Below, piece by piece: positions 1-59,915 of a stretch of DNA of 59,915 nt. The first letter of the stretch is position 1. Every line of letters starts with the position of its first letter. The DNA is taken from positions 1-59,915 of the IMG/VR virus record IMGVR_UViG_3300044712_001805, one strand, 5' to 3'. A program made the position numbers and the translations under genes. Source of the stretch: a virus. Under the pieces are notes generated by a model, which was not told the origin of the DNA, searched no databases, and was given only the letters and a program-made list of their open reading frames with translations.

Positions 1-598
1 CGTACGTCGAGAGGACGACCTCGCCCGGGAGCGGCCAACGCCACTGCGCGCGGGACTTGAGGATCGAGACGTACAGGTCGGGGCGCCACGTCTCGACCTC
101 CCTCTTCCACGAGAGGAGAACCGCCGCGGGGCAGACGACCATAACGGGCGCGCCGTCGGGCAGCGCGAGGAGCGCCTGAACCGTTTTCCCGAGTCCCATT
201 TGGTCGGCGAGGAGCGCCTCGGGCCGCGGCGCGAGCCAGCGGACGCCGGAGCGCTGGTACGGGTAGAGGCTGCGGCCGGTCCCGCGGAGCCGCTCGTCGG
301 CGAGCGCGAGCCGCTTCTCTCCCTCGGACGCGAGTGCCTTCGCGGCGTCCGCCTCCTGCCGGAGTTTCGCCGCGACGTCGGGGTCCACGGAGACGGAGAG
401 CCCGGCGCCATGGAGCGCGGGGAGCGCGGCGGGGACCTGCGCGAGCGGGAGCACGTTGACGCGCTCACTCGCGTTGTACCGCCCGCCGACGCTTGCAACC
501 GCCTCGCGGTAGAGCTGGAAGCGGGGGCCGAGGAACGCGCCGAGCGCGAGGGTGACCGAGTCACCTTCGGGCCGGAGTCGGATGACGACGTCGCTCAT
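1..598 (-). CDS. SNF2-type superfamily 2 DNA helicase/ATPase, C-terminus cut by window edge
   Basis: This gene reads leftward from an ATG at 598-596 and is cut after about 199 codons. Residues 1-110 are an unassigned N-terminal domain. LYPYQRSGVRWL (111-122) resembles the region before the SNF2 motor, ADQMGLGKT (131-139) is a clear Walker A, CPAAVLLSW (156-164) fits motif Ia and VVLSTY lies at the edge. SNF2 ATPases usually run 450 residues or more, so the DExx box and second RecA domain should lie outside the window. In phages such proteins are linked to replication or recombination. A purine-rich GAGAG precedes the start and a minus-strand promoter lies just upstream. The family call is firm; the specific role is not known. 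Confidence 0.85.
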   Translation of the reverse strand, partial: MSDVVIRLRPEGDSVTLALGAFLGPRFQLYREAVASVGGRYNASERVNVLPLAQVPAALPALHGAGLSVSVDPDVAAKLRQEADAAKALASEGEKRLALADERLRGTGRSLYPYQRSGVRWLAPRPEALLADQMGLGKTVQALLALPDGAPVMVVCPAAVLLSWKREVETWRPDLYVSILKSRAQWRWPLPGEVVLSTY

Positions 599-618
599 TC
601 GGTTGCTCTCTGCCGGGG

Positions 619-647
619 AACATAGACTCCGGGCGCGAGTCGGTCAA
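619..647 (-). promoter_or_regulatory. Sigma70-like promoter for the leftward SNF2 gene
   Basis: Read on the minus strand, TTGACC (647-642) is separated by 17 bp from TATGTT (624-619). The predicted start near 612 leaves a leader of about 14 nt before the ATG at 598. It forms a divergent pair with the rightward promoter at 669-697. Based on consensus match only. Confidence 0.55.
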
Positions 648-668
648 GAAGAATCTTAAACATTTATG

Positions 669-697
669 TTGCACCCCGCTCCTCGCCGGACTATCTT
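669..697 (+). promoter_or_regulatory. Sigma70-like promoter for the rightward early module
   Basis: TTGCAC (669-674), a 17-bp spacer and TATCTT (692-697). The expected start site falls at about 704, the A of the first gene's ATG, and no Shine-Dalgarno lies between, so the first transcript may be leaderless. The same TATCTT -10 box occurs in the promoter at 9721-9750. Confidence 0.5.
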
Positions 698-703
698 CCG
701 CCC

Positions 704-892
704 ATGAGCCAGAAGAAGATCTTGATTCAGCTCCCGCCGAAGGAGGATCGACTCCTCGACCGGCACCGCGGCTCGATCATGAGGACGACATACGCGCGGG
801 AGCGGCTCGCCAAGGCGCTGCGCGAGGACGAGGAACGGCGGCTCGCGGGAGAAGAGAAGAAGGGCGAGCCGGCGACTGCGGCGACGGCATGA
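704..892 (+). CDS. Small charged hypothetical protein, first gene of the rightward operon
   Basis: A 62-residue hydrophilic protein rich in K, R and E, with no recognisable domain; the middle looks like one amphipathic helix (about 18-50). The ATG follows the -10 box by 6 nt and has no Shine-Dalgarno, which fits leaderless initiation. Its stop overlaps the next ATG by 4 bp (ATGA), so it probably couples translation of the nuclease. It may be a leader or regulatory peptide; function unknown. The gene is supported by the overlap and the upstream promoter. Confidence 0.6.
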   Translation: MSQKKILIQLPPKEDRLLDRHRGSIMRTTYARERLAKALREDEERRLAGEEKKGEPATAATA

Positions 893-1863
893 GCCGCGCC
901 GTCCTCACGCAGTCCTCCCTCTCGACGTTCCGCGCGTGCCCGCGGCTCTACGCCTACAAGTACGAGTACGGGCTCCGCCGGCAGAGGGACGACGAAGCGC
1001 TCCGGGTCGGCAGCGCGTTCGCCCTGGCGGTGGAGGCGGAGGGCAAGGGGCTCGACGTGCAGGCCGCGATCGAACGCGGCAACCTCGACGCCTACGAGAT
1101 GGCGCTCGTGGCCGCGATGTTTCAGACGCACATCGAGCGCTGGGCGGACGACCCCGTCGAGCACGTCGCCGCCGAACTCGAGGTCTCCATGCCGCTCGTG
1201 AACCCGGAGACGGGGCGCCAGTCGCCGCTCTGGGTCGTCGGGCTGAAGATCGACCGCATCGTGCGGCTCGCGGACGGGCGCCTCGCGCTCCGGGAGTACA
1301 AGACGACGAGCCGCGACTTCGCGCCGGGCTCGAACTACTGGACGCGGCTCGACCTCGACGCGCAGCTCTCGCTCTACGTGATCGGCGCGCGCCGCGCCGG
1401 CTACGACGTCGCCACCATCCAGTACGACGTCACGAGGCGCCCGCGCCAGCGCCCGCTGAAGGCGACGCCGGAGACCGAGCGGAAGTACGTGAAGACGACC
1501 GGACTCCTCTACGCCAACCAGCGCGCCGCGGACGAGACCCCCGAGGAGTACGCCGCGCGGGTGGCCGGGGCGATGCGCGAGGACCCCAGTCGGTACTTCG
1601 CCCGGGTCGAGATCGCCCGCACGGACCAGGACCTCGAGGACTTCCAGCACGAGCTCTGGGACCAGGCGCAGGCGCTCTCGGAGGCCAAGCGCAAGGAGCG
1701 GTGGTACCGCAACCCGAGCAACTGCGTGTCGTCCACGGGTCGGGCCTGCGACTTCCTGCCTATCTGCAAGTTCTCCAATCTCGACACCCGCGTCCCCGAG
1801 GGGTACCGCCGCGTCGAGAACGTCCACGAAGAGCTCGAAGCTAGCCCGAAGCAAGTCGGGTAG
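889..1863 (+). CDS. PD-(D/E)XK nuclease of RecB/Cas4-like type with probable Fe-S cluster
   Basis: A 324-residue RecB-like nuclease. The core is visible as D122 in a GLKIDR strand, E136-Y-K138 (the ExK of the fold) and a QLSLY motif at 159-163. C17 in FRACPRLY and C279, C287 and C293 near the C-terminus have the spacing of the AddB/Cas4 four-cysteine Fe-S clamp. Such enzymes resect or process DNA ends. It is directly followed by a Sak4-like recombinase, an SSB candidate and, further on, a RuvC-like resolvase, so a role in phage recombination or end processing is likely. The start shares an ATGA overlap with the upstream gene. Confidence 0.85.
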   Translation: MSRAVLTQSSLSTFRACPRLYAYKYEYGLRRQRDDEALRVGSAFALAVEAEGKGLDVQAAIERGNLDAYEMALVAAMFQTHIERWADDPVEHVAAELEVSMPLVNPETGRQSPLWVVGLKIDRIVRLADGRLALREYKTTSRDFAPGSNYWTRLDLDAQLSLYVIGARRAGYDVATIQYDVTRRPRQRPLKATPETERKYVKTTGLLYANQRAADETPEEYAARVAGAMREDPSRYFARVEIARTDQDLEDFQHELWDQAQALSEAKRKERWYRNPSNCVSSTGRACDFLPICKFSNLDTRVPEGYRRVENVHEELEASPKQVG

Positions 1864-1866
1864 GTC

Positions 1867-1900
1867 GCGGGGGCCGAGCCCCGCAAGAACGAAAGGACGG
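1867..1900 (+). promoter_or_regulatory. Hairpin plus GAAAGGACG ribosome-binding cassette
   Basis: GCGGGG (1867-1872) pairs with CCCCGC (1879-1884) around a 6-nt loop. GAAAGGACG follows at 1891-1899, placed for the GTG at 1908. The same arrangement recurs at 5531-5556 and 14984-15011. There is no U-tract, so this is not a terminator. Confidence 0.4.
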
Positions 1901-1907
1901 TCCCACC

Positions 1908-2795
1908 GTGTCAGCGAAACCCGCTCCCCCTCCCCCCGCGCCCTCGGCGCCGCCGCCGGCGAAGAAGGCCGCGTCGCCCCCGCCCGCGGCTCCGCCGCAG
2001 CAGGCACCCGCCTCCGCGCCCGCCGCGTCCGGGGGCTTCACCGTGACGCGCGGCGTCGTGAAGAGCGCCCGCCGCGTGCAGATCTACGGCGCCGGTGGCA
2101 TCGGCAAGTCGTCGCTCGCCGCGCTCGCGCCGAACCCGATCTTCCTCGACATCGAGGACGGCACGAACGACCTCGCCATCGCCCGCGTGACGGACATCCA
2201 CACGTGGGCGCGGCTCCGCGCGTGGCTCCAGTCCGACGCCGCGAACGAGTACGGCTCCATCGTGATCGACTCGACCACGAAGGCCGAGGAGCTCGCGACG
2301 GCGCACACGCTCGCGACGATCAAGCACCCCGACAAGGGGATCCTCGTCGACCACATCGAGTCGTACGGCTTCGGCAAGGGGTACCAGTTCCTCTTCGAGA
2401 CCTTCCTCCCGCTCCTCGTCGACCTCGACCGCCACGTGCGCGCCGGGCGGAACGTCGTGCTTGTGACTCACGACTGCGTGAACGACGTCCCGAACCCCGT
2501 CGGCGAGGACTTCATCCGCTACGAGCCGCGCCTCCAGCAGCCGAAGAGCGGCAAGGCGTCGATCCGCGAGCGGGTCTTCGAGTGGTGCGACGACGTGCTG
2601 TGGATCGGGTACGACGTCGCGGTTTCCAAGGAGGGCAAGGGGACTGGCACCGCCACGCGGACGATCTGGGGCGTCGAGCGCCCCGACCACCGGGCGAAGA
2701 CGCGCTCGCGCGCGCTCTCGGAGGTCGGCTTCCTCAACTACGAGAACGACCAGGACGGGGCCGTGTGGCCACTGATCCTCGGAGGTGCGAAGTGA
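1908..2795 (+). CDS. Sak4-like RecA-fold ATPase (AAA_24 type), putative single-strand annealing recombinase
   Basis: The 295-residue product has a low-complexity Pro/Ala N-terminus (2-42), then a P-loop GAGGIGKS (61-68), a strand IFLDIEDGT and a Walker B-like IVIDSTT. VVLVTHD and the region after it suit the compact RecA core of Sak4 proteins. Members of this family promote annealing or exchange with help from an SSB encoded beside them, and an SSB candidate follows here with a 4-bp overlap. The start is GTG with AAGGACGG upstream. The Pro-rich leader is longer than usual and may be a tether or reflect a later true start. Confidence 0.75.
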   Translation: MSAKPAPPPPAPSAPPPAKKAASPPPAAPPQQAPASAPAASGGFTVTRGVVKSARRVQIYGAGGIGKSSLAALAPNPIFLDIEDGTNDLAIARVTDIHTWARLRAWLQSDAANEYGSIVIDSTTKAEELATAHTLATIKHPDKGILVDHIESYGFGKGYQFLFETFLPLLVDLDRHVRAGRNVVLVTHDCVNDVPNPVGEDFIRYEPRLQQPKSGKASIRERVFEWCDDVLWIGYDVAVSKEGKGTGTATRTIWGVERPDHRAKTRSRALSEVGFLNYENDQDGAVWPLILGGAK

Positions 2796-3373
2796 GCGAC
2801 GAGACCTTCAAGCTCCTGGACCGCGACGGCCGCTTCATGGCGAAGCCGATCGAGTGGGCGATCGAGAAGGAGAAGGCCGACAGCAAGAGCGTGGGCGTGC
2901 GCGTCACGTTCGCCATCGGCGACACCCCGGGCACCGCGCAGTACGTGGACGGCCAGTGGCAGCCGTGGGAGGAGTACGAGAAGCACGTCATCAACGGCCG
3001 CTGGTACCCGATCAAGAAGGACGGCACCGTCAACCAGATGGCGATCGAGCAGCTCGTGCGCGCGCTCGGGTGGAACGGGAACCTCGCGTGGTTCAAGAAC
3101 CCGCCCATGCCGGAGACCGAGCTCGTCCAGATCACCGTCAAGACCGAGACGTACACGGGGAACGACGGGAGCCAGAAGAGCGGCCGCAAGGCGACGTGGA
3201 TGGACCCGAAGGACTACGTGCCGACGTTCGGTGGCGCCTCGGACGACGACGTGGACTCGCTGCAGGGGCGCTACGGCTCGCTCCTGAAGGCGGCCGCCTC
3301 CTCGATCAAGGAGAAGGACAAGAAGGCCGCGATGGGGGGCCAGCAGAAGAAGGCGGCGCCCCCGGCGGCGTGA
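2792..3373 (+). CDS. Putative single-stranded DNA-binding protein
   Basis: A 193-residue protein starting at GTG 2792 (GGAGGTG at 2781) and overlapping the Sak4-like gene by 4 bp. The middle looks beta-rich with aromatic residues (VRVTFAIGDTPG, WQPWEEY, ITVKTETYTG) as expected of an OB-fold, and the tail is acidic then lysine-rich. No sequence signature is decisive; the SSB call rests mainly on its place beside a Sak4-like recombinase, where phage SSB or DUF669-type proteins are commonly found. It could instead be an unrelated recombination accessory protein. Confidence 0.5.
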   Translation: MSDETFKLLDRDGRFMAKPIEWAIEKEKADSKSVGVRVTFAIGDTPGTAQYVDGQWQPWEEYEKHVINGRWYPIKKDGTVNQMAIEQLVRALGWNGNLAWFKNPPMPETELVQITVKTETYTGNDGSQKSGRKATWMDPKDYVPTFGGASDDDVDSLQGRYGSLLKAAASSIKEKDKKAAMGGQQKKAAPPAA

Positions 3374-3375
3374 CG

Positions 3376-3552
3376 ATGCTGACCGACGAGCAGCGCGCGC
3401 GGCTCGACGAGCTGCGCGAGAAGAGGGAGCGGGGCGAGCAGCCGGCGCCGGAGCCGACCGCCCCGCCCGTCCACATGCAGCACGCGCACGGGGGAACCGG
3501 CGGGGTCGAGCCGTGCGCGTGCCCGAAGGACTGCCCGTGGTGCATGCGGTGA
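3376..3552 (+). CDS. Small Cys-rich C-terminal protein
   Basis: A 58-residue protein beginning 2 bp after the previous stop. The N-terminal half is a charged helix, the middle is Pro-rich, and the C-terminus has CACPKDCPWC, with histidines at 33, 36 and 38 that could complete a metal site. It is the last gene before a strong terminator. Function unknown. Confidence 0.6.
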   Translation: MLTDEQRARLDELREKRERGEQPAPEPTAPPVHMQHAHGGTGGVEPCACPKDCPWCMR

Positions 3553-3565
3553 ACTGATCTACTCC

Positions 3566-3630
3566 GACCCGGCCCCGTCCCTCACTACATCGAGGGGCCG
3601 AAAACCACGGGGCCGGGTCTCTTTTTCTCT
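3566..3630 (+). terminator. Rho-independent terminator with a 13-bp perfect stem
   Basis: GACCCGGCCCCGT (3566-3578) is perfectly complementary to ACGGGGCCGGGTC (3607-3619), with a 28-nt loop, followed by the T-rich TCTTTTTCTCT (3620-3630). It separates the recombinase genes from the small membrane protein and HerA-like gene. The long loop is unusual, but stem and T-tract are clear. Confidence 0.85.
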
Positions 3631-3643
3631 CCGGGGGAACAAC

Positions 3644-3865
3644 GTGAGAAACGACGACTGGGACCACATCCCCATCGGCCACATGGCGGCCGCCGCCGCC
3701 GACGTCGGGAAGCTGATGGTCCTCCTCTGCGTCGTGGCGCTGATCGCGCTCTCATGCCTTCGGAACGCCACCGAGAGAGTGGAGGCGGTCCCGGGGAAGT
3801 TCGTGCACCGGCCGATCGTGAAGCACCAGAAAGGACCTCATGAGCACGTCGCTCGCCCTCGCTGA
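3644..3865 (+). CDS. Small single-pass membrane protein
   Basis: A 73-residue protein with a GTG start behind CGGGGGAA. Residues about 24-42 (LMVLLCVVALIALSCL core) form a transmembrane helix, with a short acidic N-terminus and a basic C-terminal tail. It overlaps the next gene by 26 bp in another frame. No homology recognised. Confidence 0.5.
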   Translation: MRNDDWDHIPIGHMAAAAADVGKLMVLLCVVALIALSCLRNATERVEAVPGKFVHRPIVKHQKGPHEHVARPR

Positions 3866-5522
3866 GAACCTCGCGCTCCCCCTCGAGACGGTCAACCAGG
3901 CCATCGGGATCCTCGCGAAGAGGCGTGCCGGGAAGAGCTACGCCGCGCGCCGGCTCGCCGAGCAGCTCCTTCGCCGCGGGCAGCAGGTCGTGATCGTGGA
4001 CCCGAAGGGGGACTGGTGGGGGATCCGCTCGGCTGCCGACGGGCGCTCCCCGGGCCTGCCGGTGGTCATCGTGGGGGGCGAGCGCGGCGACGTGCGGCTC
4101 GAGCCGAGCGCCGGGGAGGTGGTCGCGAAACTCGTCGTCGAGGAGCGGGTCTCGGCGCTGCTCGACCTCTCCCTCCTGCGCAAGCACGAGGTGGCGACGT
4201 TCATGACGGCGTTCCTCGAAAACCTCTACCGCCTGAAGGCGCGCGAGGTATACCGCACGCCGATGATGCTGGTGATCGACGAGGCCGACGCCGTCGCGCC
4301 CCAGAAGCCGCAGAAGGGCGAGGAGCGGATGCTCGGGGCGGCCGAGGACATCGTGCGGCGCGGCGGGCAGCGCGGCATCGGCTGCACCCTCGTCACCCAG
4401 CGCTCGGCCGTCCTCAACAAGAACGTCCTCACGCAGGTGCAGGTCCTCGTCGCCCTGCGCACGATCGCGCCGCAGGACCTCAAGGCGATGGACGCGTGGA
4501 TCGAGGTCCACGGCACGCCGGAGCAGCGCGCGCAGCTCATGGAGTCGCTCCCCTCCCTACCGACCGGGGACGCGTGGTTCTGGTCTCCGGGGTGGCCGAC
4601 GGGCGCGGGGATCTTCCGCCGCGTCCACGTCCTCCCGATCGAGACGTTCGACTCCGGGGCGACGCCCGAGCCCGGGAAGAAGCCCGTCGAGCCGAAGAAC
4701 CTCGCCGACGTCGACCTGGGGGCGCTCGAGCGCCGGATGGCCGAGACGATCGCGCGGTCGAAGGCGGACGACCCGAGGGAGCTCCGGAAGCGGATCGCCG
4801 AGCTCGAGCGAGACCTCGCGAAGAAGCCCTCTCCCGTGGTCGAGAAACAGGAAGTTCCTGTCCTCACGGAGGCGAACCAGAAGCTCCTCTCCGGCGTCCT
4901 GGCGGTGGCGGAAGGGCTCGCGGACGAGGTGCGGAAGCTCTCGGTCGAACTCGTCACGAGGGGATATCATCGGGACTCGCGGCGGGACAACGTCCCGCCA
5001 GAGGCGCGGCAGCGGGTACGTCCCGCCCCGGCGGCGCCCCGGCGGGTGGAAGGCCCGCCCTCTTCCTCGGTCGGCACTAGCGGGCTCCGCCGGATGCTCG
5101 TCGCCCTGGCGCAGCGGCCGAATGGGCTGACGAACCGCCAGCTCGGCGTGCGCGCCGGCGTCTCCTCGCGCTCCGGGACTTTCTCCACCTACCTCTCGCG
5201 GGCGCGATCCGCCAACTGGATCGAGGGGAGCGGGACGCTGCGGATCACCGACGAGGGGCTCCGTGCGCTGGGCTCCTACGACCCGCTCCCCGAGGGGCCG
5301 GCGCTCGCCGACTACTGGATCAACAGCCTCGGCGGCGGCGCGGCTCGAATGCTCCGTGTGCTCGTGGACGCGGCTCCCCGGGGGCTGACGAACGCCGAGC
5401 TCGGGCAGCGCGCCGAGATCAGCCACGGCTCTGGCACGTTTTCCACGTACCTGAGCCGCCTGCGCAGCCTCGAGCTCGTCGAGGGGCGCGGCGAGCTGCG
5501 CGCTTCCGACGAGCTCCTCTAA
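3840..5522 (+). CDS. HerA/FtsK-superfamily (DUF87-like) ATPase with two C-terminal winged-helix repeats
   Basis: A 560-residue ATPase. The P-loop is AKRRAGKS (26-33), where the usual first glycine is alanine; VIVDPKGDW follows near 50, VIDEADAVAPQ near 145 is Walker B, and TLVTQRSAVLNKNVLTQ matches the sensor region of HerA-like proteins. About 290-360 is a charged coiled-coil linker. Residues about 412-470 and 498-560 are two similar winged-helix units that share GTFSTYLSR. HerA/FtsK ATPases move or unwind double-stranded DNA; the wings may confer site recognition. The start has GAAAGGACC at the right distance. The upstream 73-residue gene overlaps its first codons. Confidence 0.75.
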   Translation: MSTSLALAENLALPLETVNQAIGILAKRRAGKSYAARRLAEQLLRRGQQVVIVDPKGDWWGIRSAADGRSPGLPVVIVGGERGDVRLEPSAGEVVAKLVVEERVSALLDLSLLRKHEVATFMTAFLENLYRLKAREVYRTPMMLVIDEADAVAPQKPQKGEERMLGAAEDIVRRGGQRGIGCTLVTQRSAVLNKNVLTQVQVLVALRTIAPQDLKAMDAWIEVHGTPEQRAQLMESLPSLPTGDAWFWSPGWPTGAGIFRRVHVLPIETFDSGATPEPGKKPVEPKNLADVDLGALERRMAETIARSKADDPRELRKRIAELERDLAKKPSPVVEKQEVPVLTEANQKLLSGVLAVAEGLADEVRKLSVELVTRGYHRDSRRDNVPPEARQRVRPAPAAPRRVEGPPSSSVGTSGLRRMLVALAQRPNGLTNRQLGVRAGVSSRSGTFSTYLSRARSANWIEGSGTLRITDEGLRALGSYDPLPEGPALADYWINSLGGGAARMLRVLVDAAPRGLTNAELGQRAEISHGSGTFSTYLSRLRSLELVEGRGELRASDELL

Positions 5523-5530
5523 CACTGGTA

Positions 5531-5556
5531 CGCGCCAGCAGGCGCGAGAAAGGACC
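5531..5556 (+). promoter_or_regulatory. Hairpin plus GAAAGGACC ribosome-binding cassette
   Basis: CGCGCC (5531-5536) pairs with GGCGCG (5541-5546) around an AGCA tetraloop. GAAAGGACC (5548-5556) follows, 5 nt before the ATG at 5562. Second of three similar cassettes in the early region. Confidence 0.4.
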
Positions 5557-5561
5557 CCGAG

Positions 5562-6026
5562 ATGAAGCAGGGACGATTCGACGGCATGGAGCACGAGGAG
5601 GCGATCCACGAGCTCGACACCCTCATGGAGACCTACCAGCGCGAGAAGCTCGCGCGCGTGGCGCAGAGCAAGCTCGAGTCCGACGCCAAGAAGGAGCTGA
5701 ACGAGGCGATGGCGCGGCACGAGAAGACGACCTACGTCGCCCGCGACCTCGTGCCGCCCCTCGTCGCCCGGATGAAGCCGAAGGACGCCACGCCCGATGT
5801 CGAGGTGAAGGAGTACAAGGAGGAACAGGCGGAGGTGGCGGTCGCCGAGGACCGCAAGAAGCGGCAGGAACAGCCCGTGGGCGAGAACACGATGGCCGCC
5901 CCCGAGAAGCGCTCGCCGGCGAACCGCCCGCTCACCACGAACCGCGACAAGATGGCGAAGGCGAAGGGCCCGAAGACGCTCCGCACGTTCCCCAAGGGGC
6001 AGGGGCCGAAGAAGGGCAAGAGGTGA
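5562..6026 (+). CDS. Charged coiled-coil hypothetical protein
   Basis: 154 residues, mostly Lys/Glu/Arg. Residues about 10-60 look like a long helix or coiled coil, and the C-terminal third is a basic disordered tail ending KKGKR. It lies between the HerA-like ATPase and the RuvC-like resolvase and overlaps the latter by 4 bp, so a DNA-associated role is possible but not shown. The GAAAGGACC signal upstream supports the start. Confidence 0.6.
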   Translation: MKQGRFDGMEHEEAIHELDTLMETYQREKLARVAQSKLESDAKKELNEAMARHEKTTYVARDLVPPLVARMKPKDATPDVEVKEYKEEQAEVAVAEDRKKRQEQPVGENTMAAPEKRSPANRPLTTNRDKMAKAKGPKTLRTFPKGQGPKKGKR

Positions 6027-6502
6027 GGGTCCTCGGCATCGACCCCGGCCAGGCCGGCGCCTATGCCCTCGTCGGGGAAAACGTCAAACCCCTGGCCGAG
6101 CCCTTCCCGACGCGCTCCGGCGCCATCAACTGGCCGGAGGTCTACACCGACTGGAAGTGCCTCGCTCCCGACGTCTTCGTCCTGGAGCTCCCGCAGGCGA
6201 TGCCGAAGATGTCGCGAAGCAGCTCCATGCACTTCGGGCAGGCGTGTGGGCTGCTCGAGGGGATCGCACTCTCACTCTGCATCGAGACGGGAGCGCGGCT
6301 CGAGCGGATTCAACCGCAGGCGTGGAAGCGGCTCGTCCTGGCCGGCACGGCGCGCGACAAGGAGGCCGCCATCGCGTGGGCGGTCCGCGCCTTTCCCGGC
6401 ATCAGCCTCGTCCGCCCGGGCTGCCGCAAAGCGCACGACGGGATGGCCGACGCCCTCGCCATCGCCGACTACGGGCGGCGCACGTTCGGGGCGAAGGCGT
6501 GA
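6023..6502 (+). CDS. RuvC-like Holliday-junction resolvase
   Basis: A 159-residue RNase H-fold resolvase. Catalytic acids are visible as D7 (GIDPG), E55 (VLELPQ) and D139/D143 (AHDGMADALAIADY), and the IQPQAWKR stretch near 97-103 is typical of phage RuvC-like enzymes. It would cut branched DNA before packaging or during recombination, together with the nuclease and Sak4-like genes upstream. The length is near the family norm. The GTG start overlaps the previous stop in the GTGA pattern. Confidence 0.85.
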   Translation: MRVLGIDPGQAGAYALVGENVKPLAEPFPTRSGAINWPEVYTDWKCLAPDVFVLELPQAMPKMSRSSSMHFGQACGLLEGIALSLCIETGARLERIQPQAWKRLVLAGTARDKEAAIAWAVRAFPGISLVRPGCRKAHDGMADALAIADYGRRTFGAKA

Positions 6503-6693
6503 GGATGGGGGACCGCCTGCAGGTGGCGCATCCGGAGGCGGACGCCCTGCGGGACCTCGCGCGCGTGCTCGTCCAGCTCGAGGAGCGGCGAAACCACGCG
6601 CGCGAGGCGGTCCTCCGCCGTCTGGAATCCCTTCCAGGCCAGGTATACCGCGCGGCGCGGGCCGCGCAGAAAGCGCAGGAGAACCGTGCGTGA
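6499..6693 (+). CDS. Small helical hypothetical protein
   Basis: About 64 residues from GTG 6499 (GTGA overlap with the resolvase), or 62 from ATG 6505. The sequence is one or two Arg/Ala-rich helices with no recognised domain. It overlaps the next gene by 8 bp. Confidence 0.5.
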   Translation: MRMGDRLQVAHPEADALRDLARVLVQLEERRNHAREAVLRRLESLPGQVYRAARAAQKAQENRA

Positions 6694-6916
6694 CGGCGAC
6701 CTCCATCAAGACGACGAGACCCGCTCCGGGCTGACCCCGGCCCAGAGGAACCGCGCGGCCGCGCTGATGTGGCCGGACTTCCGCCAGCGCGGGATGCGCG
6801 ACCGGGAGGCGCTCTGCCGGGTCGTGGACGCGGTGCGCCTCGGCGAGGGGGCCCCGGAGCTCTCGCGCGCCGAGCGAGCGCTGCTCGAGGAATTCCTCCG
6901 GGAGGTGGCGGGGTGA
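6686..6916 (+). CDS. Hypothetical protein, helical
   Basis: A 76-residue protein with a GTG start and AGGAG at 6677-6681. It is acidic at the start, then helical with alternating Arg and Glu. No domain recognised. Overlaps with both neighbours place it in the replication operon. Confidence 0.55.
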   Translation: MRDGDLHQDDETRSGLTPAQRNRAAALMWPDFRQRGMRDREALCRVVDAVRLGEGAPELSRAERALLEEFLREVAG

Positions 6917-7263
6917 GTGGCGGCAGAAGAAGGAGCGACCGAGCGCTGAAAAACGAAGGTGCCCCCGCGTTCTTGGCCGACGCGGCGAAAACTCGGGACG
7001 CGGCAGCGTCACGCACTGCCGGGGGCCGGACCGCTCCTTCTTGTGCCGCTAACGATCCCGTCGACCACCCCGCGCACTACACGTCTCATCCGTCCGGCAT
7101 CGAGTGCATCACCGTCGTGGAGCACATGCCGTTCAACATCGGCAACGCGGTCAAGTACCTGTGGCGCGCGGGACTGAAGGGCGCGACGATCGTCGACCTC
7201 GAGAAGGCTGCGTGGTACGTGCGGCGTGAGATCCAACGGCTCGAGAAGAGCAGCCGCGCGTGA
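6913..7263 (+). CDS. DUF3310 domain protein (T7 gp1.7-related family)
   Basis: 116 residues from GTG 6913 (GGAGGTGG upstream). Residues about 50-112 are a typical DUF3310 domain: DPVDHPAHY, then GIECI, AVKYLWRAG and a tail with LEKAAWYVRREI. The domain is common in phage replication regions and related to the C-terminus of T7 gp1.7, a nucleotide kinase; catalytic activity cannot be claimed here. The first 45 residues are unlike the family and are encoded by a 130-bp segment bounded by inverted repeats (6920-7049), so the N-terminus may be an inserted element. It overlaps the helicase gene by 4 bp. Confidence 0.8.
   Translation: MSGGRRRSDRALKNEGAPAFLADAAKTRDAAASRTAGGRTAPSCAANDPVDHPAHYTSHPSGIECITVVEHMPFNIGNAVKYLWRAGLKGATIVDLEKAAWYVRREIQRLEKSSRA
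6920..7049. repeat. 130-bp segment bounded by 18-bp inverted repeats
   Basis: The left arm (6920-6937, core CGGCAGAAGAAGGAGCG) and right arm (7032-7049, core CGCTCCTTCTTGTGCCG) are inverted copies with one mismatch. Inside is a second inverted pair, CGGCAG and CTGCCG. The segment coincides with the non-conserved N-terminus of the DUF3310 gene and resembles a miniature mobile element or a strong RNA fold. Confidence 0.55.
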
Positions 7264-8921
7264 CGACCACCGAGCGGACCCGGGCCGGGACCCTCCCCGC
7301 CGAGCCGGAAGCGGAGCGCGCCCTCCTCGGCGCCGTCCTCATCAACGGCGCGCTCCTCGCCCGCGCTTCTGAGGTTCTCACTCCCGAGGACTTCTCCTCG
7401 GAGCCCCACCGGACGATCTTCGCCGCCTGCGAGCGCGTGGCCGCCACGGGCGCCTCCCCCGACCTCGTGACGGTGGAGGCGGAGCTCTCGGCCCGCGAGC
7501 AGCTCGAGCGCGCCGGCGGCCCCGGCTACCTCGCCGGGCTCCTGGACGTCGTCCCCGACCTCGAGAACGCGGTCGCCTACGCCCGCCTGGTCGAGGACGC
7601 CAGCCGGCGCAGGAGGATGGTCCTCGCGGCCAGGAGGCTCCACGCGGCCCTCGCGCGGGGAGCCGAGACCGAGACGGCGGCCGGGCTCCGGGAGGCGCTA
7701 CAGGCCGAGCTGCGCGACCTGGACGAGGACGAGCCGACCCGCCGGCGCGCGGCCGCCCCCCCCCTCTTTTTGAACCTTCCAGAAGCCGTCGCCCTGAACG
7801 TCCCGCGCCACCCCTCCCCGCTCGGAATCCTCCCGTTCGACCACTGCCTCGGGGGCGGGCTCGGCCCGAACGAGGGAATCGTGCTCGGGGGGGCCCCGGG
7901 GGCGTTCAAGACGTCGACCGTGGCCTTCGCCATCCCCCACCTCGCCGGCCCCGACACGGCCGTCCTGGTGGTCGCCGCGGATGAGCCGGCCCACCGCGTC
8001 GCCCGCAAGATCGCCACCCGCTACGACGAGCTCTGGAACGAACTCTCCTCGGAGTACCCCCCAGTGATCGCCCGCCTAGAGCGGAAGCTCCGAGAGCGAG
8101 ACGCCTACGTCCGCATCACGCACCCGCGGGCGGACTTCTGGCTGGAGGACGCGCTGGATGCGTTCGACAAGGAGGCGCCTCGGAATCGGAGGCGGGTGGT
8201 GATCATCGACCACCTCCAGAGCGTCTACTGCCGCGAGGGGTCCAGCGACTCGGACTCGGAGAAGGTGGAGATCGAGCGGGTGGTGAACTGCCTCGTGGAC
8301 AAGTACATGCGCAAGAAGGAGTGGACGGTGATCGCGCTCTCGGAGGTGACGAAGGCGGCGCTGGTGACCGCCGTGACGATGTCGGACCCGATGGTCGCGT
8401 TCGCCGGGACGCGGAAGATCGTCAGCCGCTTCGACGCGAGCTTCGTCCTGGTCCCCGAGGAGGCGCACCGGGTCCGGGTCCTCACCGGGAAGAACCGACT
8501 GGGCCCGAAGTCCGCGTTCACGCTCGAGTGGAACATCGAGACGTGGAACCTCTCGCACGTGGACGAGGCGGACCGGGAGGAGGAGCGCCTCGCCGCCGCC
8601 CGCAACCGGGCCGCCGAGGTGCGGAAGGAGCGCCAGGTGGTCTCCGAGCAGGCCGCCGCCGCGGCCGCCCTGAGCGCCCGGGAGCTCATCGTGGCGATGG
8701 TGGCGCGGGCGCAGAACCCAGAGACTGGGGTGCCCTACTCGGCGATTCGGGGCGCCTGGCTGAAGGCCGGGCTCGGGCACCTCCGCCTCGCGAAGCCGGC
8801 GCTCGAGTTGGCCTGCCACGACGGGGCGGTCGAGACCTACCAGCGCAAGGTGGTCGGCGAGGCCGGGGCGCCGAAGACGTACGTGAGGTTCCCGCAGCAG
8901 AAAGAACTGGAGGCGTCGTGA
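7260..8921 (+). CDS. DnaB-like replicative helicase
   Basis: A 553-residue protein. Residues 1-110 are a DnaB N-terminal helical domain (PEAERALLGAVL and onward). A linker leads to a RecA-like motor with P-loop GGAPGAFKT near 209-217, VIIDHLQSVY (Walker B) near 320 and a later ALSEVTK segment. The P-loop departs from the DnaB GxPGxGKT pattern, and the motor resembles DnaB/Sak4-type phage helicases. Residues 440-553 are an extra C-terminal region that looks like a winged helix. It should load or unwind at the phage origin; a candidate origin lies 430 bp downstream. GTG start with GTGA overlap. Confidence 0.85.
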   Translation: MTTTERTRAGTLPAEPEAERALLGAVLINGALLARASEVLTPEDFSSEPHRTIFAACERVAATGASPDLVTVEAELSAREQLERAGGPGYLAGLLDVVPDLENAVAYARLVEDASRRRRMVLAARRLHAALARGAETETAAGLREALQAELRDLDEDEPTRRRAAAPPLFLNLPEAVALNVPRHPSPLGILPFDHCLGGGLGPNEGIVLGGAPGAFKTSTVAFAIPHLAGPDTAVLVVAADEPAHRVARKIATRYDELWNELSSEYPPVIARLERKLRERDAYVRITHPRADFWLEDALDAFDKEAPRNRRRVVIIDHLQSVYCREGSSDSDSEKVEIERVVNCLVDKYMRKKEWTVIALSEVTKAALVTAVTMSDPMVAFAGTRKIVSRFDASFVLVPEEAHRVRVLTGKNRLGPKSAFTLEWNIETWNLSHVDEADREEERLAAARNRAAEVRKERQVVSEQAAAAAALSARELIVAMVARAQNPETGVPYSAIRGAWLKAGLGHLRLAKPALELACHDGAVETYQRKVVGEAGAPKTYVRFPQQKELEAS

Positions 8922-9346
8922 TGTTGAAGCCCCTCCTCGTCGGGGAGACGAACCCCTACTCAGTCAGCCCGGCCATGGCGCTCTACCCGCTGCCGGAGTG
9001 GTCCGCCGGCGGGCGCCTCGCCCTCATTCTCGGGCTGACGCGCGGCGAGTACCTCGACCGCTTCGACCGCGCGAACCTCTGCTGCGGGAAGTGGTCGCTC
9101 CCTATCGCGCGCCTCGTCGCGAAATCGCTACTCGTCGCGCAGGACCGCTCTTCCCTGGTCCTCCTCGGCTCGAGGGTCGCTGCGGCGTTCCGCGTCCCGT
9201 TCGACCCCTACTGCGTGGGGACGAACGGCACGGGCCGCTTCGTCGTCCTCCCCCACCCGAGCGGCCGGTGCCGGCTGTGGAACAACCCCGGCGCGGTCGA
9301 GAAGGCCCGCGCCGCCCTCCGCCTCGCGGGAGCGCTCCCGTGGTAG
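8921..9346 (+). CDS. Uracil-DNA-glycosylase-superfamily-like protein
   Basis: 141 residues. GETNP (near 8) stands where UDG families carry the water-activating motif, VLLGSRVAAAF is a core strand-helix, and HPSGRCRLWN matches the DNA-intercalating HPSG motif of family 4/5 and TDG-like enzymes. The protein is shorter than most UDGs, so it may be a minimal glycosylase or a binding-only relative. It could guard phage DNA from uracil or serve in repair. The ATG at 8921 has GGAGG 7 nt upstream; GTG 8918 is a possible alternative. Confidence 0.65.
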   Translation: MLKPLLVGETNPYSVSPAMALYPLPEWSAGGRLALILGLTRGEYLDRFDRANLCCGKWSLPIARLVAKSLLVAQDRSSLVLLGSRVAAAFRVPFDPYCVGTNGTGRFVVLPHPSGRCRLWNNPGAVEKARAALRLAGALPW

Positions 9347-9503
9347 GGGGTTGCTACGCGGCTAGCACCCGGGGTGTCTGGACCGCCTCACACCCATTCG
9401 GTGCCGAGCGGTGCCGAGCGGTGCCAAATCGTACTGGTGAGTGTCGTTTTGGGCTTCTGGCACGGAACCGGGGGTTCGGTGCCACCAATTCGGTGCCGAC
9501 TGA

Positions 9504-9534
9504 CTCGCCCCCCCTATGGGATAGGGGGGGCGAG
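9504..9534. repeat. Perfect 14-bp G/C hairpin within the iteron region
   Basis: CTCGCCCCCCCTAT (9504-9517) is exactly complementary to ATAGGGGGGGCGAG (9521-9534) with a 3-nt loop. No T-tract follows, so a terminator is unlikely. It could be a cruciform or a single-strand initiation structure. Confidence 0.8.
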
Positions 9535-9572
9535 ACTGGATGGCACCGAATGGGTGCGAGACCCCCGGCACA

Positions 9573-9599
9573 CCCCCCCCTACACCTCGGCAGGGGGGG
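9573..9599. repeat. Second C-run/G-run hairpin in the iteron region
   Basis: Eight C (9573-9580) face seven G (9593-9599) across a 12-nt spacer, giving a 7-bp G/C stem immediately before an ATTCGGTGCC copy at 9600. Confidence 0.6.
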
Positions 9600-9720
9600 A
9601 TTCGGTGCCGAGCCGTGCCAAAAACCGGCACCGAATGTTTCGCGGCCGAGGAACGGGGGGTTTTCGGGAATGGTGGTATTTCCCGTGGAAAACGAGTCGG
9701 GCGACTCCCAAGAAAACGCA

Positions 9721-9750
9721 TTGACGACGCCTGGGTGTCGGCTCTATCTT
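9721..9750 (+). promoter_or_regulatory. Sigma70-like promoter for the small-gene block
   Basis: TTGACG (9721-9726), an 18-bp spacer and TATCTT (9745-9750), with a predicted start near 9757. A GGGAGGA ribosome site precedes ATG 9784. It lies 85 bp from the last iteron copy, so iteron-bound protein could influence it. Confidence 0.6.
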
Positions 9751-9783
9751 TCGGACCGAACGCATTCGACGGGAGGACGGTCA

Positions 9784-9954
9784 ATGGTGAAAACGAAGAA
9801 CGAAAACGAACGCGCCAAGTGCGCTCATTGCAAGAAGGGGTTCACGAAGACCAGGAAGTGGCAGCGATTCTGTAAGCCGAAGTGCCGGATGGCGGCGTTC
9901 CTCGCGGCGCAGAAGGCGGCGGTGCAGAACGCGTTCGAAGGCGCGGAGGGCTGA
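9784..9954 (+). CDS. Small zinc-finger protein
   Basis: 56 residues. CAHC and a downstream FCKPKCR form a four-cysteine zinc knuckle like those in small phage proteins and DUF2116-type fingers. The N-terminus is basic. It is the first gene after the iteron-linked promoter and has a strong GGGAGGA site. A nucleic-acid-binding or regulatory role is likely but not shown. Confidence 0.65.
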   Translation: MVKTKNENERAKCAHCKKGFTKTRKWQRFCKPKCRMAAFLAAQKAAVQNAFEGAEG

Positions 9955-9955
9955 G

Positions 9956-10726
9956 GTGGGTGAGTTCGTGAAACCACGAGACGCAGCCCGTGAACTCTGG
10001 CTGAGGTACGCCGGCACGCTGCCGGAGGGTATTGAGAGCGCGTGCGCGGGGTTCTTCCTGTACGGGGCCCCGTCGATCGAGGACTACGAGCGGCGGTGCC
10101 GCCACGGGGAAGCGCGACTCGTGGACTATTTCCGCGGGACCGCGGGGCCGGTTCTCGTCGGCGATGCGGCGAGAGCGCTCGCGGTGCACCCCAACGCGGT
10201 CTACGCTCTCCTGTCGCGGCTCTGCGTCGCCGGGATCACGGTCCCCGGAGAACGCGTTCAGGGGAAGCGGGGGTGGGCACTCGCCGAAGACTGGGAGCTG
10301 CGGTGGGGCACGTGCCGCGGGGACTTCCGCCTAAATCACGCCCTACCCGTCGACGTCCCGCTGTTGGAACACGACGAGTACGTGTCGGCGCTCGAGGTAC
10401 TCCGCGACGCCTGGCTGACGGTCGCCGGAGAGGGGCTCATCCCGAGGGACCTCGACGACGCGCTCGACTTGTTCTTCCGAAGCACCCCGACGCCAGAGGA
10501 CCGCGAAAGGTGTCGCGGCGAGAAGGACGCGCGGATCGTGGAACACCTCCGCGCGAACCCGGACCTGTGCCTGGCCGTCGACATCTCGGAGGCTCTCGGG
10601 CTGTCGCCGAAGGTAATCCGCGAGCGGCTCAACGATCTCCGCGCGCGGGGACTTCTGGCTCCCAGGAAGAAGGGGCGACACCGCCGCGGCCCCGAGAAGT
10701 GGTCGGTCGTCGAGGCGGCGTCGTGA
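9956..10726 (+). CDS. Internally duplicated winged-helix protein; candidate iteron-binding initiator or regulator
   Basis: 256 residues from GTG 9956 with GGAGGG upstream. Two related halves are visible. Each has a helical lead with FF, an 'ED-ER' stretch, a helix-turn-helix pair (ALAVHPNAVYALLSRL in the first, ALGLSPKVIRERLNDL in the second) and a basic wing ending in GW or KW. Two tandem winged-helix units are the architecture of iteron-binding plasmid Rep proteins, and the iteron region lies 320 bp upstream. Direct homology to Rep proteins was not recognised, so it may equally be a transcription regulator. Confidence 0.55.
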   Translation: MGEFVKPRDAARELWLRYAGTLPEGIESACAGFFLYGAPSIEDYERRCRHGEARLVDYFRGTAGPVLVGDAARALAVHPNAVYALLSRLCVAGITVPGERVQGKRGWALAEDWELRWGTCRGDFRLNHALPVDVPLLEHDEYVSALEVLRDAWLTVAGEGLIPRDLDDALDLFFRSTPTPEDRERCRGEKDARIVEHLRANPDLCLAVDISEALGLSPKVIRERLNDLRARGLLAPRKKGRHRRGPEKWSVVEAAS

Positions 10727-11073
10727 TCGAGCTCCGCGCCGCCGACGTCATCCGCGCCGTCCAGGTCGCAGGCAGTCTCAGCCGAGTCGGCATCGCGGCG
10801 GCGTTGGGGGCCGGCGAGGACGACCGCCGGCGCCTCGAGCGGCTCCTGCAGCGGATGCGGGCGAAGGGGCTCCTGGTCTGGGAGGGGCGGCGGTGGTGGG
10901 TCCCGGGACTCGCGCCGCGGGCGTGCACGCGATGCGGCGGGAGCGGGCGCGAGCCGGCGAAGCGGGGCCCGGGGCGGCCACGGAAGAGCGCCTCTCTCGA
11001 AGAGCAGGCGGGCGTCGAGCCGCGCCGGAAGAGCGCCTCTCTCGGCGCGGAGCGGGAAGGGTGGGGGGGATGA
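10723..11073 (+). CDS. Winged-helix protein with CxxCGGSG zinc motif and repeated tail
   Basis: 116 residues from GTG 10723 (GTGA overlap). Residues 1-62 look like a winged helix (RLERLLQRMRAKGLLVWEG), followed by CTRCGGSG and an AT-hook-like GRPRK. The tail repeats RKSASL twice because of a 19-bp exact DNA repeat. The same helix-wing-CxxCGGSG layout recurs in the gene at 13201, so they are paralogs. Probably a DNA-binding regulator. Confidence 0.6.
   Translation: MIELRAADVIRAVQVAGSLSRVGIAAALGAGEDDRRRLERLLQRMRAKGLLVWEGRRWWVPGLAPRACTRCGGSGREPAKRGPGRPRKSASLEEQAGVEPRRKSASLGAEREGWGG
10981..11044 (+). repeat. 19-bp direct repeat 45 bp apart
   Basis: CGGAAGAGCGCCTCTCTCG is exact at 10981-10999 and 11026-11044. 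The 45-bp offset keeps the reading frame and duplicates a 15-residue unit at the C-terminus of the gene at 10723. Confidence 0.9.
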
Positions 11074-11441
11074 GCGAGATCCTGAGCGAGAAGGAATTCG
11101 AGCTGCGGATGCCTTACGGGCGGAAGCGCGGCGAGTATCGCGATCTCCTCGCCCACGACGCCGCCCTCCGCGTGCTCGTGGGGCAGCTCGCGGCGGCGCT
11201 GGCGCGCAAATGCACGTGCCACCATCTGCCGACGCTCCTGAACTTCCACACGACGCCGAATGGTGACGGCACGGTGACGAAGATCATCTGCGGACTGTCG
11301 CGCGACGAGGTGAACCTGTTGGCTTCCGCCCGCTCCGCGAACGGCGGCACGGTTGGAGACATCGCCACGCGCGGCGACTTCGGCTGCACGCTGTTCGCGC
11401 CCCCCGTCCCCGCCTCCGGAGGTGAGAAGAACCATGAGTGA
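11070..11441 (+). CDS. Hypothetical protein with CxCHH motif
   Basis: 123 residues, ATGA overlap with the upstream gene. KCTCHHL near the middle is a possible metal site. No domain recognised. It overlaps the next gene by 8 bp. Confidence 0.55.
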   Translation: MSEILSEKEFELRMPYGRKRGEYRDLLAHDAALRVLVGQLAAALARKCTCHHLPTLLNFHTTPNGDGTVTKIICGLSRDEVNLLASARSANGGTVGDIATRGDFGCTLFAPPVPASGGEKNHE

Positions 11442-12258
11442 TGAGTGCCTCGCGTGCGGTCACGAGACGCCGCACGAACGCAGCGAATATGAAACGACGC
11501 ATAGTTGGTGCGAGGCGATAACGCCGGTTCGGTACCCGTGTGAGGCCCACAAGGAATACAGCGAGGAGTGCGAGGAGAATGATCCGCAGGACGGCGTGGC
11601 GTTCCACTGCTACACGTTAAACAACGAGTGCAGTTGCACCGATGACGCGCGCACCATCGCCTCTCTCGACGCCGCCCTTGCCGCCGCGAACGAAAGGGCC
11701 GAGCGGGCGGAAAAGGAACGAACGGCGGAGCACAACGCCGCCACCGTTTGCCGGTTCGCGTGCCGAGAGTGTGGCCTGCATTGGACACCGGGGCCGACGC
11801 GCGGGATGGGTCCGAACGATTACCCGTGCCCGCAGTGTCAGTACGCCGCTGCTGCCGGGATAGCGGACGCCACCTCGGCTTCTCTTTCCGCCGCGCTGCG
11901 GGAGCGAGACGACCTGAAGCTGCGCGCCACTGAGCCGTACACGCGGCCAGAGCACGAGCGCACGGGGCTCTGCTCCGGTTGCCCGCCCGACACGGGGCTA
12001 CACCGAGAGGGATGTGGCGTGTGTGGCGAACTCTGCCCGACGTGTTTGCGCGGGCAGCGGGACGCGGCGAGGGCGGCGCTGAAGGAAGTCTCGCGCGAAT
12101 TGATGCGCGTCCACATTGACCTCGCCGACTATCACGGCGACCTCTGCAAGAACGAATGCGACCCCGAAGAGGGGCACGGACCGCTGTGCTGTGATCTCGG
12201 GCCGGTCCATCCCAAGGAACACGTCGCGGTCATCGCAGAACGCGAGGCGAAAGAGTGA
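11434..12258 (+). CDS. Large Cys-rich multi-zinc-ribbon protein
   Basis: 274 residues with about 28 cysteines, many in CxxC pairs (CLAC, CREC, CPQC, CSGC, CGVC, CPTC). Two Ala-rich helical linkers (about 72-100 and 155-175) separate three cysteine clusters. It looks like several stacked zinc ribbons on coiled-coil spacers. Start ATG 11434 with GGAGGTGAG. The local DNA is less GC-rich than the flanking replication genes, suggesting recent acquisition. Function unknown. Confidence 0.6.
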   Translation: MSDECLACGHETPHERSEYETTHSWCEAITPVRYPCEAHKEYSEECEENDPQDGVAFHCYTLNNECSCTDDARTIASLDAALAAANERAERAEKERTAEHNAATVCRFACRECGLHWTPGPTRGMGPNDYPCPQCQYAAAAGIADATSASLSAALRERDDLKLRATEPYTRPEHERTGLCSGCPPDTGLHREGCGVCGELCPTCLRGQRDAARAALKEVSRELMRVHIDLADYHGDLCKNECDPEEGHGPLCCDLGPVHPKEHVAVIAEREAKE

Positions 12259-12319
12259 GAGTCCTCGCGCAGTGGGGAGGCGCTCTCGCTTCCGCCCGCG
12301 CTCTTCTGGAGGCGCCCCG

Positions 12320-12523
12320 ATGAGAACGAAGAAGGGCGAAGTGGTGCGGTGGTGCTACGTGTGGAAGGCGTACGTAGGCCACGCGCCGAGTGGCTTCTAT
12401 TACCGGAGGAGAGACGCGGCGGCGGACAGGGCGCGGATGGTTGTGCGCGGCGTGCCGTGCGGCCCCGTTACGCGCATCTCCCTTCCCCTCCCCGCGCCGA
12501 AGCCGGAGGCGAAGAGGAAATGA
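12320..12523 (+). CDS. Small basic hypothetical protein
   Basis: 67 residues, ATG with TGGAGG upstream after a 61-bp gap that shows nothing else. Aromatic and basic (WCYVWKAYVGHAPSGFYYRRR), suggesting a small beta domain with nucleic-acid affinity; no family recognised. ATGA overlap with the next gene. Confidence 0.5.
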   Translation: MRTKKGEVVRWCYVWKAYVGHAPSGFYYRRRDAAADRARMVVRGVPCGPVTRISLPLPAPKPEAKRK

Positions 12524-13200
12524 GCGAGAGAGAACGAGCCAACGATGGCGGACCCGCGTTCCCTAACTACAAGGCGTCGGATCAGCAGCACTACCCGTGG
12601 GAAGGCTCGGGCATGGGCGGACTGTCCCGCCGCGAGTGGTTCGCGGGTCAGGCGCTCGCCACGGTCATTCACCTCACGCAGTCCCGTGACGGATCGTGGG
12701 ATCCGGTCGCCGTGGCAGCCGGTGCCTTCGCGGTCGCTGACGCGATGCTCGCCGAGTCAGCGTTCGCCCCTCCCCCCGCTCCGGAGAAGGCGTGCGCTGG
12801 GTACATCTGCGAAGAATGTTCTGGCGATACGGGACCGGCACGCTATTGCGGCTCTTCTGGAGAGCACTACTGCCGATGCTCACGACGCCGCGACGATCCC
12901 GTCCACGCCGCTCCGGAGAATGCGAAGTGTCGTCGCTGCGGCGCGGCTCACCCGTGGTGTGGCAACCCCGATCACGTCTACGGCTGCGACTGCGGCTCGC
13001 GCAACTGTCCCGGCCCCGCTCCGGAGAAGGTGGGAGAGGGGGAGGCAAGCCATCACTTCGAATGTCGAGAGCGGCACACCGAAGCGATCAAGGAGACGGC
13101 TATCTGCATCGCGAAGGACCATCGGTGCCGCCACTGCATCGGCTACCGTTTCGCCGCGGTCCACGAACGTTCCGCGCACCGAGACGGCAAGGAGAAGTAG
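12520..13200 (+). CDS. Phage protein with conserved GGPAFP/SRREWFAGQAL N-terminus and Cys-rich modules
   Basis: 226 residues. The first 75 (NDGGPAFP, GMGGLSRREWFAGQALA) match a small family widespread in phages whose function is unknown. The rest is three segments separated by PAPEK or AAPEN linkers, with multiple CxxC and CxH pairs (CEEC, CRRCGAAH, CDCGSRNC, CRHC) that look like zinc ribbons. The linkers are encoded by near-identical CGCTCCGGAGAA stretches at about 12778, 12910 and 13016, implying module duplication. Confidence 0.6.
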   Translation: MSERERANDGGPAFPNYKASDQQHYPWEGSGMGGLSRREWFAGQALATVIHLTQSRDGSWDPVAVAAGAFAVADAMLAESAFAPPPAPEKACAGYICEECSGDTGPARYCGSSGEHYCRCSRRRDDPVHAAPENAKCRRCGAAHPWCGNPDHVYGCDCGSRNCPGPAPEKVGEGEASHHFECRERHTEAIKETAICIAKDHRCRHCIGYRFAAVHERSAHRDGKEK

Positions 13201-13458
13201 ATGGAAGAGCAAGAGAAGCAGGCGTACCTCGTCTACCGAGCGGTCGATCTCGGGAGCCGAACCAACCGCGCCATTCGCACGTCGCTCGGGTACTCACCCA
13301 AGCGGCACGAGCCGAACGTGGACCGCGCGCTCCAGCGACTCCGCAAGCGCGGCCTGATCGTGGTGCGGGATGGCCAGTGGTATGTGGCTAGCAAACGAAC
13401 GACGTGTAGCCACTGCGGAGGCTCGGGCCAAGAACCCACGCCTTCGCCCCGCCCGTGA
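13201..13458 (+). CDS. Winged-helix protein with CxxCGGSG motif, paralog of the gene at 10723
   Basis: 85 residues, starting directly after the previous stop with AAGGAG upstream. It has a winged-helix core (RALQRLRKRGLIVVRDGQWYV) and then CSHCGGSGQEP. This matches the gene at 10723 in order and spacing (LQRMRAKGLLVWEG, then CTRCGGSGREP) but lacks the repeated tail. Probably a DNA-binding regulator. Confidence 0.6.
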   Translation: MEEQEKQAYLVYRAVDLGSRTNRAIRTSLGYSPKRHEPNVDRALQRLRKRGLIVVRDGQWYVASKRTTCSHCGGSGQEPTPSPRP

Positions 13459-13495
13459 CCACCCGCGCTCGCCCCAAGCGAGGAGAGAGACTCTC

Positions 13496-13669
13496 GTGAG
13501 ATCTCCACTCTGCCTCCTCCGCACGATCTGGCGCTCACTCCGCCTCTCGGTCTGGCCGCCCGTCATGGGCCACAACTACGTCGAGGTCGAGACCGTCGAG
13601 AACGCCACCGTCGAGGTGCTCCGCTGCGAGACGTGTGGGCACTACTCGATTGGCTGGAGGCGGGGGTGA
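13496..13669 (+). CDS. Small protein with a CxxC knuckle
   Basis: 57 residues from GTG 13496 (AGGAG at 13481). Basic N-terminus, then a CETC motif near the end. GTGA overlap with the next gene. Function unknown. Confidence 0.45.
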   Translation: MRSPLCLLRTIWRSLRLSVWPPVMGHNYVEVETVENATVEVLRCETCGHYSIGWRRG

Positions 13670-13977
13670 AGCTCGCCGAGCCTGGAGCGCTCTTCACGTG
13701 GGAGCGCCGCTGCTACGCCGTCCTCCTCGTCGAGAACCGCCGCGTCGTCCTCGAGCGCCGGCGAGGCGAGGCGCCCCCCGACGTCCTCCAGGAGGCGGCG
13801 CCCGTTTGGGTGCTCGAGGGGAGCGAGGTCCAGCGCGGCGTCGTGACGGAGCTCCGCGAGGAGCACGCGCGCTGGCTGAGGGTGGACTACTACGTCGAGC
13901 GCTCGGAGCTGCTGGCTTCCTGGCTCGCGGCCGGCGGTGAGATGATTCGCAACCAGAAAGAGGCGTCCAATGTGTGA
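13666..13977 (+). CDS. Hypothetical beta-rich protein
   Basis: 103 residues from GTG 13666 with GGAGG upstream. Alternating hydrophobic strands (CYAVLLVENRRVVLERR) suggest a small beta fold. No family recognised. It overlaps the next gene by 8 bp. Confidence 0.5.
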   Translation: MKLAEPGALFTWERRCYAVLLVENRRVVLERRRGEAPPDVLQEAAPVWVLEGSEVQRGVVTELREEHARWLRVDYYVERSELLASWLAAGGEMIRNQKEASNV

Positions 13978-14407
13978 CGACGACGAGGAGGAACCCGTTC
14001 GCTGGCCCCCGCTCGTGAGGCGGTCCGTTGTCGAGCAACTCGAGCGAGACCACGAGGAAGAGCTTGGGAGGTGCATCCGCGATCAGGCTGCCGCTCACGG
14101 AAGGAAAATGGCTCTCGCCCACCGGGTGGTGGCGCATGCGATGGAGCTCCTCGTTCTTCACGGGCGTCGCGGGCTGGCGATGAGGCTCGACGGCCCGGCT
14201 GTATCCCGCGCCGAGTTCCTCGCACTCACCGGGAATCTCACCGCGGCGCTGGAAGATGTCGGTGTCGTTCGGGCATTCGATCTCGACGGCGGGAGTCTCG
14301 GCCGTGGCAGCGGCCGTTCTTACATCAACGTTCACTTCGAGGAGAGCCCTCTCGGGCCGGCACTCGACATCAGCATCACGCTCGACTCGCAGAGGTTTGT
14401 TGAGTGA
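13970..14407 (+). CDS. Hypothetical protein
   Basis: 145 residues: an acidic start, a charged helix (about 20-60), and a C-terminal half with possible strands (YINVHFEES, LDISITLDS). No domain recognised. It shares short overlaps with both neighbours, consistent with one operon. Confidence 0.5.
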   Translation: MCDDDEEEPVRWPPLVRRSVVEQLERDHEEELGRCIRDQAAAHGRKMALAHRVVAHAMELLVLHGRRGLAMRLDGPAVSRAEFLALTGNLTAALEDVGVVRAFDLDGGSLGRGSGRSYINVHFEESPLGPALDISITLDSQRFVE

Positions 14408-14661
14408 GCCGCGGACCGTGGTCGTGCCTCGCCTGCGGACGCGACGGCGACTCAGCCAGTCCCGGGAAGGCGTGGTTGGACTTGGATTCGCAGATGGAAG
14501 GTCAGCTCTGCCAGGAGTGCCGTCGCGACCAGAAGATCTATGTGCCGTTCAGTAAGGCGTGGCGCAACGGGAACTGGTGGGACGTCCCCGTGTTGCAGGA
14601 GCGGCGTCGGACCGTGGGTCGCCGACAAGCCGAGAAGTTCGGCGAGAGGATTTGGGAGTGA
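14404..14661 (+). CDS. Zinc-ribbon protein with C-terminal FGERIWE motif
   Basis: 85 residues from GTG 14404. CLAC and CQEC form a treble-clef or ribbon pair. The C-terminus AEKFGERIWE closely matches AERFGERVWE at the end of the leftward gene at 58587, though the rest differs. Function unknown. Confidence 0.5.
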   Translation: MSRGPWSCLACGRDGDSASPGKAWLDLDSQMEGQLCQECRRDQKIYVPFSKAWRNGNWWDVPVLQERRRTVGRRQAEKFGERIWE

Positions 14662-14984
14662 CCTGCCCCAACTGCGCTCGCCTCGAGGCCGAGTGCGGCG
14701 TCATCGCCGAGATGTGCGCCAACATCTCGGCTGCGCTCCTCGGTCAACTCCCCGCCGGCGTCCCCTACGCCGGCAAGCCCGCCGCCCCCGTCGAGGAGGC
14801 GCTTCAGGTGCGCCGCGGGCTGATGCTCCTGGCCGAGTGGTCGCTCCGCGCGGAGTGGCGCGGGAAGGCCGACGTCGAGGAGAAGGACGTCCTCGAGCGG
14901 ATCGAGAAGGCAATGCGAGTGGCGAAGGCCGAGCTCCCGGTCGCCTACGGGGTCGAGCCGCCGCCGCAGGAAACGATCGAGTAG
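14658..14984 (+). CDS. Hypothetical protein with N-terminal CPNC
   Basis: 108 residues from GTG 14658 (GTGA overlap). CPNC near the start is followed by long helices. No family recognised; possibly a metal-stabilised helical bundle. Confidence 0.5.
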   Translation: MTCPNCARLEAECGVIAEMCANISAALLGQLPAGVPYAGKPAAPVEEALQVRRGLMLLAEWSLRAEWRGKADVEEKDVLERIEKAMRVAKAELPVAYGVEPPPQETIE

Positions 14985-15011
14985 GGGCCGCTGCGCCCCA
15001 CAGAAAGGACC
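14984..15011 (+). promoter_or_regulatory. Hairpin plus GAAAGGACC ribosome-binding cassette
   Basis: GGGGC (14984-14988) pairs with GCCCC (14995-14999) around a 6-nt loop; GAAAGGACC (15003-15011) serves ATG 15015. Third example of this arrangement. Confidence 0.4.
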
Positions 15012-15014
15012 GCC

Positions 15015-15389
15015 ATGTTCCTCTTCTTCTTGGTCCTCCTCGCGGTCAAACCGCTCCCCCCGTGCTCCTCCGCGCTCGCCGCGGGGACCTCCTGCAAGTA
15101 TGTCGTGCCGAAGGAGTGCGCCCCCGGGATGCCGCCCGGGACGACGTGCACGTGGCCGGACGCGGAGGTGCTGCTCCTGCGCGGGGCCGCGCCCGGATTC
15201 GCGGTCAGCCGGCGCGTGGCGATCGTCTATGGGCCGGAGCTCGTTCCGGTCCCCGCGGACGCGGTGCGCTTCGGGCACTTCGTCGAAATCCGCGACGACT
15301 GGTCGTCATGCCTGGCGCGGACGTCGTACGAGGAGTCGGCGTCGGTGAGCGTGATTACGAGCCCGAGCTGCGCGGTGCCGGTGCCGTGA
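15015..15389 (+). CDS. Predicted secreted Cys-containing protein
   Basis: 124 residues. The N-terminus MFLFFLVLLAVKPL is very hydrophobic and looks like a Sec signal or membrane anchor although it lacks a basic n-region. The remainder has five or six cysteines (CSS, TSCKY, KECAPG, TTCTW, SSCL, PSC) consistent with disulfides in the periplasm. It may be a moron-type protein acting on the host surface. GTGA overlap with the next gene. Confidence 0.5.
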   Translation: MFLFFLVLLAVKPLPPCSSALAAGTSCKYVVPKECAPGMPPGTTCTWPDAEVLLLRGAAPGFAVSRRVAIVYGPELVPVPADAVRFGHFVEIRDDWSSCLARTSYEESASVSVITSPSCAVPVP

Positions 15390-15754
15390 GCGCGAACTTC
15401 TCACTCCCGCCGCCGCCGGATCTGCGCGTCGAGCGGCTCTTCCGCGCCGCGCGCTGGATCCGACACGCCTACTTCGGCGCGGCGCCGACAACGTCCAAGA
15501 TGGACGAGCACGGCGAGCCGAAGCCGCGGTTCTGCGGGTGGCGGCTGCACCCGGACGACGTGGCGATGTGTCTGCGGGATCGCGAGCGCTGGTCGTCAAT
15601 GCGGGAAGAAGATGTGGCGTGTCCCGATCCGGAGAACAACCGCGTGTTCGTTGGGAAGGCGGCTTTCCTCGACGGCTACCTCTGCACGCCGGACGCGTCG
15701 GTGCCGCGCGGGGTCGTCGCTGTCCTGCTCGAGTGGGAGCCGCCGACGCCGTGA
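15386..15754 (+). CDS. Hypothetical protein
   Basis: 122 residues from GTG 15386. It has a mixed helix/strand pattern, cysteines at FCGW, MCL, ACP and LCT, and no recognised domain. Confidence 0.5.
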   Translation: MSANFSLPPPPDLRVERLFRAARWIRHAYFGAAPTTSKMDEHGEPKPRFCGWRLHPDDVAMCLRDRERWSSMREEDVACPDPENNRVFVGKAAFLDGYLCTPDASVPRGVVAVLLEWEPPTP

Positions 15755-16080
15755 TGGTTCGTCAGTCTCCCCTTATTCCGTGGCACCTGCCGAGGTTGAA
15801 GCTCCTCGCCATCGTGCACGACGCTCGCCGCACGCCCTGGCGCCGCAAGATCGACCGCAGGAGGCTCGTGCAGAGGGCCGTGAAGACGATGTCCTGGCGC
15901 GGCACGCACGCGCGGATACACCGCCGCTGGGGGCGACCGCCGGAAGCGGAGCCGTGCGTCTACTCCGGCGCGTGGCACTTCAACAAGATGCTGAGGCTCC
16001 ACTGGGAACCGTTCCTGATCGAGCTATACAAACCGCGCCCCTCCATCTTCGATCTCTTCAGGAAGAAAGGAACCGCATGA
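15754..16080 (+). CDS. Basic hypothetical protein
   Basis: 108 residues, strongly Arg/Lys/Trp-rich (PWRRKIDRRRL), suggesting nucleic-acid binding. ATG at 15754, or GTG one codon upstream. No family recognised. Confidence 0.5.
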   Translation: MVRQSPLIPWHLPRLKLLAIVHDARRTPWRRKIDRRRLVQRAVKTMSWRGTHARIHRRWGRPPEAEPCVYSGAWHFNKMLRLHWEPFLIELYKPRPSIFDLFRKKGTA

Positions 16081-16379
16081 CCGACGAACCGAACCTCGTC
16101 CCCGACAAGCTTCCCTTTCCGCTCATGTACCGCGTGGAGGACGACGCGCGCCGCGCGATCCTCGTCCCCGGCTCGCACCGCGTGCCGCAGCGGCTCCGCC
16201 TCTGGTTCAACTTCCCCGCGGCGATGTTGCTCCACGCCGAGATCCAGAAGGCGTGCATCTTCATGCCGAAGGACGAGTCGGGCCTGTACTACATGGAGTG
16301 CGCGGCGCTCCGGATGCAGACCGGGCACGAGCCGAAGCTGATCTCGAGCCTGTCGGAAGTCCCGGGGGTGTCGTCGTGA
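16077..16379 (+). CDS. Hypothetical protein
   Basis: 100 residues, ATGA overlap with the upstream gene and AAAGGA before the ATG. Likely a small alpha/beta protein; no motif recognised. Confidence 0.5.
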   Translation: MTDEPNLVPDKLPFPLMYRVEDDARRAILVPGSHRVPQRLRLWFNFPAAMLLHAEIQKACIFMPKDESGLYYMECAALRMQTGHEPKLISSLSEVPGVSS

Positions 16380-16792
16380 GGGGCGAGCGGGAGGTGGTCT
16401 CGCGCGACGGGAAGACGACGTACCTCGTGGACGTGTCGGGTACGCGCCGCTGCCGCGAGCCGCGCGCGACGCGGCGGGCGGGCCCCGAGCGCGACTGGGC
16501 GCGGCTGTTCCGCACGGGAACGCTGGCTCTCAAGCGGAAGGCGGCGGAGGCCGCGCTCGCGCTCGATGTGCCGAACAAGCGGAAGAACCGCGAGAAGAGC
16601 CTCCGCCGGCAGGAGCGCGCGGCCGCGTTTCCGAAAGGAGCGGCCCGCGTGGTGCGCGACTCGACGGCTCACGACCCCGGCCGGGTCGCCGGGCGCCTCA
16701 CCGCCGGCAAGCCGAAGTACGGGAAGGGGAGCGAGATGCCGCAGCGCTACCGGGGACGCATCGGGTTTCCGCACCGGAGAGACCTGAAGTGA
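16376..16792 (+). CDS. Very basic hypothetical protein
   Basis: 138 residues from GTG 16376, rich in Arg, Lys and Ala, and probably partly disordered with nucleic-acid affinity. No domain recognised. GTGA overlap with the next gene. Confidence 0.45.
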   Translation: MRGEREVVSRDGKTTYLVDVSGTRRCREPRATRRAGPERDWARLFRTGTLALKRKAAEAALALDVPNKRKNREKSLRRQERAAAFPKGAARVVRDSTAHDPGRVAGRLTAGKPKYGKGSEMPQRYRGRIGFPHRRDLK

Positions 16793-17049
16793 CCGCGCGG
16801 ACGATTGCGGTCGACGAGGGGAGCCACACCTCGAGAGCTCGCCGGCCGGAGCGCGCGCTGCGGTGCCTGACGTGCCCGCGCCCGGTGAAGACGAAGGACC
16901 ACCGCACGGTGGAGCGCCGCAAGGGGCGGTGCTGGACGTTCGTCGAGACGAAGATCGTGACGGAGTGCTCGCGCTGCGGCGTCCGGAAGCGGACGCGGAT
17001 CACCACCGAGATGGACGACGGCGTGGCCCAGAAGGGCTACGTGCCTTAG
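16789..17049 (+). CDS. Zinc-ribbon protein, last gene of the small-gene block
   Basis: 86 residues from GTG 16789. CLTC and CSRC, about 37 residues apart, form a ribbon with basic strands between. A terminator follows, so it ends the transcription unit that starts near 9757. Confidence 0.55.
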   Translation: MTARTIAVDEGSHTSRARRPERALRCLTCPRPVKTKDHRTVERRKGRCWTFVETKIVTECSRCGVRKRTRITTEMDDGVAQKGYVP

Positions 17050-17078
17050 ACTTTTCTGGTCATCCACCCCATCCCCCT

Positions 17079-17110
17079 CGGCCCCGCCACCGCGCGGGGC
17101 CGCTTCTTGT
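17079..17110 (+). terminator. Rho-independent terminator closing the small-gene block
   Basis: CGGCCCCGC (17079-17087) pairs perfectly with GCGGGGCCG (17094-17102) around a 6-nt loop, followed by CTTCTTGT. The T-tract is weak but the stem is strong and lies just after the last gene. Confidence 0.7.
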
Positions 17111-17349
17111 CGGGCGTTTCTCGTCGTTTCTCCTCTAGCCCATTCGCGTTTCCTCTGAAGTCAGAGTCGATGCGGCATCGGAATCCCTTGTTCTGGCCTG
17201 AAAATTCGTCACGGAGTGCTCCAGTTCGGCGTCTTCTCGCCCGGGTCGTCCGGCTCGCGCGGAGCCGAAGCGCAGCATTTTCCCCACAGAAACACAGAGG
17301 CCGGGAAGTGTCTCGGCGGAGGTCGCGAACGTGAACTGAGGCGCTCGCC
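17103..17349. other. Gap before terminase genes; no gene supported
   Basis: About 250 bp of lower-GC sequence. It has three CGTTTC repeats (17114-17155), a small inverted repeat GATGC/GCATC near 17169 and no promoter I can defend. A late promoter for the structural module could lie here. A 75-residue reading frame at 17107-17334 has the Arg/Ser composition of a chance frame and is not called. Confidence 0.4.
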
Positions 17350-17517
17350 GTGAACTTCGTCTGCCCCCACCACGACGTCTTCGACTGCCGCGAGTGCCGG
17401 CGGGGGCGCCCGGTGTTCTATCGGTGGCACGCGATCGGGATGCCGCCCGCGGCTCCGGAGCCGGGCCGCCCGCGCGGGGACCGCCGCCGGAGCTCGTGGA
17501 GGTCCCTGTGGCACTGA
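17350..17517 (+). CDS. Small zinc-finger-like protein upstream of terminase
   Basis: 55 residues from GTG 17350 with TGAGG upstream. CPHHDVFDCREC gives a compact Cys/His cluster, and the C-terminus is basic (RGDRRR). It overlaps the terminase small-subunit start by 10 bp. Small HNH or zinc proteins often flank terminase genes, but no HNH motif is present. Confidence 0.45.
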   Translation: MNFVCPHHDVFDCRECRRGRPVFYRWHAIGMPPAAPEPGRPRGDRRRSSWRSLWH

Positions 17518-18104
17518 CGGCCAAGCTCCCGAGCGTCGAGGAGGCCGTCGCGATCGACCGCTCCCACGCGACGCAGCTCTACCGGAAGTCCATCGACTAC
17601 GCCAAAGTGCGTTTCGTCCAGGCGCTCGTGGACGCGGCGGGCGACGTGGACGAGGCGGCCGAGGCGATCGGCTTCTCGCTGATGCGGCTCTACGCGGCGC
17701 GCGCTCGAGACGAGGCGTTCGCGAAGCGCTGGGACGACGCGGCCAAGATCGCCGAGTCCGTGCGGGCGGACCGGATGGAGCACGCGACCGCCAAGCGCGC
17801 GATCGAGGGGACGCCGTACAAGCGCTACGACAAGGACGGGAAGCTCTTCGAGGAGGGCTCGGTCCCGGACACGGCTGCCGCGGCCTTGATGCTGAAGGCG
17901 TACCGGCCGGAGAAGTTCCGGCGCAAGGAGGTCGAGGCGCCGCGCGGCGGGGCCGATGGCTTCGCGACCTTCGTCGAGCTGGTGCGCTACGCGGCGGAGC
18001 GCGACCGGTTGGCGGGACGGACGGATCGCGCCCTCCCCGAGTCCCCGGCGATCGAGGCGGAGGTGGTGCCGACGGTGCCGCCCCTCGTGAGGTCGGCGCC
18101 GTGA
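17508..18104 (+). CDS. terS: Terminase small subunit
   Basis: 198 residues from GTG 17508 with GGAGGT 5 nt upstream. The N-terminal helical region (VRFVQALVDAAGDVDEAAEAIGFSLMRLY) is a helix-turn-helix typical of phage small terminases, followed by FAKRWDDA and a later LMLKAYRPEKFR motif seen in that family. It would recognise the packaging site and recruit the large subunit, whose gene overlaps by 4 bp. Confidence 0.8.
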   Translation: MALTAKLPSVEEAVAIDRSHATQLYRKSIDYAKVRFVQALVDAAGDVDEAAEAIGFSLMRLYAARARDEAFAKRWDDAAKIAESVRADRMEHATAKRAIEGTPYKRYDKDGKLFEEGSVPDTAAAALMLKAYRPEKFRRKEVEAPRGGADGFATFVELVRYAAERDRLAGRTDRALPESPAIEAEVVPTVPPLVRSAP

Positions 18105-19630
18105 GCGCGGTCCCCGAGCGCGTGAGTCAGCACGACGAGGCGTACCTCGACCGAATGCCGAGGTGGAAGAAGGATCCGTACGCCTTCTGGCGCGAGATGC
18201 TCGCGATTCCCTGCTTCGATGGCGACGAGTTCCTCACGGACGACCAGAAGCTTCTCGTCGACTCGTACATGAAGAACCACCGGACGGCCTGCACGTCGGG
18301 CAACTCGACGGGCAAGACGTTCGTGCACGCGCTGATCGTCCTGCACTTCCTCGCGCTCTGGGAGGATTCGATCGTCATCACGACGGGCGCCTCCGAGGAG
18401 GTCGTGAGCAACCTCTGGGACGAGATCCGGCGCCTCTACAACGGGGCGAGGTACCCGCTCGGTGGGCAGCTCGTGGACCTCGAGCTGCGCTTCGGGCCGA
18501 AGTGGTACGCCCGCGGGATCTCGACGAACAACATGACGCGCCTCCAGGGGAAGCACGCGGGGCGCGTCCTCTTCCTCATCGAGGAGGCCGTCGGCGTCGA
18601 GCCGTGGGTGTTCGAGGCGGGCGAGGGGAACGCGGTCGGTGAAGAGGACCGGATCCTCGCGTCGGCGAACCCGACGGACGCCACGTGCGCGTTCTACGAC
18701 GAGCTCCAGAAGGACGGGAAGTGGAACGTCGTGGAGATCTCGTGCCTCAACCACCCAAACGTGGTGACCGGAAGGAACCTCATCTCCGGCGCCTGCACGC
18801 GGCGGTTCGTCGAGGACATGCTGCGCAATTACGGGGAGGACCACCCGGTCTACAAGGCGCGCGTCCTCGGGAAGTGGTCGCGCGAGCTCGGGCGGCTCTT
18901 CCCGGACTGGAGTGCGGCGCGCCACACGTACGACCCGCGGCTCGTCCGGATCCAGCCGTGGTGGACGCACTGGATCGCGGGCGACTGGGGCTTCCGCCAC
19001 AACTCGGCGTTCTACTTCTTCGCGCTCGACCCGGTCGACTCGACGATCTACGTCTACGACGAGCTCGTCGTGAACGGGCTCGTGGCCGCGCAGCTCGGGA
19101 ACGACGTCGGCGCGCTCGCAAACCCCGGAATCCAGCGCGGCGTCGTGCAGGAGTTCCAGAACGTCTACCTCGCACACGACGCCTTCGGGCACCAGGGCGA
19201 GACGGCGCGGACGCGCGCGGAGCTCTTCTCCGAGGCGGCGGCCGAGTGGGGGCTCCCGAAGGCGGTCCCGGCGCCGCGCGACCGCGTGTCGGGGTTCAAC
19301 CTCATCACCGCGCTCCTGCGGAACGACGGGCTCAAGGTCTCGCTCGTGTGCTCGAACCTCATCAAGAAGATGCCGCTCGCGATGCGCGACCCGAAGAGGC
19401 CGGAGGACGGGCTGAAGTGCGAGGGGGACGATGAGATCGACGGTCTCTACAAGGGGGTTCTCGCGCGGCCGACCGAGGCGGAGATGCCCGCGGCGGTGAA
19501 GATCGCGCAGCAGATCACTGCTGTGGACCCGCACGGGATCGCGATGCAGTCGAGGATCCTCGCCTCCCGCGAGCGCGGCGACGGCGCCGAGGTGTTCTCG
19601 CTGCGGGGCCGGAGGTACGCGGGCCGATGA
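18101..19630 (+). CDS. terL: Terminase large subunit
   Basis: 509 residues, near the usual length. The ATPase domain shows a P-loop GNSTGKT (67-73), VITTGASEEVVSNLW (adenine/coupling region) and a Walker B VLFLIEEA ending at E161-E162. The C-terminal RNase H-like nuclease has D295 in AGDWGF and a later YLAHDAFG. It drives DNA into the prohead and cuts the concatemer. The GTG start overlaps the small subunit (GTGA). Confidence 0.93.
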   Translation: MSAVPERVSQHDEAYLDRMPRWKKDPYAFWREMLAIPCFDGDEFLTDDQKLLVDSYMKNHRTACTSGNSTGKTFVHALIVLHFLALWEDSIVITTGASEEVVSNLWDEIRRLYNGARYPLGGQLVDLELRFGPKWYARGISTNNMTRLQGKHAGRVLFLIEEAVGVEPWVFEAGEGNAVGEEDRILASANPTDATCAFYDELQKDGKWNVVEISCLNHPNVVTGRNLISGACTRRFVEDMLRNYGEDHPVYKARVLGKWSRELGRLFPDWSAARHTYDPRLVRIQPWWTHWIAGDWGFRHNSAFYFFALDPVDSTIYVYDELVVNGLVAAQLGNDVGALANPGIQRGVVQEFQNVYLAHDAFGHQGETARTRAELFSEAAAEWGLPKAVPAPRDRVSGFNLITALLRNDGLKVSLVCSNLIKKMPLAMRDPKRPEDGLKCEGDDEIDGLYKGVLARPTEAEMPAAVKIAQQITAVDPHGIAMQSRILASRERGDGAEVFSLRGRRYAGR

Positions 19631-20061
19631 GCGGGGGGACGCTGCTCTGGCCGATCCCGGGAAAGCTCGCCGCGGATGCGCTCCTCGCGCTCCGGCGGCA
19701 GTCGCCCTCCGGGTGCCTCTGCCGGACGGACGCCCCGCTCTTCGTCGAGGACGAGGACGGCGCGGTCCTCTTCCTGCGCGTGGACCCGACGACCGCGCGC
19801 CACGTCTCCCCCTCGGGCGGGGACATGGGGCGCGGGTGGTCCTACTTCGAGTGGTTCCCGCGGCGCGACGAGGGTCCGGTCGGCGCCTTCTGCTTCGAGG
19901 GGCCGCCCCCGCTCGTCGAGGAGGTCGCCCGCTCCCTGCCGAACGTCTACGCGGTCGACGGGGCGCGCGCGTTCCCGATCTTCGGCTGCAGCGGCGGCGC
20001 CGCGCACGCCGCGGTCTGCTACGTCAATGTCTACCCGAACGAGATGGTTGCGGAGGGCTGA
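19627..20061 (+). CDS. Hypothetical protein after terminase
   Basis: 144 residues, ATGA overlap with the terminase. Beta-rich with several aromatic residues (YFEWFPRRD, VCYVNVYPNE). No family recognised. The coupling suggests a role in packaging or head assembly, but this is inference. Confidence 0.55.
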   Translation: MSGGTLLWPIPGKLAADALLALRRQSPSGCLCRTDAPLFVEDEDGAVLFLRVDPTTARHVSPSGGDMGRGWSYFEWFPRRDEGPVGAFCFEGPPPLVEEVARSLPNVYAVDGARAFPIFGCSGGAAHAAVCYVNVYPNEMVAEG

Positions 20062-20062
20062 C

Positions 20063-20221
20063 ATGCCGGCCAAGTACGACTCGATCAAGGCGCACCTGCT
20101 CCGCAAGGGGTTCTCCGAGAAAGAAGCCAAGACGTCGGCCGCGAAGATCTACAACTCCGAGCGCCCGGCGGGCGCCCCGCCCGTGGTGCGCGGGTACGAC
20201 AAGAAGAAAGGGAAGCGATGA
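20063..20221 (+). CDS. Small phage protein of the KAHLLRKGFSEKEA type
   Basis: 52 residues, ATG with GGAGGG upstream. SIKAHLLRKGFSEKEAKTSAAKIYN resembles a widespread small phage or bacterial protein with a short helix-turn-helix-like fold (DUF7218-like). The tail is basic. ATGA overlap with the next gene. Confidence 0.5.
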   Translation: MPAKYDSIKAHLLRKGFSEKEAKTSAAKIYNSERPAGAPPVVRGYDKKKGKR

Positions 20222-20895
20222 AGTTCTACGGACGCGACGTGGCGGTGCGCGCGAGCGCCCACATCGAGAAGCTCGGCGTGGTGCTCGCCCTCATCAAGGA
20301 CAAGGCGTTCCTGCCAGATCAGGAGCGCGCGATCAAGGCCGCCGGCGCCGACATCCACCGGGTCTTCCACTCCTTCAGCCCGGCCGAGGTCGAGTGGGCC
20401 GTCGATGAGGCGCGCGCGGCCGGGCGCCAGGTCGCGGACTTCGTGGGCGTCCCGAAGCCGTTCCTCTCGGCTGAGGACGTGGCCGAGTGGGCGGCGAAGT
20501 GGAAGCTGACGTTCACGACCGAGGAGGAGGCGGCGCTCCTGGCGCGCGGGTTCGAGCCGCACGTGGCGGCGCTCCTCGGGACGCGGGATCTCCGGACGCA
20601 GCTCGAGATCGACCGCGACGAGGCGCGCGCGGCGGCCGGGAGCGGCACCTGCTCCTGCGGCGACCCGCGGGCCCTCGGGATCGTTCACCGGGCGCCCGAG
20701 TCCCCGTGCTTCCTCTACGCCGAGCCGGTCGAGGAGGGGAATGCCGAGGACGAGGACGTCGAACTCTCGCTCGAGGAGGCGCGCGAGCGCCTGAAGGCGA
20801 AGGGCTACCTCGACGGAGAGGAGCCGGCGAAACCGGCTCCGGAGCCGGAGAAGCCGGCCGAGAACCAGAGCACTACCGGCGAAAAGCCGGAGTAA
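20218..20895 (+). CDS. Hypothetical helical protein
   Basis: 225 residues, mostly helical, with a CSCGDP motif near 142 and an acidic/Pro-rich disordered C-terminus (about 170-225). No domain recognised. It may be a head-assembly accessory protein because it lies next to terminase. Confidence 0.5.
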   Translation: MKFYGRDVAVRASAHIEKLGVVLALIKDKAFLPDQERAIKAAGADIHRVFHSFSPAEVEWAVDEARAAGRQVADFVGVPKPFLSAEDVAEWAAKWKLTFTTEEEAALLARGFEPHVAALLGTRDLRTQLEIDRDEARAAAGSGTCSCGDPRALGIVHRAPESPCFLYAEPVEEGNAEDEDVELSLEEARERLKAKGYLDGEEPAKPAPEPEKPAENQSTTGEKPE

Positions 20896-20910
20896 CAGGA
20901 GGCTACGACC

Positions 20911-21651
20911 ATGGCCGAATCGTTTTCCACGGACTGCGGCTTCTACGTCGCGAGCTTGGGGGCGGTCTACCAGCTCGGCACCACGAACGGCGACATCGTC
21001 CCGCGCAACGGGAACGCCGCCTCCGATCTCCAGCGCGGGCTCGGGATGCTCTTCACGGGGACCGCGGCGGCGCCGGCGCCCCACCGCGCTCTCCACAATC
21101 AACTCCTCCCGCGCGGCCTCTATCTGGTGCAGACCGTGCCGGGAACGGCGCTGGCGAGCTTCACGACCCGCGCGAGTCTGAGCGGGACCTTCGTGAACTC
21201 GGCGACGGTCGGCGGCGCTCAGGTCGCGGGGACCATCTCTGCGGGCGCGCTGAACCTCCTCGGCCGGACGATCGCGATCAAGGCGTGGGGGACGCTGGGC
21301 GTCACCGGCACGCCGAACTACACCGTCGACGTGGCGCTCGGCACGAACATCCTGGCGACGACCGGCGTGCGCGCGATGGCGGCCGCCACCTCGCCGCTGG
21401 GGTGGTATCTCGACGTCGCCGCCACCGTCACCACGGCGGGCGCGTCCGGCGTCGTCGTCTCCGGTGGCACGTTCACCGCGGGGGAGAACTCGGCCGTCGT
21501 CAGCTTCCCTCTGACGAACAGCACGCCGGGGACCGGGCTCTCGATCGATCTCACGGCGGCCTACGCGTTCACGCTCAACGCCACGAGCTCGGCGTCGGAT
21601 CCCGCGAACACGCTCAAGTGCTACGGGACGATCGTCGAGATCATCTTCTAG
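20911..21651 (+). CDS. Beta-rich surface or structural protein
   Basis: 246 residues, ATG with CAGGAGG. Composition is Thr/Ala/Gly/Ser-rich with repeated hydrophobic strands, like a jelly-roll or Ig-type shell or fibre domain. No family recognised. Its neighbours are the collagen-like and Ig-like genes, so it probably belongs to the same surface structure. Confidence 0.5.
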   Translation: MAESFSTDCGFYVASLGAVYQLGTTNGDIVPRNGNAASDLQRGLGMLFTGTAAAPAPHRALHNQLLPRGLYLVQTVPGTALASFTTRASLSGTFVNSATVGGAQVAGTISAGALNLLGRTIAIKAWGTLGVTGTPNYTVDVALGTNILATTGVRAMAAATSPLGWYLDVAATVTTAGASGVVVSGGTFTAGENSAVVSFPLTNSTPGTGLSIDLTAAYAFTLNATSSASDPANTLKCYGTIVEIIF

Positions 21652-21674
21652 GCCAGGAAATCAAGGAGATGCGA

Positions 21675-23138
21675 GTGGGCAGCGCCATGAAGACCTACGC
21701 AAAGCGACTCATTGCCGCGGGTTTCTTCGCGGCGCTGCCCCTCGTCGGTCAGATCGTCGTCGTCCCCGGCGGTGGTGGATCCGGCTCCACAGGCCCCACT
21801 GGCGCCACGGGGGCCACCGGCTCAACTGGCGCGACGGGTGCCACCGGTGCGACCGGCCCCGTCGCTGGATCCTCCGGCCAGTACGTCTACAACAACGCCG
21901 GAGCGGCGGCCGGCGGCAACCTGCTCAACGGCACGAACCTCGTCGAGCAGCAGAACGGAACGAACGCGCAGACGTTCAACCTGTACGGGAGCTACACGAG
22001 TGCGACGAACTTCGTGCGCATGGCTCTCGACGCTTCCGACGCGCTCTCGTTTCAAATCGGCACGTCCTACGGCACCGCGGGCGGCACCGCGCGCCAGTTG
22101 ATCCTCGGCGGCGGCGAGATGGTCACGGATGCTGCGCCACCGATCCGCGGCATCTTCGGCAAATCGGCCTACTCGCAGGCAACCACGAACAACACCGGCG
22201 GAAACGTCATCATCGCGGGCGGGCTCGGGCGGCGGTTCTACACGTTCGTCACGCCGAACAGCACCGGCGGCAAGACGTTCACGCTGACCGCGAACGGGTC
22301 GGCCGTGGTCCTGACCGAGGGCACGTCATTCAACTGCAACACGCTGACCACGACGCAGTGCGCCACGAACATGGCGACGGCGATCAACGCGGACTCCACG
22401 CTCGGGCCGCTGATGACGGCGACGGGAGTTGGAGCCTCGTGCTACCTCGACAAGAAGAGCACGCTCTACACGCTGACCATCGCCACGAACGCGGGGGCGC
22501 CCGCGACGGCGACGAGCGGGACGGATGGAAGCACGAGTCACTACTCTTCCACAATGAACGGCAACACGACGTTCGCGGATGGCACGCAGGGTGGGAATAC
22601 GCCCACCACGCCACAATTGATCTTCGGCGGGCTGACCGGACGCGCCGGCTTCTCGTGGAGCAGCGGCGCCGATGGGATTGCGACGTGGCTCGTGCTGAAC
22701 ACGCTTCCGGCATACAAGTTCAAAACGCAAGAGTTCACGGTGCTCGCTGACGGGAACGCTGGAACATGGCTACGGGGCTCGCTCAGCACCCAACTCACGC
22801 TGAATACCGGAGCGACGACCACGAACACCGCAGCCAATCTCGCCCCAGCGAATTCGAAGCTCATCGCAATCATGGTACGTGTTACCACCACTATTACGAC
22901 CGCCGCTAACTTCGCAATCAGCGTGACTGGCGGCAATGCGTTCGCGATGATCGGCACCGGCACGACGAGCCTTACAACGCTGACGGCTAATACGACCTAT
23001 ACGCTTGTACCCGTGCTCCACACGGATCAGTACAACGCAACGGCGACCACGCTGACTGTCACCACAAATGCCAACCCAGGCGCGGGCGTTCTGCGGATCA
23101 CATCGATCTACGAGACGTTCTCGCCGCCGACAAGCTAG
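21675..23138 (+). CDS. Collagen-like surface protein with N-terminal signal-like sequence
   Basis: 487 residues from GTG 21675, which has AAGGAG at proper spacing; ATG 21669 touches that site and ATG 21687 is too far. The N-terminus (KTYAKRLIAAGFFAALPLVGQ) looks like a Sec signal peptide. Residues about 34-62 are nine or ten G-X-Y triplets (GPT, GAT, GST), a collagen-like stem. The remaining 420 residues are Thr/Asn/Gly-rich beta structure. Collagen stems trimerise phage fibres, but a signal peptide is unusual in a virion protein, so it could be an exported surface protein. The last 400 bp are less GC-rich than their surroundings. Confidence 0.65.
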   Translation: MGSAMKTYAKRLIAAGFFAALPLVGQIVVVPGGGGSGSTGPTGATGATGSTGATGATGATGPVAGSSGQYVYNNAGAAAGGNLLNGTNLVEQQNGTNAQTFNLYGSYTSATNFVRMALDASDALSFQIGTSYGTAGGTARQLILGGGEMVTDAAPPIRGIFGKSAYSQATTNNTGGNVIIAGGLGRRFYTFVTPNSTGGKTFTLTANGSAVVLTEGTSFNCNTLTTTQCATNMATAINADSTLGPLMTATGVGASCYLDKKSTLYTLTIATNAGAPATATSGTDGSTSHYSSTMNGNTTFADGTQGGNTPTTPQLIFGGLTGRAGFSWSSGADGIATWLVLNTLPAYKFKTQEFTVLADGNAGTWLRGSLSTQLTLNTGATTTNTAANLAPANSKLIAIMVRVTTTITTAANFAISVTGGNAFAMIGTGTTSLTTLTANTTYTLVPVLHTDQYNATATTLTVTTNANPGAGVLRITSIYETFSPPTS

Positions 23139-23146
23139 GAGTAGAC

Positions 23147-23440
23147 GTGGAAATCAATGCGATCACCATCACCTTTCCGGGAACCGCGACCGACTACGTC
23201 AAGGCCAAGGACGCAGCCGGATCGCTCTGGACGCCGAGCGGGACGCTGACCGTGACCAGCTCAGACGCGAATGTCGTGACCGCGCAGGTCAGCAACGCCG
23301 GGACTCAGGCGGTGCTCTTCACGTCCAAGGGCCTCGGGAGCGCCACGGTGACGATCTCGGACGCCACGCAGACGCTCACCGTCCCTGTCACCGTCACGCA
23401 CGGCCCCGAAGTCGCGCTCGTGCTGGTGGACGCGCCCTAG
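23147..23440 (+). CDS. Ig-like (Big_2-type) domain protein
   Basis: 97 residues from GTG 23147 with AGGAG. One Ig-like domain: LTVTSSDANVVTAQV, then GTQAVLFTSKGLGSATVTIS matches bacterial Ig group 2. Such domains decorate phage heads or tails and bind surfaces weakly. It may associate with the preceding fibre-like protein. Confidence 0.7.
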   Translation: MEINAITITFPGTATDYVKAKDAAGSLWTPSGTLTVTSSDANVVTAQVSNAGTQAVLFTSKGLGSATVTISDATQTLTVPVTVTHGPEVALVLVDAP

Positions 23441-23441
23441 G

Positions 23442-23789
23442 TTGCGTCCCATCCTCGCCCTCTGCCTCGCGGCGGCGATCGGGACGAGCGGATGCAGCTT
23501 GTCCCAAGCGCGCTGGGCCTGTCGGCTCGGCGTGCTGGGTGACATCGTCTCGACCGAGGTCCGCGTGCAGCAGGGGGCGCAGGAGATGAACCCGTTGGCG
23601 AAGCAGACGCCGGCAGGCGTGGCGCTCGTCTCGACGGCGGCCGTGGAGCTGGCCGCGACGAAGCTCGTCAAGGACGGGCACGCCAAGAGCGCGACGTGGC
23701 TCTACCGCGGATGCGCGGTGGTCCACTTCGCGGCTGCGTCGTGGAACGCGAGCCAGTCGCCGGACCGCTCGAAGCGGGGGCTGCGCTGA
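23442..23789 (+). CDS. Predicted lipoprotein
   Basis: 115 residues from a TTG start. RPILALCLAAAIGTSGC is a short signal with a lipobox-like TSGC cut, so a lipid-anchored periplasmic protein is likely. Later helices have EMNP, and a hydrophobic stretch lies near 64-76. Its role is unknown; it might alter the host envelope or act in exclusion. Confidence 0.55.
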   Translation: MRPILALCLAAAIGTSGCSLSQARWACRLGVLGDIVSTEVRVQQGAQEMNPLAKQTPAGVALVSTAAVELAATKLVKDGHAKSATWLYRGCAVVHFAAASWNASQSPDRSKRGLR

Positions 23790-23920
23790 TGCGCTACCGC
23801 TACCGTCACGTCTTCGGCGAGTGGAGATGGTCCTACAGGTTCTCGACGCGCCACGATGCGCAAATCGAGATGATGAAGCGCCGGGCCTACGGCTACGTCG
23901 TGGGGTGGGTGGGGCGATGA
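23789..23920 (+). CDS. Very small basic protein
   Basis: 43 residues, TGATG junction with the lipoprotein gene, Arg/Tyr-rich. Overlaps with both neighbours support it as a gene; no function can be given. Confidence 0.4.
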   Translation: MRYRYRHVFGEWRWSYRFSTRHDAQIEMMKRRAYGYVVGWVGR

Positions 23921-24156
23921 GGCGCGGAGAGCGTCGCTTTCACGAGCACCGCGTGATGCGGCAGCGGCTTGCGGTCGAGCAGCGTGTCGGCTACGTCTCC
24001 CCCTTCGGCGGGCCGACGTGGCCCACGACTCCGCGCGAGGTGGGCGTGCTGCGGCATCACGCGTTGCATTGGTGCCGGGAGCGATGCTGGTCCGGAAAGC
24101 GTCCGTTCAGTCGTCGGGAACGCTGCGCAGAGATCGACGCACGGAGTGCCGCATGA
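23917..24156 (+). CDS. Small basic hypothetical protein
   Basis: 79 residues with ATGA junctions on both sides. Arg/His-rich with CRERC near the C-terminus. No family recognised. Confidence 0.4.
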   Translation: MRRGERRFHEHRVMRQRLAVEQRVGYVSPFGGPTWPTTPREVGVLRHHALHWCRERCWSGKRPFSRRERCAEIDARSAA

Positions 24157-24818
24157 TCGCCACCCGCTACTGCAACCGCTGCGGCTACTTCGGCGCGGAG
24201 AAGTGGCACCTGACGCACGACGGGTTCGAGTGCCGCCACCCGAGCGTCGAGAGCTTCACCAACGGACCGCTGCCCCCGATCGACGCGCCGCGGAGCGAAT
24301 CGTGGTGGAGATCGATCGACCGCAACGGGCGCACGGCGATCTGCTGCTTCGGCGTGGCGCTGCTGCTGCTCTGGGTGTCGTTCTGCGGCCCCACCGTTCT
24401 CCGCGCCGACGAGCCGTGCTCCGCCCTCGTCCGCGCCGCCTCGGAGCACCTCGCGATGGCCGCAACGGGGCCGTGTTCGGGCGTCACGTGCGTGGCTGGC
24501 TACAAGCCATGCGTCAACACGAGCGGGACGTGCTCCTGCCGCCCGCTCAGCTGGCAGTGCTCCGCGGTGGCACCGACGCCCGTGCCACTGCCGACGGCGA
24601 CCCCGGTGCCGCAGCCGACGCCGGGACCGACCCCGATCCCGCCGACTCCCGCCCCGCAGCCGACGCCGGGCTCTGGAGGCGCGATCCAGAAGGTGTCCCT
24701 CCACTGCGACGTGCCGTTCACGTACGGCCCCGGCGACATCGTCCTATGCAACGGCCAGCAGGTCTTCATCGAGGACCCGCTGGTGAGCTACGCCATCCAC
24801 GCCACGTTTCCGAACTGA
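24153..24818 (+). CDS. Zinc-finger membrane protein with Pro-rich stalk
   Basis: 221 residues. The N-terminus has CNRCGYFG and a later FECRH (likely zinc ribbon, cytoplasmic). Residues 61-79 are a transmembrane helix. Then comes a Cys-rich external region (about 88-140), a roughly 35-residue Pro/Thr stalk built of PTP units, and a 45-residue C-terminal domain. This is a type II membrane protein that would display a domain beyond the inner membrane. No known family recognised. Confidence 0.6.
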   Translation: MIATRYCNRCGYFGAEKWHLTHDGFECRHPSVESFTNGPLPPIDAPRSESWWRSIDRNGRTAICCFGVALLLLWVSFCGPTVLRADEPCSALVRAASEHLAMAATGPCSGVTCVAGYKPCVNTSGTCSCRPLSWQCSAVAPTPVPLPTATPVPQPTPGPTPIPPTPAPQPTPGSGGAIQKVSLHCDVPFTYGPGDIVLCNGQQVFIEDPLVSYAIHATFPN

Positions 24819-24828
24819 GGAGGATCTC

Positions 24829-25233
24829 GTGAAGCTGTCCGAAGTCATCAAGGGCACCCCGGCCGACATCGACGTCACCGTGACGCCCGATCCGTCCATC
24901 CCCGCGAGCCTCCCGACGTGCCCGCCCGCGACCGACGGTCCGTCGTACCTCGAAGTCACCCGCAATGGCTTCCACCTCGACGGCACGTACATGGCCGACG
25001 CCACCGAGATGGCTGTGCGGCGCGCCTCGTGGCACTACCACGCGACCGAGGCGAGCTTCATGCACATCCCGAGCGACAGCTTCGAACTGCTCGTCCTCTC
25101 GGGTCGTCTCCGCCTCGACACGACGCTGGCCGTGAGCGACTACGCGCACCAGTGGGACGGGCTCACCATCCAGGAGCTCTACGAGCAGCAGGCGAAGATC
25201 AAGAGCGGCGGCGGGACGCCGGGCCAGGTCTGA
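24829..25233 (+). CDS. Hypothetical protein
   Basis: 134 residues from GTG 24829 with GAGGAGG. Mixed alpha/beta with a conserved-looking ASWHYHATEASFMHIPSD segment. No family recognised. It lies between the membrane protein and the lysis genes. Confidence 0.5.
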   Translation: MKLSEVIKGTPADIDVTVTPDPSIPASLPTCPPATDGPSYLEVTRNGFHLDGTYMADATEMAVRRASWHYHATEASFMHIPSDSFELLVLSGRLRLDTTLAVSDYAHQWDGLTIQELYEQQAKIKSGGGTPGQV

Positions 25234-25235
25234 CC

Positions 25236-25448
25236 ATGCGAGGCGTCATTTTCGGGCGCGGCATCATCGATGGCCGCCGCCCCCGCCCGCGTCCGATCTC
25301 CACGCTCACCGTCCACCGTGCCTCTGAGTTCACGAAGCGCGGACGGCGCATCATCGCTTCGTGGCTCCGGAAGCAGGCCGATACGATCGAGCACGAGCCG
25401 GAGACGCTCGCGAAGCGGTACACGGCGCGTTACTTGGCGGTGCCGTGA
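25236..25448 (+). CDS. Small basic hypothetical protein
   Basis: 70 residues, rich in Arg, with a single amphipathic helix near the C-terminus. The start has no strong ribosome site. TGATG junction with the next gene. Confidence 0.4.
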   Translation: MRGVIFGRGIIDGRRPRPRPISTLTVHRASEFTKRGRRIIASWLRKQADTIEHEPETLAKRYTARYLAVP

Positions 25449-25777
25449 TGCGTCGCCCCCGCTTCCTCTCCGCCGCCTTCGCCGCGCTCCTGTGCGGGAT
25501 GGCGGTGGTATGCGGGGGCTGCTCGCTCTTCCCGGACCGCACGCCCGGCAAGGTGCTCACGAGCATCAACGCCCACGCGTACTACGAGCTCCGGTACGAG
25601 CGCACGTGCGTGAAGGTCAAGGGGCCGGCGACGTGCCCGGAAGCGCAGGCCGCGCTCAACGAGTGGAAGGCCGACGCGCAGCTCGCCAGCGCGGCTCTCA
25701 CGCGCGGCGGGAAGCTTCCGCTCCAGCTCGCGCAGCTCAAGGCCGACGAGGCGAAGACGAAGAGGCTCTTGAAATGA
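25448..25777 (+). CDS. Predicted lipoprotein; possible outer-membrane spanin subunit
   Basis: 109 residues. RRPRFLSAAFAALLCGMAVVCGGC is a signal with a VCGGC lipobox. The mature part is helical and charged, with one further cysteine pair. Two-component spanins pair an outer-membrane lipoprotein with an inner-membrane coiled-coil protein, and such a protein is at 26773. Spanin o-subunits are usually Pro-rich, which this is not, so the role is tentative. Confidence 0.5.
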   Translation: MRRPRFLSAAFAALLCGMAVVCGGCSLFPDRTPGKVLTSINAHAYYELRYERTCVKVKGPATCPEAQAALNEWKADAQLASAALTRGGKLPLQLAQLKADEAKTKRLLK

Positions 25778-25941
25778 ACGCCGCCGAGATCGCCGCGATG
25801 CTCTCGAACTTCCTGAAGATCCTCGCGTCACCCGGCGGAGAGGCCGCGCTGACGAACCTCTTCACCGACCACGGCCTGACGCCCGAGAAGGTGGCAGCCG
25901 TCGCCAAGCAGATGCCGGACGCCCCGGCGCCGAAGGAGTGA
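25774..25941 (+). CDS. Small helical protein
   Basis: 55 residues, ATGA junction. Two helices (NAAEIAAMLSNFLKIL and LTPEKVAAVAKQM). No family recognised; it lies within the lysis block. Confidence 0.45.
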   Translation: MNAAEIAAMLSNFLKILASPGGEAALTNLFTDHGLTPEKVAAVAKQMPDAPAPKE

Positions 25942-25943
25942 CC

Positions 25944-26153
25944 ATGCCGCTCACCATCCAGGAAATCCTCGCCGACCTCCCGGAGCTGATCACGCTGGAG
26001 GTCCAGATCGAGAAGGCGATCGCGTCGCTGCCCCCGAAGGGCTCGCCGCGCACCGCCGTCGACTACGCGAAGGCGTTCGGCGCGGCCGACGATGGCCCGC
26101 AGATGACGCTCGCCAAGCTCATCGACACCGTCGAGAGCCAGGCCGCGAGCTGA
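25944..26153 (+). CDS. Small acidic helical protein
   Basis: 69 residues. ATG 25944 has AAGGAG at 25933-25938, which decides against the in-frame GTG 25938. Helical, without membrane segments. Function unknown. Confidence 0.5.
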   Translation: MPLTIQEILADLPELITLEVQIEKAIASLPPKGSPRTAVDYAKAFGAADDGPQMTLAKLIDTVESQAAS

Positions 26154-26160
26154 CGCGTCG

Positions 26161-26559
26161 ATGCCGCCGACTCCCACGCCTGCCGTCGAGAGCGTCGCCA
26201 CGATGGCGTCCTTCTGGGCGCAGGCGTGGAAGGCGATCGACACGTACCTCATCAACGAGCTGGGCAAGCACACTGGCCTGCTCCTCACGATCGTTCTCTT
26301 CATCGTCTTCGTGCGACCGATGATCACCGCGTTCATCAAGTCGTACTGGACGAAGGAGGCCCGGCCGGCGTGGGCCAACGCGCTCCTCGCCACGTTCGGC
26401 GTGCTCCACATGTTCTATCGCTGGGCGTGGGGGCTCACGCTCGCGAAGCTCGGGCTCGCGATGCCCCCGGAAGACGAGGAGAAGTCCGGCGTCCTCAACC
26501 TCGGCGAGGTCTCACCCTCCGCCACAGCCGCCGCGGTGAAGCGGCAGGAGGCACCATGA
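26161..26559 (+). CDS. Membrane protein of the lysis block, holin candidate
   Basis: 132 residues. Residues about 39-58 (GLLLTIVLFIVFV core) are a transmembrane helix; about 72-92 is a weaker hydrophobic segment. The C-terminus is charged. There is no Shine-Dalgarno before ATG 26161; M15 is an alternative start. Placement just before the endolysin supports a holin or an accessory role. Confidence 0.5.
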   Translation: MPPTPTPAVESVATMASFWAQAWKAIDTYLINELGKHTGLLLTIVLFIVFVRPMITAFIKSYWTKEARPAWANALLATFGVLHMFYRWAWGLTLAKLGLAMPPEDEEKSGVLNLGEVSPSATAAAVKRQEAP

Positions 26560-26762
26560 TTTCCGGAGCCGCTCTCCTCTCGGTCCTCGTGCTGCTCGTG
26601 ATCGGCGGGCTCATCTGCTGGCTGCTCTGGTGGTTCATCGGGTACGTCGGCATTCCCGAGCCGTTCAACAAGGTTGCCCGGGTCATCGTCGCCCTCGTGG
26701 CGGTGGTGTTCCTCATCAACCTTCTCCTCACGCTCGGCGGGCATCCGCTGGTTCGCTGGTAG
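26556..26762 (+). CDS. Two-helix small membrane protein, Thivi_2564-like; holin candidate
   Basis: 68 residues with CAGGAGG. Two transmembrane helices (about 3-26 and 43-62) flank IPEPFNKVARVI, the signature of a conserved small phage membrane family (Thivi_2564-like). It is well placed, between two other membrane proteins and the endolysin, to be the holin. Confidence 0.6.
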   Translation: MISGAALLSVLVLLVIGGLICWLLWWFIGYVGIPEPFNKVARVIVALVAVVFLINLLLTLGGHPLVRW

Positions 26763-26772
26763 GGACGCCGTC

Positions 26773-27177
26773 ATGCCCGACACCCCGCCCCCCGAGGACT
26801 TCGTGCGCGAAGCAGAGAACGGGCGCCCCGTGGTCTTCCCGCGCCGACGCGACTCCGAGCGCCCGGTCCGCGTGTTCACGGGGCGGGCCGTCCTCGGCTT
26901 CTTCCTCGGGAACATCGCGATCCTGCTGGGGTTCGGCTACTGGGTGACGAACACCTACATCGACCAGCGTGCGGGGATCCTCATCCGGATTCACAACAAC
27001 GATCCGGACGCGCACAACGCGCGGCTGAAGGAGTTCAGCGTCGCGGGACAGCAGGACCGACAGAACGCCTCGCTTGAGGCCAAGATCGACCGCGTAGACC
27101 AGAAAGTCCAGGCGATCAGCGAGCAGCTCGGGGAGATGCGCGGCGAGATGCGCGCTCGCGCGAAGGTGGACAGGTGA
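26773..27177 (+). CDS. Inner-membrane coiled-coil protein; possible inner spanin
   Basis: 134 residues. A cytoplasmic N-terminus of about 40 residues, a transmembrane helix at about 43-63 (AVLGFFLGNIAILLGFGYW), then an external coiled coil (about 85-134). This is the topology of an i-spanin; the lipoprotein at 25448 could be its partner. GTGA overlap with the endolysin gene. Confidence 0.5.
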   Translation: MPDTPPPEDFVREAENGRPVVFPRRRDSERPVRVFTGRAVLGFFLGNIAILLGFGYWVTNTYIDQRAGILIRIHNNDPDAHNARLKEFSVAGQQDRQNASLEAKIDRVDQKVQAISEQLGEMRGEMRARAKVDR

Positions 27178-27704
27178 AGCTTCCCTCCGACGTCGCCGCG
27201 GCTGTCTCGCTCAACGCGGGGCGGTTCGGGATCGATCCGCTCCTCGTCTCCGCTATCGTCATGAAGGAGTCCGGCGGGAACGCCTGGGCCTGGAAGCCCG
27301 AGCCGGCCTTTCGCTATCTCTGGGACGTGAAGACGGGTTCTCCCTTCCGCGTGCTTACGATGCAGGAGCGCGTGACCGAGGAGGCGCCCGCGGACTTCCC
27401 GTGTCTCGCTGGCGACCGCGACCAGGAATGGTGGGCGCAGCAGGCGAGCTGGGGCGCGATGCAGGTCATGGGCGCCGTGGCGCGCGAGTACGGTTTCCGC
27501 GGGGACTACCTCACGGAGCTTCTCTCGCCCGGCGTCGGGGTGGAGTTCGGCTGCCGCTACCTGCAGCGTCAGCTCCGCAGGTACGCGAACGACCTCGAGC
27601 CCGCGATCTCGGCCTACAACGCCGGCTCGTCGACGCTCTCGAACCACGCGGACTACGTGGAGCCCGTCCTCGCGTTCGTCGAGGCGTTCCGGAGGGCGGG
27701 CTGA
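27174..27704 (+). CDS. Lytic transglycosylase (SLT-type) endolysin
   Basis: 176 residues from GTG 27174. E32 in MKESGGN is the catalytic glutamate of the SLT fold; SWGAMQVM and AISAYNAGS are the other family motifs. It cleaves the glycan strand of peptidoglycan. No signal peptide is present, so release would need the adjacent holin candidates. It could alternatively be virion-associated, but its position beside the membrane genes favours lysis. Confidence 0.85.
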   Translation: MKLPSDVAAAVSLNAGRFGIDPLLVSAIVMKESGGNAWAWKPEPAFRYLWDVKTGSPFRVLTMQERVTEEAPADFPCLAGDRDQEWWAQQASWGAMQVMGAVAREYGFRGDYLTELLSPGVGVEFGCRYLQRQLRRYANDLEPAISAYNAGSSTLSNHADYVEPVLAFVEAFRRAG

Positions 27705-27739
27705 TGCACGAATCGAAATTCGAGGACAGGGGGTAACCG

Positions 27740-28135
27740 ATGCCGACTCCCGGCAGCGCGATCTACAGCTTCCAGCCGCCGCTTCTGCCGCCGCCGACGG
27801 GCGTCACCGCCGCGCTTCAGCACCAGCGGGCGGCCGTGACCGGGGCGGAGAACACGCTCTCGAGCTTCCTCACCGGCGGCGTCATCCCGAACGGCACCAA
27901 CCAGGCCACCGCCCACGTGTACCCGCACGGCGTCTTCCTCCAGGTGGAGAGCGCCGACGCGGCGACGAAGTGCTTCGTGACGGTGGTCGGGCTGGCAGCG
28001 AGCGCGACGCTCGGGGTCGAGATCCCCTCGGGGCCCGGCGGGATCTACTTCGAGATCCCCTACGCGCTGGCGAACGACCTCGTGCGGGTCCTCTCCGCCG
28101 GCACCACGCACGTCCAGTGCATCTTCTACTACTGA
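27740..28135 (+). CDS. Hypothetical beta-rich structural protein
   Basis: 131 residues, ATG with AGGGGGT. Pro-rich start, then alternating strands (VFLQVES, CFVTVVGL, GIYFEIPY). Possibly a small head or tail component. TGATG junction with the next gene. Confidence 0.5.
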   Translation: MPTPGSAIYSFQPPLLPPPTGVTAALQHQRAAVTGAENTLSSFLTGGVIPNGTNQATAHVYPHGVFLQVESADAATKCFVTVVGLAASATLGVEIPSGPGGIYFEIPYALANDLVRVLSAGTTHVQCIFYY

Positions 28136-28644
28136 TGACGACCATCATCGTTGCCGCCGCGTTCTTCTGCGTCGCCGCCGCGCTCGTCTCCGATGCGCTG
28201 GCGAGACGAGCCCTCAACCGTCGCCTCGACCGGGTCGAGGAGGCGTGGAGCGCAACTCTCGGCGGGATCTCTTTGATGAAGCGGGAGCGCGCCGTGGCGG
28301 ACGCCGAGGTGTCCGAGCGGCTCTCACTGGTTCAGCGGCGAGAGGGGGAGGTGGAACGCGCTCTCCTCGCGGCGGTCGACCGACTCGCCTCGATCGACAA
28401 GTCCGTCGCCCTGGTCCCCGCCGGGCTCACCGCACTCGGGGAGCAGTTCCGCGCGGCCTTCGAGGAGATGCAGGAGAACACGCTCCCGGAGGACTCGAAG
28501 GACATCGGGGCTACGGCCATCGCGCGGATCCAGAACGTCCGCGCCATGATCGCCGAGCGCGAGGCGCAGTCCCTCAGGGCGCTCAACGAGAGCGTCGAGC
28601 AGGGGAAGAGCCTCCCGAAGATCCGGGTGGGAGTCGGTAGCTGA
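28135..28644 (+). CDS. Membrane-anchored coiled-coil protein
   Basis: 169 residues. Residues 2-22 are hydrophobic (anchor), followed by a long charged helix/coiled coil (about 25-150). It sits directly before the portal with a TGATG junction. No family recognised; a membrane anchor beside portal genes is unusual. Confidence 0.5.
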   Translation: MTTIIVAAAFFCVAAALVSDALARRALNRRLDRVEEAWSATLGGISLMKRERAVADAEVSERLSLVQRREGEVERALLAAVDRLASIDKSVALVPAGLTALGEQFRAAFEEMQENTLPEDSKDIGATAIARIQNVRAMIAEREAQSLRALNESVEQGKSLPKIRVGVGS

Positions 28645-31040
28645 TGTCCGCCGTGATGCCGCCCCCCGTCGTTCCCGGAGTCCCGGGAGGCTCCTCGGAC
28701 GAGGAGCGCCCGATCCTCGCGGCCGACGGCGACCGCGTGCCGGGGGCCGGTATCCGGGATCTCCCGGACGACGAGCGCGCGGCGCTCCTAAAGATCCGGC
28801 AGAACTTCGAGGGCGGGCTCGACGGGAACCGCGCGCGGCGCGAGTACCAGAAGAAGTGCCTGAAGGTTCTCGAGATGATCCGGGGGAACCAGTACCTCTC
28901 GTGGGACTACACGACGGGGTCGTGGGAGTCGATCTCCTCGGCGAGCGGCGGCAGGACGGCGACGGGGTCCTCGAGTGCGACGAGCCAGGCGCTCTACTCC
29001 ATGAACATCGTCCAGCCGTACGCGCTCACGCTGGAGGCGCTCCTCACGGGCGCGCGGATGAACGTGCGGTCGTTCCCGGAGAACCCGAACAACCCGGACG
29101 ACGTTCTGGCCGCCGAGAAGGCGACGCTCGTCAACCGGGCGCACGAGCGGTTCTGCCGGCAGTTCGAGCGCGACCGGCGGGCGATCTTCGCACTCCTCAC
29201 CTGCGGCACCTTCGGGAGCTACATCCGCACGGTCACGGATGGCGACCGCTTCGGCTACATGGATGAGCCGGTCGTCGCGATGCAGGACGTCCCGATCGGC
29301 GAGCCGCACGTCACGTGTCCCGTCTGCGGCGACTGGCTGAACTCGGTCCCGACCCCGGGCGTTCCGGCGAAGTGCCAGTCGTGCGGCGGGCCGCTCCCGG
29401 AGGAGCCCGAGCAGCCGACGGCGCAGCTCCCGCAGAAGGTCGGGACGCGGAAGGTCCCCCGCGCGCGGACCGTCGAGACCATCGTCGACGGCTTCGAGTT
29501 GAAGCTCCCGCTCGACGCGAGCGAGCAGGCCGAGTTCGACACGATCGTGCGCGAGCGCGAGGTCTCGAGGACGCTCGTCCGCGGGACGTGGCCCGACGTC
29601 GAGGGGGACCACTCGGAGGACGAGCCCGGGGAAGTCGGCTCCAACCAGAGCTACGGGCGCCGCGTCCGGCGCCAGGCGAACGTCGGGACGACGGTCGAGA
29701 ACCGCCCGACGATGAGCTACGACGGGCACCGGGTGACCCTGAGCGAGGCGTGGCACCGGCCGCGCGCCTTCTACGACATCGACGAGGAGGACCTCCGGAA
29801 GCGGCTCCTGGCGAGGTTTCCGAACGGCGTGAAGGTGACGTGGGCGGACGACCAGTTCTGCGAGGCGCGCCCGGAGCCCATGGACAAGGTGTGGCGCATC
29901 TGCCACGCGCTGCCCGGCCGGTCGCAGATCCGGGAGCCGATCCTCGGGTCCCTGATCCCCGTGCAGGAGGTCGTGAACGACCTTTTCAACATCATCCGGG
30001 ACATCATCGAGTACACGATCCCGGCGACGTTCATCAACAAGCGGGTGCTGGACGTCCGCTCGTGGGCGCGTTCCCAGGTCATCGCGGGCGGGGCCTACCC
30101 CGTCGTCGACACGGGGCGTCCGGTCTCGGATGCGTTCTTCCAGACGGAGCCCGGGCGGCTGCCGGAGTTCGCGACGGTTCTCTTCGAGAAGCTCTGGACG
30201 GAGGTCGCGCAGTTCCTCACCGGCGCGTTCCCCGCGGCGTTCGGCGGGGAGACGGCCGGCAACCCGACGGCCGAGGGGCGCGAGATTCAGCGGCAGGGTG
30301 CGCTCGGACGCGTCAACCTCTTCCTGCAGGCGCTCCAGGAGCATCGCGCCGAGTGCGCCGGGCTCATCGTGGAGGACTTCGTCAACAACTCCACGGAGCC
30401 GCTCTCCTTCCTCGACGAGAACGAGGGCGGCGAAATGTCGATGTCGAGCGCGAGCGTGGAGGACTTCGCCATTGGGAAGTTCCGCGCGCAGTTCGAGGTC
30501 GTGTCGGAGTTCCCGTCCACGTGGGCGCAGCGCCAGGCACTCACGCTCCAGATGTTCCAGATCCCGGCGCTCCAGGCGTGGGTCGGGCTCCTGAAGAACG
30601 CGTCGAAGGTGCGCTCGGTGCTCGGCTCGGAGCTCGACGTCCCGCGGCTCGCCTCCTACAAGCGCGAGTTCCGGCTCATCAACAAGATCCTCATCGAGGC
30701 GCCGCAGCCCGGGCCGCCGGTCCCGGTGACCGACCCCGCGACGGGACAGCCGCCGGTCGACCCGATGACCGGGCAACCCGTGATCGACCCGGCGACCGGG
30801 CAGCCGCCGGTGCAGCCCGGCCCGCCCGTCTGCTCGCAGCCGACGAGCCCCGTGGACGACGCCGCGACGATGCTCGAGGCGCTGCGCGACTTCCACGATA
30901 GCCAGGACGGCCAGCGCGCGATCGAGAAGGCGAAGGCGACGGGTGCGGGGGAGGGATACCAGAACTACCAGCTTCACATCCAGGAGCGGGTCGCGGCGGC
31001 TGGCGCCGCGGCTCCGCCCGATCAGGGGGCGCCCCAGTGA
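28644..31040 (+). CDS. Portal protein with zinc-ribbon insert
   Basis: 798 residues, typical of podovirus portals. The order and content (SWDYTTGSWESI, MNIVQPYALTLEALLTG, later VNDLFNIIRDIIEYTIPATF and TAEGREIQ) fit the P22/T7-like portal family. C225-x2-C228 and C244-x2-C247 form a zinc ribbon inserted in the wing region. The C-terminus has three copies of a Pro-rich DP-TGQP unit, about 11 residues each. The portal is the packaging channel and the head-tail vertex. ATG overlaps the upstream stop (TGATG). Confidence 0.8.
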   Translation: MSAVMPPPVVPGVPGGSSDEERPILAADGDRVPGAGIRDLPDDERAALLKIRQNFEGGLDGNRARREYQKKCLKVLEMIRGNQYLSWDYTTGSWESISSASGGRTATGSSSATSQALYSMNIVQPYALTLEALLTGARMNVRSFPENPNNPDDVLAAEKATLVNRAHERFCRQFERDRRAIFALLTCGTFGSYIRTVTDGDRFGYMDEPVVAMQDVPIGEPHVTCPVCGDWLNSVPTPGVPAKCQSCGGPLPEEPEQPTAQLPQKVGTRKVPRARTVETIVDGFELKLPLDASEQAEFDTIVREREVSRTLVRGTWPDVEGDHSEDEPGEVGSNQSYGRRVRRQANVGTTVENRPTMSYDGHRVTLSEAWHRPRAFYDIDEEDLRKRLLARFPNGVKVTWADDQFCEARPEPMDKVWRICHALPGRSQIREPILGSLIPVQEVVNDLFNIIRDIIEYTIPATFINKRVLDVRSWARSQVIAGGAYPVVDTGRPVSDAFFQTEPGRLPEFATVLFEKLWTEVAQFLTGAFPAAFGGETAGNPTAEGREIQRQGALGRVNLFLQALQEHRAECAGLIVEDFVNNSTEPLSFLDENEGGEMSMSSASVEDFAIGKFRAQFEVVSEFPSTWAQRQALTLQMFQIPALQAWVGLLKNASKVRSVLGSELDVPRLASYKREFRLINKILIEAPQPGPPVPVTDPATGQPPVDPMTGQPVIDPATGQPPVQPGPPVCSQPTSPVDDAATMLEALRDFHDSQDGQRAIEKAKATGAGEGYQNYQLHIQERVAAAGAAAPPDQGAPQ

Positions 31041-31159
31041 TGGCCGGACGCGGCACCGCGAAGACCGCGAGGAGATCGGTAACCGGCCGAGTGGAACCAC
31101 GGAAGACCGAGGGACAGTCCGGACGCGGCACCGAAAAGACCGCGAGCGCGAGACGGTAA
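31040..31159 (+). CDS. Tiny repetitive basic ORF after the portal gene
   Basis: 39 residues starting on the portal stop (TGATG). The two halves repeat GRGT-KTA, from a direct duplication of the DNA. It is Arg/Thr-rich. It may be a coupled micro-gene or simply the repeat read in an open frame. Confidence 0.3.
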   Translation: MAGRGTAKTARRSVTGRVEPRKTEGQSGRGTEKTASARR

Positions 31160-31163
31160 CCGG
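31044..31163 (+). repeat. Tandem duplication between portal and scaffold genes
   Basis: CCGGACGCGGCACCG-AAGACCGCGAG through GGTAACCGG occurs at 31044-31086 and, with small changes, at 31119-31163, 75 bp apart. The spacer also contains a related GGAAGACCGAG. Confidence 0.75.
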
Positions 31164-31180
31164 ACGGAAGAGAGGAGACC

Positions 31181-32659
31181 ATGGCAGAAGTCACGGCACC
31201 GACGGCAGCACCGACAACGACGGCCCCGAGCGGCGGAGGCGGCGGGTCCGCTCCGAGCGGCGGGTCCGCCCCGAGCGGCGGGGGATCGCCCTCGCCGACC
31301 ACCGCCCCGACGCAGCGCCAGGGATCGGGACTGATCTCGTCCGGCGCGGCGCGCGAGGTGTGGGACGCGATCGACAAGGAGCCCGCAGGGCAGCCCGCGG
31401 CCGGCGGAGAAGTCGACGCGGCGACCGCCGACCAGGCTGCTGAGATCGCCGAGGCGGAACCGCAGCCCGGACAGGCGGCGGAGGTCGAGGCCGGGGCGCC
31501 TGCTACACCCTCGGAGGAGAGGGTCTCCCCGAAGGTCCGCGAGGCGCTCAAGACGGTCCAGGACCCCGCGATGAAGAAGTACCTCGCCGACTCGGCCTTC
31601 ATGCGGAATGAGCTCCAGAAGAGCGGGATGCCGTTCGAGACGTGGCAGCAGCTCGCGAAGGACCTCCCCCGGTACATGGAGAAGGCCCCGACGGTCGACA
31701 TCCTCGACCAGATCAGCGAGACGGCGGGGGTGGCCCGCCAGCTCGACGAGGGGTACACGTCCGGCGCGCCCGAGGGGCACCAGGCGTTCACGCGGGCGCT
31801 CATCGAGCGCGACCCCAACGCGTTCGTGAACTACCTCGGGTTCCTCACCGAGAACGGGCCGGCGATGGTCGCCGGGCTGCGCAGGTTCTACGGCGACGAC
31901 CTCGCCGCGCAGGCGCAGGAGGTCCTCGACCGGGGGGCCGACCGGACCATGAGGCAGGCCGTGCGACAGCTCCGGGAGGAGGCGACGCGGCTGGGGGCGG
32001 ACTCCGAGGAGGGGTCCGAGCTGGCGGAGGCCGCCGACTTCATCGACCAGAAGTGGAAGCTCACGGAGAGGCAGAAGGCGCAGGCCGCTGCCAGGCCAGA
32101 TCCTAGGGACGCCGAAATTCAGCGGCTCAGAAGCGAGCGCGAGCGAGACCTCCACACGGGGCGCGCGCGGTTCGTGGACGCCGCCGAGACGAAGGCGTCG
32201 GGCACCATCAATCAGGCGATCGAGAAGCTGGTCACCGAGAAGGCCAGCGGCTTTCCTAAGAAGTCGCAGGAGAAGGTGATCCAGGCCATCAAGGACGAGC
32301 TCTACTCGGAGCTCGTCAGCAACAAGCACGTGATCGACAGGACGAACGTCATCAACGCCCAGGGATCGTGGGACGACCCGCACCTCGGGCGACTCACCAA
32401 CCACCTCGTCGAGGTAGCGAACCGCCTCCTCGGTCCGATCGCGTCGAAGCACCTTCGGGAAAAGGCCGAAGAGATCGGTGCGAGCCTCCAGGAGCGCGCC
32501 CAGCGCATCGCCCGCCAGGAGCAGCGGCGCGACTCGGGCGCCTCCGGCGGACCGGCGAGCGCGCGAACGGCGCCGCTGGACCTCAACAAGGCGAAGGACG
32601 CCAAGGACGTGTTCGCCATGCTCGACGAAGACGCCGCCCGAAGAAGAAGGGTCGGCTAA
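31181..32659 (+). CDS. Putative scaffolding protein
   Basis: 492 residues between portal and capsid genes, the usual place of scaffold. It starts with about 45 residues of Gly/Ser/Pro/Thr, then is almost wholly helical and charged, with coiled-coil stretches (about 275-340), and ends in a basic AARRRRVG tail. Scaffolds are helical, with a basic helix near the end that binds coat, so the pattern fits. No direct homology was recognised. Confidence 0.65.
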   Translation: MAEVTAPTAAPTTTAPSGGGGGSAPSGGSAPSGGGSPSPTTAPTQRQGSGLISSGAAREVWDAIDKEPAGQPAAGGEVDAATADQAAEIAEAEPQPGQAAEVEAGAPATPSEERVSPKVREALKTVQDPAMKKYLADSAFMRNELQKSGMPFETWQQLAKDLPRYMEKAPTVDILDQISETAGVARQLDEGYTSGAPEGHQAFTRALIERDPNAFVNYLGFLTENGPAMVAGLRRFYGDDLAAQAQEVLDRGADRTMRQAVRQLREEATRLGADSEEGSELAEAADFIDQKWKLTERQKAQAAARPDPRDAEIQRLRSERERDLHTGRARFVDAAETKASGTINQAIEKLVTEKASGFPKKSQEKVIQAIKDELYSELVSNKHVIDRTNVINAQGSWDDPHLGRLTNHLVEVANRLLGPIASKHLREKAEEIGASLQERAQRIARQEQRRDSGASGGPASARTAPLDLNKAKDAKDVFAMLDEDAARRRRVG

Positions 32660-32673
32660 GGAGTTAGAAGCTC

Positions 32674-33930
32674 ATGTCCGCTCTCAATGCTGCCCGCGTG
32701 GACGCGCTCCTCCGGGAGCAGTACCGCAAGGGAGTCCCGATCCTCTTCGAGAAGGGGAAGGCGTTCTGCTCGAAGCTGAAGAAGCGCGAGGACGTCGAGG
32801 TGGTCGGCCGCCGGACGATCCGCGCGGCCAAGAAGATGAAGCCGGGCGGGCAGTTTCGCACGGCGAACTTCGACGGCGGCGACCTCGGCCGCGGGTCGGG
32901 AGCGAGCTACGAGGTCACGACGATGACCACGCTCCCGATGCTGCTCGCGCTCGAGAAGACCAAGTCGGCCGAGTGGGAGACCGACAAGAGCGAGCTCTCC
33001 ATCAAGAACGCGGTCCAGGAGCAGCTCACCGACGGCGTCTCGGAGTACATGACGCACCTCGACCGGCACCTCATGGGCTCGGGGAACGGTGTCCTCGCCA
33101 CCATCTCCTCGGGCGGCGGCACGGCGACGCTCGTGATGACCTCGCCAATCGGCTCGCGCCGGGTGCGCGAGGGCAACCGCTACACGATCTACGACACGAC
33201 CCTCGCGACGAACAAGGGCATGGTCGAGATCGACACGAACACCTACGACACCCGCACCGTCACGCTCGTCAACTCGCCCGTGAACCCGGTCGTCGCCACG
33301 AGCGTGAACACCGACGTGCTGATGGTCGACAACATCACCGGCGCGAGCCCGACCTGGATCCAGGGGCTCCGCTACCACCACAGCTCCGCGGCGACGGGCT
33401 TCTGGATGGGGCTCAACCGCGCCTCGTTCTCCCGCATCCGCACCGTCGAGGTCGTGGCGAGCGCCCCGCTCTCCCCGACACACATCCGCACGCTGAAGCA
33501 GCGGATGAGCCTCCAGCGCGACGACATCTTCGCCACCGGCTCGTGGGGCTGGTTCATGAGCCCCCACCAGCAGATGGCCTACGAGGAGCTCTCGCTCCAG
33601 ATCACCACGCGGGAGCGCACGGGTCAGCGTCGCGAGGGCCCCGAGCTCATGGACAACGTCGACGAGATGCGGATCGACGGCATGGAGGTGCTCGTCTCCT
33701 CCAACGCCGACCCGTCTATCATCGACCTCGTCCGCTGGGACAACTGGTGGAGGGGCGAGACGAAGGAGTTCGGCCTCTACACCGTCGACGAGATCGACAC
33801 CTTCCCGATCTACGGCGTCAGCGGCGGCATCGCGGCCGCCGACATCATGTACTTCTGCCAGCTCGCGCAGTGGGGCACGGACGACCCGCAGATGGGCGGG
33901 TACATCAGCGGCTTAGCGAGTCCGTTCTAA
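32674..33930 (+). CDS. Major capsid protein
   Basis: 418 residues, HK97-fold length. The sequence has the features of the podovirus-like coat group: an N-terminal helix with AFCSKLKKREDVEVVGRRT, a central GSGNGVLATI and a C-terminal YGVSGGIAAADI. It follows the scaffold candidate and is followed by a strong terminator, as expected for the most abundant product. AAGGAG lies upstream of the ATG. Confidence 0.85.
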   Translation: MSALNAARVDALLREQYRKGVPILFEKGKAFCSKLKKREDVEVVGRRTIRAAKKMKPGGQFRTANFDGGDLGRGSGASYEVTTMTTLPMLLALEKTKSAEWETDKSELSIKNAVQEQLTDGVSEYMTHLDRHLMGSGNGVLATISSGGGTATLVMTSPIGSRRVREGNRYTIYDTTLATNKGMVEIDTNTYDTRTVTLVNSPVNPVVATSVNTDVLMVDNITGASPTWIQGLRYHHSSAATGFWMGLNRASFSRIRTVEVVASAPLSPTHIRTLKQRMSLQRDDIFATGSWGWFMSPHQQMAYEELSLQITTRERTGQRREGPELMDNVDEMRIDGMEVLVSSNADPSIIDLVRWDNWWRGETKEFGLYTVDEIDTFPIYGVSGGIAAADIMYFCQLAQWGTDDPQMGGYISGLASPF

Positions 33931-33939
33931 GGAGCAGCG

Positions 33940-34716
33940 TTGACCCTTTCTGAAACTTCTTCTGCAGCCCCCGCCGCCGAGCAGCCTGCCGGCTCGGCGG
34001 TGGGCCTTTTTCCGTCCCTCCGGATCGTGCCGGGATATGGCGCGTGTCGGAACCTCCACCTTCTCGCGGCGGCGCGCCTCCGCGCGGTGAACGCGCGGCT
34101 CGCCGAGATCGGCGGGCGGAATCGGCACGACGGGCCGATGTACCGCGTCGTGTGGGGGTGGGAGCGGCCGCACCTCTACGGCGTCGGCGGGGGGCGCGAC
34201 CTCGAGTTCTTCCACCTTGAGCGGTGGATGGCGATGGAGCCGTACGTGGACGAGGAGGAGTGGGCCGACCAGGAAGCGCTCTCCCTGCGCACCTATGGAG
34301 ACCGGTACGTCCCGGAGCCGTACCCGCGCCACGGCGAGTACATGCTCGTTCGGACGTGCATGTGGGGTGTCCCGGGCGCCGACGGGAAGAGGCGCGGCGT
34401 CTTCCGCTGGCCCGACAGCCCGGCTTCTGCCGACGGGGACCTCCGGTGGTTCGAGGCGGCGCTCGTCGTCGACCGGATCCGCCTCGCCCGCACGCGCTAC
34501 GACGTCCAAGCGCAGGTGCGCGAGGACCAGGAGTTCATGAAGCAGCGCGAGCGCGAGGAGTACCACCGCGTGGAGGACGAGTTCGGCATCCGCGAGCTCG
34601 TCGAGGACCAGGCGGCCACGCTCATCAGGAACCCCACTCTCCGGAAGGACCCGTCGTTCTTCCTGAGTCCAGCCACGCGCTACAAGAGGACCCGGCACCG
34701 CCTGCCGGTCATGTAG
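33940..34716 (+). CDS. Hypothetical head/adaptor-region protein; start uncertain
   Basis: 258 residues from TTG 33940 (AAGGAG at 33930). The first 25 residues are low complexity and are encoded by the terminator hairpin, while the conserved-looking part begins near PGYGACRNLHLL. GTG 34027 (codon 30) lies after the terminator but lacks a strong ribosome site. The rest is alpha/beta, with a helical, charged C-terminal third. No family is recognised; its position next to the capsid gene suggests a head or head-tail role. Confidence 0.6.
   Translation: MTLSETSSAAPAAEQPAGSAVGLFPSLRIVPGYGACRNLHLLAAARLRAVNARLAEIGGRNRHDGPMYRVVWGWERPHLYGVGGGRDLEFFHLERWMAMEPYVDEEEWADQEALSLRTYGDRYVPEPYPRHGEYMLVRTCMWGVPGADGKRRGVFRWPDSPASADGDLRWFEAALVVDRIRLARTRYDVQAQVREDQEFMKQREREEYHRVEDEFGIRELVEDQAATLIRNPTLRKDPSFFLSPATRYKRTRHRLPVM
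33970..34012 (+). terminator. Rho-independent terminator after the capsid gene
   Basis: CCCGCCGCCGAGC (33970-33982) pairs with GCTCGGCGGTGGG (33992-34004), 13 bp including one G-U, around a 9-nt loop, followed by CCTTTTTCC. It lies inside the first 25 codons of the next reading frame if that frame begins at TTG 33940. Confidence 0.75.
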
Positions 34717-34731
34717 CAGAAAGAAGGACCC

Positions 34732-35547
34732 ATGGCGACCAAGCACGGAGCCTACCGACCCCAGACGCTCTACCGCGACGCGCTCGTCCCGTCCGAGAAG
34801 ACCCCGCACAAGGTCTGCACCGTATGGCCCGAGTCCGTTTTTCGCCCGCACTCGGCCTTCGGCCTCGGCGTCACGATCCCCGGGCGGCCCGGCAAGGACG
34901 ATCCGCCGCAGCCCGGCGCGTTGAACAACCGGTACGGCTTCGCGCTCTGCCCGCCCGGGATCGAGCGGGACGACCTCGGGAGCGTGCGCACCTTGGCGCT
35001 CCTCGCCATCTCGGCGAAGAGGATCGCCATGGACGTGATCGGCCTCTCGGACGAGGGGCGCGACGAGATCCCGTCATCCGACGGCACGCGGCCCGTGATG
35101 GCGGCGGCGGTTGGGGAGTCGGAGCTCTCGAAGAAGGGGTACTTCGTCCCGGCAGGCGACGACCCGACCGAGGAGGAGATCGCGGCGGCCGAGCTGCGGC
35201 GCGACAAGTGGCTCCGCTCGCAGATCAACAAGGCGGACGCGGCGTGGAACGAGAACCGCGCCGACAAGATCCCCTCCGACGCGCTCGTGGCCGCGCGATG
35301 GCTCGGGGTGAAGCGCCCGTGGACGCCCGACTGGTCCGCGGACGGGAAGGTCGAGCAGGCGTGCCCGGCCTGCCGGAACCCCGTCATCCCCGGCGCGAAG
35401 AAGTGCGTCCACTGCCACGAGTGGATCGGTTACGACGAGAACGGGGCCGCGTACATCACCGAGAACCCCGCGCGCGCGATGACCGCCGAGGCGGACCGGC
35501 GCGCGAAGGCTGCGGCCGTCGCCGCGAAGCTCGACCAGGAGGCATAG
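34732..35547 (+). CDS. Head-region protein with C-terminal zinc ribbon
   Basis: 271 residues. CPACRNPVIPGAKKCVHC (about 213-230) is a zinc ribbon; the remainder is alpha/beta with a charged helix at 160-185. It lies between capsid and tail-connector genes, suggesting a structural or assembly role. GAAGGACC before the ATG. Confidence 0.55.
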   Translation: MATKHGAYRPQTLYRDALVPSEKTPHKVCTVWPESVFRPHSAFGLGVTIPGRPGKDDPPQPGALNNRYGFALCPPGIERDDLGSVRTLALLAISAKRIAMDVIGLSDEGRDEIPSSDGTRPVMAAAVGESELSKKGYFVPAGDDPTEEEIAAAELRRDKWLRSQINKADAAWNENRADKIPSDALVAARWLGVKRPWTPDWSADGKVEQACPACRNPVIPGAKKCVHCHEWIGYDENGAAYITENPARAMTAEADRRAKAAAVAAKLDQEA

Positions 35548-35551
35548 GGGA

Positions 35552-36316
35552 ATGGTGGCTCCGCTCTACACCGACATCTCGGCCGGGATCCGGGCGATGC
35601 TGGACGACCAGACGGTCCCGGGTGGAGCCACGTTCACGGACGCCTACAACCAGAAGTACATCGAGCAGGCGAACCAGACCCTCGTCGAGATCCTCGTCTC
35701 CAACTCCGTCGAGCGGATGAAGCTCACGACCGAGACGCCGATCACGGTGAACGCCGGAATCACGATCCTCGACCACTCGGCCGCGGTCGGGGGGCAGGTG
35801 GGGACGGGGATCGCGAACGTCCTCCCCGACGACTTCATTCTCCCCGACCAGATGTTCGAGGCGAAGGCCGGGGCGACGGCGGCCGAGTTCATCGCGATGA
35901 CGGGACCGGTGCAGCTCCCGAACCTCTCGCAGTCGGACGTCCTCACCTACTGGGACTGGTACGGGGGGCAGATCCACCTCGTGGGGTCGACGGCGACGCG
36001 GCTCGTGAAGATCATCTACTGGTCGCAGCTCGCGGCGGTCGACCCGGCGGGTCGGCTCAAGGTCGTGGCGGCGGGGCCGGCGCTCCTCGCGCTCGCCTGC
36101 CACTACATCCTCCGCTCGCGCGGCTCGTTCGACATGGCGGACCGCTTCGCCAAGTTCAACGACGACCAGACGATCACCGGCGAGGCGGGGTTCCACATCG
36201 GGAACATCGTCAACCAGGAAATCAAGGCGATGCAGTCGCAGCCCCAGCGGCGCCAGCCGTACTTCGGGCGCGACAGGTACAGTTCCCAGAGCTACCAGGT
36301 ACGAAGCCGCCGTTGA
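35552..36316 (+). CDS. Head-tail adaptor / tail tubular protein A-like
   Basis: 254 residues. Helical N-terminus (ISAGIRAMLDD, NQTLVEIL), a beta core and a helical C-terminal HYILRSRGSFDMADRF suit the T7 gp11 or P22 gp4-like adaptor that docks under the portal. Position just before the large gp12/gp10-like tail protein supports this. Not a firm family match. Confidence 0.55.
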   Translation: MVAPLYTDISAGIRAMLDDQTVPGGATFTDAYNQKYIEQANQTLVEILVSNSVERMKLTTETPITVNAGITILDHSAAVGGQVGTGIANVLPDDFILPDQMFEAKAGATAAEFIAMTGPVQLPNLSQSDVLTYWDWYGGQIHLVGSTATRLVKIIYWSQLAAVDPAGRLKVVAAGPALLALACHYILRSRGSFDMADRFAKFNDDQTITGEAGFHIGNIVNQEIKAMQSQPQRRQPYFGRDRYSSQSYQVRSRR

Positions 36317-36338
36317 GGCGGAAAAGGAGGCTACGGAG

Positions 36339-36731
36339 ATGGCTCTCGACGGCGCAGGAACCAGGTTCGTCAGCGCGCAGGTGGTCCCGCACGGGGAGAA
36401 CCCCGGGGGCGCGCTCCTCGTCAACCTCGCGGTGCAGCCCAACGGCAGCTACCCGGCGAATGGGGAGACGCTCGCGGCGCTCATCGCGCTCGCGATCATG
36501 GGGTCGAAGATCAAGGTGCCGACCGGCGTCCTCCCCGACGTCGTCATCGTCGGCAACAGCAACCTCGGACACGTCTGGTCCTACGACCCGGCGCTCGGGA
36601 CGTTCCGGAACTGGACCGCAGTCGGCGCGACGCCGACGGAGCACGCCACGGGAGCCTACGGCGGCAACGAGGCGACCGCCGTGTTCCGCGTCGGGCTCCT
36701 CTTCCCGCTCTACGGGAACATGAGCCGGTAA
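36339..36731 (+). CDS. Small structural protein
   Basis: 130 residues, beta-rich with Gly/Asn turns. It has the size of a head decoration or connector protein. No family recognised. AAAGGAGG lies upstream of the ATG. Confidence 0.5.
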   Translation: MALDGAGTRFVSAQVVPHGENPGGALLVNLAVQPNGSYPANGETLAALIALAIMGSKIKVPTGVLPDVVIVGNSNLGHVWSYDPALGTFRNWTAVGATPTEHATGAYGGNEATAVFRVGLLFPLYGNMSR

Positions 36732-36737
36732 GGTTCG

Positions 36738-39700
36738 ATGGCCGAAGTCACTGCCGAGCAGCTCTTCGAGGTGGACGTCTTCGGCGGGCGCCGGACCTTT
36801 GGCGAGAGGTCCGAGTGCCCGCCGGGGATGTCGCCGAACTGCTCCGACGTCGTCTTCGGCCCGGATTCCGTCCGCTCGAGGCCGGGGCTGCGGCTCCGGT
36901 ACACGGGGTTCAAGAGCGGAATCAACTCCATCTACTCGTTCTACGCGCAGGACCGCCTCCGTCGGCTCGCGCTCTTCAAGAACAACGGGAACCTCCTGAT
37001 GGAGGGGCCCCGGTACGTGACGTCCGGGGTCCCGCCGACGAGCACGCAGGAGGGCGTCAGCGTCCCGATCCGCGCGGGCATCGCGCCGAACGCGATGATG
37101 AAGGCCGTCCACGCATTCGGCCGGCTCTGGATGACCTTCTCGGACGGGAAGCGCCCGCTCGACTACCCGTATCAGTACGACCCCGGGTACTCGACGTCGG
37201 ACTGGCCGCACGGCGCGCTCCTCCCCGCCACGCCCTGCGAGCCGACGGTGGAGGCGCTGACCGCGAACGCCGTCGCCGGCGGCACCATGGTCGCGGGGAT
37301 CCACTACTACTTCGTGACGTACGAGGACAAGTACGGGTACATCACGGGGGCGAGCCCCGTCGGGCTCATCTCCGTGGCCGGGGGGCAGAAGGTCACCTTC
37401 ACGAACGTCGCGCAGGGGCCGGTGCTCGGCACGACGTCCCAGCGCGTCGGGGCGACGGCGCGGCGGCGCTTCTGGTTCACCGCGGCGGAGGTGGCCGGCG
37501 TCGGCTCGGGGCACTTCTTCAGCCTCGCGAGCTTCAGCATCGACAACGCGGGGACGGGCCCCTACACGATCGACTTCAAGGACTCGGACCTCATCACCAA
37601 CGGCATCGACTACTCGCCGTCACTGACGCGCGTCCCGATGCCGCCCGCGATCGGCGTCGGGCTGTCCGAGAACCGCCTCATGTGCTGGGGCGTCTACGGC
37701 GCCCTGCCGACGACGATCGACAGCATCATCACGCCGGCGGGCGGGACCGGCGGGGCGAACGGGCACATCGGAATCCCGAGCTACGACTTCGGCACGCTCG
37801 GGGTGCCGAACCCGTCGTCGGCGCCGGCTCTCGACGCGACGTGGTACCGCTCGGCGGCCGGGGCGCAGACGGTCGTCATCGTCCAGGGTGAGACCGACGC
37901 GGGCGGCACGAGGAACCTCGCGTGCGTGCGCCTCAGCGGCGACGGGGCGACCGGTACCGCCGTGGCGCTCAACACGAACTGGCCGATCTACCTCGCCGCG
38001 GACCAGAACGAGCCGATCTTCTTCGCGAAGCCGGGAACGCGGATCGGGTTCGTGATGAGGATCCGGCGCGGCCCCGCGGCGACGACGGAGACGCTCACGG
38101 CCCGCATCCAGACCGCCGCGGCGATCGACGTGTCGCTGCTGCAGGTGGCGCTCTCCACCATCCCGACGGATTGGACGATCGTCGACGTGCCGGCACTCGT
38201 TGACATCCCCACCAATATCACTCCGGGGTCGAAGCTCATCCTCATGATCCAGGTGTCGAAGGTCGGCGGTCCCGGCAACGGCGCCCTCCTCGACGTCGAC
38301 TGGGTGCGCCCCTACCCCGCCGTGCAGAAGTTCGACGGCTCGCGCGTGTGGTTCTCCGAGTTCGGGCAGCCGGAGCAGTTCGACCTCGTGAAGAGCCCGC
38401 TCGAGGTCAACATCGACGACGGCGAGGAGATCCGCTACGCGTGGAACCAGAACGGGAACACGTACATCGCCAAGGAGCGCTCGCTCTGGAGCACGAGCGA
38501 CAGCGCGCAGGACCCCGCGGACTGGCCGATCCTGAATGTCTCGACGGTCGTCGGGACGCCGTCGATCAACGGCGTGGGACTCGGCCCCGACTTCGCCATC
38601 ATCGCGTCGCAGGACGGCGCCTACTTCTTCGACTCCGGGAAGCTCGAGAAGGTCAGCCAGGAGATCCAGGACGACTGGAACGCGGTCGACTGGACGCAGG
38701 GGCACCTCATCTGGGTCGTAGTCGATCCCCGCCTGAAGCAGGTGAGGATCGGGGTCCCGCGCTCTACCGCGACGGGCGTCTGCTCGCAGATCTTCTACTG
38801 CGACTACGCCGAGGGGTGGAGCGAGGGGACGACCAACGGCGGGCACGGGCGGAAGTGGTCGATCGACACGGTCCAGACATCGTGTGCTGAGTACGCGCTG
38901 AAGGACGATCTCACGCAGCGCATCACCTACGGTGGGAGGCGAACCTCGTACAACAACGGCGGGCTCGACTTCACCGGGTGGACGCAGACGGGCTCCGTGT
39001 CGCCCGCCATCACCGGCTCGCGGATGAGCCCGTTCGGCGACCTCACGGCGGTAGAGTGGGCCTACGGCGGGGCCGGCACCTACCGGGCGAACTTCGTCCC
39101 GGGCGGCGACTCCAGCGCCGGCCAGTACCTCGTCGTGAGCTTCTGGGTCAAGAACCCCGCGTCGGGGTCCGGGAACGCGGGCGGTGGGATCATCCGCGTG
39201 GTACCGGGGTCGTGGGACGGGCCCACGAGTATCCCGTTCTCGTTCGAGACGGATGCCGACGGGAATCCGCTCACCGCGAATCAGTGGCAGCGGGTCGTTG
39301 CGCGCTTTGGGCCGTGCACTGCCGGGCCGAATCCCGACATCCTCGACGTCGAGTTCACGGGGATGTCGGCACCGCCGACCGTGACCCTCTACGGGCCGCA
39401 GTTCCAGCGCGGGTTCGACACCGGCTACGTGACGAACGGCGGCCCCAGGGAGGCGGGGTTCGTCTCCGAGCCGGGGATCGGGCTCGCGGGAGTGCCCGGG
39501 TGGTCGACTGCCGACTGGGACGGGATCGTCGCCCCCGTCTACGAGATCGCGCCCCTCCGGCTGCCGCTCCTCCGCCTGCGCGCCGACCGGATGGTGGCGC
39601 GGATCCGCGGGGCCGGGAACCTCTTCGCCTCGTGGGTATTCGGGGACGGGTCGACGACCGGGCTCGACGGGGGGGCCGGGACGCCGCTCGGCGCCAACCC

Positions 39701-39851
39701 GACGAACGATGCTGAAAAGGGCGGCACGACGGAGGGGACGTTCGTCGGTCTCCGCCTCTTCATGAGCGACTTCGGGTCGTGGCTCTCGCTGACGAAGCTC
39801 GGGATTTTCCTGCGCGAGCACCCGTCCAACAAGCTCCGGGGGAAGGGATGA
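36738..39851 (+). CDS. Large beta-propeller-like tail protein (T7 gp12 / P22 gp10-like) with CBM-like insert
   Basis: 1037 residues. The start (VDVFGGRRTFGE, CPPGMSPNCSDVVFGPDSV, RSRPGL) matches the opening of podovirus tail-tube/stabilisation proteins such as T7 gp12 and P22 gp10, and the body is continuous beta structure. About 740-900 (NNGGLDFTGWTQTG to YGPQFQ) looks like a carbohydrate-binding jelly-roll of the kind in fibres, inserted before the last 130 residues. It should form the tail nozzle, with the insert possibly contacting host sugars. ATGA overlap with the next gene. Confidence 0.65.
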   Translation: MAEVTAEQLFEVDVFGGRRTFGERSECPPGMSPNCSDVVFGPDSVRSRPGLRLRYTGFKSGINSIYSFYAQDRLRRLALFKNNGNLLMEGPRYVTSGVPPTSTQEGVSVPIRAGIAPNAMMKAVHAFGRLWMTFSDGKRPLDYPYQYDPGYSTSDWPHGALLPATPCEPTVEALTANAVAGGTMVAGIHYYFVTYEDKYGYITGASPVGLISVAGGQKVTFTNVAQGPVLGTTSQRVGATARRRFWFTAAEVAGVGSGHFFSLASFSIDNAGTGPYTIDFKDSDLITNGIDYSPSLTRVPMPPAIGVGLSENRLMCWGVYGALPTTIDSIITPAGGTGGANGHIGIPSYDFGTLGVPNPSSAPALDATWYRSAAGAQTVVIVQGETDAGGTRNLACVRLSGDGATGTAVALNTNWPIYLAADQNEPIFFAKPGTRIGFVMRIRRGPAATTETLTARIQTAAAIDVSLLQVALSTIPTDWTIVDVPALVDIPTNITPGSKLILMIQVSKVGGPGNGALLDVDWVRPYPAVQKFDGSRVWFSEFGQPEQFDLVKSPLEVNIDDGEEIRYAWNQNGNTYIAKERSLWSTSDSAQDPADWPILNVSTVVGTPSINGVGLGPDFAIIASQDGAYFFDSGKLEKVSQEIQDDWNAVDWTQGHLIWVVVDPRLKQVRIGVPRSTATGVCSQIFYCDYAEGWSEGTTNGGHGRKWSIDTVQTSCAEYALKDDLTQRITYGGRRTSYNNGGLDFTGWTQTGSVSPAITGSRMSPFGDLTAVEWAYGGAGTYRANFVPGGDSSAGQYLVVSFWVKNPASGSGNAGGGIIRVVPGSWDGPTSIPFSFETDADGNPLTANQWQRVVARFGPCTAGPNPDILDVEFTGMSAPPTVTLYGPQFQRGFDTGYVTNGGPREAGFVSEPGIGLAGVPGWSTADWDGIVAPVYEIAPLRLPLLRLRADRMVARIRGAGNLFASWVFGDGSTTGLDGGAGTPLGANPTNDAEKGGTTEGTFVGLRLFMSDFGSWLSLTKLGIFLREHPSNKLRGKG

Positions 39852-40327
39852 GCGCGTCCCCGCAGCTCGTCGCGCTCGGGAAGACGGGCGAGATCCGCCG
39901 GAAGGACCCGACCCTCTACCAGGCGCTCCTCGAGATCCGCGATCGCGTGAACGCCTCCATCCTGAACGAGCGCGGCGTCGTCGACCAGGCGATCTCCGAC
40001 TCGCAGGGGCACACCGAGACGGTGACGCTCGTGAACGGGCTCAACTCGGACGTCCTGATTCAGGAGAGCACGCGCCTCGTGCGGATCATCGGCCCGACGG
40101 CGGCGTTCTCGATCGGCGGGTTCTCCTGCCCGACAAAGGAGCGCCCCCTCTTCGTCCACAACACGACGGCGCAGGCGATGACGGTCGTGGACGAGGACGC
40201 GGGCTCGCACCCGTCGGCGCGGATCTCGACGCTTCGCGGGAACCTCGCGCTGGGAGCGGGCCCCAAGATGATTACCGTGTGCGGAAACAGCATCGAGGAT
40301 CGGTGGATCCTCGCGGCGTTCAACTGA
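39848..40327 (+). CDS. Small tail-region protein
   Basis: 159 residues. A helical N-terminus (IRDRVNASILNERGV) precedes a beta domain (ETVTLVNGL, VRIIGPTAAFSI, PLFVHNTT). Such short helix-plus-beta proteins often bind fibres or decorate tails. No family recognised. Confidence 0.5.
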   Translation: MSASPQLVALGKTGEIRRKDPTLYQALLEIRDRVNASILNERGVVDQAISDSQGHTETVTLVNGLNSDVLIQESTRLVRIIGPTAAFSIGGFSCPTKERPLFVHNTTAQAMTVVDEDAGSHPSARISTLRGNLALGAGPKMITVCGNSIEDRWILAAFN

Positions 40328-40339
40328 AGGAGGTCTCCG

Positions 40340-41047
40340 ATGTCCTCGAGATACCAGAATCCGAACACGGGGGCGAGGGGCCCGATGGGCAACAAGTACC
40401 GCCGGCCGCCGCTGCCGGGTCAGCAGCAGCCCGGGCAGGACGCGCCCCTCCCCGGAGCTCCTCCTGGCGGGGCGCAGCCCGGGCAGGACGCGCCGATGCC
40501 CGCCCCGGGCGGCATGGGAACCGACGCGCCCTCACCCGGAATCGGCGGCGGGGCGCAGAAGAGCATGCCCCTCCCCGGCGGGGCCCCTACGAACGACTTT
40601 GCGCAGGCCGCGCGGATGCGGCCCCCCACCGGACAGCCGGGGATGCCGATCGGCAACCGCATGGCGCCCGGCGGCGGCCCCCCGGCCGGGATGCGCGGTC
40701 CCGGCGGGATCACGCGCCCCGGCGGTCCGGCGATCCGCGGGCTCGCCACGCCGTCCGCGCAGTCCTACGGGTCGCCCACCATGCAGGGGCAGCCGCTCGT
40801 TCCGCAGGCGGGCGCGCCCGGGGGCGCCCCCGGCGGAGCACAGGCGTCGGCGCAAGGCGCCGGGCTGCCGTCGACGGGTCAGCCGGCGGCCGGGCAGGAG
40901 CAGGCGGCGCAGGCGAACAACTTCGCGCAGGCGATGCAGGCGGCGAATCCGGCCGGCGGACCGCCCGAGACGAAGCCGTGGGCGCAGAAGGCCCCGGCCC
41001 CCACCCTCGGCGCCCCGGTCCCCGGCGGCGGCAACGCTTCGATCTGA
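40340..41047 (+). CDS. Pro/Gly/Gln-rich low-complexity virion-region protein
   Basis: 235 residues, nearly all Pro, Gly, Ala and Gln, with Met-rich turns. NDFAQAARM near 79 and NNFAQAMQA near 193 are repeated short motifs. Probably disordered. Its GAAGGAGG ribosome site and codon usage support expression. Possibly an internal or tail-associated protein; no function can be assigned. Confidence 0.5.
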   Translation: MSSRYQNPNTGARGPMGNKYRRPPLPGQQQPGQDAPLPGAPPGGAQPGQDAPMPAPGGMGTDAPSPGIGGGAQKSMPLPGGAPTNDFAQAARMRPPTGQPGMPIGNRMAPGGGPPAGMRGPGGITRPGGPAIRGLATPSAQSYGSPTMQGQPLVPQAGAPGGAPGGAQASAQGAGLPSTGQPAAGQEQAAQANNFAQAMQAANPAGGPPETKPWAQKAPAPTLGAPVPGGGNASI

Positions 41048-41057
41048 GGAGGACGAG

Positions 41058-41297
41058 ATGCACAACATCATGAGGAAGAGGGCCTCCTACCTCCGCGAGG
41101 AGGAGAAGGCGCCGAAGATGCCGCCGCTCGCCGGGAAGGACTCGCCCGCGAAGAAGAGCGCGCTCCCGCGCCCCGGGACGAAGTCCATGGGGCACGCGGA
41201 GATGGCCGACCACCACCAGAAGCTCGCGGACCACTTCCGCAAGATCGCAGAGCCCGACGAGGCGCCGCCCGCGGACGGCGTCGGCGACGAGTACTGA
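41058..41297 (+). CDS. Small charged protein with ADHHQKLADHFRKIAE motif
   Basis: 79 residues, ATG with GAGGAGGA. Basic helical N-terminus, Pro-rich middle and a C-terminal helix ADHHQKLADHFRKIAE. The helix is repeated in the next gene (AAHHQELADHFRQLAD), so the two are paralogs. Function unknown. Confidence 0.5.
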   Translation: MHNIMRKRASYLREEEKAPKMPPLAGKDSPAKKSALPRPGTKSMGHAEMADHHQKLADHFRKIAEPDEAPPADGVGDEY

Positions 41298-41309
41298 GGG
41301 AGGAGCGCC

Positions 41310-41672
41310 GTGTTCAACGTCATGGCCCAGCGCCGCAAGTTCCTCGAGGAAGACAGGAAGAAGAAGGCGCCGCCGAAGGGCGTCGCCGTCGTCATCGCGG
41401 CCGGGGCTCCCAAGGGGGCGCCTCCGGACGAGGAGGAGTCGCCCGACGAGTTCGAGGCCGAGGGGCAGGACGACGCCGGGGCCGAGCGCCAGGAACGCGC
41501 GGGCGTCCTCGCCGCGCACCACCAGGAGCTCGCCGACCACTTCCGCCAGCTCGCCGACGGCGGGGATGCGGGGGGCGAGTCGGACGAGGAGGCGGGCGAC
41601 GGGGCGCTCGGCGGGGACGACGACCTCGGGGACTACGGCCCCGAACTCGACGCGCTGAAGGCGAAGCGGTGA
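41310..41672 (+). CDS. Acidic paralog with AAHHQELADHFRQLAD motif
   Basis: 120 residues from GTG 41310 with GGGAGGAG. After a basic start (MAQRRKFLEEDRKKK) it becomes acidic, with the shared HHQ-LADHFR helix near 80-96 and a Asp/Gly-rich tail. It is a longer copy of the preceding gene. Function unknown. Confidence 0.5.
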   Translation: MFNVMAQRRKFLEEDRKKKAPPKGVAVVIAAGAPKGAPPDEEESPDEFEAEGQDDAGAERQERAGVLAAHHQELADHFRQLADGGDAGGESDEEAGDGALGGDDDLGDYGPELDALKAKR

Positions 41673-41718
41673 AGATCGCCCGCTGGCTCCTCAGAGCCCT
41701 GCGCGGCGGTCCCGAAGT

Positions 41719-42942
41719 GTGGGGGTACGGGTGGTAGAGAAGACGCCCTCGTGGAGCTACTGGTCCGGCGTCTTGCACGACCGCCTCGGGGAGAGGTTCG
41801 GGCTGATGCACGCCGTCTTCGAGGCGCCCGACGGCTCGTCGTTCTCCCACACGTCGGTCGTGGATCTCCGGAGCGGCGTGGTTCGCGCGGGCGATCACCA
41901 TGCGCTCCAGATCCAACTCCCACCGCTCCCCGTCCCGCCGGACCCCCGGCAGCACGACGTGCCGGCGCCGGAGTACCACGCGAGCGACGTCGTCGCGGTT
42001 CGGGACTCGTGGCTGAAGATCGACGGCGAGCGCTACAAGGGACTGGACGGTGCGCTCTGGTACGAGTTCGAGCGGCGGGACGTCACCGCCGCCTCCGCGT
42101 GGCGGTGGATCTCGCTGCGGCTCAACGACGGGCGCTTCGTGATGCTCTACGACCGGAGCGACCGGCCGGCGCGCTACGCGGTGCGAACCGGCGGCGAGTG
42201 GGAGCTGATCGAGGCAACGGTGTCCAACTGCGCGGACCGGTCGGGCGACTCGTGGCGCGTCGAGATCGGAGACGAGACGTTCGCGGTGATCCCGGTCATG
42301 CGGGGGCAGGAGGTGCGCGACGACGCGCGCGGGCTCTGCTACACGGAGGCGCTCTGCACCGTCTACTGCGGGGCCGCGGTCGTGGGGAGCGCCTACGTCG
42401 AGGTCTTCCCCTCGGCCCCCGTCGCGCAGGAGGCAACCTCGTACACGCGGCCGCCCGAGGCCGAGATGTTCCTCCGGTGGGCGAAGGGGGACGAGGAGGC
42501 CGCGCTCCTCATGTCGTACTTCGGGTATGCGACCCAGGTCGCGGATGACCTCGTCGACGGCGACACGGCGGCTGTCGCCTCGCTGCGGCGGCGGAGCGAC
42601 GCGATGATGCGGCTCCTCTACACGCTGCTCGTTCAGATCCCGGGGAACCGCTTCTTCCGCGTGAACGAGCGCCACTTCCCCCCGCTCTTCGTCTCGTGCC
42701 TCACGATGTGGGACGCCTCGAACGCGTGGGCGGATGCCGAGAAGATCGAGACGCGGATGTTCTCCTACGTCACGCGCGAGGCGTGCGGGCGCCTCCTCGA
42801 GATGGTGGCATACCTCGTCGGCGGGCTCGACTGGATGCGGCAGGTGACGAGGGAGCTGCACGACTACTATCACGGTGAGCACGGAGTCGAGAGCTTCGCT
42901 GCGTGGGACGCCGAGCGGGCGTCGCGCCCGACGGAGGTATAG
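41719..42942 (+). CDS. CrtC/AttH-type lipocalin-like domain fused to a helical ADDLVDGD domain
   Basis: 407 residues; start GTG 41719 or GTG 41731 (the latter has a GGGGG stretch upstream). Residues about 10-232 show the pattern of CrtC/AttH lipocalin-like proteins: SYWSGVLHD, GALWYEF, then WRWISLRLNDGRFVMLYDR, and GSAYVEVF at the end of the domain. Residues about 246-395 are helical, with ADDLVDGD at 275-282 and NRFFRVNERHFPP. This second half resembles a widespread but uncharacterised phage family. The Asp-rich motif recalls prenyl-chain enzymes, but no catalytic claim is justified. It lies among virion genes. Confidence 0.55.
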   Translation: MGVRVVEKTPSWSYWSGVLHDRLGERFGLMHAVFEAPDGSSFSHTSVVDLRSGVVRAGDHHALQIQLPPLPVPPDPRQHDVPAPEYHASDVVAVRDSWLKIDGERYKGLDGALWYEFERRDVTAASAWRWISLRLNDGRFVMLYDRSDRPARYAVRTGGEWELIEATVSNCADRSGDSWRVEIGDETFAVIPVMRGQEVRDDARGLCYTEALCTVYCGAAVVGSAYVEVFPSAPVAQEATSYTRPPEAEMFLRWAKGDEEAALLMSYFGYATQVADDLVDGDTAAVASLRRRSDAMMRLLYTLLVQIPGNRFFRVNERHFPPLFVSCLTMWDASNAWADAEKIETRMFSYVTREACGRLLEMVAYLVGGLDWMRQVTRELHDYYHGEHGVESFAAWDAERASRPTEV

Positions 42943-42944
42943 AG

Positions 42945-44708
42945 ATGTCGTCTGGGGGCGGATCCAGTATCAGCGGCGGCCTGGACATCGGGCGGAACCG
43001 AGGCCAGCTCAAGCGGAAGATGACCTACACGGGCGACGAGGCGGGGAGAACGCCCGGCGCGATCGACGATGCCATCCGCGCGTACCTCGGCGGGGCGCAA
43101 CAGTCCGGGGCGCAGTCCGACTACCTCTTCGGGGGCCCGCAGTACGGCCGTGCGGCCGACTACTACGGCCAGGGGCAGGGCGAGCCGGGCGGGGGGCCGC
43201 CCCCCGCCGACGACGGCGGCGGTGCCGGTCGACCGAGGGGTCTCTCGCGGCCGATGTCCGCGCCGGGCGGCGGCGGGCGCGATCCCGGGGCCGACCCGAA
43301 CGGGCCGCCCGAGGGGGGGCCGGGAGCCGGAGCGGGGACGACGGGCCCGGGGGACCCCGGGACCGGCGCGCCCGGCTACGGCGACGGCGGCACGGGGGAT
43401 CCGAACGGCGACGATGGCGGAGATGGCGGCTGGACGGGCGGGACGCGCCCGCCGCTCACCGGCCCCCCGGGTGGGCATTCCACGCCGACCGGAGGGCTCG
43501 CCGGCTACTACCAGGGGCAGCTCGATAACCCGTGGCAGACGGGGCCGAACGGGAACGCGGAGACCGACGTGCTCGGCTCCTATGACTGGATGGCGTCCGG
43601 CGAGCGCAACGGCGACGAGAAGGACGTCTACGGGCGGATGGGGAACTACGGAACCGAGGGGACCCCGGATGGCAGCGGGCGCACGCTTGAGGGGCTCTCC
43701 TCGGACGTGAACCGCGGGCTGATGAAGGGCGAGTTCAACGCCCCGGAGTCGGAGGCCAACGACACGTACGCCGGGCTCGCCGAGGGACCGAACGCCAGGG
43801 AGAACGCGCTCTACGGGAAGTCGGGCGACTTCGGGCTCCAGACCGGCAACGAGGCGGGGCTCTATGGCGACACGGACCAGTTCGGGAAGACGATGGGCGC
43901 CGACCAGGGTGACGCCTCGTCGTTCTACCGGAATCGGCTTCAGCACGGCGGGTACGACGACGCGACGAAGACGGCGATCACCGGCGAGGCGATGAAGGCC
44001 GCGCGGTCGCCGTTCGAGCGCGCCCGCGACCGGGTCGTACGGGGCGCGGCCGCGCGCGGGAACCCCGCCTCCACAATGGGCGCGGAGATCGCGATGGCGC
44101 GCGACGAGGGTGACGCGCTCTCGTCGGCGGCGCGACAGAACCAGATCGCGCTCGCGCAGGAGAAGATCCGGCAGGAGGAGGGCGGCGCTACCGGGCTCAT
44201 GGGCTCGCAGTCCATGACGAACGCCCAGAAGGAGTACGCGCTCTCCCAGAAGCGCGGGCTCAACGCGGACCTGGCCGACAAGGCGAGGTCGGCGCTCACG
44301 ATGCAGGCCGGGCAGAACGCGCAGGCGGCCAGCCAGAAGATCGCCGGCGCGCAGGGGCTCCAGTCGGGCGGGAAGGCGCTCACGGAGAAGGCGCTGGCGG
44401 GCTCGGCCGCGAATACGGCGCTCGCGAACGAGATGGCCGCGCGCCGGAAGGCCGGGATCGAGATGCAGGCTGGGCAGAACACACAGCAGCGCGGGCTCGC
44501 CCTCGCCGGCACGCAGGGGAAGCAGGGGATGTTCCAGGACATGGCGGCGCGGAAGGCGGCGGCGGCCGGCGGGCAGTCGCACCTCTACGACACCAGCGTG
44601 CAGCAGGGCGCCGCGGACCTCGCGGGCGCCGTCAACGCGGGCGGGAAGACGCGCGAGGACTACACCGAGAGCGGCGGGACCACCGGCTCCGGAGGGGTGT
44701 CGATATGA
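42945..44708 (+). CDS. Low-complexity plus Ala/Gln helical internal virion protein
   Basis: 587 residues, ATG with GGAGG. About 60-210 is Gly/Pro/Asp disordered; about 330-560 is Ala/Gln/Arg-rich helix typical of ejected internal proteins (such as T7 gp14/15). The order, after tail genes and before a giant polyvalent protein, also fits. No direct homolog recognised. Confidence 0.5.
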   Translation: MSSGGGSSISGGLDIGRNRGQLKRKMTYTGDEAGRTPGAIDDAIRAYLGGAQQSGAQSDYLFGGPQYGRAADYYGQGQGEPGGGPPPADDGGGAGRPRGLSRPMSAPGGGGRDPGADPNGPPEGGPGAGAGTTGPGDPGTGAPGYGDGGTGDPNGDDGGDGGWTGGTRPPLTGPPGGHSTPTGGLAGYYQGQLDNPWQTGPNGNAETDVLGSYDWMASGERNGDEKDVYGRMGNYGTEGTPDGSGRTLEGLSSDVNRGLMKGEFNAPESEANDTYAGLAEGPNARENALYGKSGDFGLQTGNEAGLYGDTDQFGKTMGADQGDASSFYRNRLQHGGYDDATKTAITGEAMKAARSPFERARDRVVRGAAARGNPASTMGAEIAMARDEGDALSSAARQNQIALAQEKIRQEEGGATGLMGSQSMTNAQKEYALSQKRGLNADLADKARSALTMQAGQNAQAASQKIAGAQGLQSGGKALTEKALAGSAANTALANEMAARRKAGIEMQAGQNTQQRGLALAGTQGKQGMFQDMAARKAAAAGGQSHLYDTSVQQGAADLAGAVNAGGKTREDYTESGGTTGSGGVSI

Positions 44709-44926
44709 GCGAAGAGGATGATCAGGCGTTCGAGGAAGAGCAGCGCAAGAAGCTTGACCAGGTGACCGGCGTGCGCACCCCCGGGGGGCAGTCGACGGGG
44801 CAGAGCGGCGGCGGGAACCCCGCGATGAACGAGACCGACCCGGGGGCGTGGAAGAAGCGGGGAAGCGGCGGAAGCGGCGACGGCGGGATCGACTACGGCT
44901 CCGTCGTGAGCGCCATACTCGGCTAA
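44705..44926 (+). CDS. Small acidic Gly-rich protein
   Basis: 73 residues with an ATGA junction. A charged helix (about 3-20), then a Gly/Ser tail. Possibly associated with the internal proteins next to it. Function unknown. Confidence 0.45.
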   Translation: MSEEDDQAFEEEQRKKLDQVTGVRTPGGQSTGQSGGGNPAMNETDPGAWKKRGSGGSGDGGIDYGSVVSAILG

Positions 44927-44939
44927 CGGAGGTGCGCCC

Positions 44940-46025
44940 GTGCCAGTGAGATCGCGCTACGCGACCTACGCCGACGAGGCGCCGGACCTCTCGCGGTACG
45001 GCGCGCCCACCGACGACGAGCAGGACCAGCCTCCGGACGATGCGTGGATGCGCTCCGGGACGAACCCGAAGCGCTGGCAGCGTTACGGCGGCGGGGGCGG
45101 CTCGGCCCCGATGAGCCTCCCCGTCTCCAAGTCCGGCGGCTCGCCGGGCGACCAGGCGGACGCTCCCGATGAAGAGCCCGAGGGCGGCTGGGTCGGCGAC
45201 GACCAGAGCGACGTCTCGCGCGGGACGTCTCCCCCGCCCGGGACCGCCGCCCGGATGCGCCTCGCCCAGGCCGAGAAGGACCTCGACGATGAGACGGAGA
45301 AGGCAGGCGGGATGCTCGGGCTCGCGTTCCCGGGGCTCACCTCGCGCCGCGTCGCGATGAAGAACGCCAAGGTGGAGCGCCTCCGGAGCGAAGTCGCCTA
45401 CGAGGAGAACCGGAGGGGCGCCGAGGCCGCGGCGAAGAACGCCGCGCTGCTCGAGCGCGCGAAGATCCGGGCGGCCGGGCAGGAGAAGGACGCGGAGCTC
45501 CGGCGCAACGCGAAGCCGTTCTCTGCCGAGGGAAAGATGTGGATCGACCGCGGCCAGGGGTCGGAGCCATACCTGAAGCCGTCCACGCCGAAGGAGATCG
45601 CGGGGCCGCCCGTGCCGGGCGCCTCCATGCAGGCGACGATCCCCGGGGAGCAGTTCGCGGCGGAGCCGAAGGAGAAGGAGGGAAAGATCCACTCCGTCGC
45701 CGAGGGGTACGTCGATGAGAAGAACGTCTTCCACCGCACGGCCACAAAGCCCGAGAAGGAGGACCCGGTCGAGAAGCGTGCGGCCACCGCCGCGAACACC
45801 GCCTACAGCGCATGGCTTCGTGATCACATGGATGACCAAGCGGGCGCTGAGCAAGCCTATTCCAGCGCCTATACCGCCGCCCGCAAGGTCGGAATCAACG
45901 CTCGCGAAGGGATTGCCCCGGAGACGCCGCCGAAGCGAAAGAACTACCGAAACAACCAGACAGGACAGCTCGAGCCGTTCGTCTGGGACGACAAGGCGAG
46001 GAAGTACGTTCCGGAGCGCGGCTGA
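44940..46025 (+). CDS. Internal virion protein candidate
   Basis: 361 residues from GTG 44940 with GGAGGTG. A disordered first 100 residues, then a long charged helix (about 105-190), a Pro-rich linker and an alpha-helical end. The C-terminal 70 codons are less GC-rich than the rest. TGATG junction with the giant gene suggests co-assembly with it. Confidence 0.5.
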   Translation: MPVRSRYATYADEAPDLSRYGAPTDDEQDQPPDDAWMRSGTNPKRWQRYGGGGGSAPMSLPVSKSGGSPGDQADAPDEEPEGGWVGDDQSDVSRGTSPPPGTAARMRLAQAEKDLDDETEKAGGMLGLAFPGLTSRRVAMKNAKVERLRSEVAYEENRRGAEAAAKNAALLERAKIRAAGQEKDAELRRNAKPFSAEGKMWIDRGQGSEPYLKPSTPKEIAGPPVPGASMQATIPGEQFAAEPKEKEGKIHSVAEGYVDEKNVFHRTATKPEKEDPVEKRAATAANTAYSAWLRDHMDDQAGAEQAYSSAYTAARKVGINAREGIAPETPPKRKNYRNNQTGQLEPFVWDDKARKYVPERG

Positions 46026-49000
46026 TGGGAAAGCTCGCGCCGCCCGAGGGATACTCTGACCCGGACGACGAGAAAGAGAAGGAGCCGAAGAGTCTCGTCC
46101 CCGAGGGGTACTCGGAGGTCGAGGAGGACGAGGAGTCGACGCCGACCGCCACCAAGTCGCTCTTCTCCGGAAAGAAGGCGGGAGAGGCGCCGGAGGTGGG
46201 ATGGAAAGCGAACGTCCTCAAGACGTTTCTCTCACCCTCGACCTACGGCAAGCAAATCGCACACGATGTTCCTCTGGACGCGCGGGAGAGTCTTATCCCC
46301 AAGGGCTACTCTGATCCCGAGATGGAGGCGCCGGATTCGGCCGAGCGCACGCGCCTCTTCCAGAAGCGCCGACAGGGGCTCATCGCGAAGCGCCTCGATT
46401 CCATGCGGCGGTTCGGCCCGCAGGCGCCGATAGTCCCGCCGGAAGAGGCGTCGATCGCCGGTCCGCCCGTCCCGCCGCTCGTTGAGCGCTACAACCGGAC
46501 GTTGGCCGAAGCGCAGGCCGAGCAGCCGCAGGTGGAGGTGCCGCCGGTCCCGCCGACCCGCGACGAGATGCGCGAGAACGTCGTGCAGGCGAAGCTCGCG
46601 CAGGCGCAGCGCGCGGTCAGGAGCCTCGCCCAGCCGCCGACGCTCCCGGACCAGCCGGACCAGTCCCCGCTCGACGTGGCGGCGCTCGCTGGGCGGCTCG
46701 CGGCGACCCCGGCAGCACAGACCCCGGAGGTCCAGGCGGCCGCCGGGGCGGCGCACTCCGCCTACGGAGCGGTCGCCCCCGCGCTCGACACGCCCGTGCA
46801 CGAGCTCGTCGCGCAGGGAGTCTCCGGGGGACTCCGGACGCTGGGGCTCCCCGGTCTCGCCGACGTAGTTGGGGAGCTCCCCGGCGCCGCGAAGGAGGCC
46901 CTGGCCGAGCGGATGAAGGTCCTCCACGACGAGGGGGGCGCCCTCTCCGGGATCGCGACGGGGACCGAGGTGGCCGGGAAGACGCTCGAGGGGTTCTCGA
47001 CGCCGAGGGGTGTCGCCACGATGGGGGCGCTCGCAGTCCCCGGCGTCGGGGAAGCGATGACCGCCGAGATGCTCTTCGGCCTGGCGAAGGACCAGGTTCC
47101 GGAGATCGGGTACCAGTACGTCCTCAACCGCAAGGTCCCGGTGAAGGCGGCGGCCGAGGCGCTCGTCACGGCCCTGATGGCGGCCGAGATGATGCACTCG
47201 CGATCGAGGAACCGGGAGGCGACCCCGGAGCTCCGCGCCGCGGCGACGAAGGCCGTTGAGACGCTCCGGACCGAGGACGACGTCAAGGCCGCCGCCGCGC
47301 GCCAGGAGGCCCCAGGAGCCCCGACCGCGGCGGCCCCCGCCGAACCCCTCCCGGCGCCGATCGCGGCCGCGCAGGGTGGCGAAGCGGCGCCCGCGGGCCC
47401 TATACTTCCCCCCGATGCCGGATCCCCGCCCGCCCCAGAAGCCGCTCTACCCGGTCGGCAGCCCGGAGTGGAAGAAGGGGCAGGAGTTCGCCCGCAAGAA
47501 CCCGGGCTTCGTGGAGGAGCAGATCAGGCAGTACCGGCAGGAGCAGGAACAGCGCCGCCGGCAGTCGACCCCCGCACCCTCCCGGTAGACGAGGCCGGCG
47601 CCCCGATCACCGTTTACCGCGGCGAGGGCTCGCGCGCGGCCGACACCACGGGGCGGAAGCCGTCGCACCTCGCCGGCTCCCACTGGACCGAGGACGCCGA
47701 CTACGCGCGGATCCACGCCGGCGAGAACGGGCACCTCCGCGAGGCCACGCTCACCCTGAAGCGCCCCTTCGACATGGACGGCGTCGTGCCGGCGGAGGAG
47801 GCGCAGACCATCCTCGGGCCGCAGGCCGGCGAGATGCCGGGCGGTCTCGTCCACAAGGCGCTCCGCGACGAGTACCTGCAGGGGGCCGAGGACCCCACAG
47901 ACGACGACCTCCGGGCCGCCATCGCCATGTCGGCGGAGGTCCTCAAGGCGCACGGGTACGACAGCTACGCCTACACCGTGCGGACGCCCGAGGGGCGCGT
48001 GGCGCGCGCGTGGGCCGCGTTCGACGAGGCGGCGGTCAGCGAGCCCGGGCGCGCCGAGAAGGCCGCGGAGCCGCGCCCCGAGGGGGTCGAGCGGCGCGGC
48101 CCGAGGATGCCCACCGAGGATGTGCGCGCGGCCGTCCAGCGGAACCTCGACGAGCAGCGCGGGGCGACCGGGGGGCGGGAGGCGCGCGTCCGCGAGCTGG
48201 TCGAGATGGCGCAGAAGATCGAGCCGCGCGGGCTCTCCGAGCGCGCGGAGGTTCGGAGGAACGGACCGGTCACGAAGGAAGACATCGAGGCGGCCGCTCG
48301 CGCGATCGTCGAGGAGGAGCAGGGTGGACGTGAAACCGGCGCTCAGGGACCCGAACACGAGGCTGTTCCAGAAGGGGACCGCGGTGAAGGGGACGCCGCG
48401 CGCGTGGCTGGTGAAGAGGCTGCGGGACATGGCGAGGAGCGCGGTCCAGGTGGGCGGGTACCCGCCGCAGAGCCCGCTGCAGAAGGCGGGGAGCGCGCTG
48501 GTGGTGCCCCCGGTGGACGTCCAGGGGGAGGCGCCGAAGCCGCTGCCGAAGTAGGCGAGCTTCGTCCGGAACCGCACGAGATGGGCTCGGCTCCGGAGGC
48601 TGGCACGGCCGGGATGGACCGGTGGGAGGCGGACCGCGGGGCGATGCCCGGCGAGCCGGAGTTCACGCTCGATGGAGGGCGCGGAGACGGGAAGGCGGCG
48701 CTCATCGAAGTTGAAGAGGATGGACGCCCCGGCTACGCCGTGTGGGAGGCGCGCGGGGGCGGCGGAGAGGACCTCGGGCGGTTCTCGAACCTCGAGGACG
48801 CCGCGCGTCGCGCCGAGCAGTGGGCGGACAAGGAGCGCGAGAAGGCAACGGAGGTTCCACGTGAAACCCCGGAGCAGAAGCCGAGTCGGTGGCGCGCCCG
48901 CGTCGAGCAGAGGCGCCGCGCCGCCATCGCCACCAAGACGCGCCAGAACGTGCGCGACGAGGCGGTCAAGGCGAAGATGGGGACGCCCGCGCAGGTTGAC

Positions 49001-52000
49001 GCGTGGATGAAGACGGTAGACCGCACCGCGGCCTACTGGGCGAAGCACAACCCGGGGAAGCGCGCCGAGGACTTCTACGCCGAGAAGATGGCGGGGGTCA
49101 CGCGCGAGGCGCCGGAGACGGCGGCGGTGAATCAGCCGGTCTATCAGCACGGTATTGCAGCGCCGACGTTCTTCTCGCAGGCGATCCGCACGATCGAGCA
49201 GAAGATGCCCGAGCGTGCGGCACCCGAGCAGGTGCGCGGAATCCTCTCGCCAGCGAATGGCGTGAAGCCCGAGGAGCTTCAGTGGCTCGGACTCGACGAC
49301 GTGCTCTCCGGGAAGGCGAAGGTGACGAAGGCGGAAGTTCTGGAACACCTGCGCGCGAATCAGGTTGAGGTGAAGCCGGTAGTCCATGGCGGGAAGAACA
49401 ACGCGTCCCCTGAGCAGACCGAGGAAATCGACACGCTCCAAGGTCGGATGAATGACTTGGAAGTGCAGCTCGATGACGTCCGTCGTCGGCAGCAGATCGT
49501 GCGCCGTGAGCGCGAGCAGAACGCTGGGCGCCCGAGTAGTCGCGACTGGACGGAGGAGCTGGCCACGCTCGGCCAGGAGGCTGAAGACACAATCAGCGAG
49601 CAGCGCGACACGCTCGACACGCTTCAGCGTCGGCGCCGTTGGTTGGAAGGCGAGAACGACACGAAGTTCGGGAAATACACGCTGCCGGGAGGGGAAAACT
49701 ACAGAGAAGTCCTCCTGACCAAACCCGAGGGGCGCCCGACCGACAACGAACGCGTTCGGCTTGTGCAGGAGTTCCCCGGGGTCTGGAGATCTGCCGAGTA
49801 CAACCCGGACGGCGAATTCTCCGGCTACGTCACCGGGCCGATGTCAACGCGGATTGCTGCCGAGCGCGCGAGAGAGGCATACCTTCGCGAGTATCACGGG
49901 GGCGGTGCTCCCGAACCGTTCCGTTCCTCCCACTTCGACGAGCCGAACGTCCTCGCGCACCTTCGGCTGAATGACCGCGTGGATGCCGAGGGGAAGAAGA
50001 CGCTGTTCGTCGAGGAGATCCAGTCGGACTGGCATCAGAAGGGCCACGAAGAGGGCTACCAGAATCCGGGCCGTCTCGACGCTCTCGACGCGAAGCTGAA
50101 GCGCGACGGGAAGCTGTCGCCAGAGGAAGCGGCAGAATACAAAACGCTGACCGACCGCGAGGCGTTCCCCGCCTCAAAGGGCGGTGTCCCGAACGCTCCC
50201 TTCAAAAAGACGTGGCCGGAATTGGCTTTCAAGTGGGCGCTCCGGCACGCAGTCGAGAACGGATACGACAAGGTCGCGTGGACCACGGGCGAGCAGCAGG
50301 CGGAGCGGTACGACCTGAGTAAACAGTTGAATTCTGTCGTGTGGCATCCAGAGGGTCGAAAGAACGGGGGGAGGCTGCTCGCATTCGACAAGACGGCGAA
50401 CCAGGTAATAGATGCCGACCTGGCCACGGATGCAGAGCTAGTGGATCACGTCGGGAAGGATCTCGCGCAGAAGCTCATCGAAGGATCCGACAACCGCAAA
50501 CGCGGTGTGATGCTGGAAGGCCTCGACCTCAAGGTGGGTGGGGAAGGGATGAAAGGCTTCTACGACCAGATCCTCCCCGCCACAGTCAACAAGCTCGTGA
50601 AGAAGTGGGGCGGGAAGGTCGAGGAGACCGAGATCAGCGGCCCGAGCACTGAGGTGTGGACCGTTCGTGATCGCGCTGGCCGATCCGTCCCGTACCGCGA
50701 CGAGAACGGTGCGTCCGTCTACTTCCCCACCGAAGCGTCTGCTGTTGCAGCGGCCCGCGAGACGGACGGCACTCTTTCGAAGACACTCCGCGACGAGGCT
50801 GCTGTCCACTCCCTCGAGATCACCCCCGCCATGCGCGAGGGCGTCGAGGGCGGAATGCCGCTCTTCCAGGGCAAGGGCAAGCCGAAAGGCGCGCTCTCCT
50901 TCCTTGAAGACGGTCGCGCGCTCATCCACGCGATGGAGAAGCCGGACATCTCGACGCTGCTCCACGAGGGGACGCACCTTTTCGAATCGGTCCTCTCGCC
51001 GAAGGACCGCGCCACGGTCGAGAAGGTCTACGGCGAGAACGCGCTCTCGACGACGAAGGGCAAGGAGCGCTTCGCCGAGGACGGGGAGCGCTACTTCGCG
51101 AGCGGCAAGAGCCCCGTGCCCGAGATGAAGAGCGTCTTCGAGAAGTTCCGCGACTGGCTGACCGACATCTACAAGGGCGTAAAGGGCAGCCTACTCGGCA
51201 AGAAGATCCACCCGGAGATCGAGAAGGTCTTCAACAAGTGGATGCGCGGAGGAGAGGAGCCGAAGGTCGCGGGGGTGGGCGACACGGTCTCGTACCGCAG
51301 CAAGCTGTGGCGCGTGGAGCGCCAGGAGGGCGACTACCTCCTCCATCTTCGTCGCGTTACGTCGGGCGGCAAGCTCGGACCGGAGCGCGCGAAGCTCGAC
51401 ATCCGCACGGCGGCCCCGAGCGACGTCGCCCCGATGGCGGTCGAGCCCCGCGCCGAGGGGTTCAAGACGAGCCAGTCGGCGCGACTCGCGGCAACGCTCC
51501 CGCCGGAGGTCCGCGGCATCGAAATCCCGGACCCGATGCTCCACGCGATGAACGGACTCGAGACGGAGGCGGAAGCGCGCGCGGTCCGCGACCAGCTCGT
51601 GGAGAGGCGGCGCGCGTTCGACCCCGCGACGTTTGACTCGCCGAAGGAGGCCGCGCGCTACGAGAAGCTCCTGAAGGCGATGCTGCACGTCGCCGACCGG
51701 CGCGCGACGGAGCTGCGCCTCGGCCTGGCCCCCGAGGGGTCGCTGGCGTCGAGGATCCTCGCCGTCTACTCGGACCGGCGGGCGGAGAAGGGGGGCCGCG
51801 GTGGTAGCATTCCGGCGGATGAAGAGGGCGTTGAAGGCACCGGAGCCCGCGCCGAAGAATTGGCGTTCCCTGATGAGCGTCTTCCCGGCGAGGCTGCGGA
51901 ACGTGGGGAACATCCCGACGAGCGGCCAGTACAAGAAGCTGGGGTACAGCTTCCACCCGCAGCCGGTCGTGAGCCGCGAGGAGATCAGCGGGGCGCCGCT

Positions 52001-55000
52001 GCCGAATCCTCCGAAGCCCGCGTTCCCGGCCGTCCCGAAAGGGCAGTTCCCGCTCAAGGTCATGTAGCGGAGTTCCGCGCCGAGCCGTCGGCGAGCGCCG
52101 TCCCGAAGGAAAGCCCCCGCGTTCTCGATCGGAAGCCGAGGACCCCGCGCTCCTCGATGCCGACCGACGAGCCTGTCATCCTCGCGCGCCCCTTCGCCGG
52201 GAAGGAGAAGCGGATCGGCCAAGTCGTCATGAGGGCGACGCTCGCGGAGAAGGCGCGCCGGCACGACGTCGAGGCGAAGGCGATGGAGGAGTGGGACCGC
52301 TACTTCGACAAGCCGGGGCGGACCGTCCCTGAGGGGCGGGTCGAGGAGATCGCGCAGGCGTGGGAGGGCAAAGGGAAGAAGGCGGAGGCGAAGGCGCTCC
52401 GAGACCACGTCGAGCAGGTCGACTTCATCGACCGAATCGAGAGCGGCCGCCCGCAGCGCACGTTTCGAGCGCAGCAAGTCGCGGACTACCTGAAGGCGGC
52501 GTGGGACGCCCGGAAGGACGAGATCGCGGCGCTCGGCATGGAGGCCGCGAAGACCTGGCACCTCGACTACTTCCCCCACATCTGGGAGGACCCGAAGAGG
52601 ATGAAGGACGCGGTCCTCGGGATGCTCGGACGCCGCCCGCTCGAGGGGAGCAAGGGTTTCGCGAAGCACCGGACGTTCTTGACGACGATGGACGGTCTCG
52701 AGGCGGGCTTCGTCCCCGTCGACTGGAACCCGGTTCGGCTCTCGATGCTGAAGATGCACGAGATGGATCGGTACATCACGGCGAGGAAAATGCTCGGAGA
52801 CCTCGACCGGCTCGGGATGAAGAAGTTCGTCGGCATCGGGGCGCAGGCTCCCGAGGGGTGGCGCGTCCCGAAGGACAACGCCTTCCAGGTGTTCAAGTCC
52901 CCCGAGATCGCGGTGAAGGAAGCGCGCGACGCCGCGCTGATGGAGTCTCTGAAGAACTTCGCGGAGTCTCTCGGGGTGAAGCTCGAGACCCGCAACTCCC
53001 TCCGGTCGGGGCGGTGGGGCGAGGCGCACGGGGACCAGGAGGTCCGGCGCCGGTTCGGCGGCCCGGAGTTCGTCGTCACGCACGAGATCGGGCACGTCCT
53101 CGACAAGCGGTTCCATCTCTACGACAAGCTGAAGGCGGCCGATCCCGGCATCGAGGGGGAGCTCTCGAAGCTGGCCGAGGCGCGGATCGGCGAGGAGACC
53201 CCCGAGCAGGACGCGCTCGAACGCCGGAAGTTCCAGGAGTACGTCCAGCGCCCGGACGAGCTCGTCGCGAACCTCGTCCACGCGTTCATCCACGCCCCGG
53301 AGCTGGTGAAGGAGACCGCCCCGAAGGCGGCGGCCGAGATCCGCCGGCTCGCAGAGGAGGACCCGGCGCTCAAGCCGCTCCTCTCGATCAAGCCGTCCCT
53401 GCGCCTCCAGGAGTCGACCAGCACGGTCAATGCCGGGGGCATCGTGAAGACGGGCGGGTACGCCGTCCCCGGGCCCGTGGCGGACCTCCTGGACCGGCAC
53501 CTGACCCCGTCGCTCCTCTCCGGCTCGAAGACCTTCGACGCCTACCGCAAGACGTCGCAGGCGCTCCTCATGGCGCGGCTCGGGTGGTCTGGCTTCCACC
53601 TCGGGTTCACGACCGGGGACGTCACCCTCTCGCGCCTGGCGCTCGCCGGGCGGCAGGCGTCCCGCGGGGACCTCGCGGGAGCGGTGAAGGCAGTCGGCTC
53701 CATCCCGCAGGTCTTCTCGGGCTGGGTGAAGGACAACCCCTACCTGAAGGAGTGGTACGCCCCGGGAACGCAGGGGGATGACGTCGGGGCGATCGTGAAG
53801 GCGCTCGAAATGGGAGGCGGCCGCGCGCGCCAGGGCGGCGTCCATGACATGGGCGGGTGGGAGGGCTTCTTCCGGGAACTCCGGAAGGCCGGGATCGGGA
53901 ACGAGAGCGGGAAGCTGGCGCGGACCGGGGACATGCTCGCGCACCCGGGGACGCTCGCAGCGACCGCCGCGCGCCACCCGTGGAAAGCCACGCAGGCGCT
54001 CGTCGAGGCCGGCAGCCGGTACATCCTCAACGACATCGTCCCGCGCCAGAAGCTCGCCATCGCGGCGCAGATGGCCGAGCCCGAGCTCCGGGCGTTCCAG
54101 AAGGAGACGGGGAAGGCGACCCTCCGCGAAGCGCTCGACGCCGCGAACCCCGAGCGGGTGAAGGACGTCATGGCTCGGGTCTGGGACTCGGTCGACAACC
54201 GGCTCGGCCAGGTCGTCTACGACAACCTCTTCCTCAACCGCACGCTCCGGGACGCGCTGCACGCGAGCGTCCAGTCGGTCGGGTGGAATCTCGGGACGCT
54301 CCGCGAGCTCGGCGGCGGGGTGAAGGACGTCGGGAATCTCTTCAAGCCCGAGACCGACGTCACCGGGCGGGCGCTCCCGCGGGTGACGCATCGCCTTGCC
54401 TACACCGTGGCGCTCCCGTTCTTCCACGCGCTCCTCTCAAGCGCGATCCAGTATGCCTACACGGGGAAGGGACCGGAAGAGCCGAAGGACCTCGTCTTCC
54501 CAAAGACGGGCAGGCTCAACGCGGACGGCTCGGCGGCGCGGCTCTCGCCGGCCACGTACATGAAGGACGTCTACGCCTACCTCGGGGGGTTCCTCGGCGA
54601 GGGCGGCGGGATCGACCGCGGCATCGACCAGATCGCGACGACCGTCAGCCACAAGGTGAATCCGATGCTCTCGATGCTGGCCGAGATCGGGAAGAATGAG
54701 GACTTCTACGGCACGGAGATCCGCCACAAGGGGGCGCCCGTGGCCGAGCAACTCGCCGACCTCGCGAGGTACGTCATCGCCGGGGTCCACCCGTACTCCC
54801 TCACCGGCTACCAGAAGGAGCGCAAGTCGGGGGCGAGCTTCGGCGAGGCGGCGCCCGCGTTCTTCGGGCTGACCCCGGCCCCGGCGTCGATCACCCGCTC
54901 GCCGCTTCGCCAGGCGCTCGTCGAGTACCAGCGCGAGCACATGCCCCGCGCGGCGCGCACAAAGGAGCAGGCGGCGGTCTCCGCTGTTCGGCGCGACATC

Positions 55001-55321
55001 CGGGACGCCGAGCGCCGGCACGACTCGGAGGCACTCCAGGAAGCCGAGGCGCGGGCGCGGGAGGGCGGGCTCCTCTCGTCCCGCCAGATCGCCAAGGTGG
55101 GGCGCGCGGCGACGGCGGGAACCGGGATCGAACAGCCGTTCAAGTCGCTGCCGTTCGCGGAGGCCGTGCGGATCTACAAGCTGGGAGACGCGCAGGAGCG
55201 TGCCGCGCTTCGGAAGGCGCTTCGGCACAAGATCAGCTCCCGCTCGGGGCTCGAGCACGTCGCGTTCCGCGACCGCGCGGCGCTCCTGGCCGAAGCGCGA
55301 AAGCTCGTGGAGGCGAAATGA
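46025..55321 (+). CDS. 3098-residue polyvalent virion protein: ART-like, two HExxH zincin motifs and LPD-type domains
   Basis: By eye the domains are: a disordered start with three P(E/K)GYS(D/E) motifs; an ADP-ribosyltransferase-like domain at 520-675 (VYRGEG, GSHWTED); a long conserved phage domain at 995-1612 (FVEEIQSDWHQKG, WTTGEQQAERYDLS, GGEGMKGFYDQ); a first zincin HEGTH at 1647-1651; an SH3-like stretch near 1755; a helical LPD region near 2050-2290; a second zincin HEIGH at 2353-2357; and a large helical C-terminus ending in an LPD38-like region (KSLPFAEAVRIYKLGDAQER). Such polyvalent proteins are packaged and injected, where they modify or defend against host factors. Three nested ORFs lie in its linkers. 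Confidence 0.8.
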   Translation: MGKLAPPEGYSDPDDEKEKEPKSLVPEGYSEVEEDEESTPTATKSLFSGKKAGEAPEVGWKANVLKTFLSPSTYGKQIAHDVPLDARESLIPKGYSDPEMEAPDSAERTRLFQKRRQGLIAKRLDSMRRFGPQAPIVPPEEASIAGPPVPPLVERYNRTLAEAQAEQPQVEVPPVPPTRDEMRENVVQAKLAQAQRAVRSLAQPPTLPDQPDQSPLDVAALAGRLAATPAAQTPEVQAAAGAAHSAYGAVAPALDTPVHELVAQGVSGGLRTLGLPGLADVVGELPGAAKEALAERMKVLHDEGGALSGIATGTEVAGKTLEGFSTPRGVATMGALAVPGVGEAMTAEMLFGLAKDQVPEIGYQYVLNRKVPVKAAAEALVTALMAAEMMHSRSRNREATPELRAAATKAVETLRTEDDVKAAAARQEAPGAPTAAAPAEPLPAPIAAAQGGEAAPAGPILPPDAGSPPAPEAALPGRQPGVEEGAGVRPQEPGLRGGADQAVPAGAGTAPPAVDPRTLPVDEAGAPITVYRGEGSRAADTTGRKPSHLAGSHWTEDADYARIHAGENGHLREATLTLKRPFDMDGVVPAEEAQTILGPQAGEMPGGLVHKALRDEYLQGAEDPTDDDLRAAIAMSAEVLKAHGYDSYAYTVRTPEGRVARAWAAFDEAAVSEPGRAEKAAEPRPEGVERRGPRMPTEDVRAAVQRNLDEQRGATGGREARVRELVEMAQKIEPRGLSERAEVRRNGPVTKEDIEAAARAIVEEEQGGRETGAQGPEHEAVPEGDRGEGDAARVAGEEAAGHGEERGPGGRVPAAEPAAEGGERAGGAPGGRPGGGAEAAAEVGELRPEPHEMGSAPEAGTAGMDRWEADRGAMPGEPEFTLDGGRGDGKAALIEVEEDGRPGYAVWEARGGGGEDLGRFSNLEDAARRAEQWADKEREKATEVPRETPEQKPSRWRARVEQRRRAAIATKTRQNVRDEAVKAKMGTPAQVDAWMKTVDRTAAYWAKHNPGKRAEDFYAEKMAGVTREAPETAAVNQPVYQHGIAAPTFFSQAIRTIEQKMPERAAPEQVRGILSPANGVKPEELQWLGLDDVLSGKAKVTKAEVLEHLRANQVEVKPVVHGGKNNASPEQTEEIDTLQGRMNDLEVQLDDVRRRQQIVRREREQNAGRPSSRDWTEELATLGQEAEDTISEQRDTLDTLQRRRRWLEGENDTKFGKYTLPGGENYREVLLTKPEGRPTDNERVRLVQEFPGVWRSAEYNPDGEFSGYVTGPMSTRIAAERAREAYLREYHGGGAPEPFRSSHFDEPNVLAHLRLNDRVDAEGKKTLFVEEIQSDWHQKGHEEGYQNPGRLDALDAKLKRDGKLSPEEAAEYKTLTDREAFPASKGGVPNAPFKKTWPELAFKWALRHAVENGYDKVAWTTGEQQAERYDLSKQLNSVVWHPEGRKNGGRLLAFDKTANQVIDADLATDAELVDHVGKDLAQKLIEGSDNRKRGVMLEGLDLKVGGEGMKGFYDQILPATVNKLVKKWGGKVEETEISGPSTEVWTVRDRAGRSVPYRDENGASVYFPTEASAVAAARETDGTLSKTLRDEAAVHSLEITPAMREGVEGGMPLFQGKGKPKGALSFLEDGRALIHAMEKPDISTLLHEGTHLFESVLSPKDRATVEKVYGENALSTTKGKERFAEDGERYFASGKSPVPEMKSVFEKFRDWLTDIYKGVKGSLLGKKIHPEIEKVFNKWMRGGEEPKVAGVGDTVSYRSKLWRVERQEGDYLLHLRRVTSGGKLGPERAKLDIRTAAPSDVAPMAVEPRAEGFKTSQSARLAATLPPEVRGIEIPDPMLHAMNGLETEAEARAVRDQLVERRRAFDPATFDSPKEAARYEKLLKAMLHVADRRATELRLGLAPEGSLASRILAVYSDRRAEKGGRGGSIPADEEGVEGTGARAEELAFPDERLPGEAAERGEHPDERPVQEAGVQLPPAAGREPRGDQRGAAAESSEARVPGRPERAVPAQGHVAEFRAEPSASAVPKESPRVLDRKPRTPRSSMPTDEPVILARPFAGKEKRIGQVVMRATLAEKARRHDVEAKAMEEWDRYFDKPGRTVPEGRVEEIAQAWEGKGKKAEAKALRDHVEQVDFIDRIESGRPQRTFRAQQVADYLKAAWDARKDEIAALGMEAAKTWHLDYFPHIWEDPKRMKDAVLGMLGRRPLEGSKGFAKHRTFLTTMDGLEAGFVPVDWNPVRLSMLKMHEMDRYITARKMLGDLDRLGMKKFVGIGAQAPEGWRVPKDNAFQVFKSPEIAVKEARDAALMESLKNFAESLGVKLETRNSLRSGRWGEAHGDQEVRRRFGGPEFVVTHEIGHVLDKRFHLYDKLKAADPGIEGELSKLAEARIGEETPEQDALERRKFQEYVQRPDELVANLVHAFIHAPELVKETAPKAAAEIRRLAEEDPALKPLLSIKPSLRLQESTSTVNAGGIVKTGGYAVPGPVADLLDRHLTPSLLSGSKTFDAYRKTSQALLMARLGWSGFHLGFTTGDVTLSRLALAGRQASRGDLAGAVKAVGSIPQVFSGWVKDNPYLKEWYAPGTQGDDVGAIVKALEMGGGRARQGGVHDMGGWEGFFRELRKAGIGNESGKLARTGDMLAHPGTLAATAARHPWKATQALVEAGSRYILNDIVPRQKLAIAAQMAEPELRAFQKETGKATLREALDAANPERVKDVMARVWDSVDNRLGQVVYDNLFLNRTLRDALHASVQSVGWNLGTLRELGGGVKDVGNLFKPETDVTGRALPRVTHRLAYTVALPFFHALLSSAIQYAYTGKGPEEPKDLVFPKTGRLNADGSAARLSPATYMKDVYAYLGGFLGEGGGIDRGIDQIATTVSHKVNPMLSMLAEIGKNEDFYGTEIRHKGAPVAEQLADLARYVIAGVHPYSLTGYQKERKSGASFGEAAPAFFGLTPAPASITRSPLRQALVEYQREHMPRAARTKEQAAVSAVRRDIRDAERRHDSEALQEAEARAREGGLLSSRQIAKVGRAATAGTGIEQPFKSLPFAEAVRIYKLGDAQERAALRKALRHKISSRSGLEHVAFRDRAALLAEARKLVEAK
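47415..47588 (+). CDS. Nested ORF 1 in the giant gene, +1 frame, basic Pro-rich protein
   Basis: 57 residues. By hand count 54 of 57 codons end in G or C, while the giant frame has only about 49% G/C in its third positions over the same bases, so the coding pattern follows this frame. The giant protein is low-complexity here (residues 463-521), just before its ART-like domain. No Shine-Dalgarno; TATACT (47401-47406) lies 8 nt before the ATG, which would suit a leaderless transcript. Product is Arg/Gln-rich (EEQIRQYRQEQEQRRRQ). Function unknown. Confidence 0.55.
   Translation: MPDPRPPQKPLYPVGSPEWKKGQEFARKNPGFVEEQIRQYRQEQEQRRRQSTPAPSR
48324..48554 (+). CDS. Nested ORF 2 in the giant gene, +1 frame, basic protein
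   Basis: 76 residues from GTG 48324 (or GTG 48330) with a very strong GAGGAGGAG at 48311-48319. Of 76 codons, 75 end in G or C by hand count, against about 50% in the giant frame. The giant protein here (residues 767-843) is Glu/Gly/Ala low complexity, between the ART-like and conserved domains. The product has TPRAWLVKRLRDMARSA, then VGGYPPQSPLQKAGSA, and ends PKPLPK, similar to nested ORF 3. Confidence 0.65.
   Translation: MDVKPALRDPNTRLFQKGTAVKGTPRAWLVKRLRDMARSAVQVGGYPPQSPLQKAGSALVVPPVDVQGEAPKPLPK
51801..52067 (+). CDS. Nested ORF 3 in the giant gene, +1 frame, paralog of nested ORF 2
   Basis: 82 residues from ATG 51819, or 88 from GTG 51801 (AAGGGGGG upstream). Only about 6 of 82 codons from 51819 end in A or T, against roughly half in the giant frame. 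The product has APKNWRSLMSVF, then VGNIPTSGQYKKLGYSF and GAPLPNPPKP, aligning with nested ORF 2. TAGCAT (51805-51810) lies 8 nt before ATG 51819. The giant protein is low complexity at this place (residues about 1926-2014), between zincin 1 and the later domains. Confidence 0.65.
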   Translation: MVAFRRMKRALKAPEPAPKNWRSLMSVFPARLRNVGNIPTSGQYKKLGYSFHPQPVVSREEISGAPLPNPPKPAFPAVPKGQFPLKVM

Positions 55322-57609
55322 CGCTCCTCACCGGAACGGTCAAGGACACGGGCGGCAACCTCGTCACGGGGTCCCTCTTCCTCCGTCTCAGCCAGGACGC
55401 GAACCTCCTGCCCGGGGGCGGGGGGCCCGCGGTGGTCCCCGCCGATCCGCCGTCGATCTTCAACCTTGTAGCCGGCGTGATCGTGGGGCCGGGAGCCGGT
55501 CCCTACTCGGTTTACGGCGCCGACGTCCTCTCCCCCTCTGGGCTCACCTACCGGATGAGCGCCACCTCCGCCGGCGGCGATCTCCTCTTCGAGCGCGAGG
55601 TGTCGATCGCCGGCTCAAGCGTCGACCTCGGGCTCCTGAACCCCGTGTCCTCCCCGAGCGGGCTCGTCTACGCCGGCCCCTTCCTCCGCACGGATGGAAC
55701 GACGCCGCTGACGGCCGACTGGAACGCCGGGCTCTACAACATCCAGTCGAAGAACAGCGTGGCCGTTTTCAACGTGAAGGCGTACGGCGCGCTCGGGAAC
55801 GACTCCCACGACGAGACGGCCGCGTTTCAGGCGGCCATCGCCGCGGCGCTCGCGGCCGGTGGCGGGACGGTCTACGTCCCCGACGGTACGTACTGGTTCC
55901 CCGCGGCGTCCTCCCTCCTCGACCCCGGGGCCGGGAATCTGAGGTTCCTCGGCCAGTCGCGCGAGACGACCGTCCTCCACTTCGACGAGGGGACGAGCGG
56001 CTTGAGGAAGCACCTCTTCCGCAACGACGCGAACACCGCCAAGGGCGGGCTCTCGTTCGAGAACCTCACCTTCAAGGGGACGTGGACGGGCGCCTCCTCC
56101 GGCGGCGGCGCGCCCATCTTCTGCGACTACTACACACCGACCGTCATCGCCGACTGCGCGTTCACGGCTCTCAGGGACGTCTGCATGGACGTCCACTTCG
56201 CGAACGAGGTCGTGTGCGTGAGGAACCGGGTCCTCGGCGTGGCGTCGGACGCGCTCCGGTTCCGGGACTCGAGGAACGTCTTCGTCTCCCAGAACTTCAT
56301 CTACCGGAACGGCGACGACGCCATCGCCATCCACACCGCCGACTCATCGATCGGGACCTTCGCCCCCATCCGCGAGCGCGTCATCGTCAGCGACAACGTG
56401 ATTCTGAACGGCGGCTCCATCACCGTGCTCGGCGCCCGGTCGGTCAGCATCACGGGCAACATCACCAAGTTCCAGAACCTCACGGGGATCCTCGTCGCGG
56501 TCGGGAGCATCGAGGGGCACGTCCCCTTCTTCGACGTCTCGATCACCGACAACATCCTCCAGGACCTCATCGGCGTGACGAGCGGCGTGGCGTCGGCGGG
56601 GAACACCTACATCACCGTCATCCCGCCCGCGCCGCAGGGGGCGACGTCGACGCACGGGACCATCCCGGGCCGGTACGACGCGACGGCCGGGGCGATGGTC
56701 CTCCCGTGGAACTACTACGGCCTGAACACGTCTCTCGCGGCGAGTCCGGTCGGGCCCGCGCACGGCATCACGATCGCGCGGAACACCTGCGGTGGGCGCC
56801 GCGTCCCGAACGCCACCAACTTCAGCGACTACGGCTTCGGGTCGGTCGTGCGCCAGGGGGCGCAGTACAACCCGGCCATGGCCGACGCGAACCTGCTCCC
56901 GGGCGCGGCCATGCAGATCGGGGTCGGCACCGTCGGCGCCCGGATCACCCAGAACCGGATCGAGCACGTCGGGACCGGGATCATCCAGTCGGACGTCACC
57001 GACCCCCTCTTCGCGGACGGGCTCCTGATCGAGGGGAATGTCTTCCGCGACATCCTCTACCGCGGGGCGTGGATCGCCAACAGCCTCGCGACGAAGGTGA
57101 ACGCCGTCATCCGGAACAACGACTTCGACATGGACCCGTACCGGCTCGGCGGGAGCAGCAACCTCAACGGAACCTACTCCGCCGACCTCCCGCGGGCGAT
57201 CGACATCGAGAACGCCACGGGCGTGATCGTCAGCGGGAACACGTTCCGCAACTGCGGCAACCCGCTCGCGCTGAACTCCGCCTACGGATCCGTCGTCGTC
57301 TTCGGCAACGTCGTCTTCTGCCACCCCGCGGCGCTGGGCTTCTCGGCGTCGAACAAGGGGGTTGGGACCATCTTCGCGGACGTCGCCGGCTTCCGGTACG
57401 TGGACATCGACGCCGACCCGACGTCGGGCACCTACGGCTCGCTGCACTCGGTGCTGGTGACGACGTCGGCGGCCATGCCGGCGGCGGGCTGGTACCCGGT
57501 CGGCTGGTTCGTCTACGCCTCGACGCCGGTCGCGGGGCTCTTCGGGTGGGCCCGGCTGACGACCGGGAGCAACCACGTCCTCAACACGGACTGGATGGTC
57601 GTGGCTTAG
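55318..57609 (+). CDS. Tailspike with pectate-lyase-3 beta-helix
   Basis: 763 residues. About 1-140 is an N-terminal beta domain that probably attaches to the virion. VFNVKAYGALGNDSHDETAAFQAAI (near 150) opens a pectate-lyase-3 beta-helix that runs to about 640 with repeated strand turns (VSDNVILNGGS, ITGNITKF, ISGNTFRN-like). The last 100 residues look like a small trimerisation or folding domain. It likely binds and degrades a host surface polysaccharide. ATGA overlap with the giant gene. No catalytic residues can be assigned by eye. Confidence 0.85.
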   Translation: MTLLTGTVKDTGGNLVTGSLFLRLSQDANLLPGGGGPAVVPADPPSIFNLVAGVIVGPGAGPYSVYGADVLSPSGLTYRMSATSAGGDLLFEREVSIAGSSVDLGLLNPVSSPSGLVYAGPFLRTDGTTPLTADWNAGLYNIQSKNSVAVFNVKAYGALGNDSHDETAAFQAAIAAALAAGGGTVYVPDGTYWFPAASSLLDPGAGNLRFLGQSRETTVLHFDEGTSGLRKHLFRNDANTAKGGLSFENLTFKGTWTGASSGGGAPIFCDYYTPTVIADCAFTALRDVCMDVHFANEVVCVRNRVLGVASDALRFRDSRNVFVSQNFIYRNGDDAIAIHTADSSIGTFAPIRERVIVSDNVILNGGSITVLGARSVSITGNITKFQNLTGILVAVGSIEGHVPFFDVSITDNILQDLIGVTSGVASAGNTYITVIPPAPQGATSTHGTIPGRYDATAGAMVLPWNYYGLNTSLAASPVGPAHGITIARNTCGGRRVPNATNFSDYGFGSVVRQGAQYNPAMADANLLPGAAMQIGVGTVGARITQNRIEHVGTGIIQSDVTDPLFADGLLIEGNVFRDILYRGAWIANSLATKVNAVIRNNDFDMDPYRLGGSSNLNGTYSADLPRAIDIENATGVIVSGNTFRNCGNPLALNSAYGSVVVFGNVVFCHPAALGFSASNKGVGTIFADVAGFRYVDIDADPTSGTYGSLHSVLVTTSAAMPAAGWYPVGWFVYASTPVAGLFGWARLTTGSNHVLNTDWMVVA

Positions 57610-57616
57610 ATCCGGT

Positions 57617-58306
57617 TCACGCGGCACCCTGCACGCGGTCGCGCCACCACTTCGGCTCCGGGACGTCCTCCCCGCGGCGCCAGCGCTTCAGGGCGGACTT
57701 CGGCTCGTCCGGGACGTCCTCCCCCTCGTACATGGCCGTGCCGACGCCGAGGACCCACGTCGGGGCGTCGGGATCGGTCCACTCGCGGACGGGCTCGGCG
57801 GGGGCGGCGACGTTGACGATCGCGGCGACGGTCTCCCCCTCCGAGACGAGCGCGACCACGTCCTTCGGCATCGTCGGCTCCTCGACGATCTCCGGTGCTA
57901 CTTGGCCGCTATCTGGCACCTTCGGTGTCTCCTCGGGCAAGGCCACGACGTTCACCTTCCCGGTCATCCAGTCGCGCAGGAGCAGCCGCTCCATCTCGTC
58001 GATGGGGTACCCGCCACGCGCCCGCTCCGCGAGCTGCCGAATCGACTTCGGGGCGTCCTGTGCGAACGGGTCGCGCACGGGGACGTCGGGGGGCCCGGGC
58101 GGCGGGGGCTTCATAGGAGGCAGCACTCGATCGACTTCTGCCTGTATCTCTTCCCGCTCGAACGGCGGCATCCCCGCGCGCTCGCGCACCAGGAGCGAAA
58201 AGGTGTCCTCCTTTGTGAGCCCCCACTCCTTCGCGAGCTTCTCGAAGGCGAGGCGCACGGGGACGTCCGGGGTGAACTGCAGGCGGTCCGGGAACTTCTT
58301 CTTCAC
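57617..58306 (-). CDS. Hypothetical protein, last gene of the leftward cluster
   Basis: 229 residues from GTG 58306 (GTGA overlap with the upstream gene). The first 60 residues are helical and basic (KKKFPDRLQF, FEKLAKEWGLTKEDTFSLLV), followed by a Pro-rich segment, a helix and an acidic C-terminal region ending WWRDRVQG. It ends only 7 bp from the converging tailspike stop, with no terminator between. Function unknown. Confidence 0.55.
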   Translation of the reverse strand: MKKKFPDRLQFTPDVPVRLAFEKLAKEWGLTKEDTFSLLVRERAGMPPFEREEIQAEVDRVLPPMKPPPPGPPDVPVRDPFAQDAPKSIRQLAERARGGYPIDEMERLLLRDWMTGKVNVVALPEETPKVPDSGQVAPEIVEEPTMPKDVVALVSEGETVAAIVNVAAPAEPVREWTDPDAPTWVLGVGTAMYEGEDVPDEPKSALKRWRRGEDVPEPKWWRDRVQGAA

Positions 58307-58596
58307 GGCTTGGTCTCTTTCTTCTCGCCGAGCTTCTCCTGCATCGCCCACGCCCGCGCGCCGAGGCTCTCCAGGGCTTGCTCCAGGATGGCGACGTACT
58401 CGGCGTAGCGCTCCTCGGAAACGTCGCCATCGTCGGCAGTCTTGACCATTGTCATCCAAGATGGAGCGCCCATGGCGTCGGCGCCTTTCTCCTCGACGAT
58501 GATCTCCCACATGTTGGGTCCTTTTGGATGCGGAGCCGCCCGCGTCACGACGCGGTACTTCTGGTCGGACCACAGGACGATCGACTTCACTCCCAT
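58303..58596 (-). CDS. Hypothetical protein
   Basis: 97 residues from ATG 58596, chosen because GGGGAGAGAG lies just upstream. A beta-like start (VLWSDQKYRVV) is followed by a C-terminal helix (EERYAEYVAILEQALESLG). Overlaps both neighbours. No family recognised. Confidence 0.55.
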   Translation of the reverse strand: MGVKSIVLWSDQKYRVVTRAAPHPKGPNMWEIIVEEKGADAMGAPSWMTMVKTADDGDVSEERYAEYVAILEQALESLGARAWAMQEKLGEKKETKP

Positions 58597-58931
58597 ACTC
58601 TCTCCCCGAAGCGCTCGGCCTCGCGCGGAAGCGCCGAGAATTCCTGCGCGATCCAGACTCGGATGCCTTCCGCTGTGATCGCGATCATGCGGTAGACCAT
58701 TCGCGTCCCGCTCTTCTTCCCGTCGTTGCGATAGACAGGGAATTCCCCGCCGAAGTCCTCGACGAAAGACGGTGGCGCGTCGGGACCGCAGGCTTCCCAC
58801 TCGGCAACTTCCCACATGCCGCCAAGTACCCGGCAGCGCTTCTCTGCGAGATCAAGCGTCAACCAGAGCGAGTCAACCTCAGGCGGTTCGTAGTTCGACA
58901 GGCGCACCATCCAGAGAGGAACGACGATCAC
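58587..58931 (-). CDS. Hypothetical protein with C-terminal FGERVWE
   Basis: 114 residues from GTG 58931 (GTGA overlap); ATG 58946 gives five more residues. Beta-rich (LWLTLDLAEKRCRVLGGMWEVAEW, MVYRMIAITAEG). The end AERFGERVWE matches the end of the zinc-ribbon gene at 14404. Function unknown. Confidence 0.55.
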   Translation of the reverse strand: MIVVPLWMVRLSNYEPPEVDSLWLTLDLAEKRCRVLGGMWEVAEWEACGPDAPPSFVEDFGGEFPVYRNDGKKSGTRMVYRMIAITAEGIRVWIAQEFSALPREAERFGERVWE

Positions 58932-59155
58932 AGCGGCATCTCCCAATTCAGCACCATGTGCTTCGTGACGGCGCGCGCGAGCCGCCTAGCCGCGCGGTCG
59001 TCCTCGGCCGGCAGCGGCGGCGGCGCGACGTAGGGATGAGCGTGCGGGCCGAGGCCGTCGTGCTCCGAGGCGGGGCGGAGGCACTTCCGCCCGTGGCGGG
59101 ACTCGTGCCAGCAGAGGCGATGGCTCCGGTCGCGGACGAGCTTCGGGAGCCTCAT
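58928..59155 (-). CDS. Small His/Arg-rich protein
   Basis: 75 residues from ATG 59155 (ATGA overlap). CWHESRHGRKC and further histidines suggest a metal-binding patch. Overlap with both neighbours supports it as a gene. Function unknown. Confidence 0.5.
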   Translation of the reverse strand: MRLPKLVRDRSHRLCWHESRHGRKCLRPASEHDGLGPHAHPYVAPPPLPAEDDRAARRLARAVTKHMVLNWEMPL

Positions 59156-59658
59156 CGACCACCCGTCATCCCAACTCGTTCGGCCTTCGTGACGTGAATG
59201 TAGAGGCCATCGTTCATGGCGGAACGCTGCGCATCGATTTTCCAATCGGCCCGATGAATCGCACAGCAACCCAGGACTCCGCCATCCGGATCGAACCCAG
59301 AGCATTCGGGGACGAAGAGTTCCTCTCCAGCGTCAAGATCTACGGGCGGATACTCTTCGGAAGGTCTACACGGGACGCAGGCAACGTGGCCGCCGGGCCC
59401 GTCGTACTTGACGAATAGTTCTTTGACGCGATACATCCGCCCCTTGTAACGCACGAGGCGTCCAACAGACAGATAGTCGTGGCCGGGCGCCCCGGGCTTG
59501 CCGAAGTCACGCTCGGGAGGGGTATCTCCCTTCGTCGACATGAATCCCACGAGAATCGCCACCTCCTCCGCCGTGATGAACCCGCGGCAGCCGGGCTCGA
59601 GCGGGTTCTCCGCGAGGCGCTGGAGCTCGGCGAGGCGGGCCGGGGAGATCGTCTTCAT
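59152..59658 (-). CDS. Hypothetical protein with KOW/SH3-like segment
   Basis: 168 residues from ATG 59658 (ATGA overlap). A helical start (ISPARLAELQRLAENP), then ITAEEVAILVGF and a beta segment VGRLVRYKGRMYRVKELFV that resembles small SH3-like or DUF-type phage domains, with cysteines (VACVPC, CCAIH) at the C-terminal end. Function unknown. Confidence 0.5.
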   Translation of the reverse strand: MKTISPARLAELQRLAENPLEPGCRGFITAEEVAILVGFMSTKGDTPPERDFGKPGAPGHDYLSVGRLVRYKGRMYRVKELFVKYDGPGGHVACVPCRPSEEYPPVDLDAGEELFVPECSGFDPDGGVLGCCAIHRADWKIDAQRSAMNDGLYIHVTKAERVGMTGGR

Positions 59659-59915
59659 CGGCCCGGCTCTTTCGTTTCCTGCTGCGCCACGCGATGTCCC
59701 GGACACTTCTCGCCGCAGCCGCGCCCCATCGCCTGCTCGAGGCAGGCCGCGAATCCCATCGCGATCAAATCGCGGGGGGAGGCACCATCGCAATAGAAGA
59801 TGTGGTGCTTGACGAAGACGGTAGACGACGGTCCCTTGTCCTCCGTCGATTCGCTCCAGTTCCACCCGCAGCTCGGACAGTAGAAATGGAGGTGTTCTCC
59901 GGCAAACTGTCGGTC
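59655..59915 (-). CDS. Zinc-ribbon protein, N-terminus cut by window edge
   Basis: The last 86 codons of a leftward gene whose start lies beyond the window. CPSCGW at the edge, then YCDG, ACLEQ and GCGEKCPGH supply several cysteines and a histidine for zinc. Its stop overlaps the next ATG (ATGA). Function unknown. Confidence 0.5.
   Translation of the reverse strand, partial: DRQFAGEHLHFYCPSCGWNWSESTEDKGPSSTVFVKHHIFYCDGASPRDLIAMGFAACLEQAMGRGCGEKCPGHRVAQQETKEPGR

Follow-up and report, generated by a model that had tools for sequence, protein, structure and literature searches.

The giant gene and its nested reading frames

The window, meaning the whole stretch of DNA that was analyzed, is a virus record of 59,915 bases with a GC content of 69%. 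Its late gene block contains a giant polyvalent-protein-like gene, located directly upstream of a tail-spike-like gene (55318-57609). An earlier, sequence-only reading had reported three ORFs (N1, N2, and N3) in one and the same +1 frame of the giant gene, and all three were confirmed. Each lies wholly inside the giant gene, in another frame, with a start and a stop codon of its own:

46025..55321, + strand: giant polyvalent-protein-like gene (outer frame), a single open frame of 3098 codons
47415..47588, + strand: N1, 57 aa, +1 frame of the giant gene, ATG to TAG, GC3 0.95, gene-like codon score
48309..48323, + strand: Shine-Dalgarno-like stretch with GAGGAGGAG before N2, sequence GTCGAGGAGGAGCAGG-GTG
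48324..48554, + strand: N2, 76 aa, +1 frame of the giant gene, GTG to TAG, GC3 0.99
51784..51796, + strand: purine-rich GGAGAAGGGGGG stretch, candidate site for a start at GTG 51801, as read from the sequence
51819..52067, + strand: N3, 82 aa, +1 frame of the giant gene, ATG to TAG, GC3 0.93

A PHROG search matched the giant protein to PHROG 9880/7348, and the product of the following gene to tail-spike PHROGs. By tblastn, residues 1220-1614 matched phage giant proteins (33%, E 2e-38), as did residues 1617-1749. With 3098 residues, a tail-spike-like neighbor, and matches to other giants, the product corresponds to a polyvalent protein, that is, a very large multidomain protein encoded among virion genes. 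An HEGTH motif is visible in its sequence, and a Pfam search of the window giant matched no domain, MPTase or other. The suggestion that the ORFs occupy linkers between domains is consistent, but Pfam delineates no domain in the window giant.

The strong ribosome-binding site that had been noticed for one ORF is the one before GTG 48324 of N2. This stretch encodes Glu-Glu-Glu in the giant frame, and its resemblance to a Shine-Dalgarno sequence may thus be partly coincidental. The start of N1 is uncertain, since ATG 47415 lacks a Shine-Dalgarno sequence and the codon signal begins at an in-frame GTG (47376), and N3 may have an alternative start at GTG 51801. A ribosome-binding site at the nested start is accordingly present for N2, absent at the N1 ATG, and, for N3, a matter of the alternative start; it is present for most members of the nested family F1 described below.

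Relatives of the window virus

The group to which the window virus belongs is poorly sampled. In IMG/VR, the capsid-like protein of the virus found two relatives, and a profile built from the three capsid-like proteins found no more; the protein had no match in INPHARED and none in bacterial genomes. IMG/VR searches with the giant, the terminase, a structural-region protein, and the three nested peptides yielded no usable close relative of the giant. No homologues of N1-N3 were found in IMG/VR (exact-peptide scan), in INPHARED, or in the fetched relatives. One relative (G002) carries a 2974-aa giant in the same genomic neighborhood. Sequence similarity between the two giants is undetectable; in the G002 giant, too, the codon phase switches over ORFs in the +1 frame, of 68 and 84 aa.

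Codon usage in the window

A codon model was trained on the other genes of the window phage, and segments favoring the +1 frame over the giant frame were scored along the giant gene. The three top segments, 47376-47564 (score 71), 48324-48578 (94), and 51810-52064 (99.5), correspond to N1-N3, and the next best +1 segment scores 19. Segment edges fall within some 13 codons of the nested start and TAG codons; the N2 boundary is sharp at the GTG, and lies near the TAG at the other end, and the N3 boundaries agree with those of the ORF. The giant-frame GC3 is back up within 45 nt after each nested stop.

Hand counts had placed the nested GC3 at about 95, 99, and 93%, with a drop of the giant-frame third positions to about 50%. 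Computation reproduced both, giving 0.95, 0.99, and 0.93 for the nested frames, and 0.48-0.49 for the giant frame inside the three ORFs, compared with 0.87 over the whole giant gene. At giant codon positions 1, 2, and 3, the GC content inside the nested ORFs is 0.93-0.99, 0.58-0.71, and 0.48-0.50, respectively. The synonymous codon scores per codon of the nested ORFs (-0.65, -0.75, and -0.84) are those of real genes of the phage (-0.70 +/- 0.19), and the giant frame in the same stretches scores -2.0 to -2.2, which is the off-frame level. Gene-like codon usage in the nested frame is seen both in the window and across the class of giants. The openness of the giant frame over N1-N3 is uninformative at this high GC content, as the probabilities of its arising by chance are 0.72, 0.35, and 0.49.

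It is highly improbable that relaxed selection on low-complexity linkers, with no nested gene present, accounts for this codon pattern. The stretches are linkers, and the giant-frame protein encoded by them is rich in G, A, E, R, and P, in keeping with such an explanation. Relaxed selection, however, cannot yield 93-99% GC at giant position 1 together with 48% at position 3, and synonymous shuffles of giants, including the window giant, never produce such segments. For the class, this explanation is refuted by the shuffles together with the conservation of F1 as a protein family at w (dN/dS) of about 0.3.

Genes on the minus strand are another conceivable source of the signal, since the antisense frame aligned with the giant codons (m0) shows the same GC3 pattern and an equally good synonymous codon score. 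Such genes are, however, extremely unlikely: their GC1-GC2 values would be -0.21, -0.21, and -0.10, values attained in 0%, 0%, and 1.2% of real gene windows, and no start or stop codon lies at the boundaries.

Nested segments in other polyvalent giants

A conserved domain of polyvalent proteins, with no relation to the nested ORFs, was used to fetch a set of 80 loci. The same codon scan revealed more +1 nested segments in these loci, including four in a single locus (L071), as well as long ORFs in L060 and L062. Among 42 distinct giants with GC3 >= 0.6, spanning 423 kb, 42 +1 segments and 0 +2 segments were found, and 20 rounds of synonymous shuffling of the surveyed giants gave 0 segments. 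Control genes of 400-1500 aa contained 7 +1 and 5 +2 segments in 260 kb, a rate at which a few of the single segments could be miscalled genes. Among giants that were not fetched through nested genes, 8/36 distinct ones carry a segment, and 8/19 do so at GC3 > 0.65; the scan is blind in low-bias genomes, and many of the segment-free giants are too weakly biased to be informative.

ORFs inside the giants were also compared all against all, and diverged pairs were counted in which an alternative frame led the giant frame by more than 12 bits. The +1 frame did so in 575/959 pairs, compared with 0/192 for +2, 3/2624 for m1, and 51/2008 for m0, the last being further evidence against antisense genes. 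Cross-locus nested matches that were shadows of conserved giant domains (for example, L068 2024-2272) were discarded.

A conserved nested family

The nested family F1, of about 129 aa, was first seen as a nested peptide of locus L047 with a homologue nested in the giant of L018. Further members were found in annotated phages (Klebsiella vB_KpnP_ZX1, Pseudomonas Skulduggery, Serratia Parlo, and two Vibrio phages) and in a Comamonas plasmid. These matches always lie under the annotation of the giant gene and always in its +1 frame, and F1 is unannotated in the isolate records examined. An alignment spanning the eight divergent members proved too diverse as a query; closer subsets worked, and with the scans that followed the family reached 35 loci, including two contigs of bacterial genome bins. 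F1 lies in the +1 frame of a giant ORF in 35/35 loci and is never free-standing, a count that describes where F1 is located rather than how frequent nesting is, as most of the loci were found via F1 itself. The GC content ranges from 39 to 66%. Where inspected, the F1 reading ends shortly before the helicase motif NGTGTGKT of the giant.

The ATG of F1 is kept in 34/35 loci as matched, with that of L047 one codon on, and in most cases follows a Shine-Dalgarno-like site of the AGGA/GAGG type. In several loci, the nested frame is closed by an in-frame stop 2-4 codons before the ATG. These features bear on two alternatives, both involving a change of frame. Programmed +1 frameshifting from the giant frame would produce a truncated giant with a nested-frame tail and no free small protein, and the nested frames are indeed +1 in all cases; the kept ATG, the upstream Shine-Dalgarno-like sequence, and the closure of the frame a few codons upstream leave it very unlikely. 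Compensating frameshift pairs or sequencing errors, by which the nested frame would be the true linker reading, shifted out and back again, fit the intact codon bias of the nested frame, and N1-N3, being partly Pro-rich, could be linker themselves. In the window, this would require three flanking pairs of indels, each starting near a start codon and ending near a stop, and hardly any likelihood is left to it. For F1 it is refuted by the upstream stops, or in their place the end of another nested gene (F5) directly before the ATG, and by the constant frame relation with both frames open in 35/35 loci.

Selection was measured on F1 pairs by a four-class substitution count. In the overlap, w of the nested frame ranged from 0.30 (disjoint pairs) to 0.39 (all pairs), compared with 1.2 to 1.4 for the giant frame. 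In the flanking parts of the giants, the same pairs gave w of 0.15-0.41 for the giant frame, and 0.78-0.95 for the +1 frame. Over F1, the nested protein sequence and the codon usage together predict 2.9 to 13 stops in the giant frame, and 0 occur; the joint chance of an open giant frame in 16 members is about 1e-40 if they are independent, which they are only partly. The low nested w and the absence of the expected stops indicate that the nested frame is kept as a protein, and the giant frame as an open passage. Selection on the nested frame, openness of the giant frame against expectation, and a conserved start are observations on the class, made in F1. Homology and constraint tests had been proposed for the window peptides; the former found no homologue of N1-N3, and the latter could be carried out on F1. 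Retention of the linker protein with loss of the nested ORF, which had been named as evidence against nested genes, is contradicted for F1, where nearly every pair shows a higher identity in the nested than in the giant frame.

F1 matched no family in Pfam, PHROG, or PDB. Structure prediction gave a compact helical protein (pLDDT 77, pTM 0.69), and a comparison of the model with solved and viral predicted structures returned no fold match. Many members are acidic. The N1-N3 peptides differ from most F1 members in being basic (pI > 10) and in part rich in Pro, and may not share the role of F1. They did not match the F1 pattern (a start of the form M[YFHQL]QV...W[NH] and a conserved helical sequence), and are nested genes other than F1.

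Further nested families

F5, a nested gene of 51-53 aa, precedes F1 in 12 loci; in L106 it ends at the base before the F1 ATG, forming a nested two-gene operon. A second family, common to L022 and Pseudomonas phage 8P, lies before a methylase-like region. A third is shared by L060 and L062, where the giant region that follows carries a GDGTGVGKG motif, and a fourth by L068 and L088. The Burkholderia phages BcepIL02 and DC1 have two +1 nested ORFs (54 and ~107 aa), both conserved between them. Searches of nested peptides against Pfam, PHROG, and PDB gave no confident family. The giant ORFs of L109 and L114 also contain an antisense HNH endonuclease ORF, which lies just ahead of F1 in L109.

Interpretation and origin

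N1-N3 are very probably real small protein-coding genes, contained within a polyvalent-protein gene in its +1 frame, and one case of a recurrent architecture in phage giants of this class. The view of the sequence-only reading, that linkers carry small genes and that the giant frame is kept open across them, is supported: in the window by codon usage and ORF boundaries, and at the level of the class by F1, with its 35 loci, purifying selection on the nested frame, and a giant frame open against expectation.

For F1, the retained ATG and the sites and stop codons that precede it suggest internal initiation. On the late mRNA, ribosomes would start at the nested start codons, which in most members have a Shine-Dalgarno sequence of their own, and make free small proteins. 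In the giant frame, the same stretch would be translated into a disordered interdomain linker, near-neutral and required only to stay open. The nested frame is probably the older of the two, as it has normal codon usage and is under the stronger constraint, and the linker would have been overprinted on it. Either genes flanking a small gene fused, or a small gene entered the linker. The position at domain junctions fits the fusion of flanking genes, and the HNH endonuclease ORF suggests that insertion into linkers also occurs. The exclusive use of the +1 frame is not explained by stop avoidance alone, because the stops expected for F1 are similar in both alternative frames; a +1 giant reading may simply give a more tolerable, hydrophilic linker.

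The most likely role of the nested proteins, as small late products, would be to assist the giant in folding, packaging, or anti-defense action. Since every F1 copy found lies in a giant, some joint role with it is the simplest guess. With somewhat better than even confidence, giant linkers can be regarded as a general niche for hidden genes, in which selection keeps the resident small gene and the overprinted linker is a by-product; the niche would hold conserved families, plausibly anti-defense or co-packaged, that have thus stayed unannotated.

The genes of polyvalent giants rank with the largest in phages, and at least some phages deliver the giants together with their genome. Should conserved genes prove to be routine in the linkers, the products would be absent from current phage annotation and from proteomic databases, also for cultured phages such as Skulduggery (P. 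fluorescens SBW25), Parlo, and BcepIL02. With its constrained inner gene and near-neutral outer frame, the arrangement resembles overprinting turned inside out, and offers a tractable system for studying the growth of giant fusion proteins and the reason that no relation other than +1 is seen.

Comparison with known systems

The genes that host the nested ORFs belong to the polyvalent class, which includes the DarB-like, PLxRFG, and LPD38 giants (Iyer et al. 2017, PMC5512222); F1 lies within genes annotated as DarB-like, PLxRFG, or LPD38. In JC1, a relative of BcepIL02 and DC1, the giant was found by mass spectrometry to be virion-borne (PMC9144972). No overlapping or out-of-frame genes are named in the text of Iyer et al. 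2017 (PMC5512222), and no description of nested genes in polyvalent giants was found in the open-licence literature, which does not in itself prove novelty. The recurrent nested-gene architecture appears to be new.

Overlapping genes missed by annotation, as here, include pop, laoB, ano, and asa of E. coli O157:H7. These are antisense and were reported singly, whereas the genes nested in giant linkers are on the same strand, and F1 is conserved across phages of several genera. Gene E within D of phiX174 (PMC8227390) and the embedded Rz1 within Rz (PMC9144972) are nested genes in the same sense as N1-N3 and F1: the shorter gene is fully contained in the longer one, is read in a different frame, and has start and stop codons of its own. 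Unlike in those pairs, several unrelated small genes recur in the giants, at domain junctions and always in the +1 frame, and the outer frame evolves almost neutrally where the two overlap. The +1 frame of an overlapping pair has been reviewed as usually the young one, arisen de novo (PMC8227390); in the giants the opposite seems to hold, as the +1 nested frame looks to be the older.

Nested genes within the giant ORFs

The conserved nested family F1 (~129 aa), which lies in the +1 frame of the polyvalent-protein-like giant ORFs, is preceded in 12 loci by a second nested gene, F5 (51-53 aa). In the comparison locus L106, the last base of F5 directly precedes the ATG of F1, and the two constitute a two-gene operon within the giant gene.

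Nested gene pair in L106
7845-8000, nested gene F5, last base directly preceding the F1 ATG
8001-8387, nested gene F1, ATG start abutting the F5 end

In two other loci (L127 and L130), the giant ORF either starts 238 codons 5′ of F1 or ends 271 codons 3′ of it, and the giant thus seems to be split close to the nested gene. These apparently split giants are possibly pre-fusion states or contig errors.

An antisense HNH endonuclease ORF is present within the giant ORF of L109 (~7373-7867, minus strand; PF13392, E = 3.6e-8), with the nested F1 a short way downstream of it, and the giant frame continues across the endonuclease ORF without interruption. An HNH endonuclease ORF is likewise found antisense within the giant ORF of L114.

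Further signals and relatives of the window virus

Codon-bias signals in the +1 frame were also observed at window positions 16257-16370, 25365-25442, and 20487-23138, relative to ORFs from a simple caller; these probably reflect a wrong choice of ORF or start, rather than nested genes.

The capsid-like protein of the window virus's group had no match in INPHARED, and just two relatives were found in IMG/VR. In the relative contig G002 (L005-L008), the late-gene block is split, with one part located at the other contig end on the opposite strand, reflecting either a genome permutation or an assembly join.
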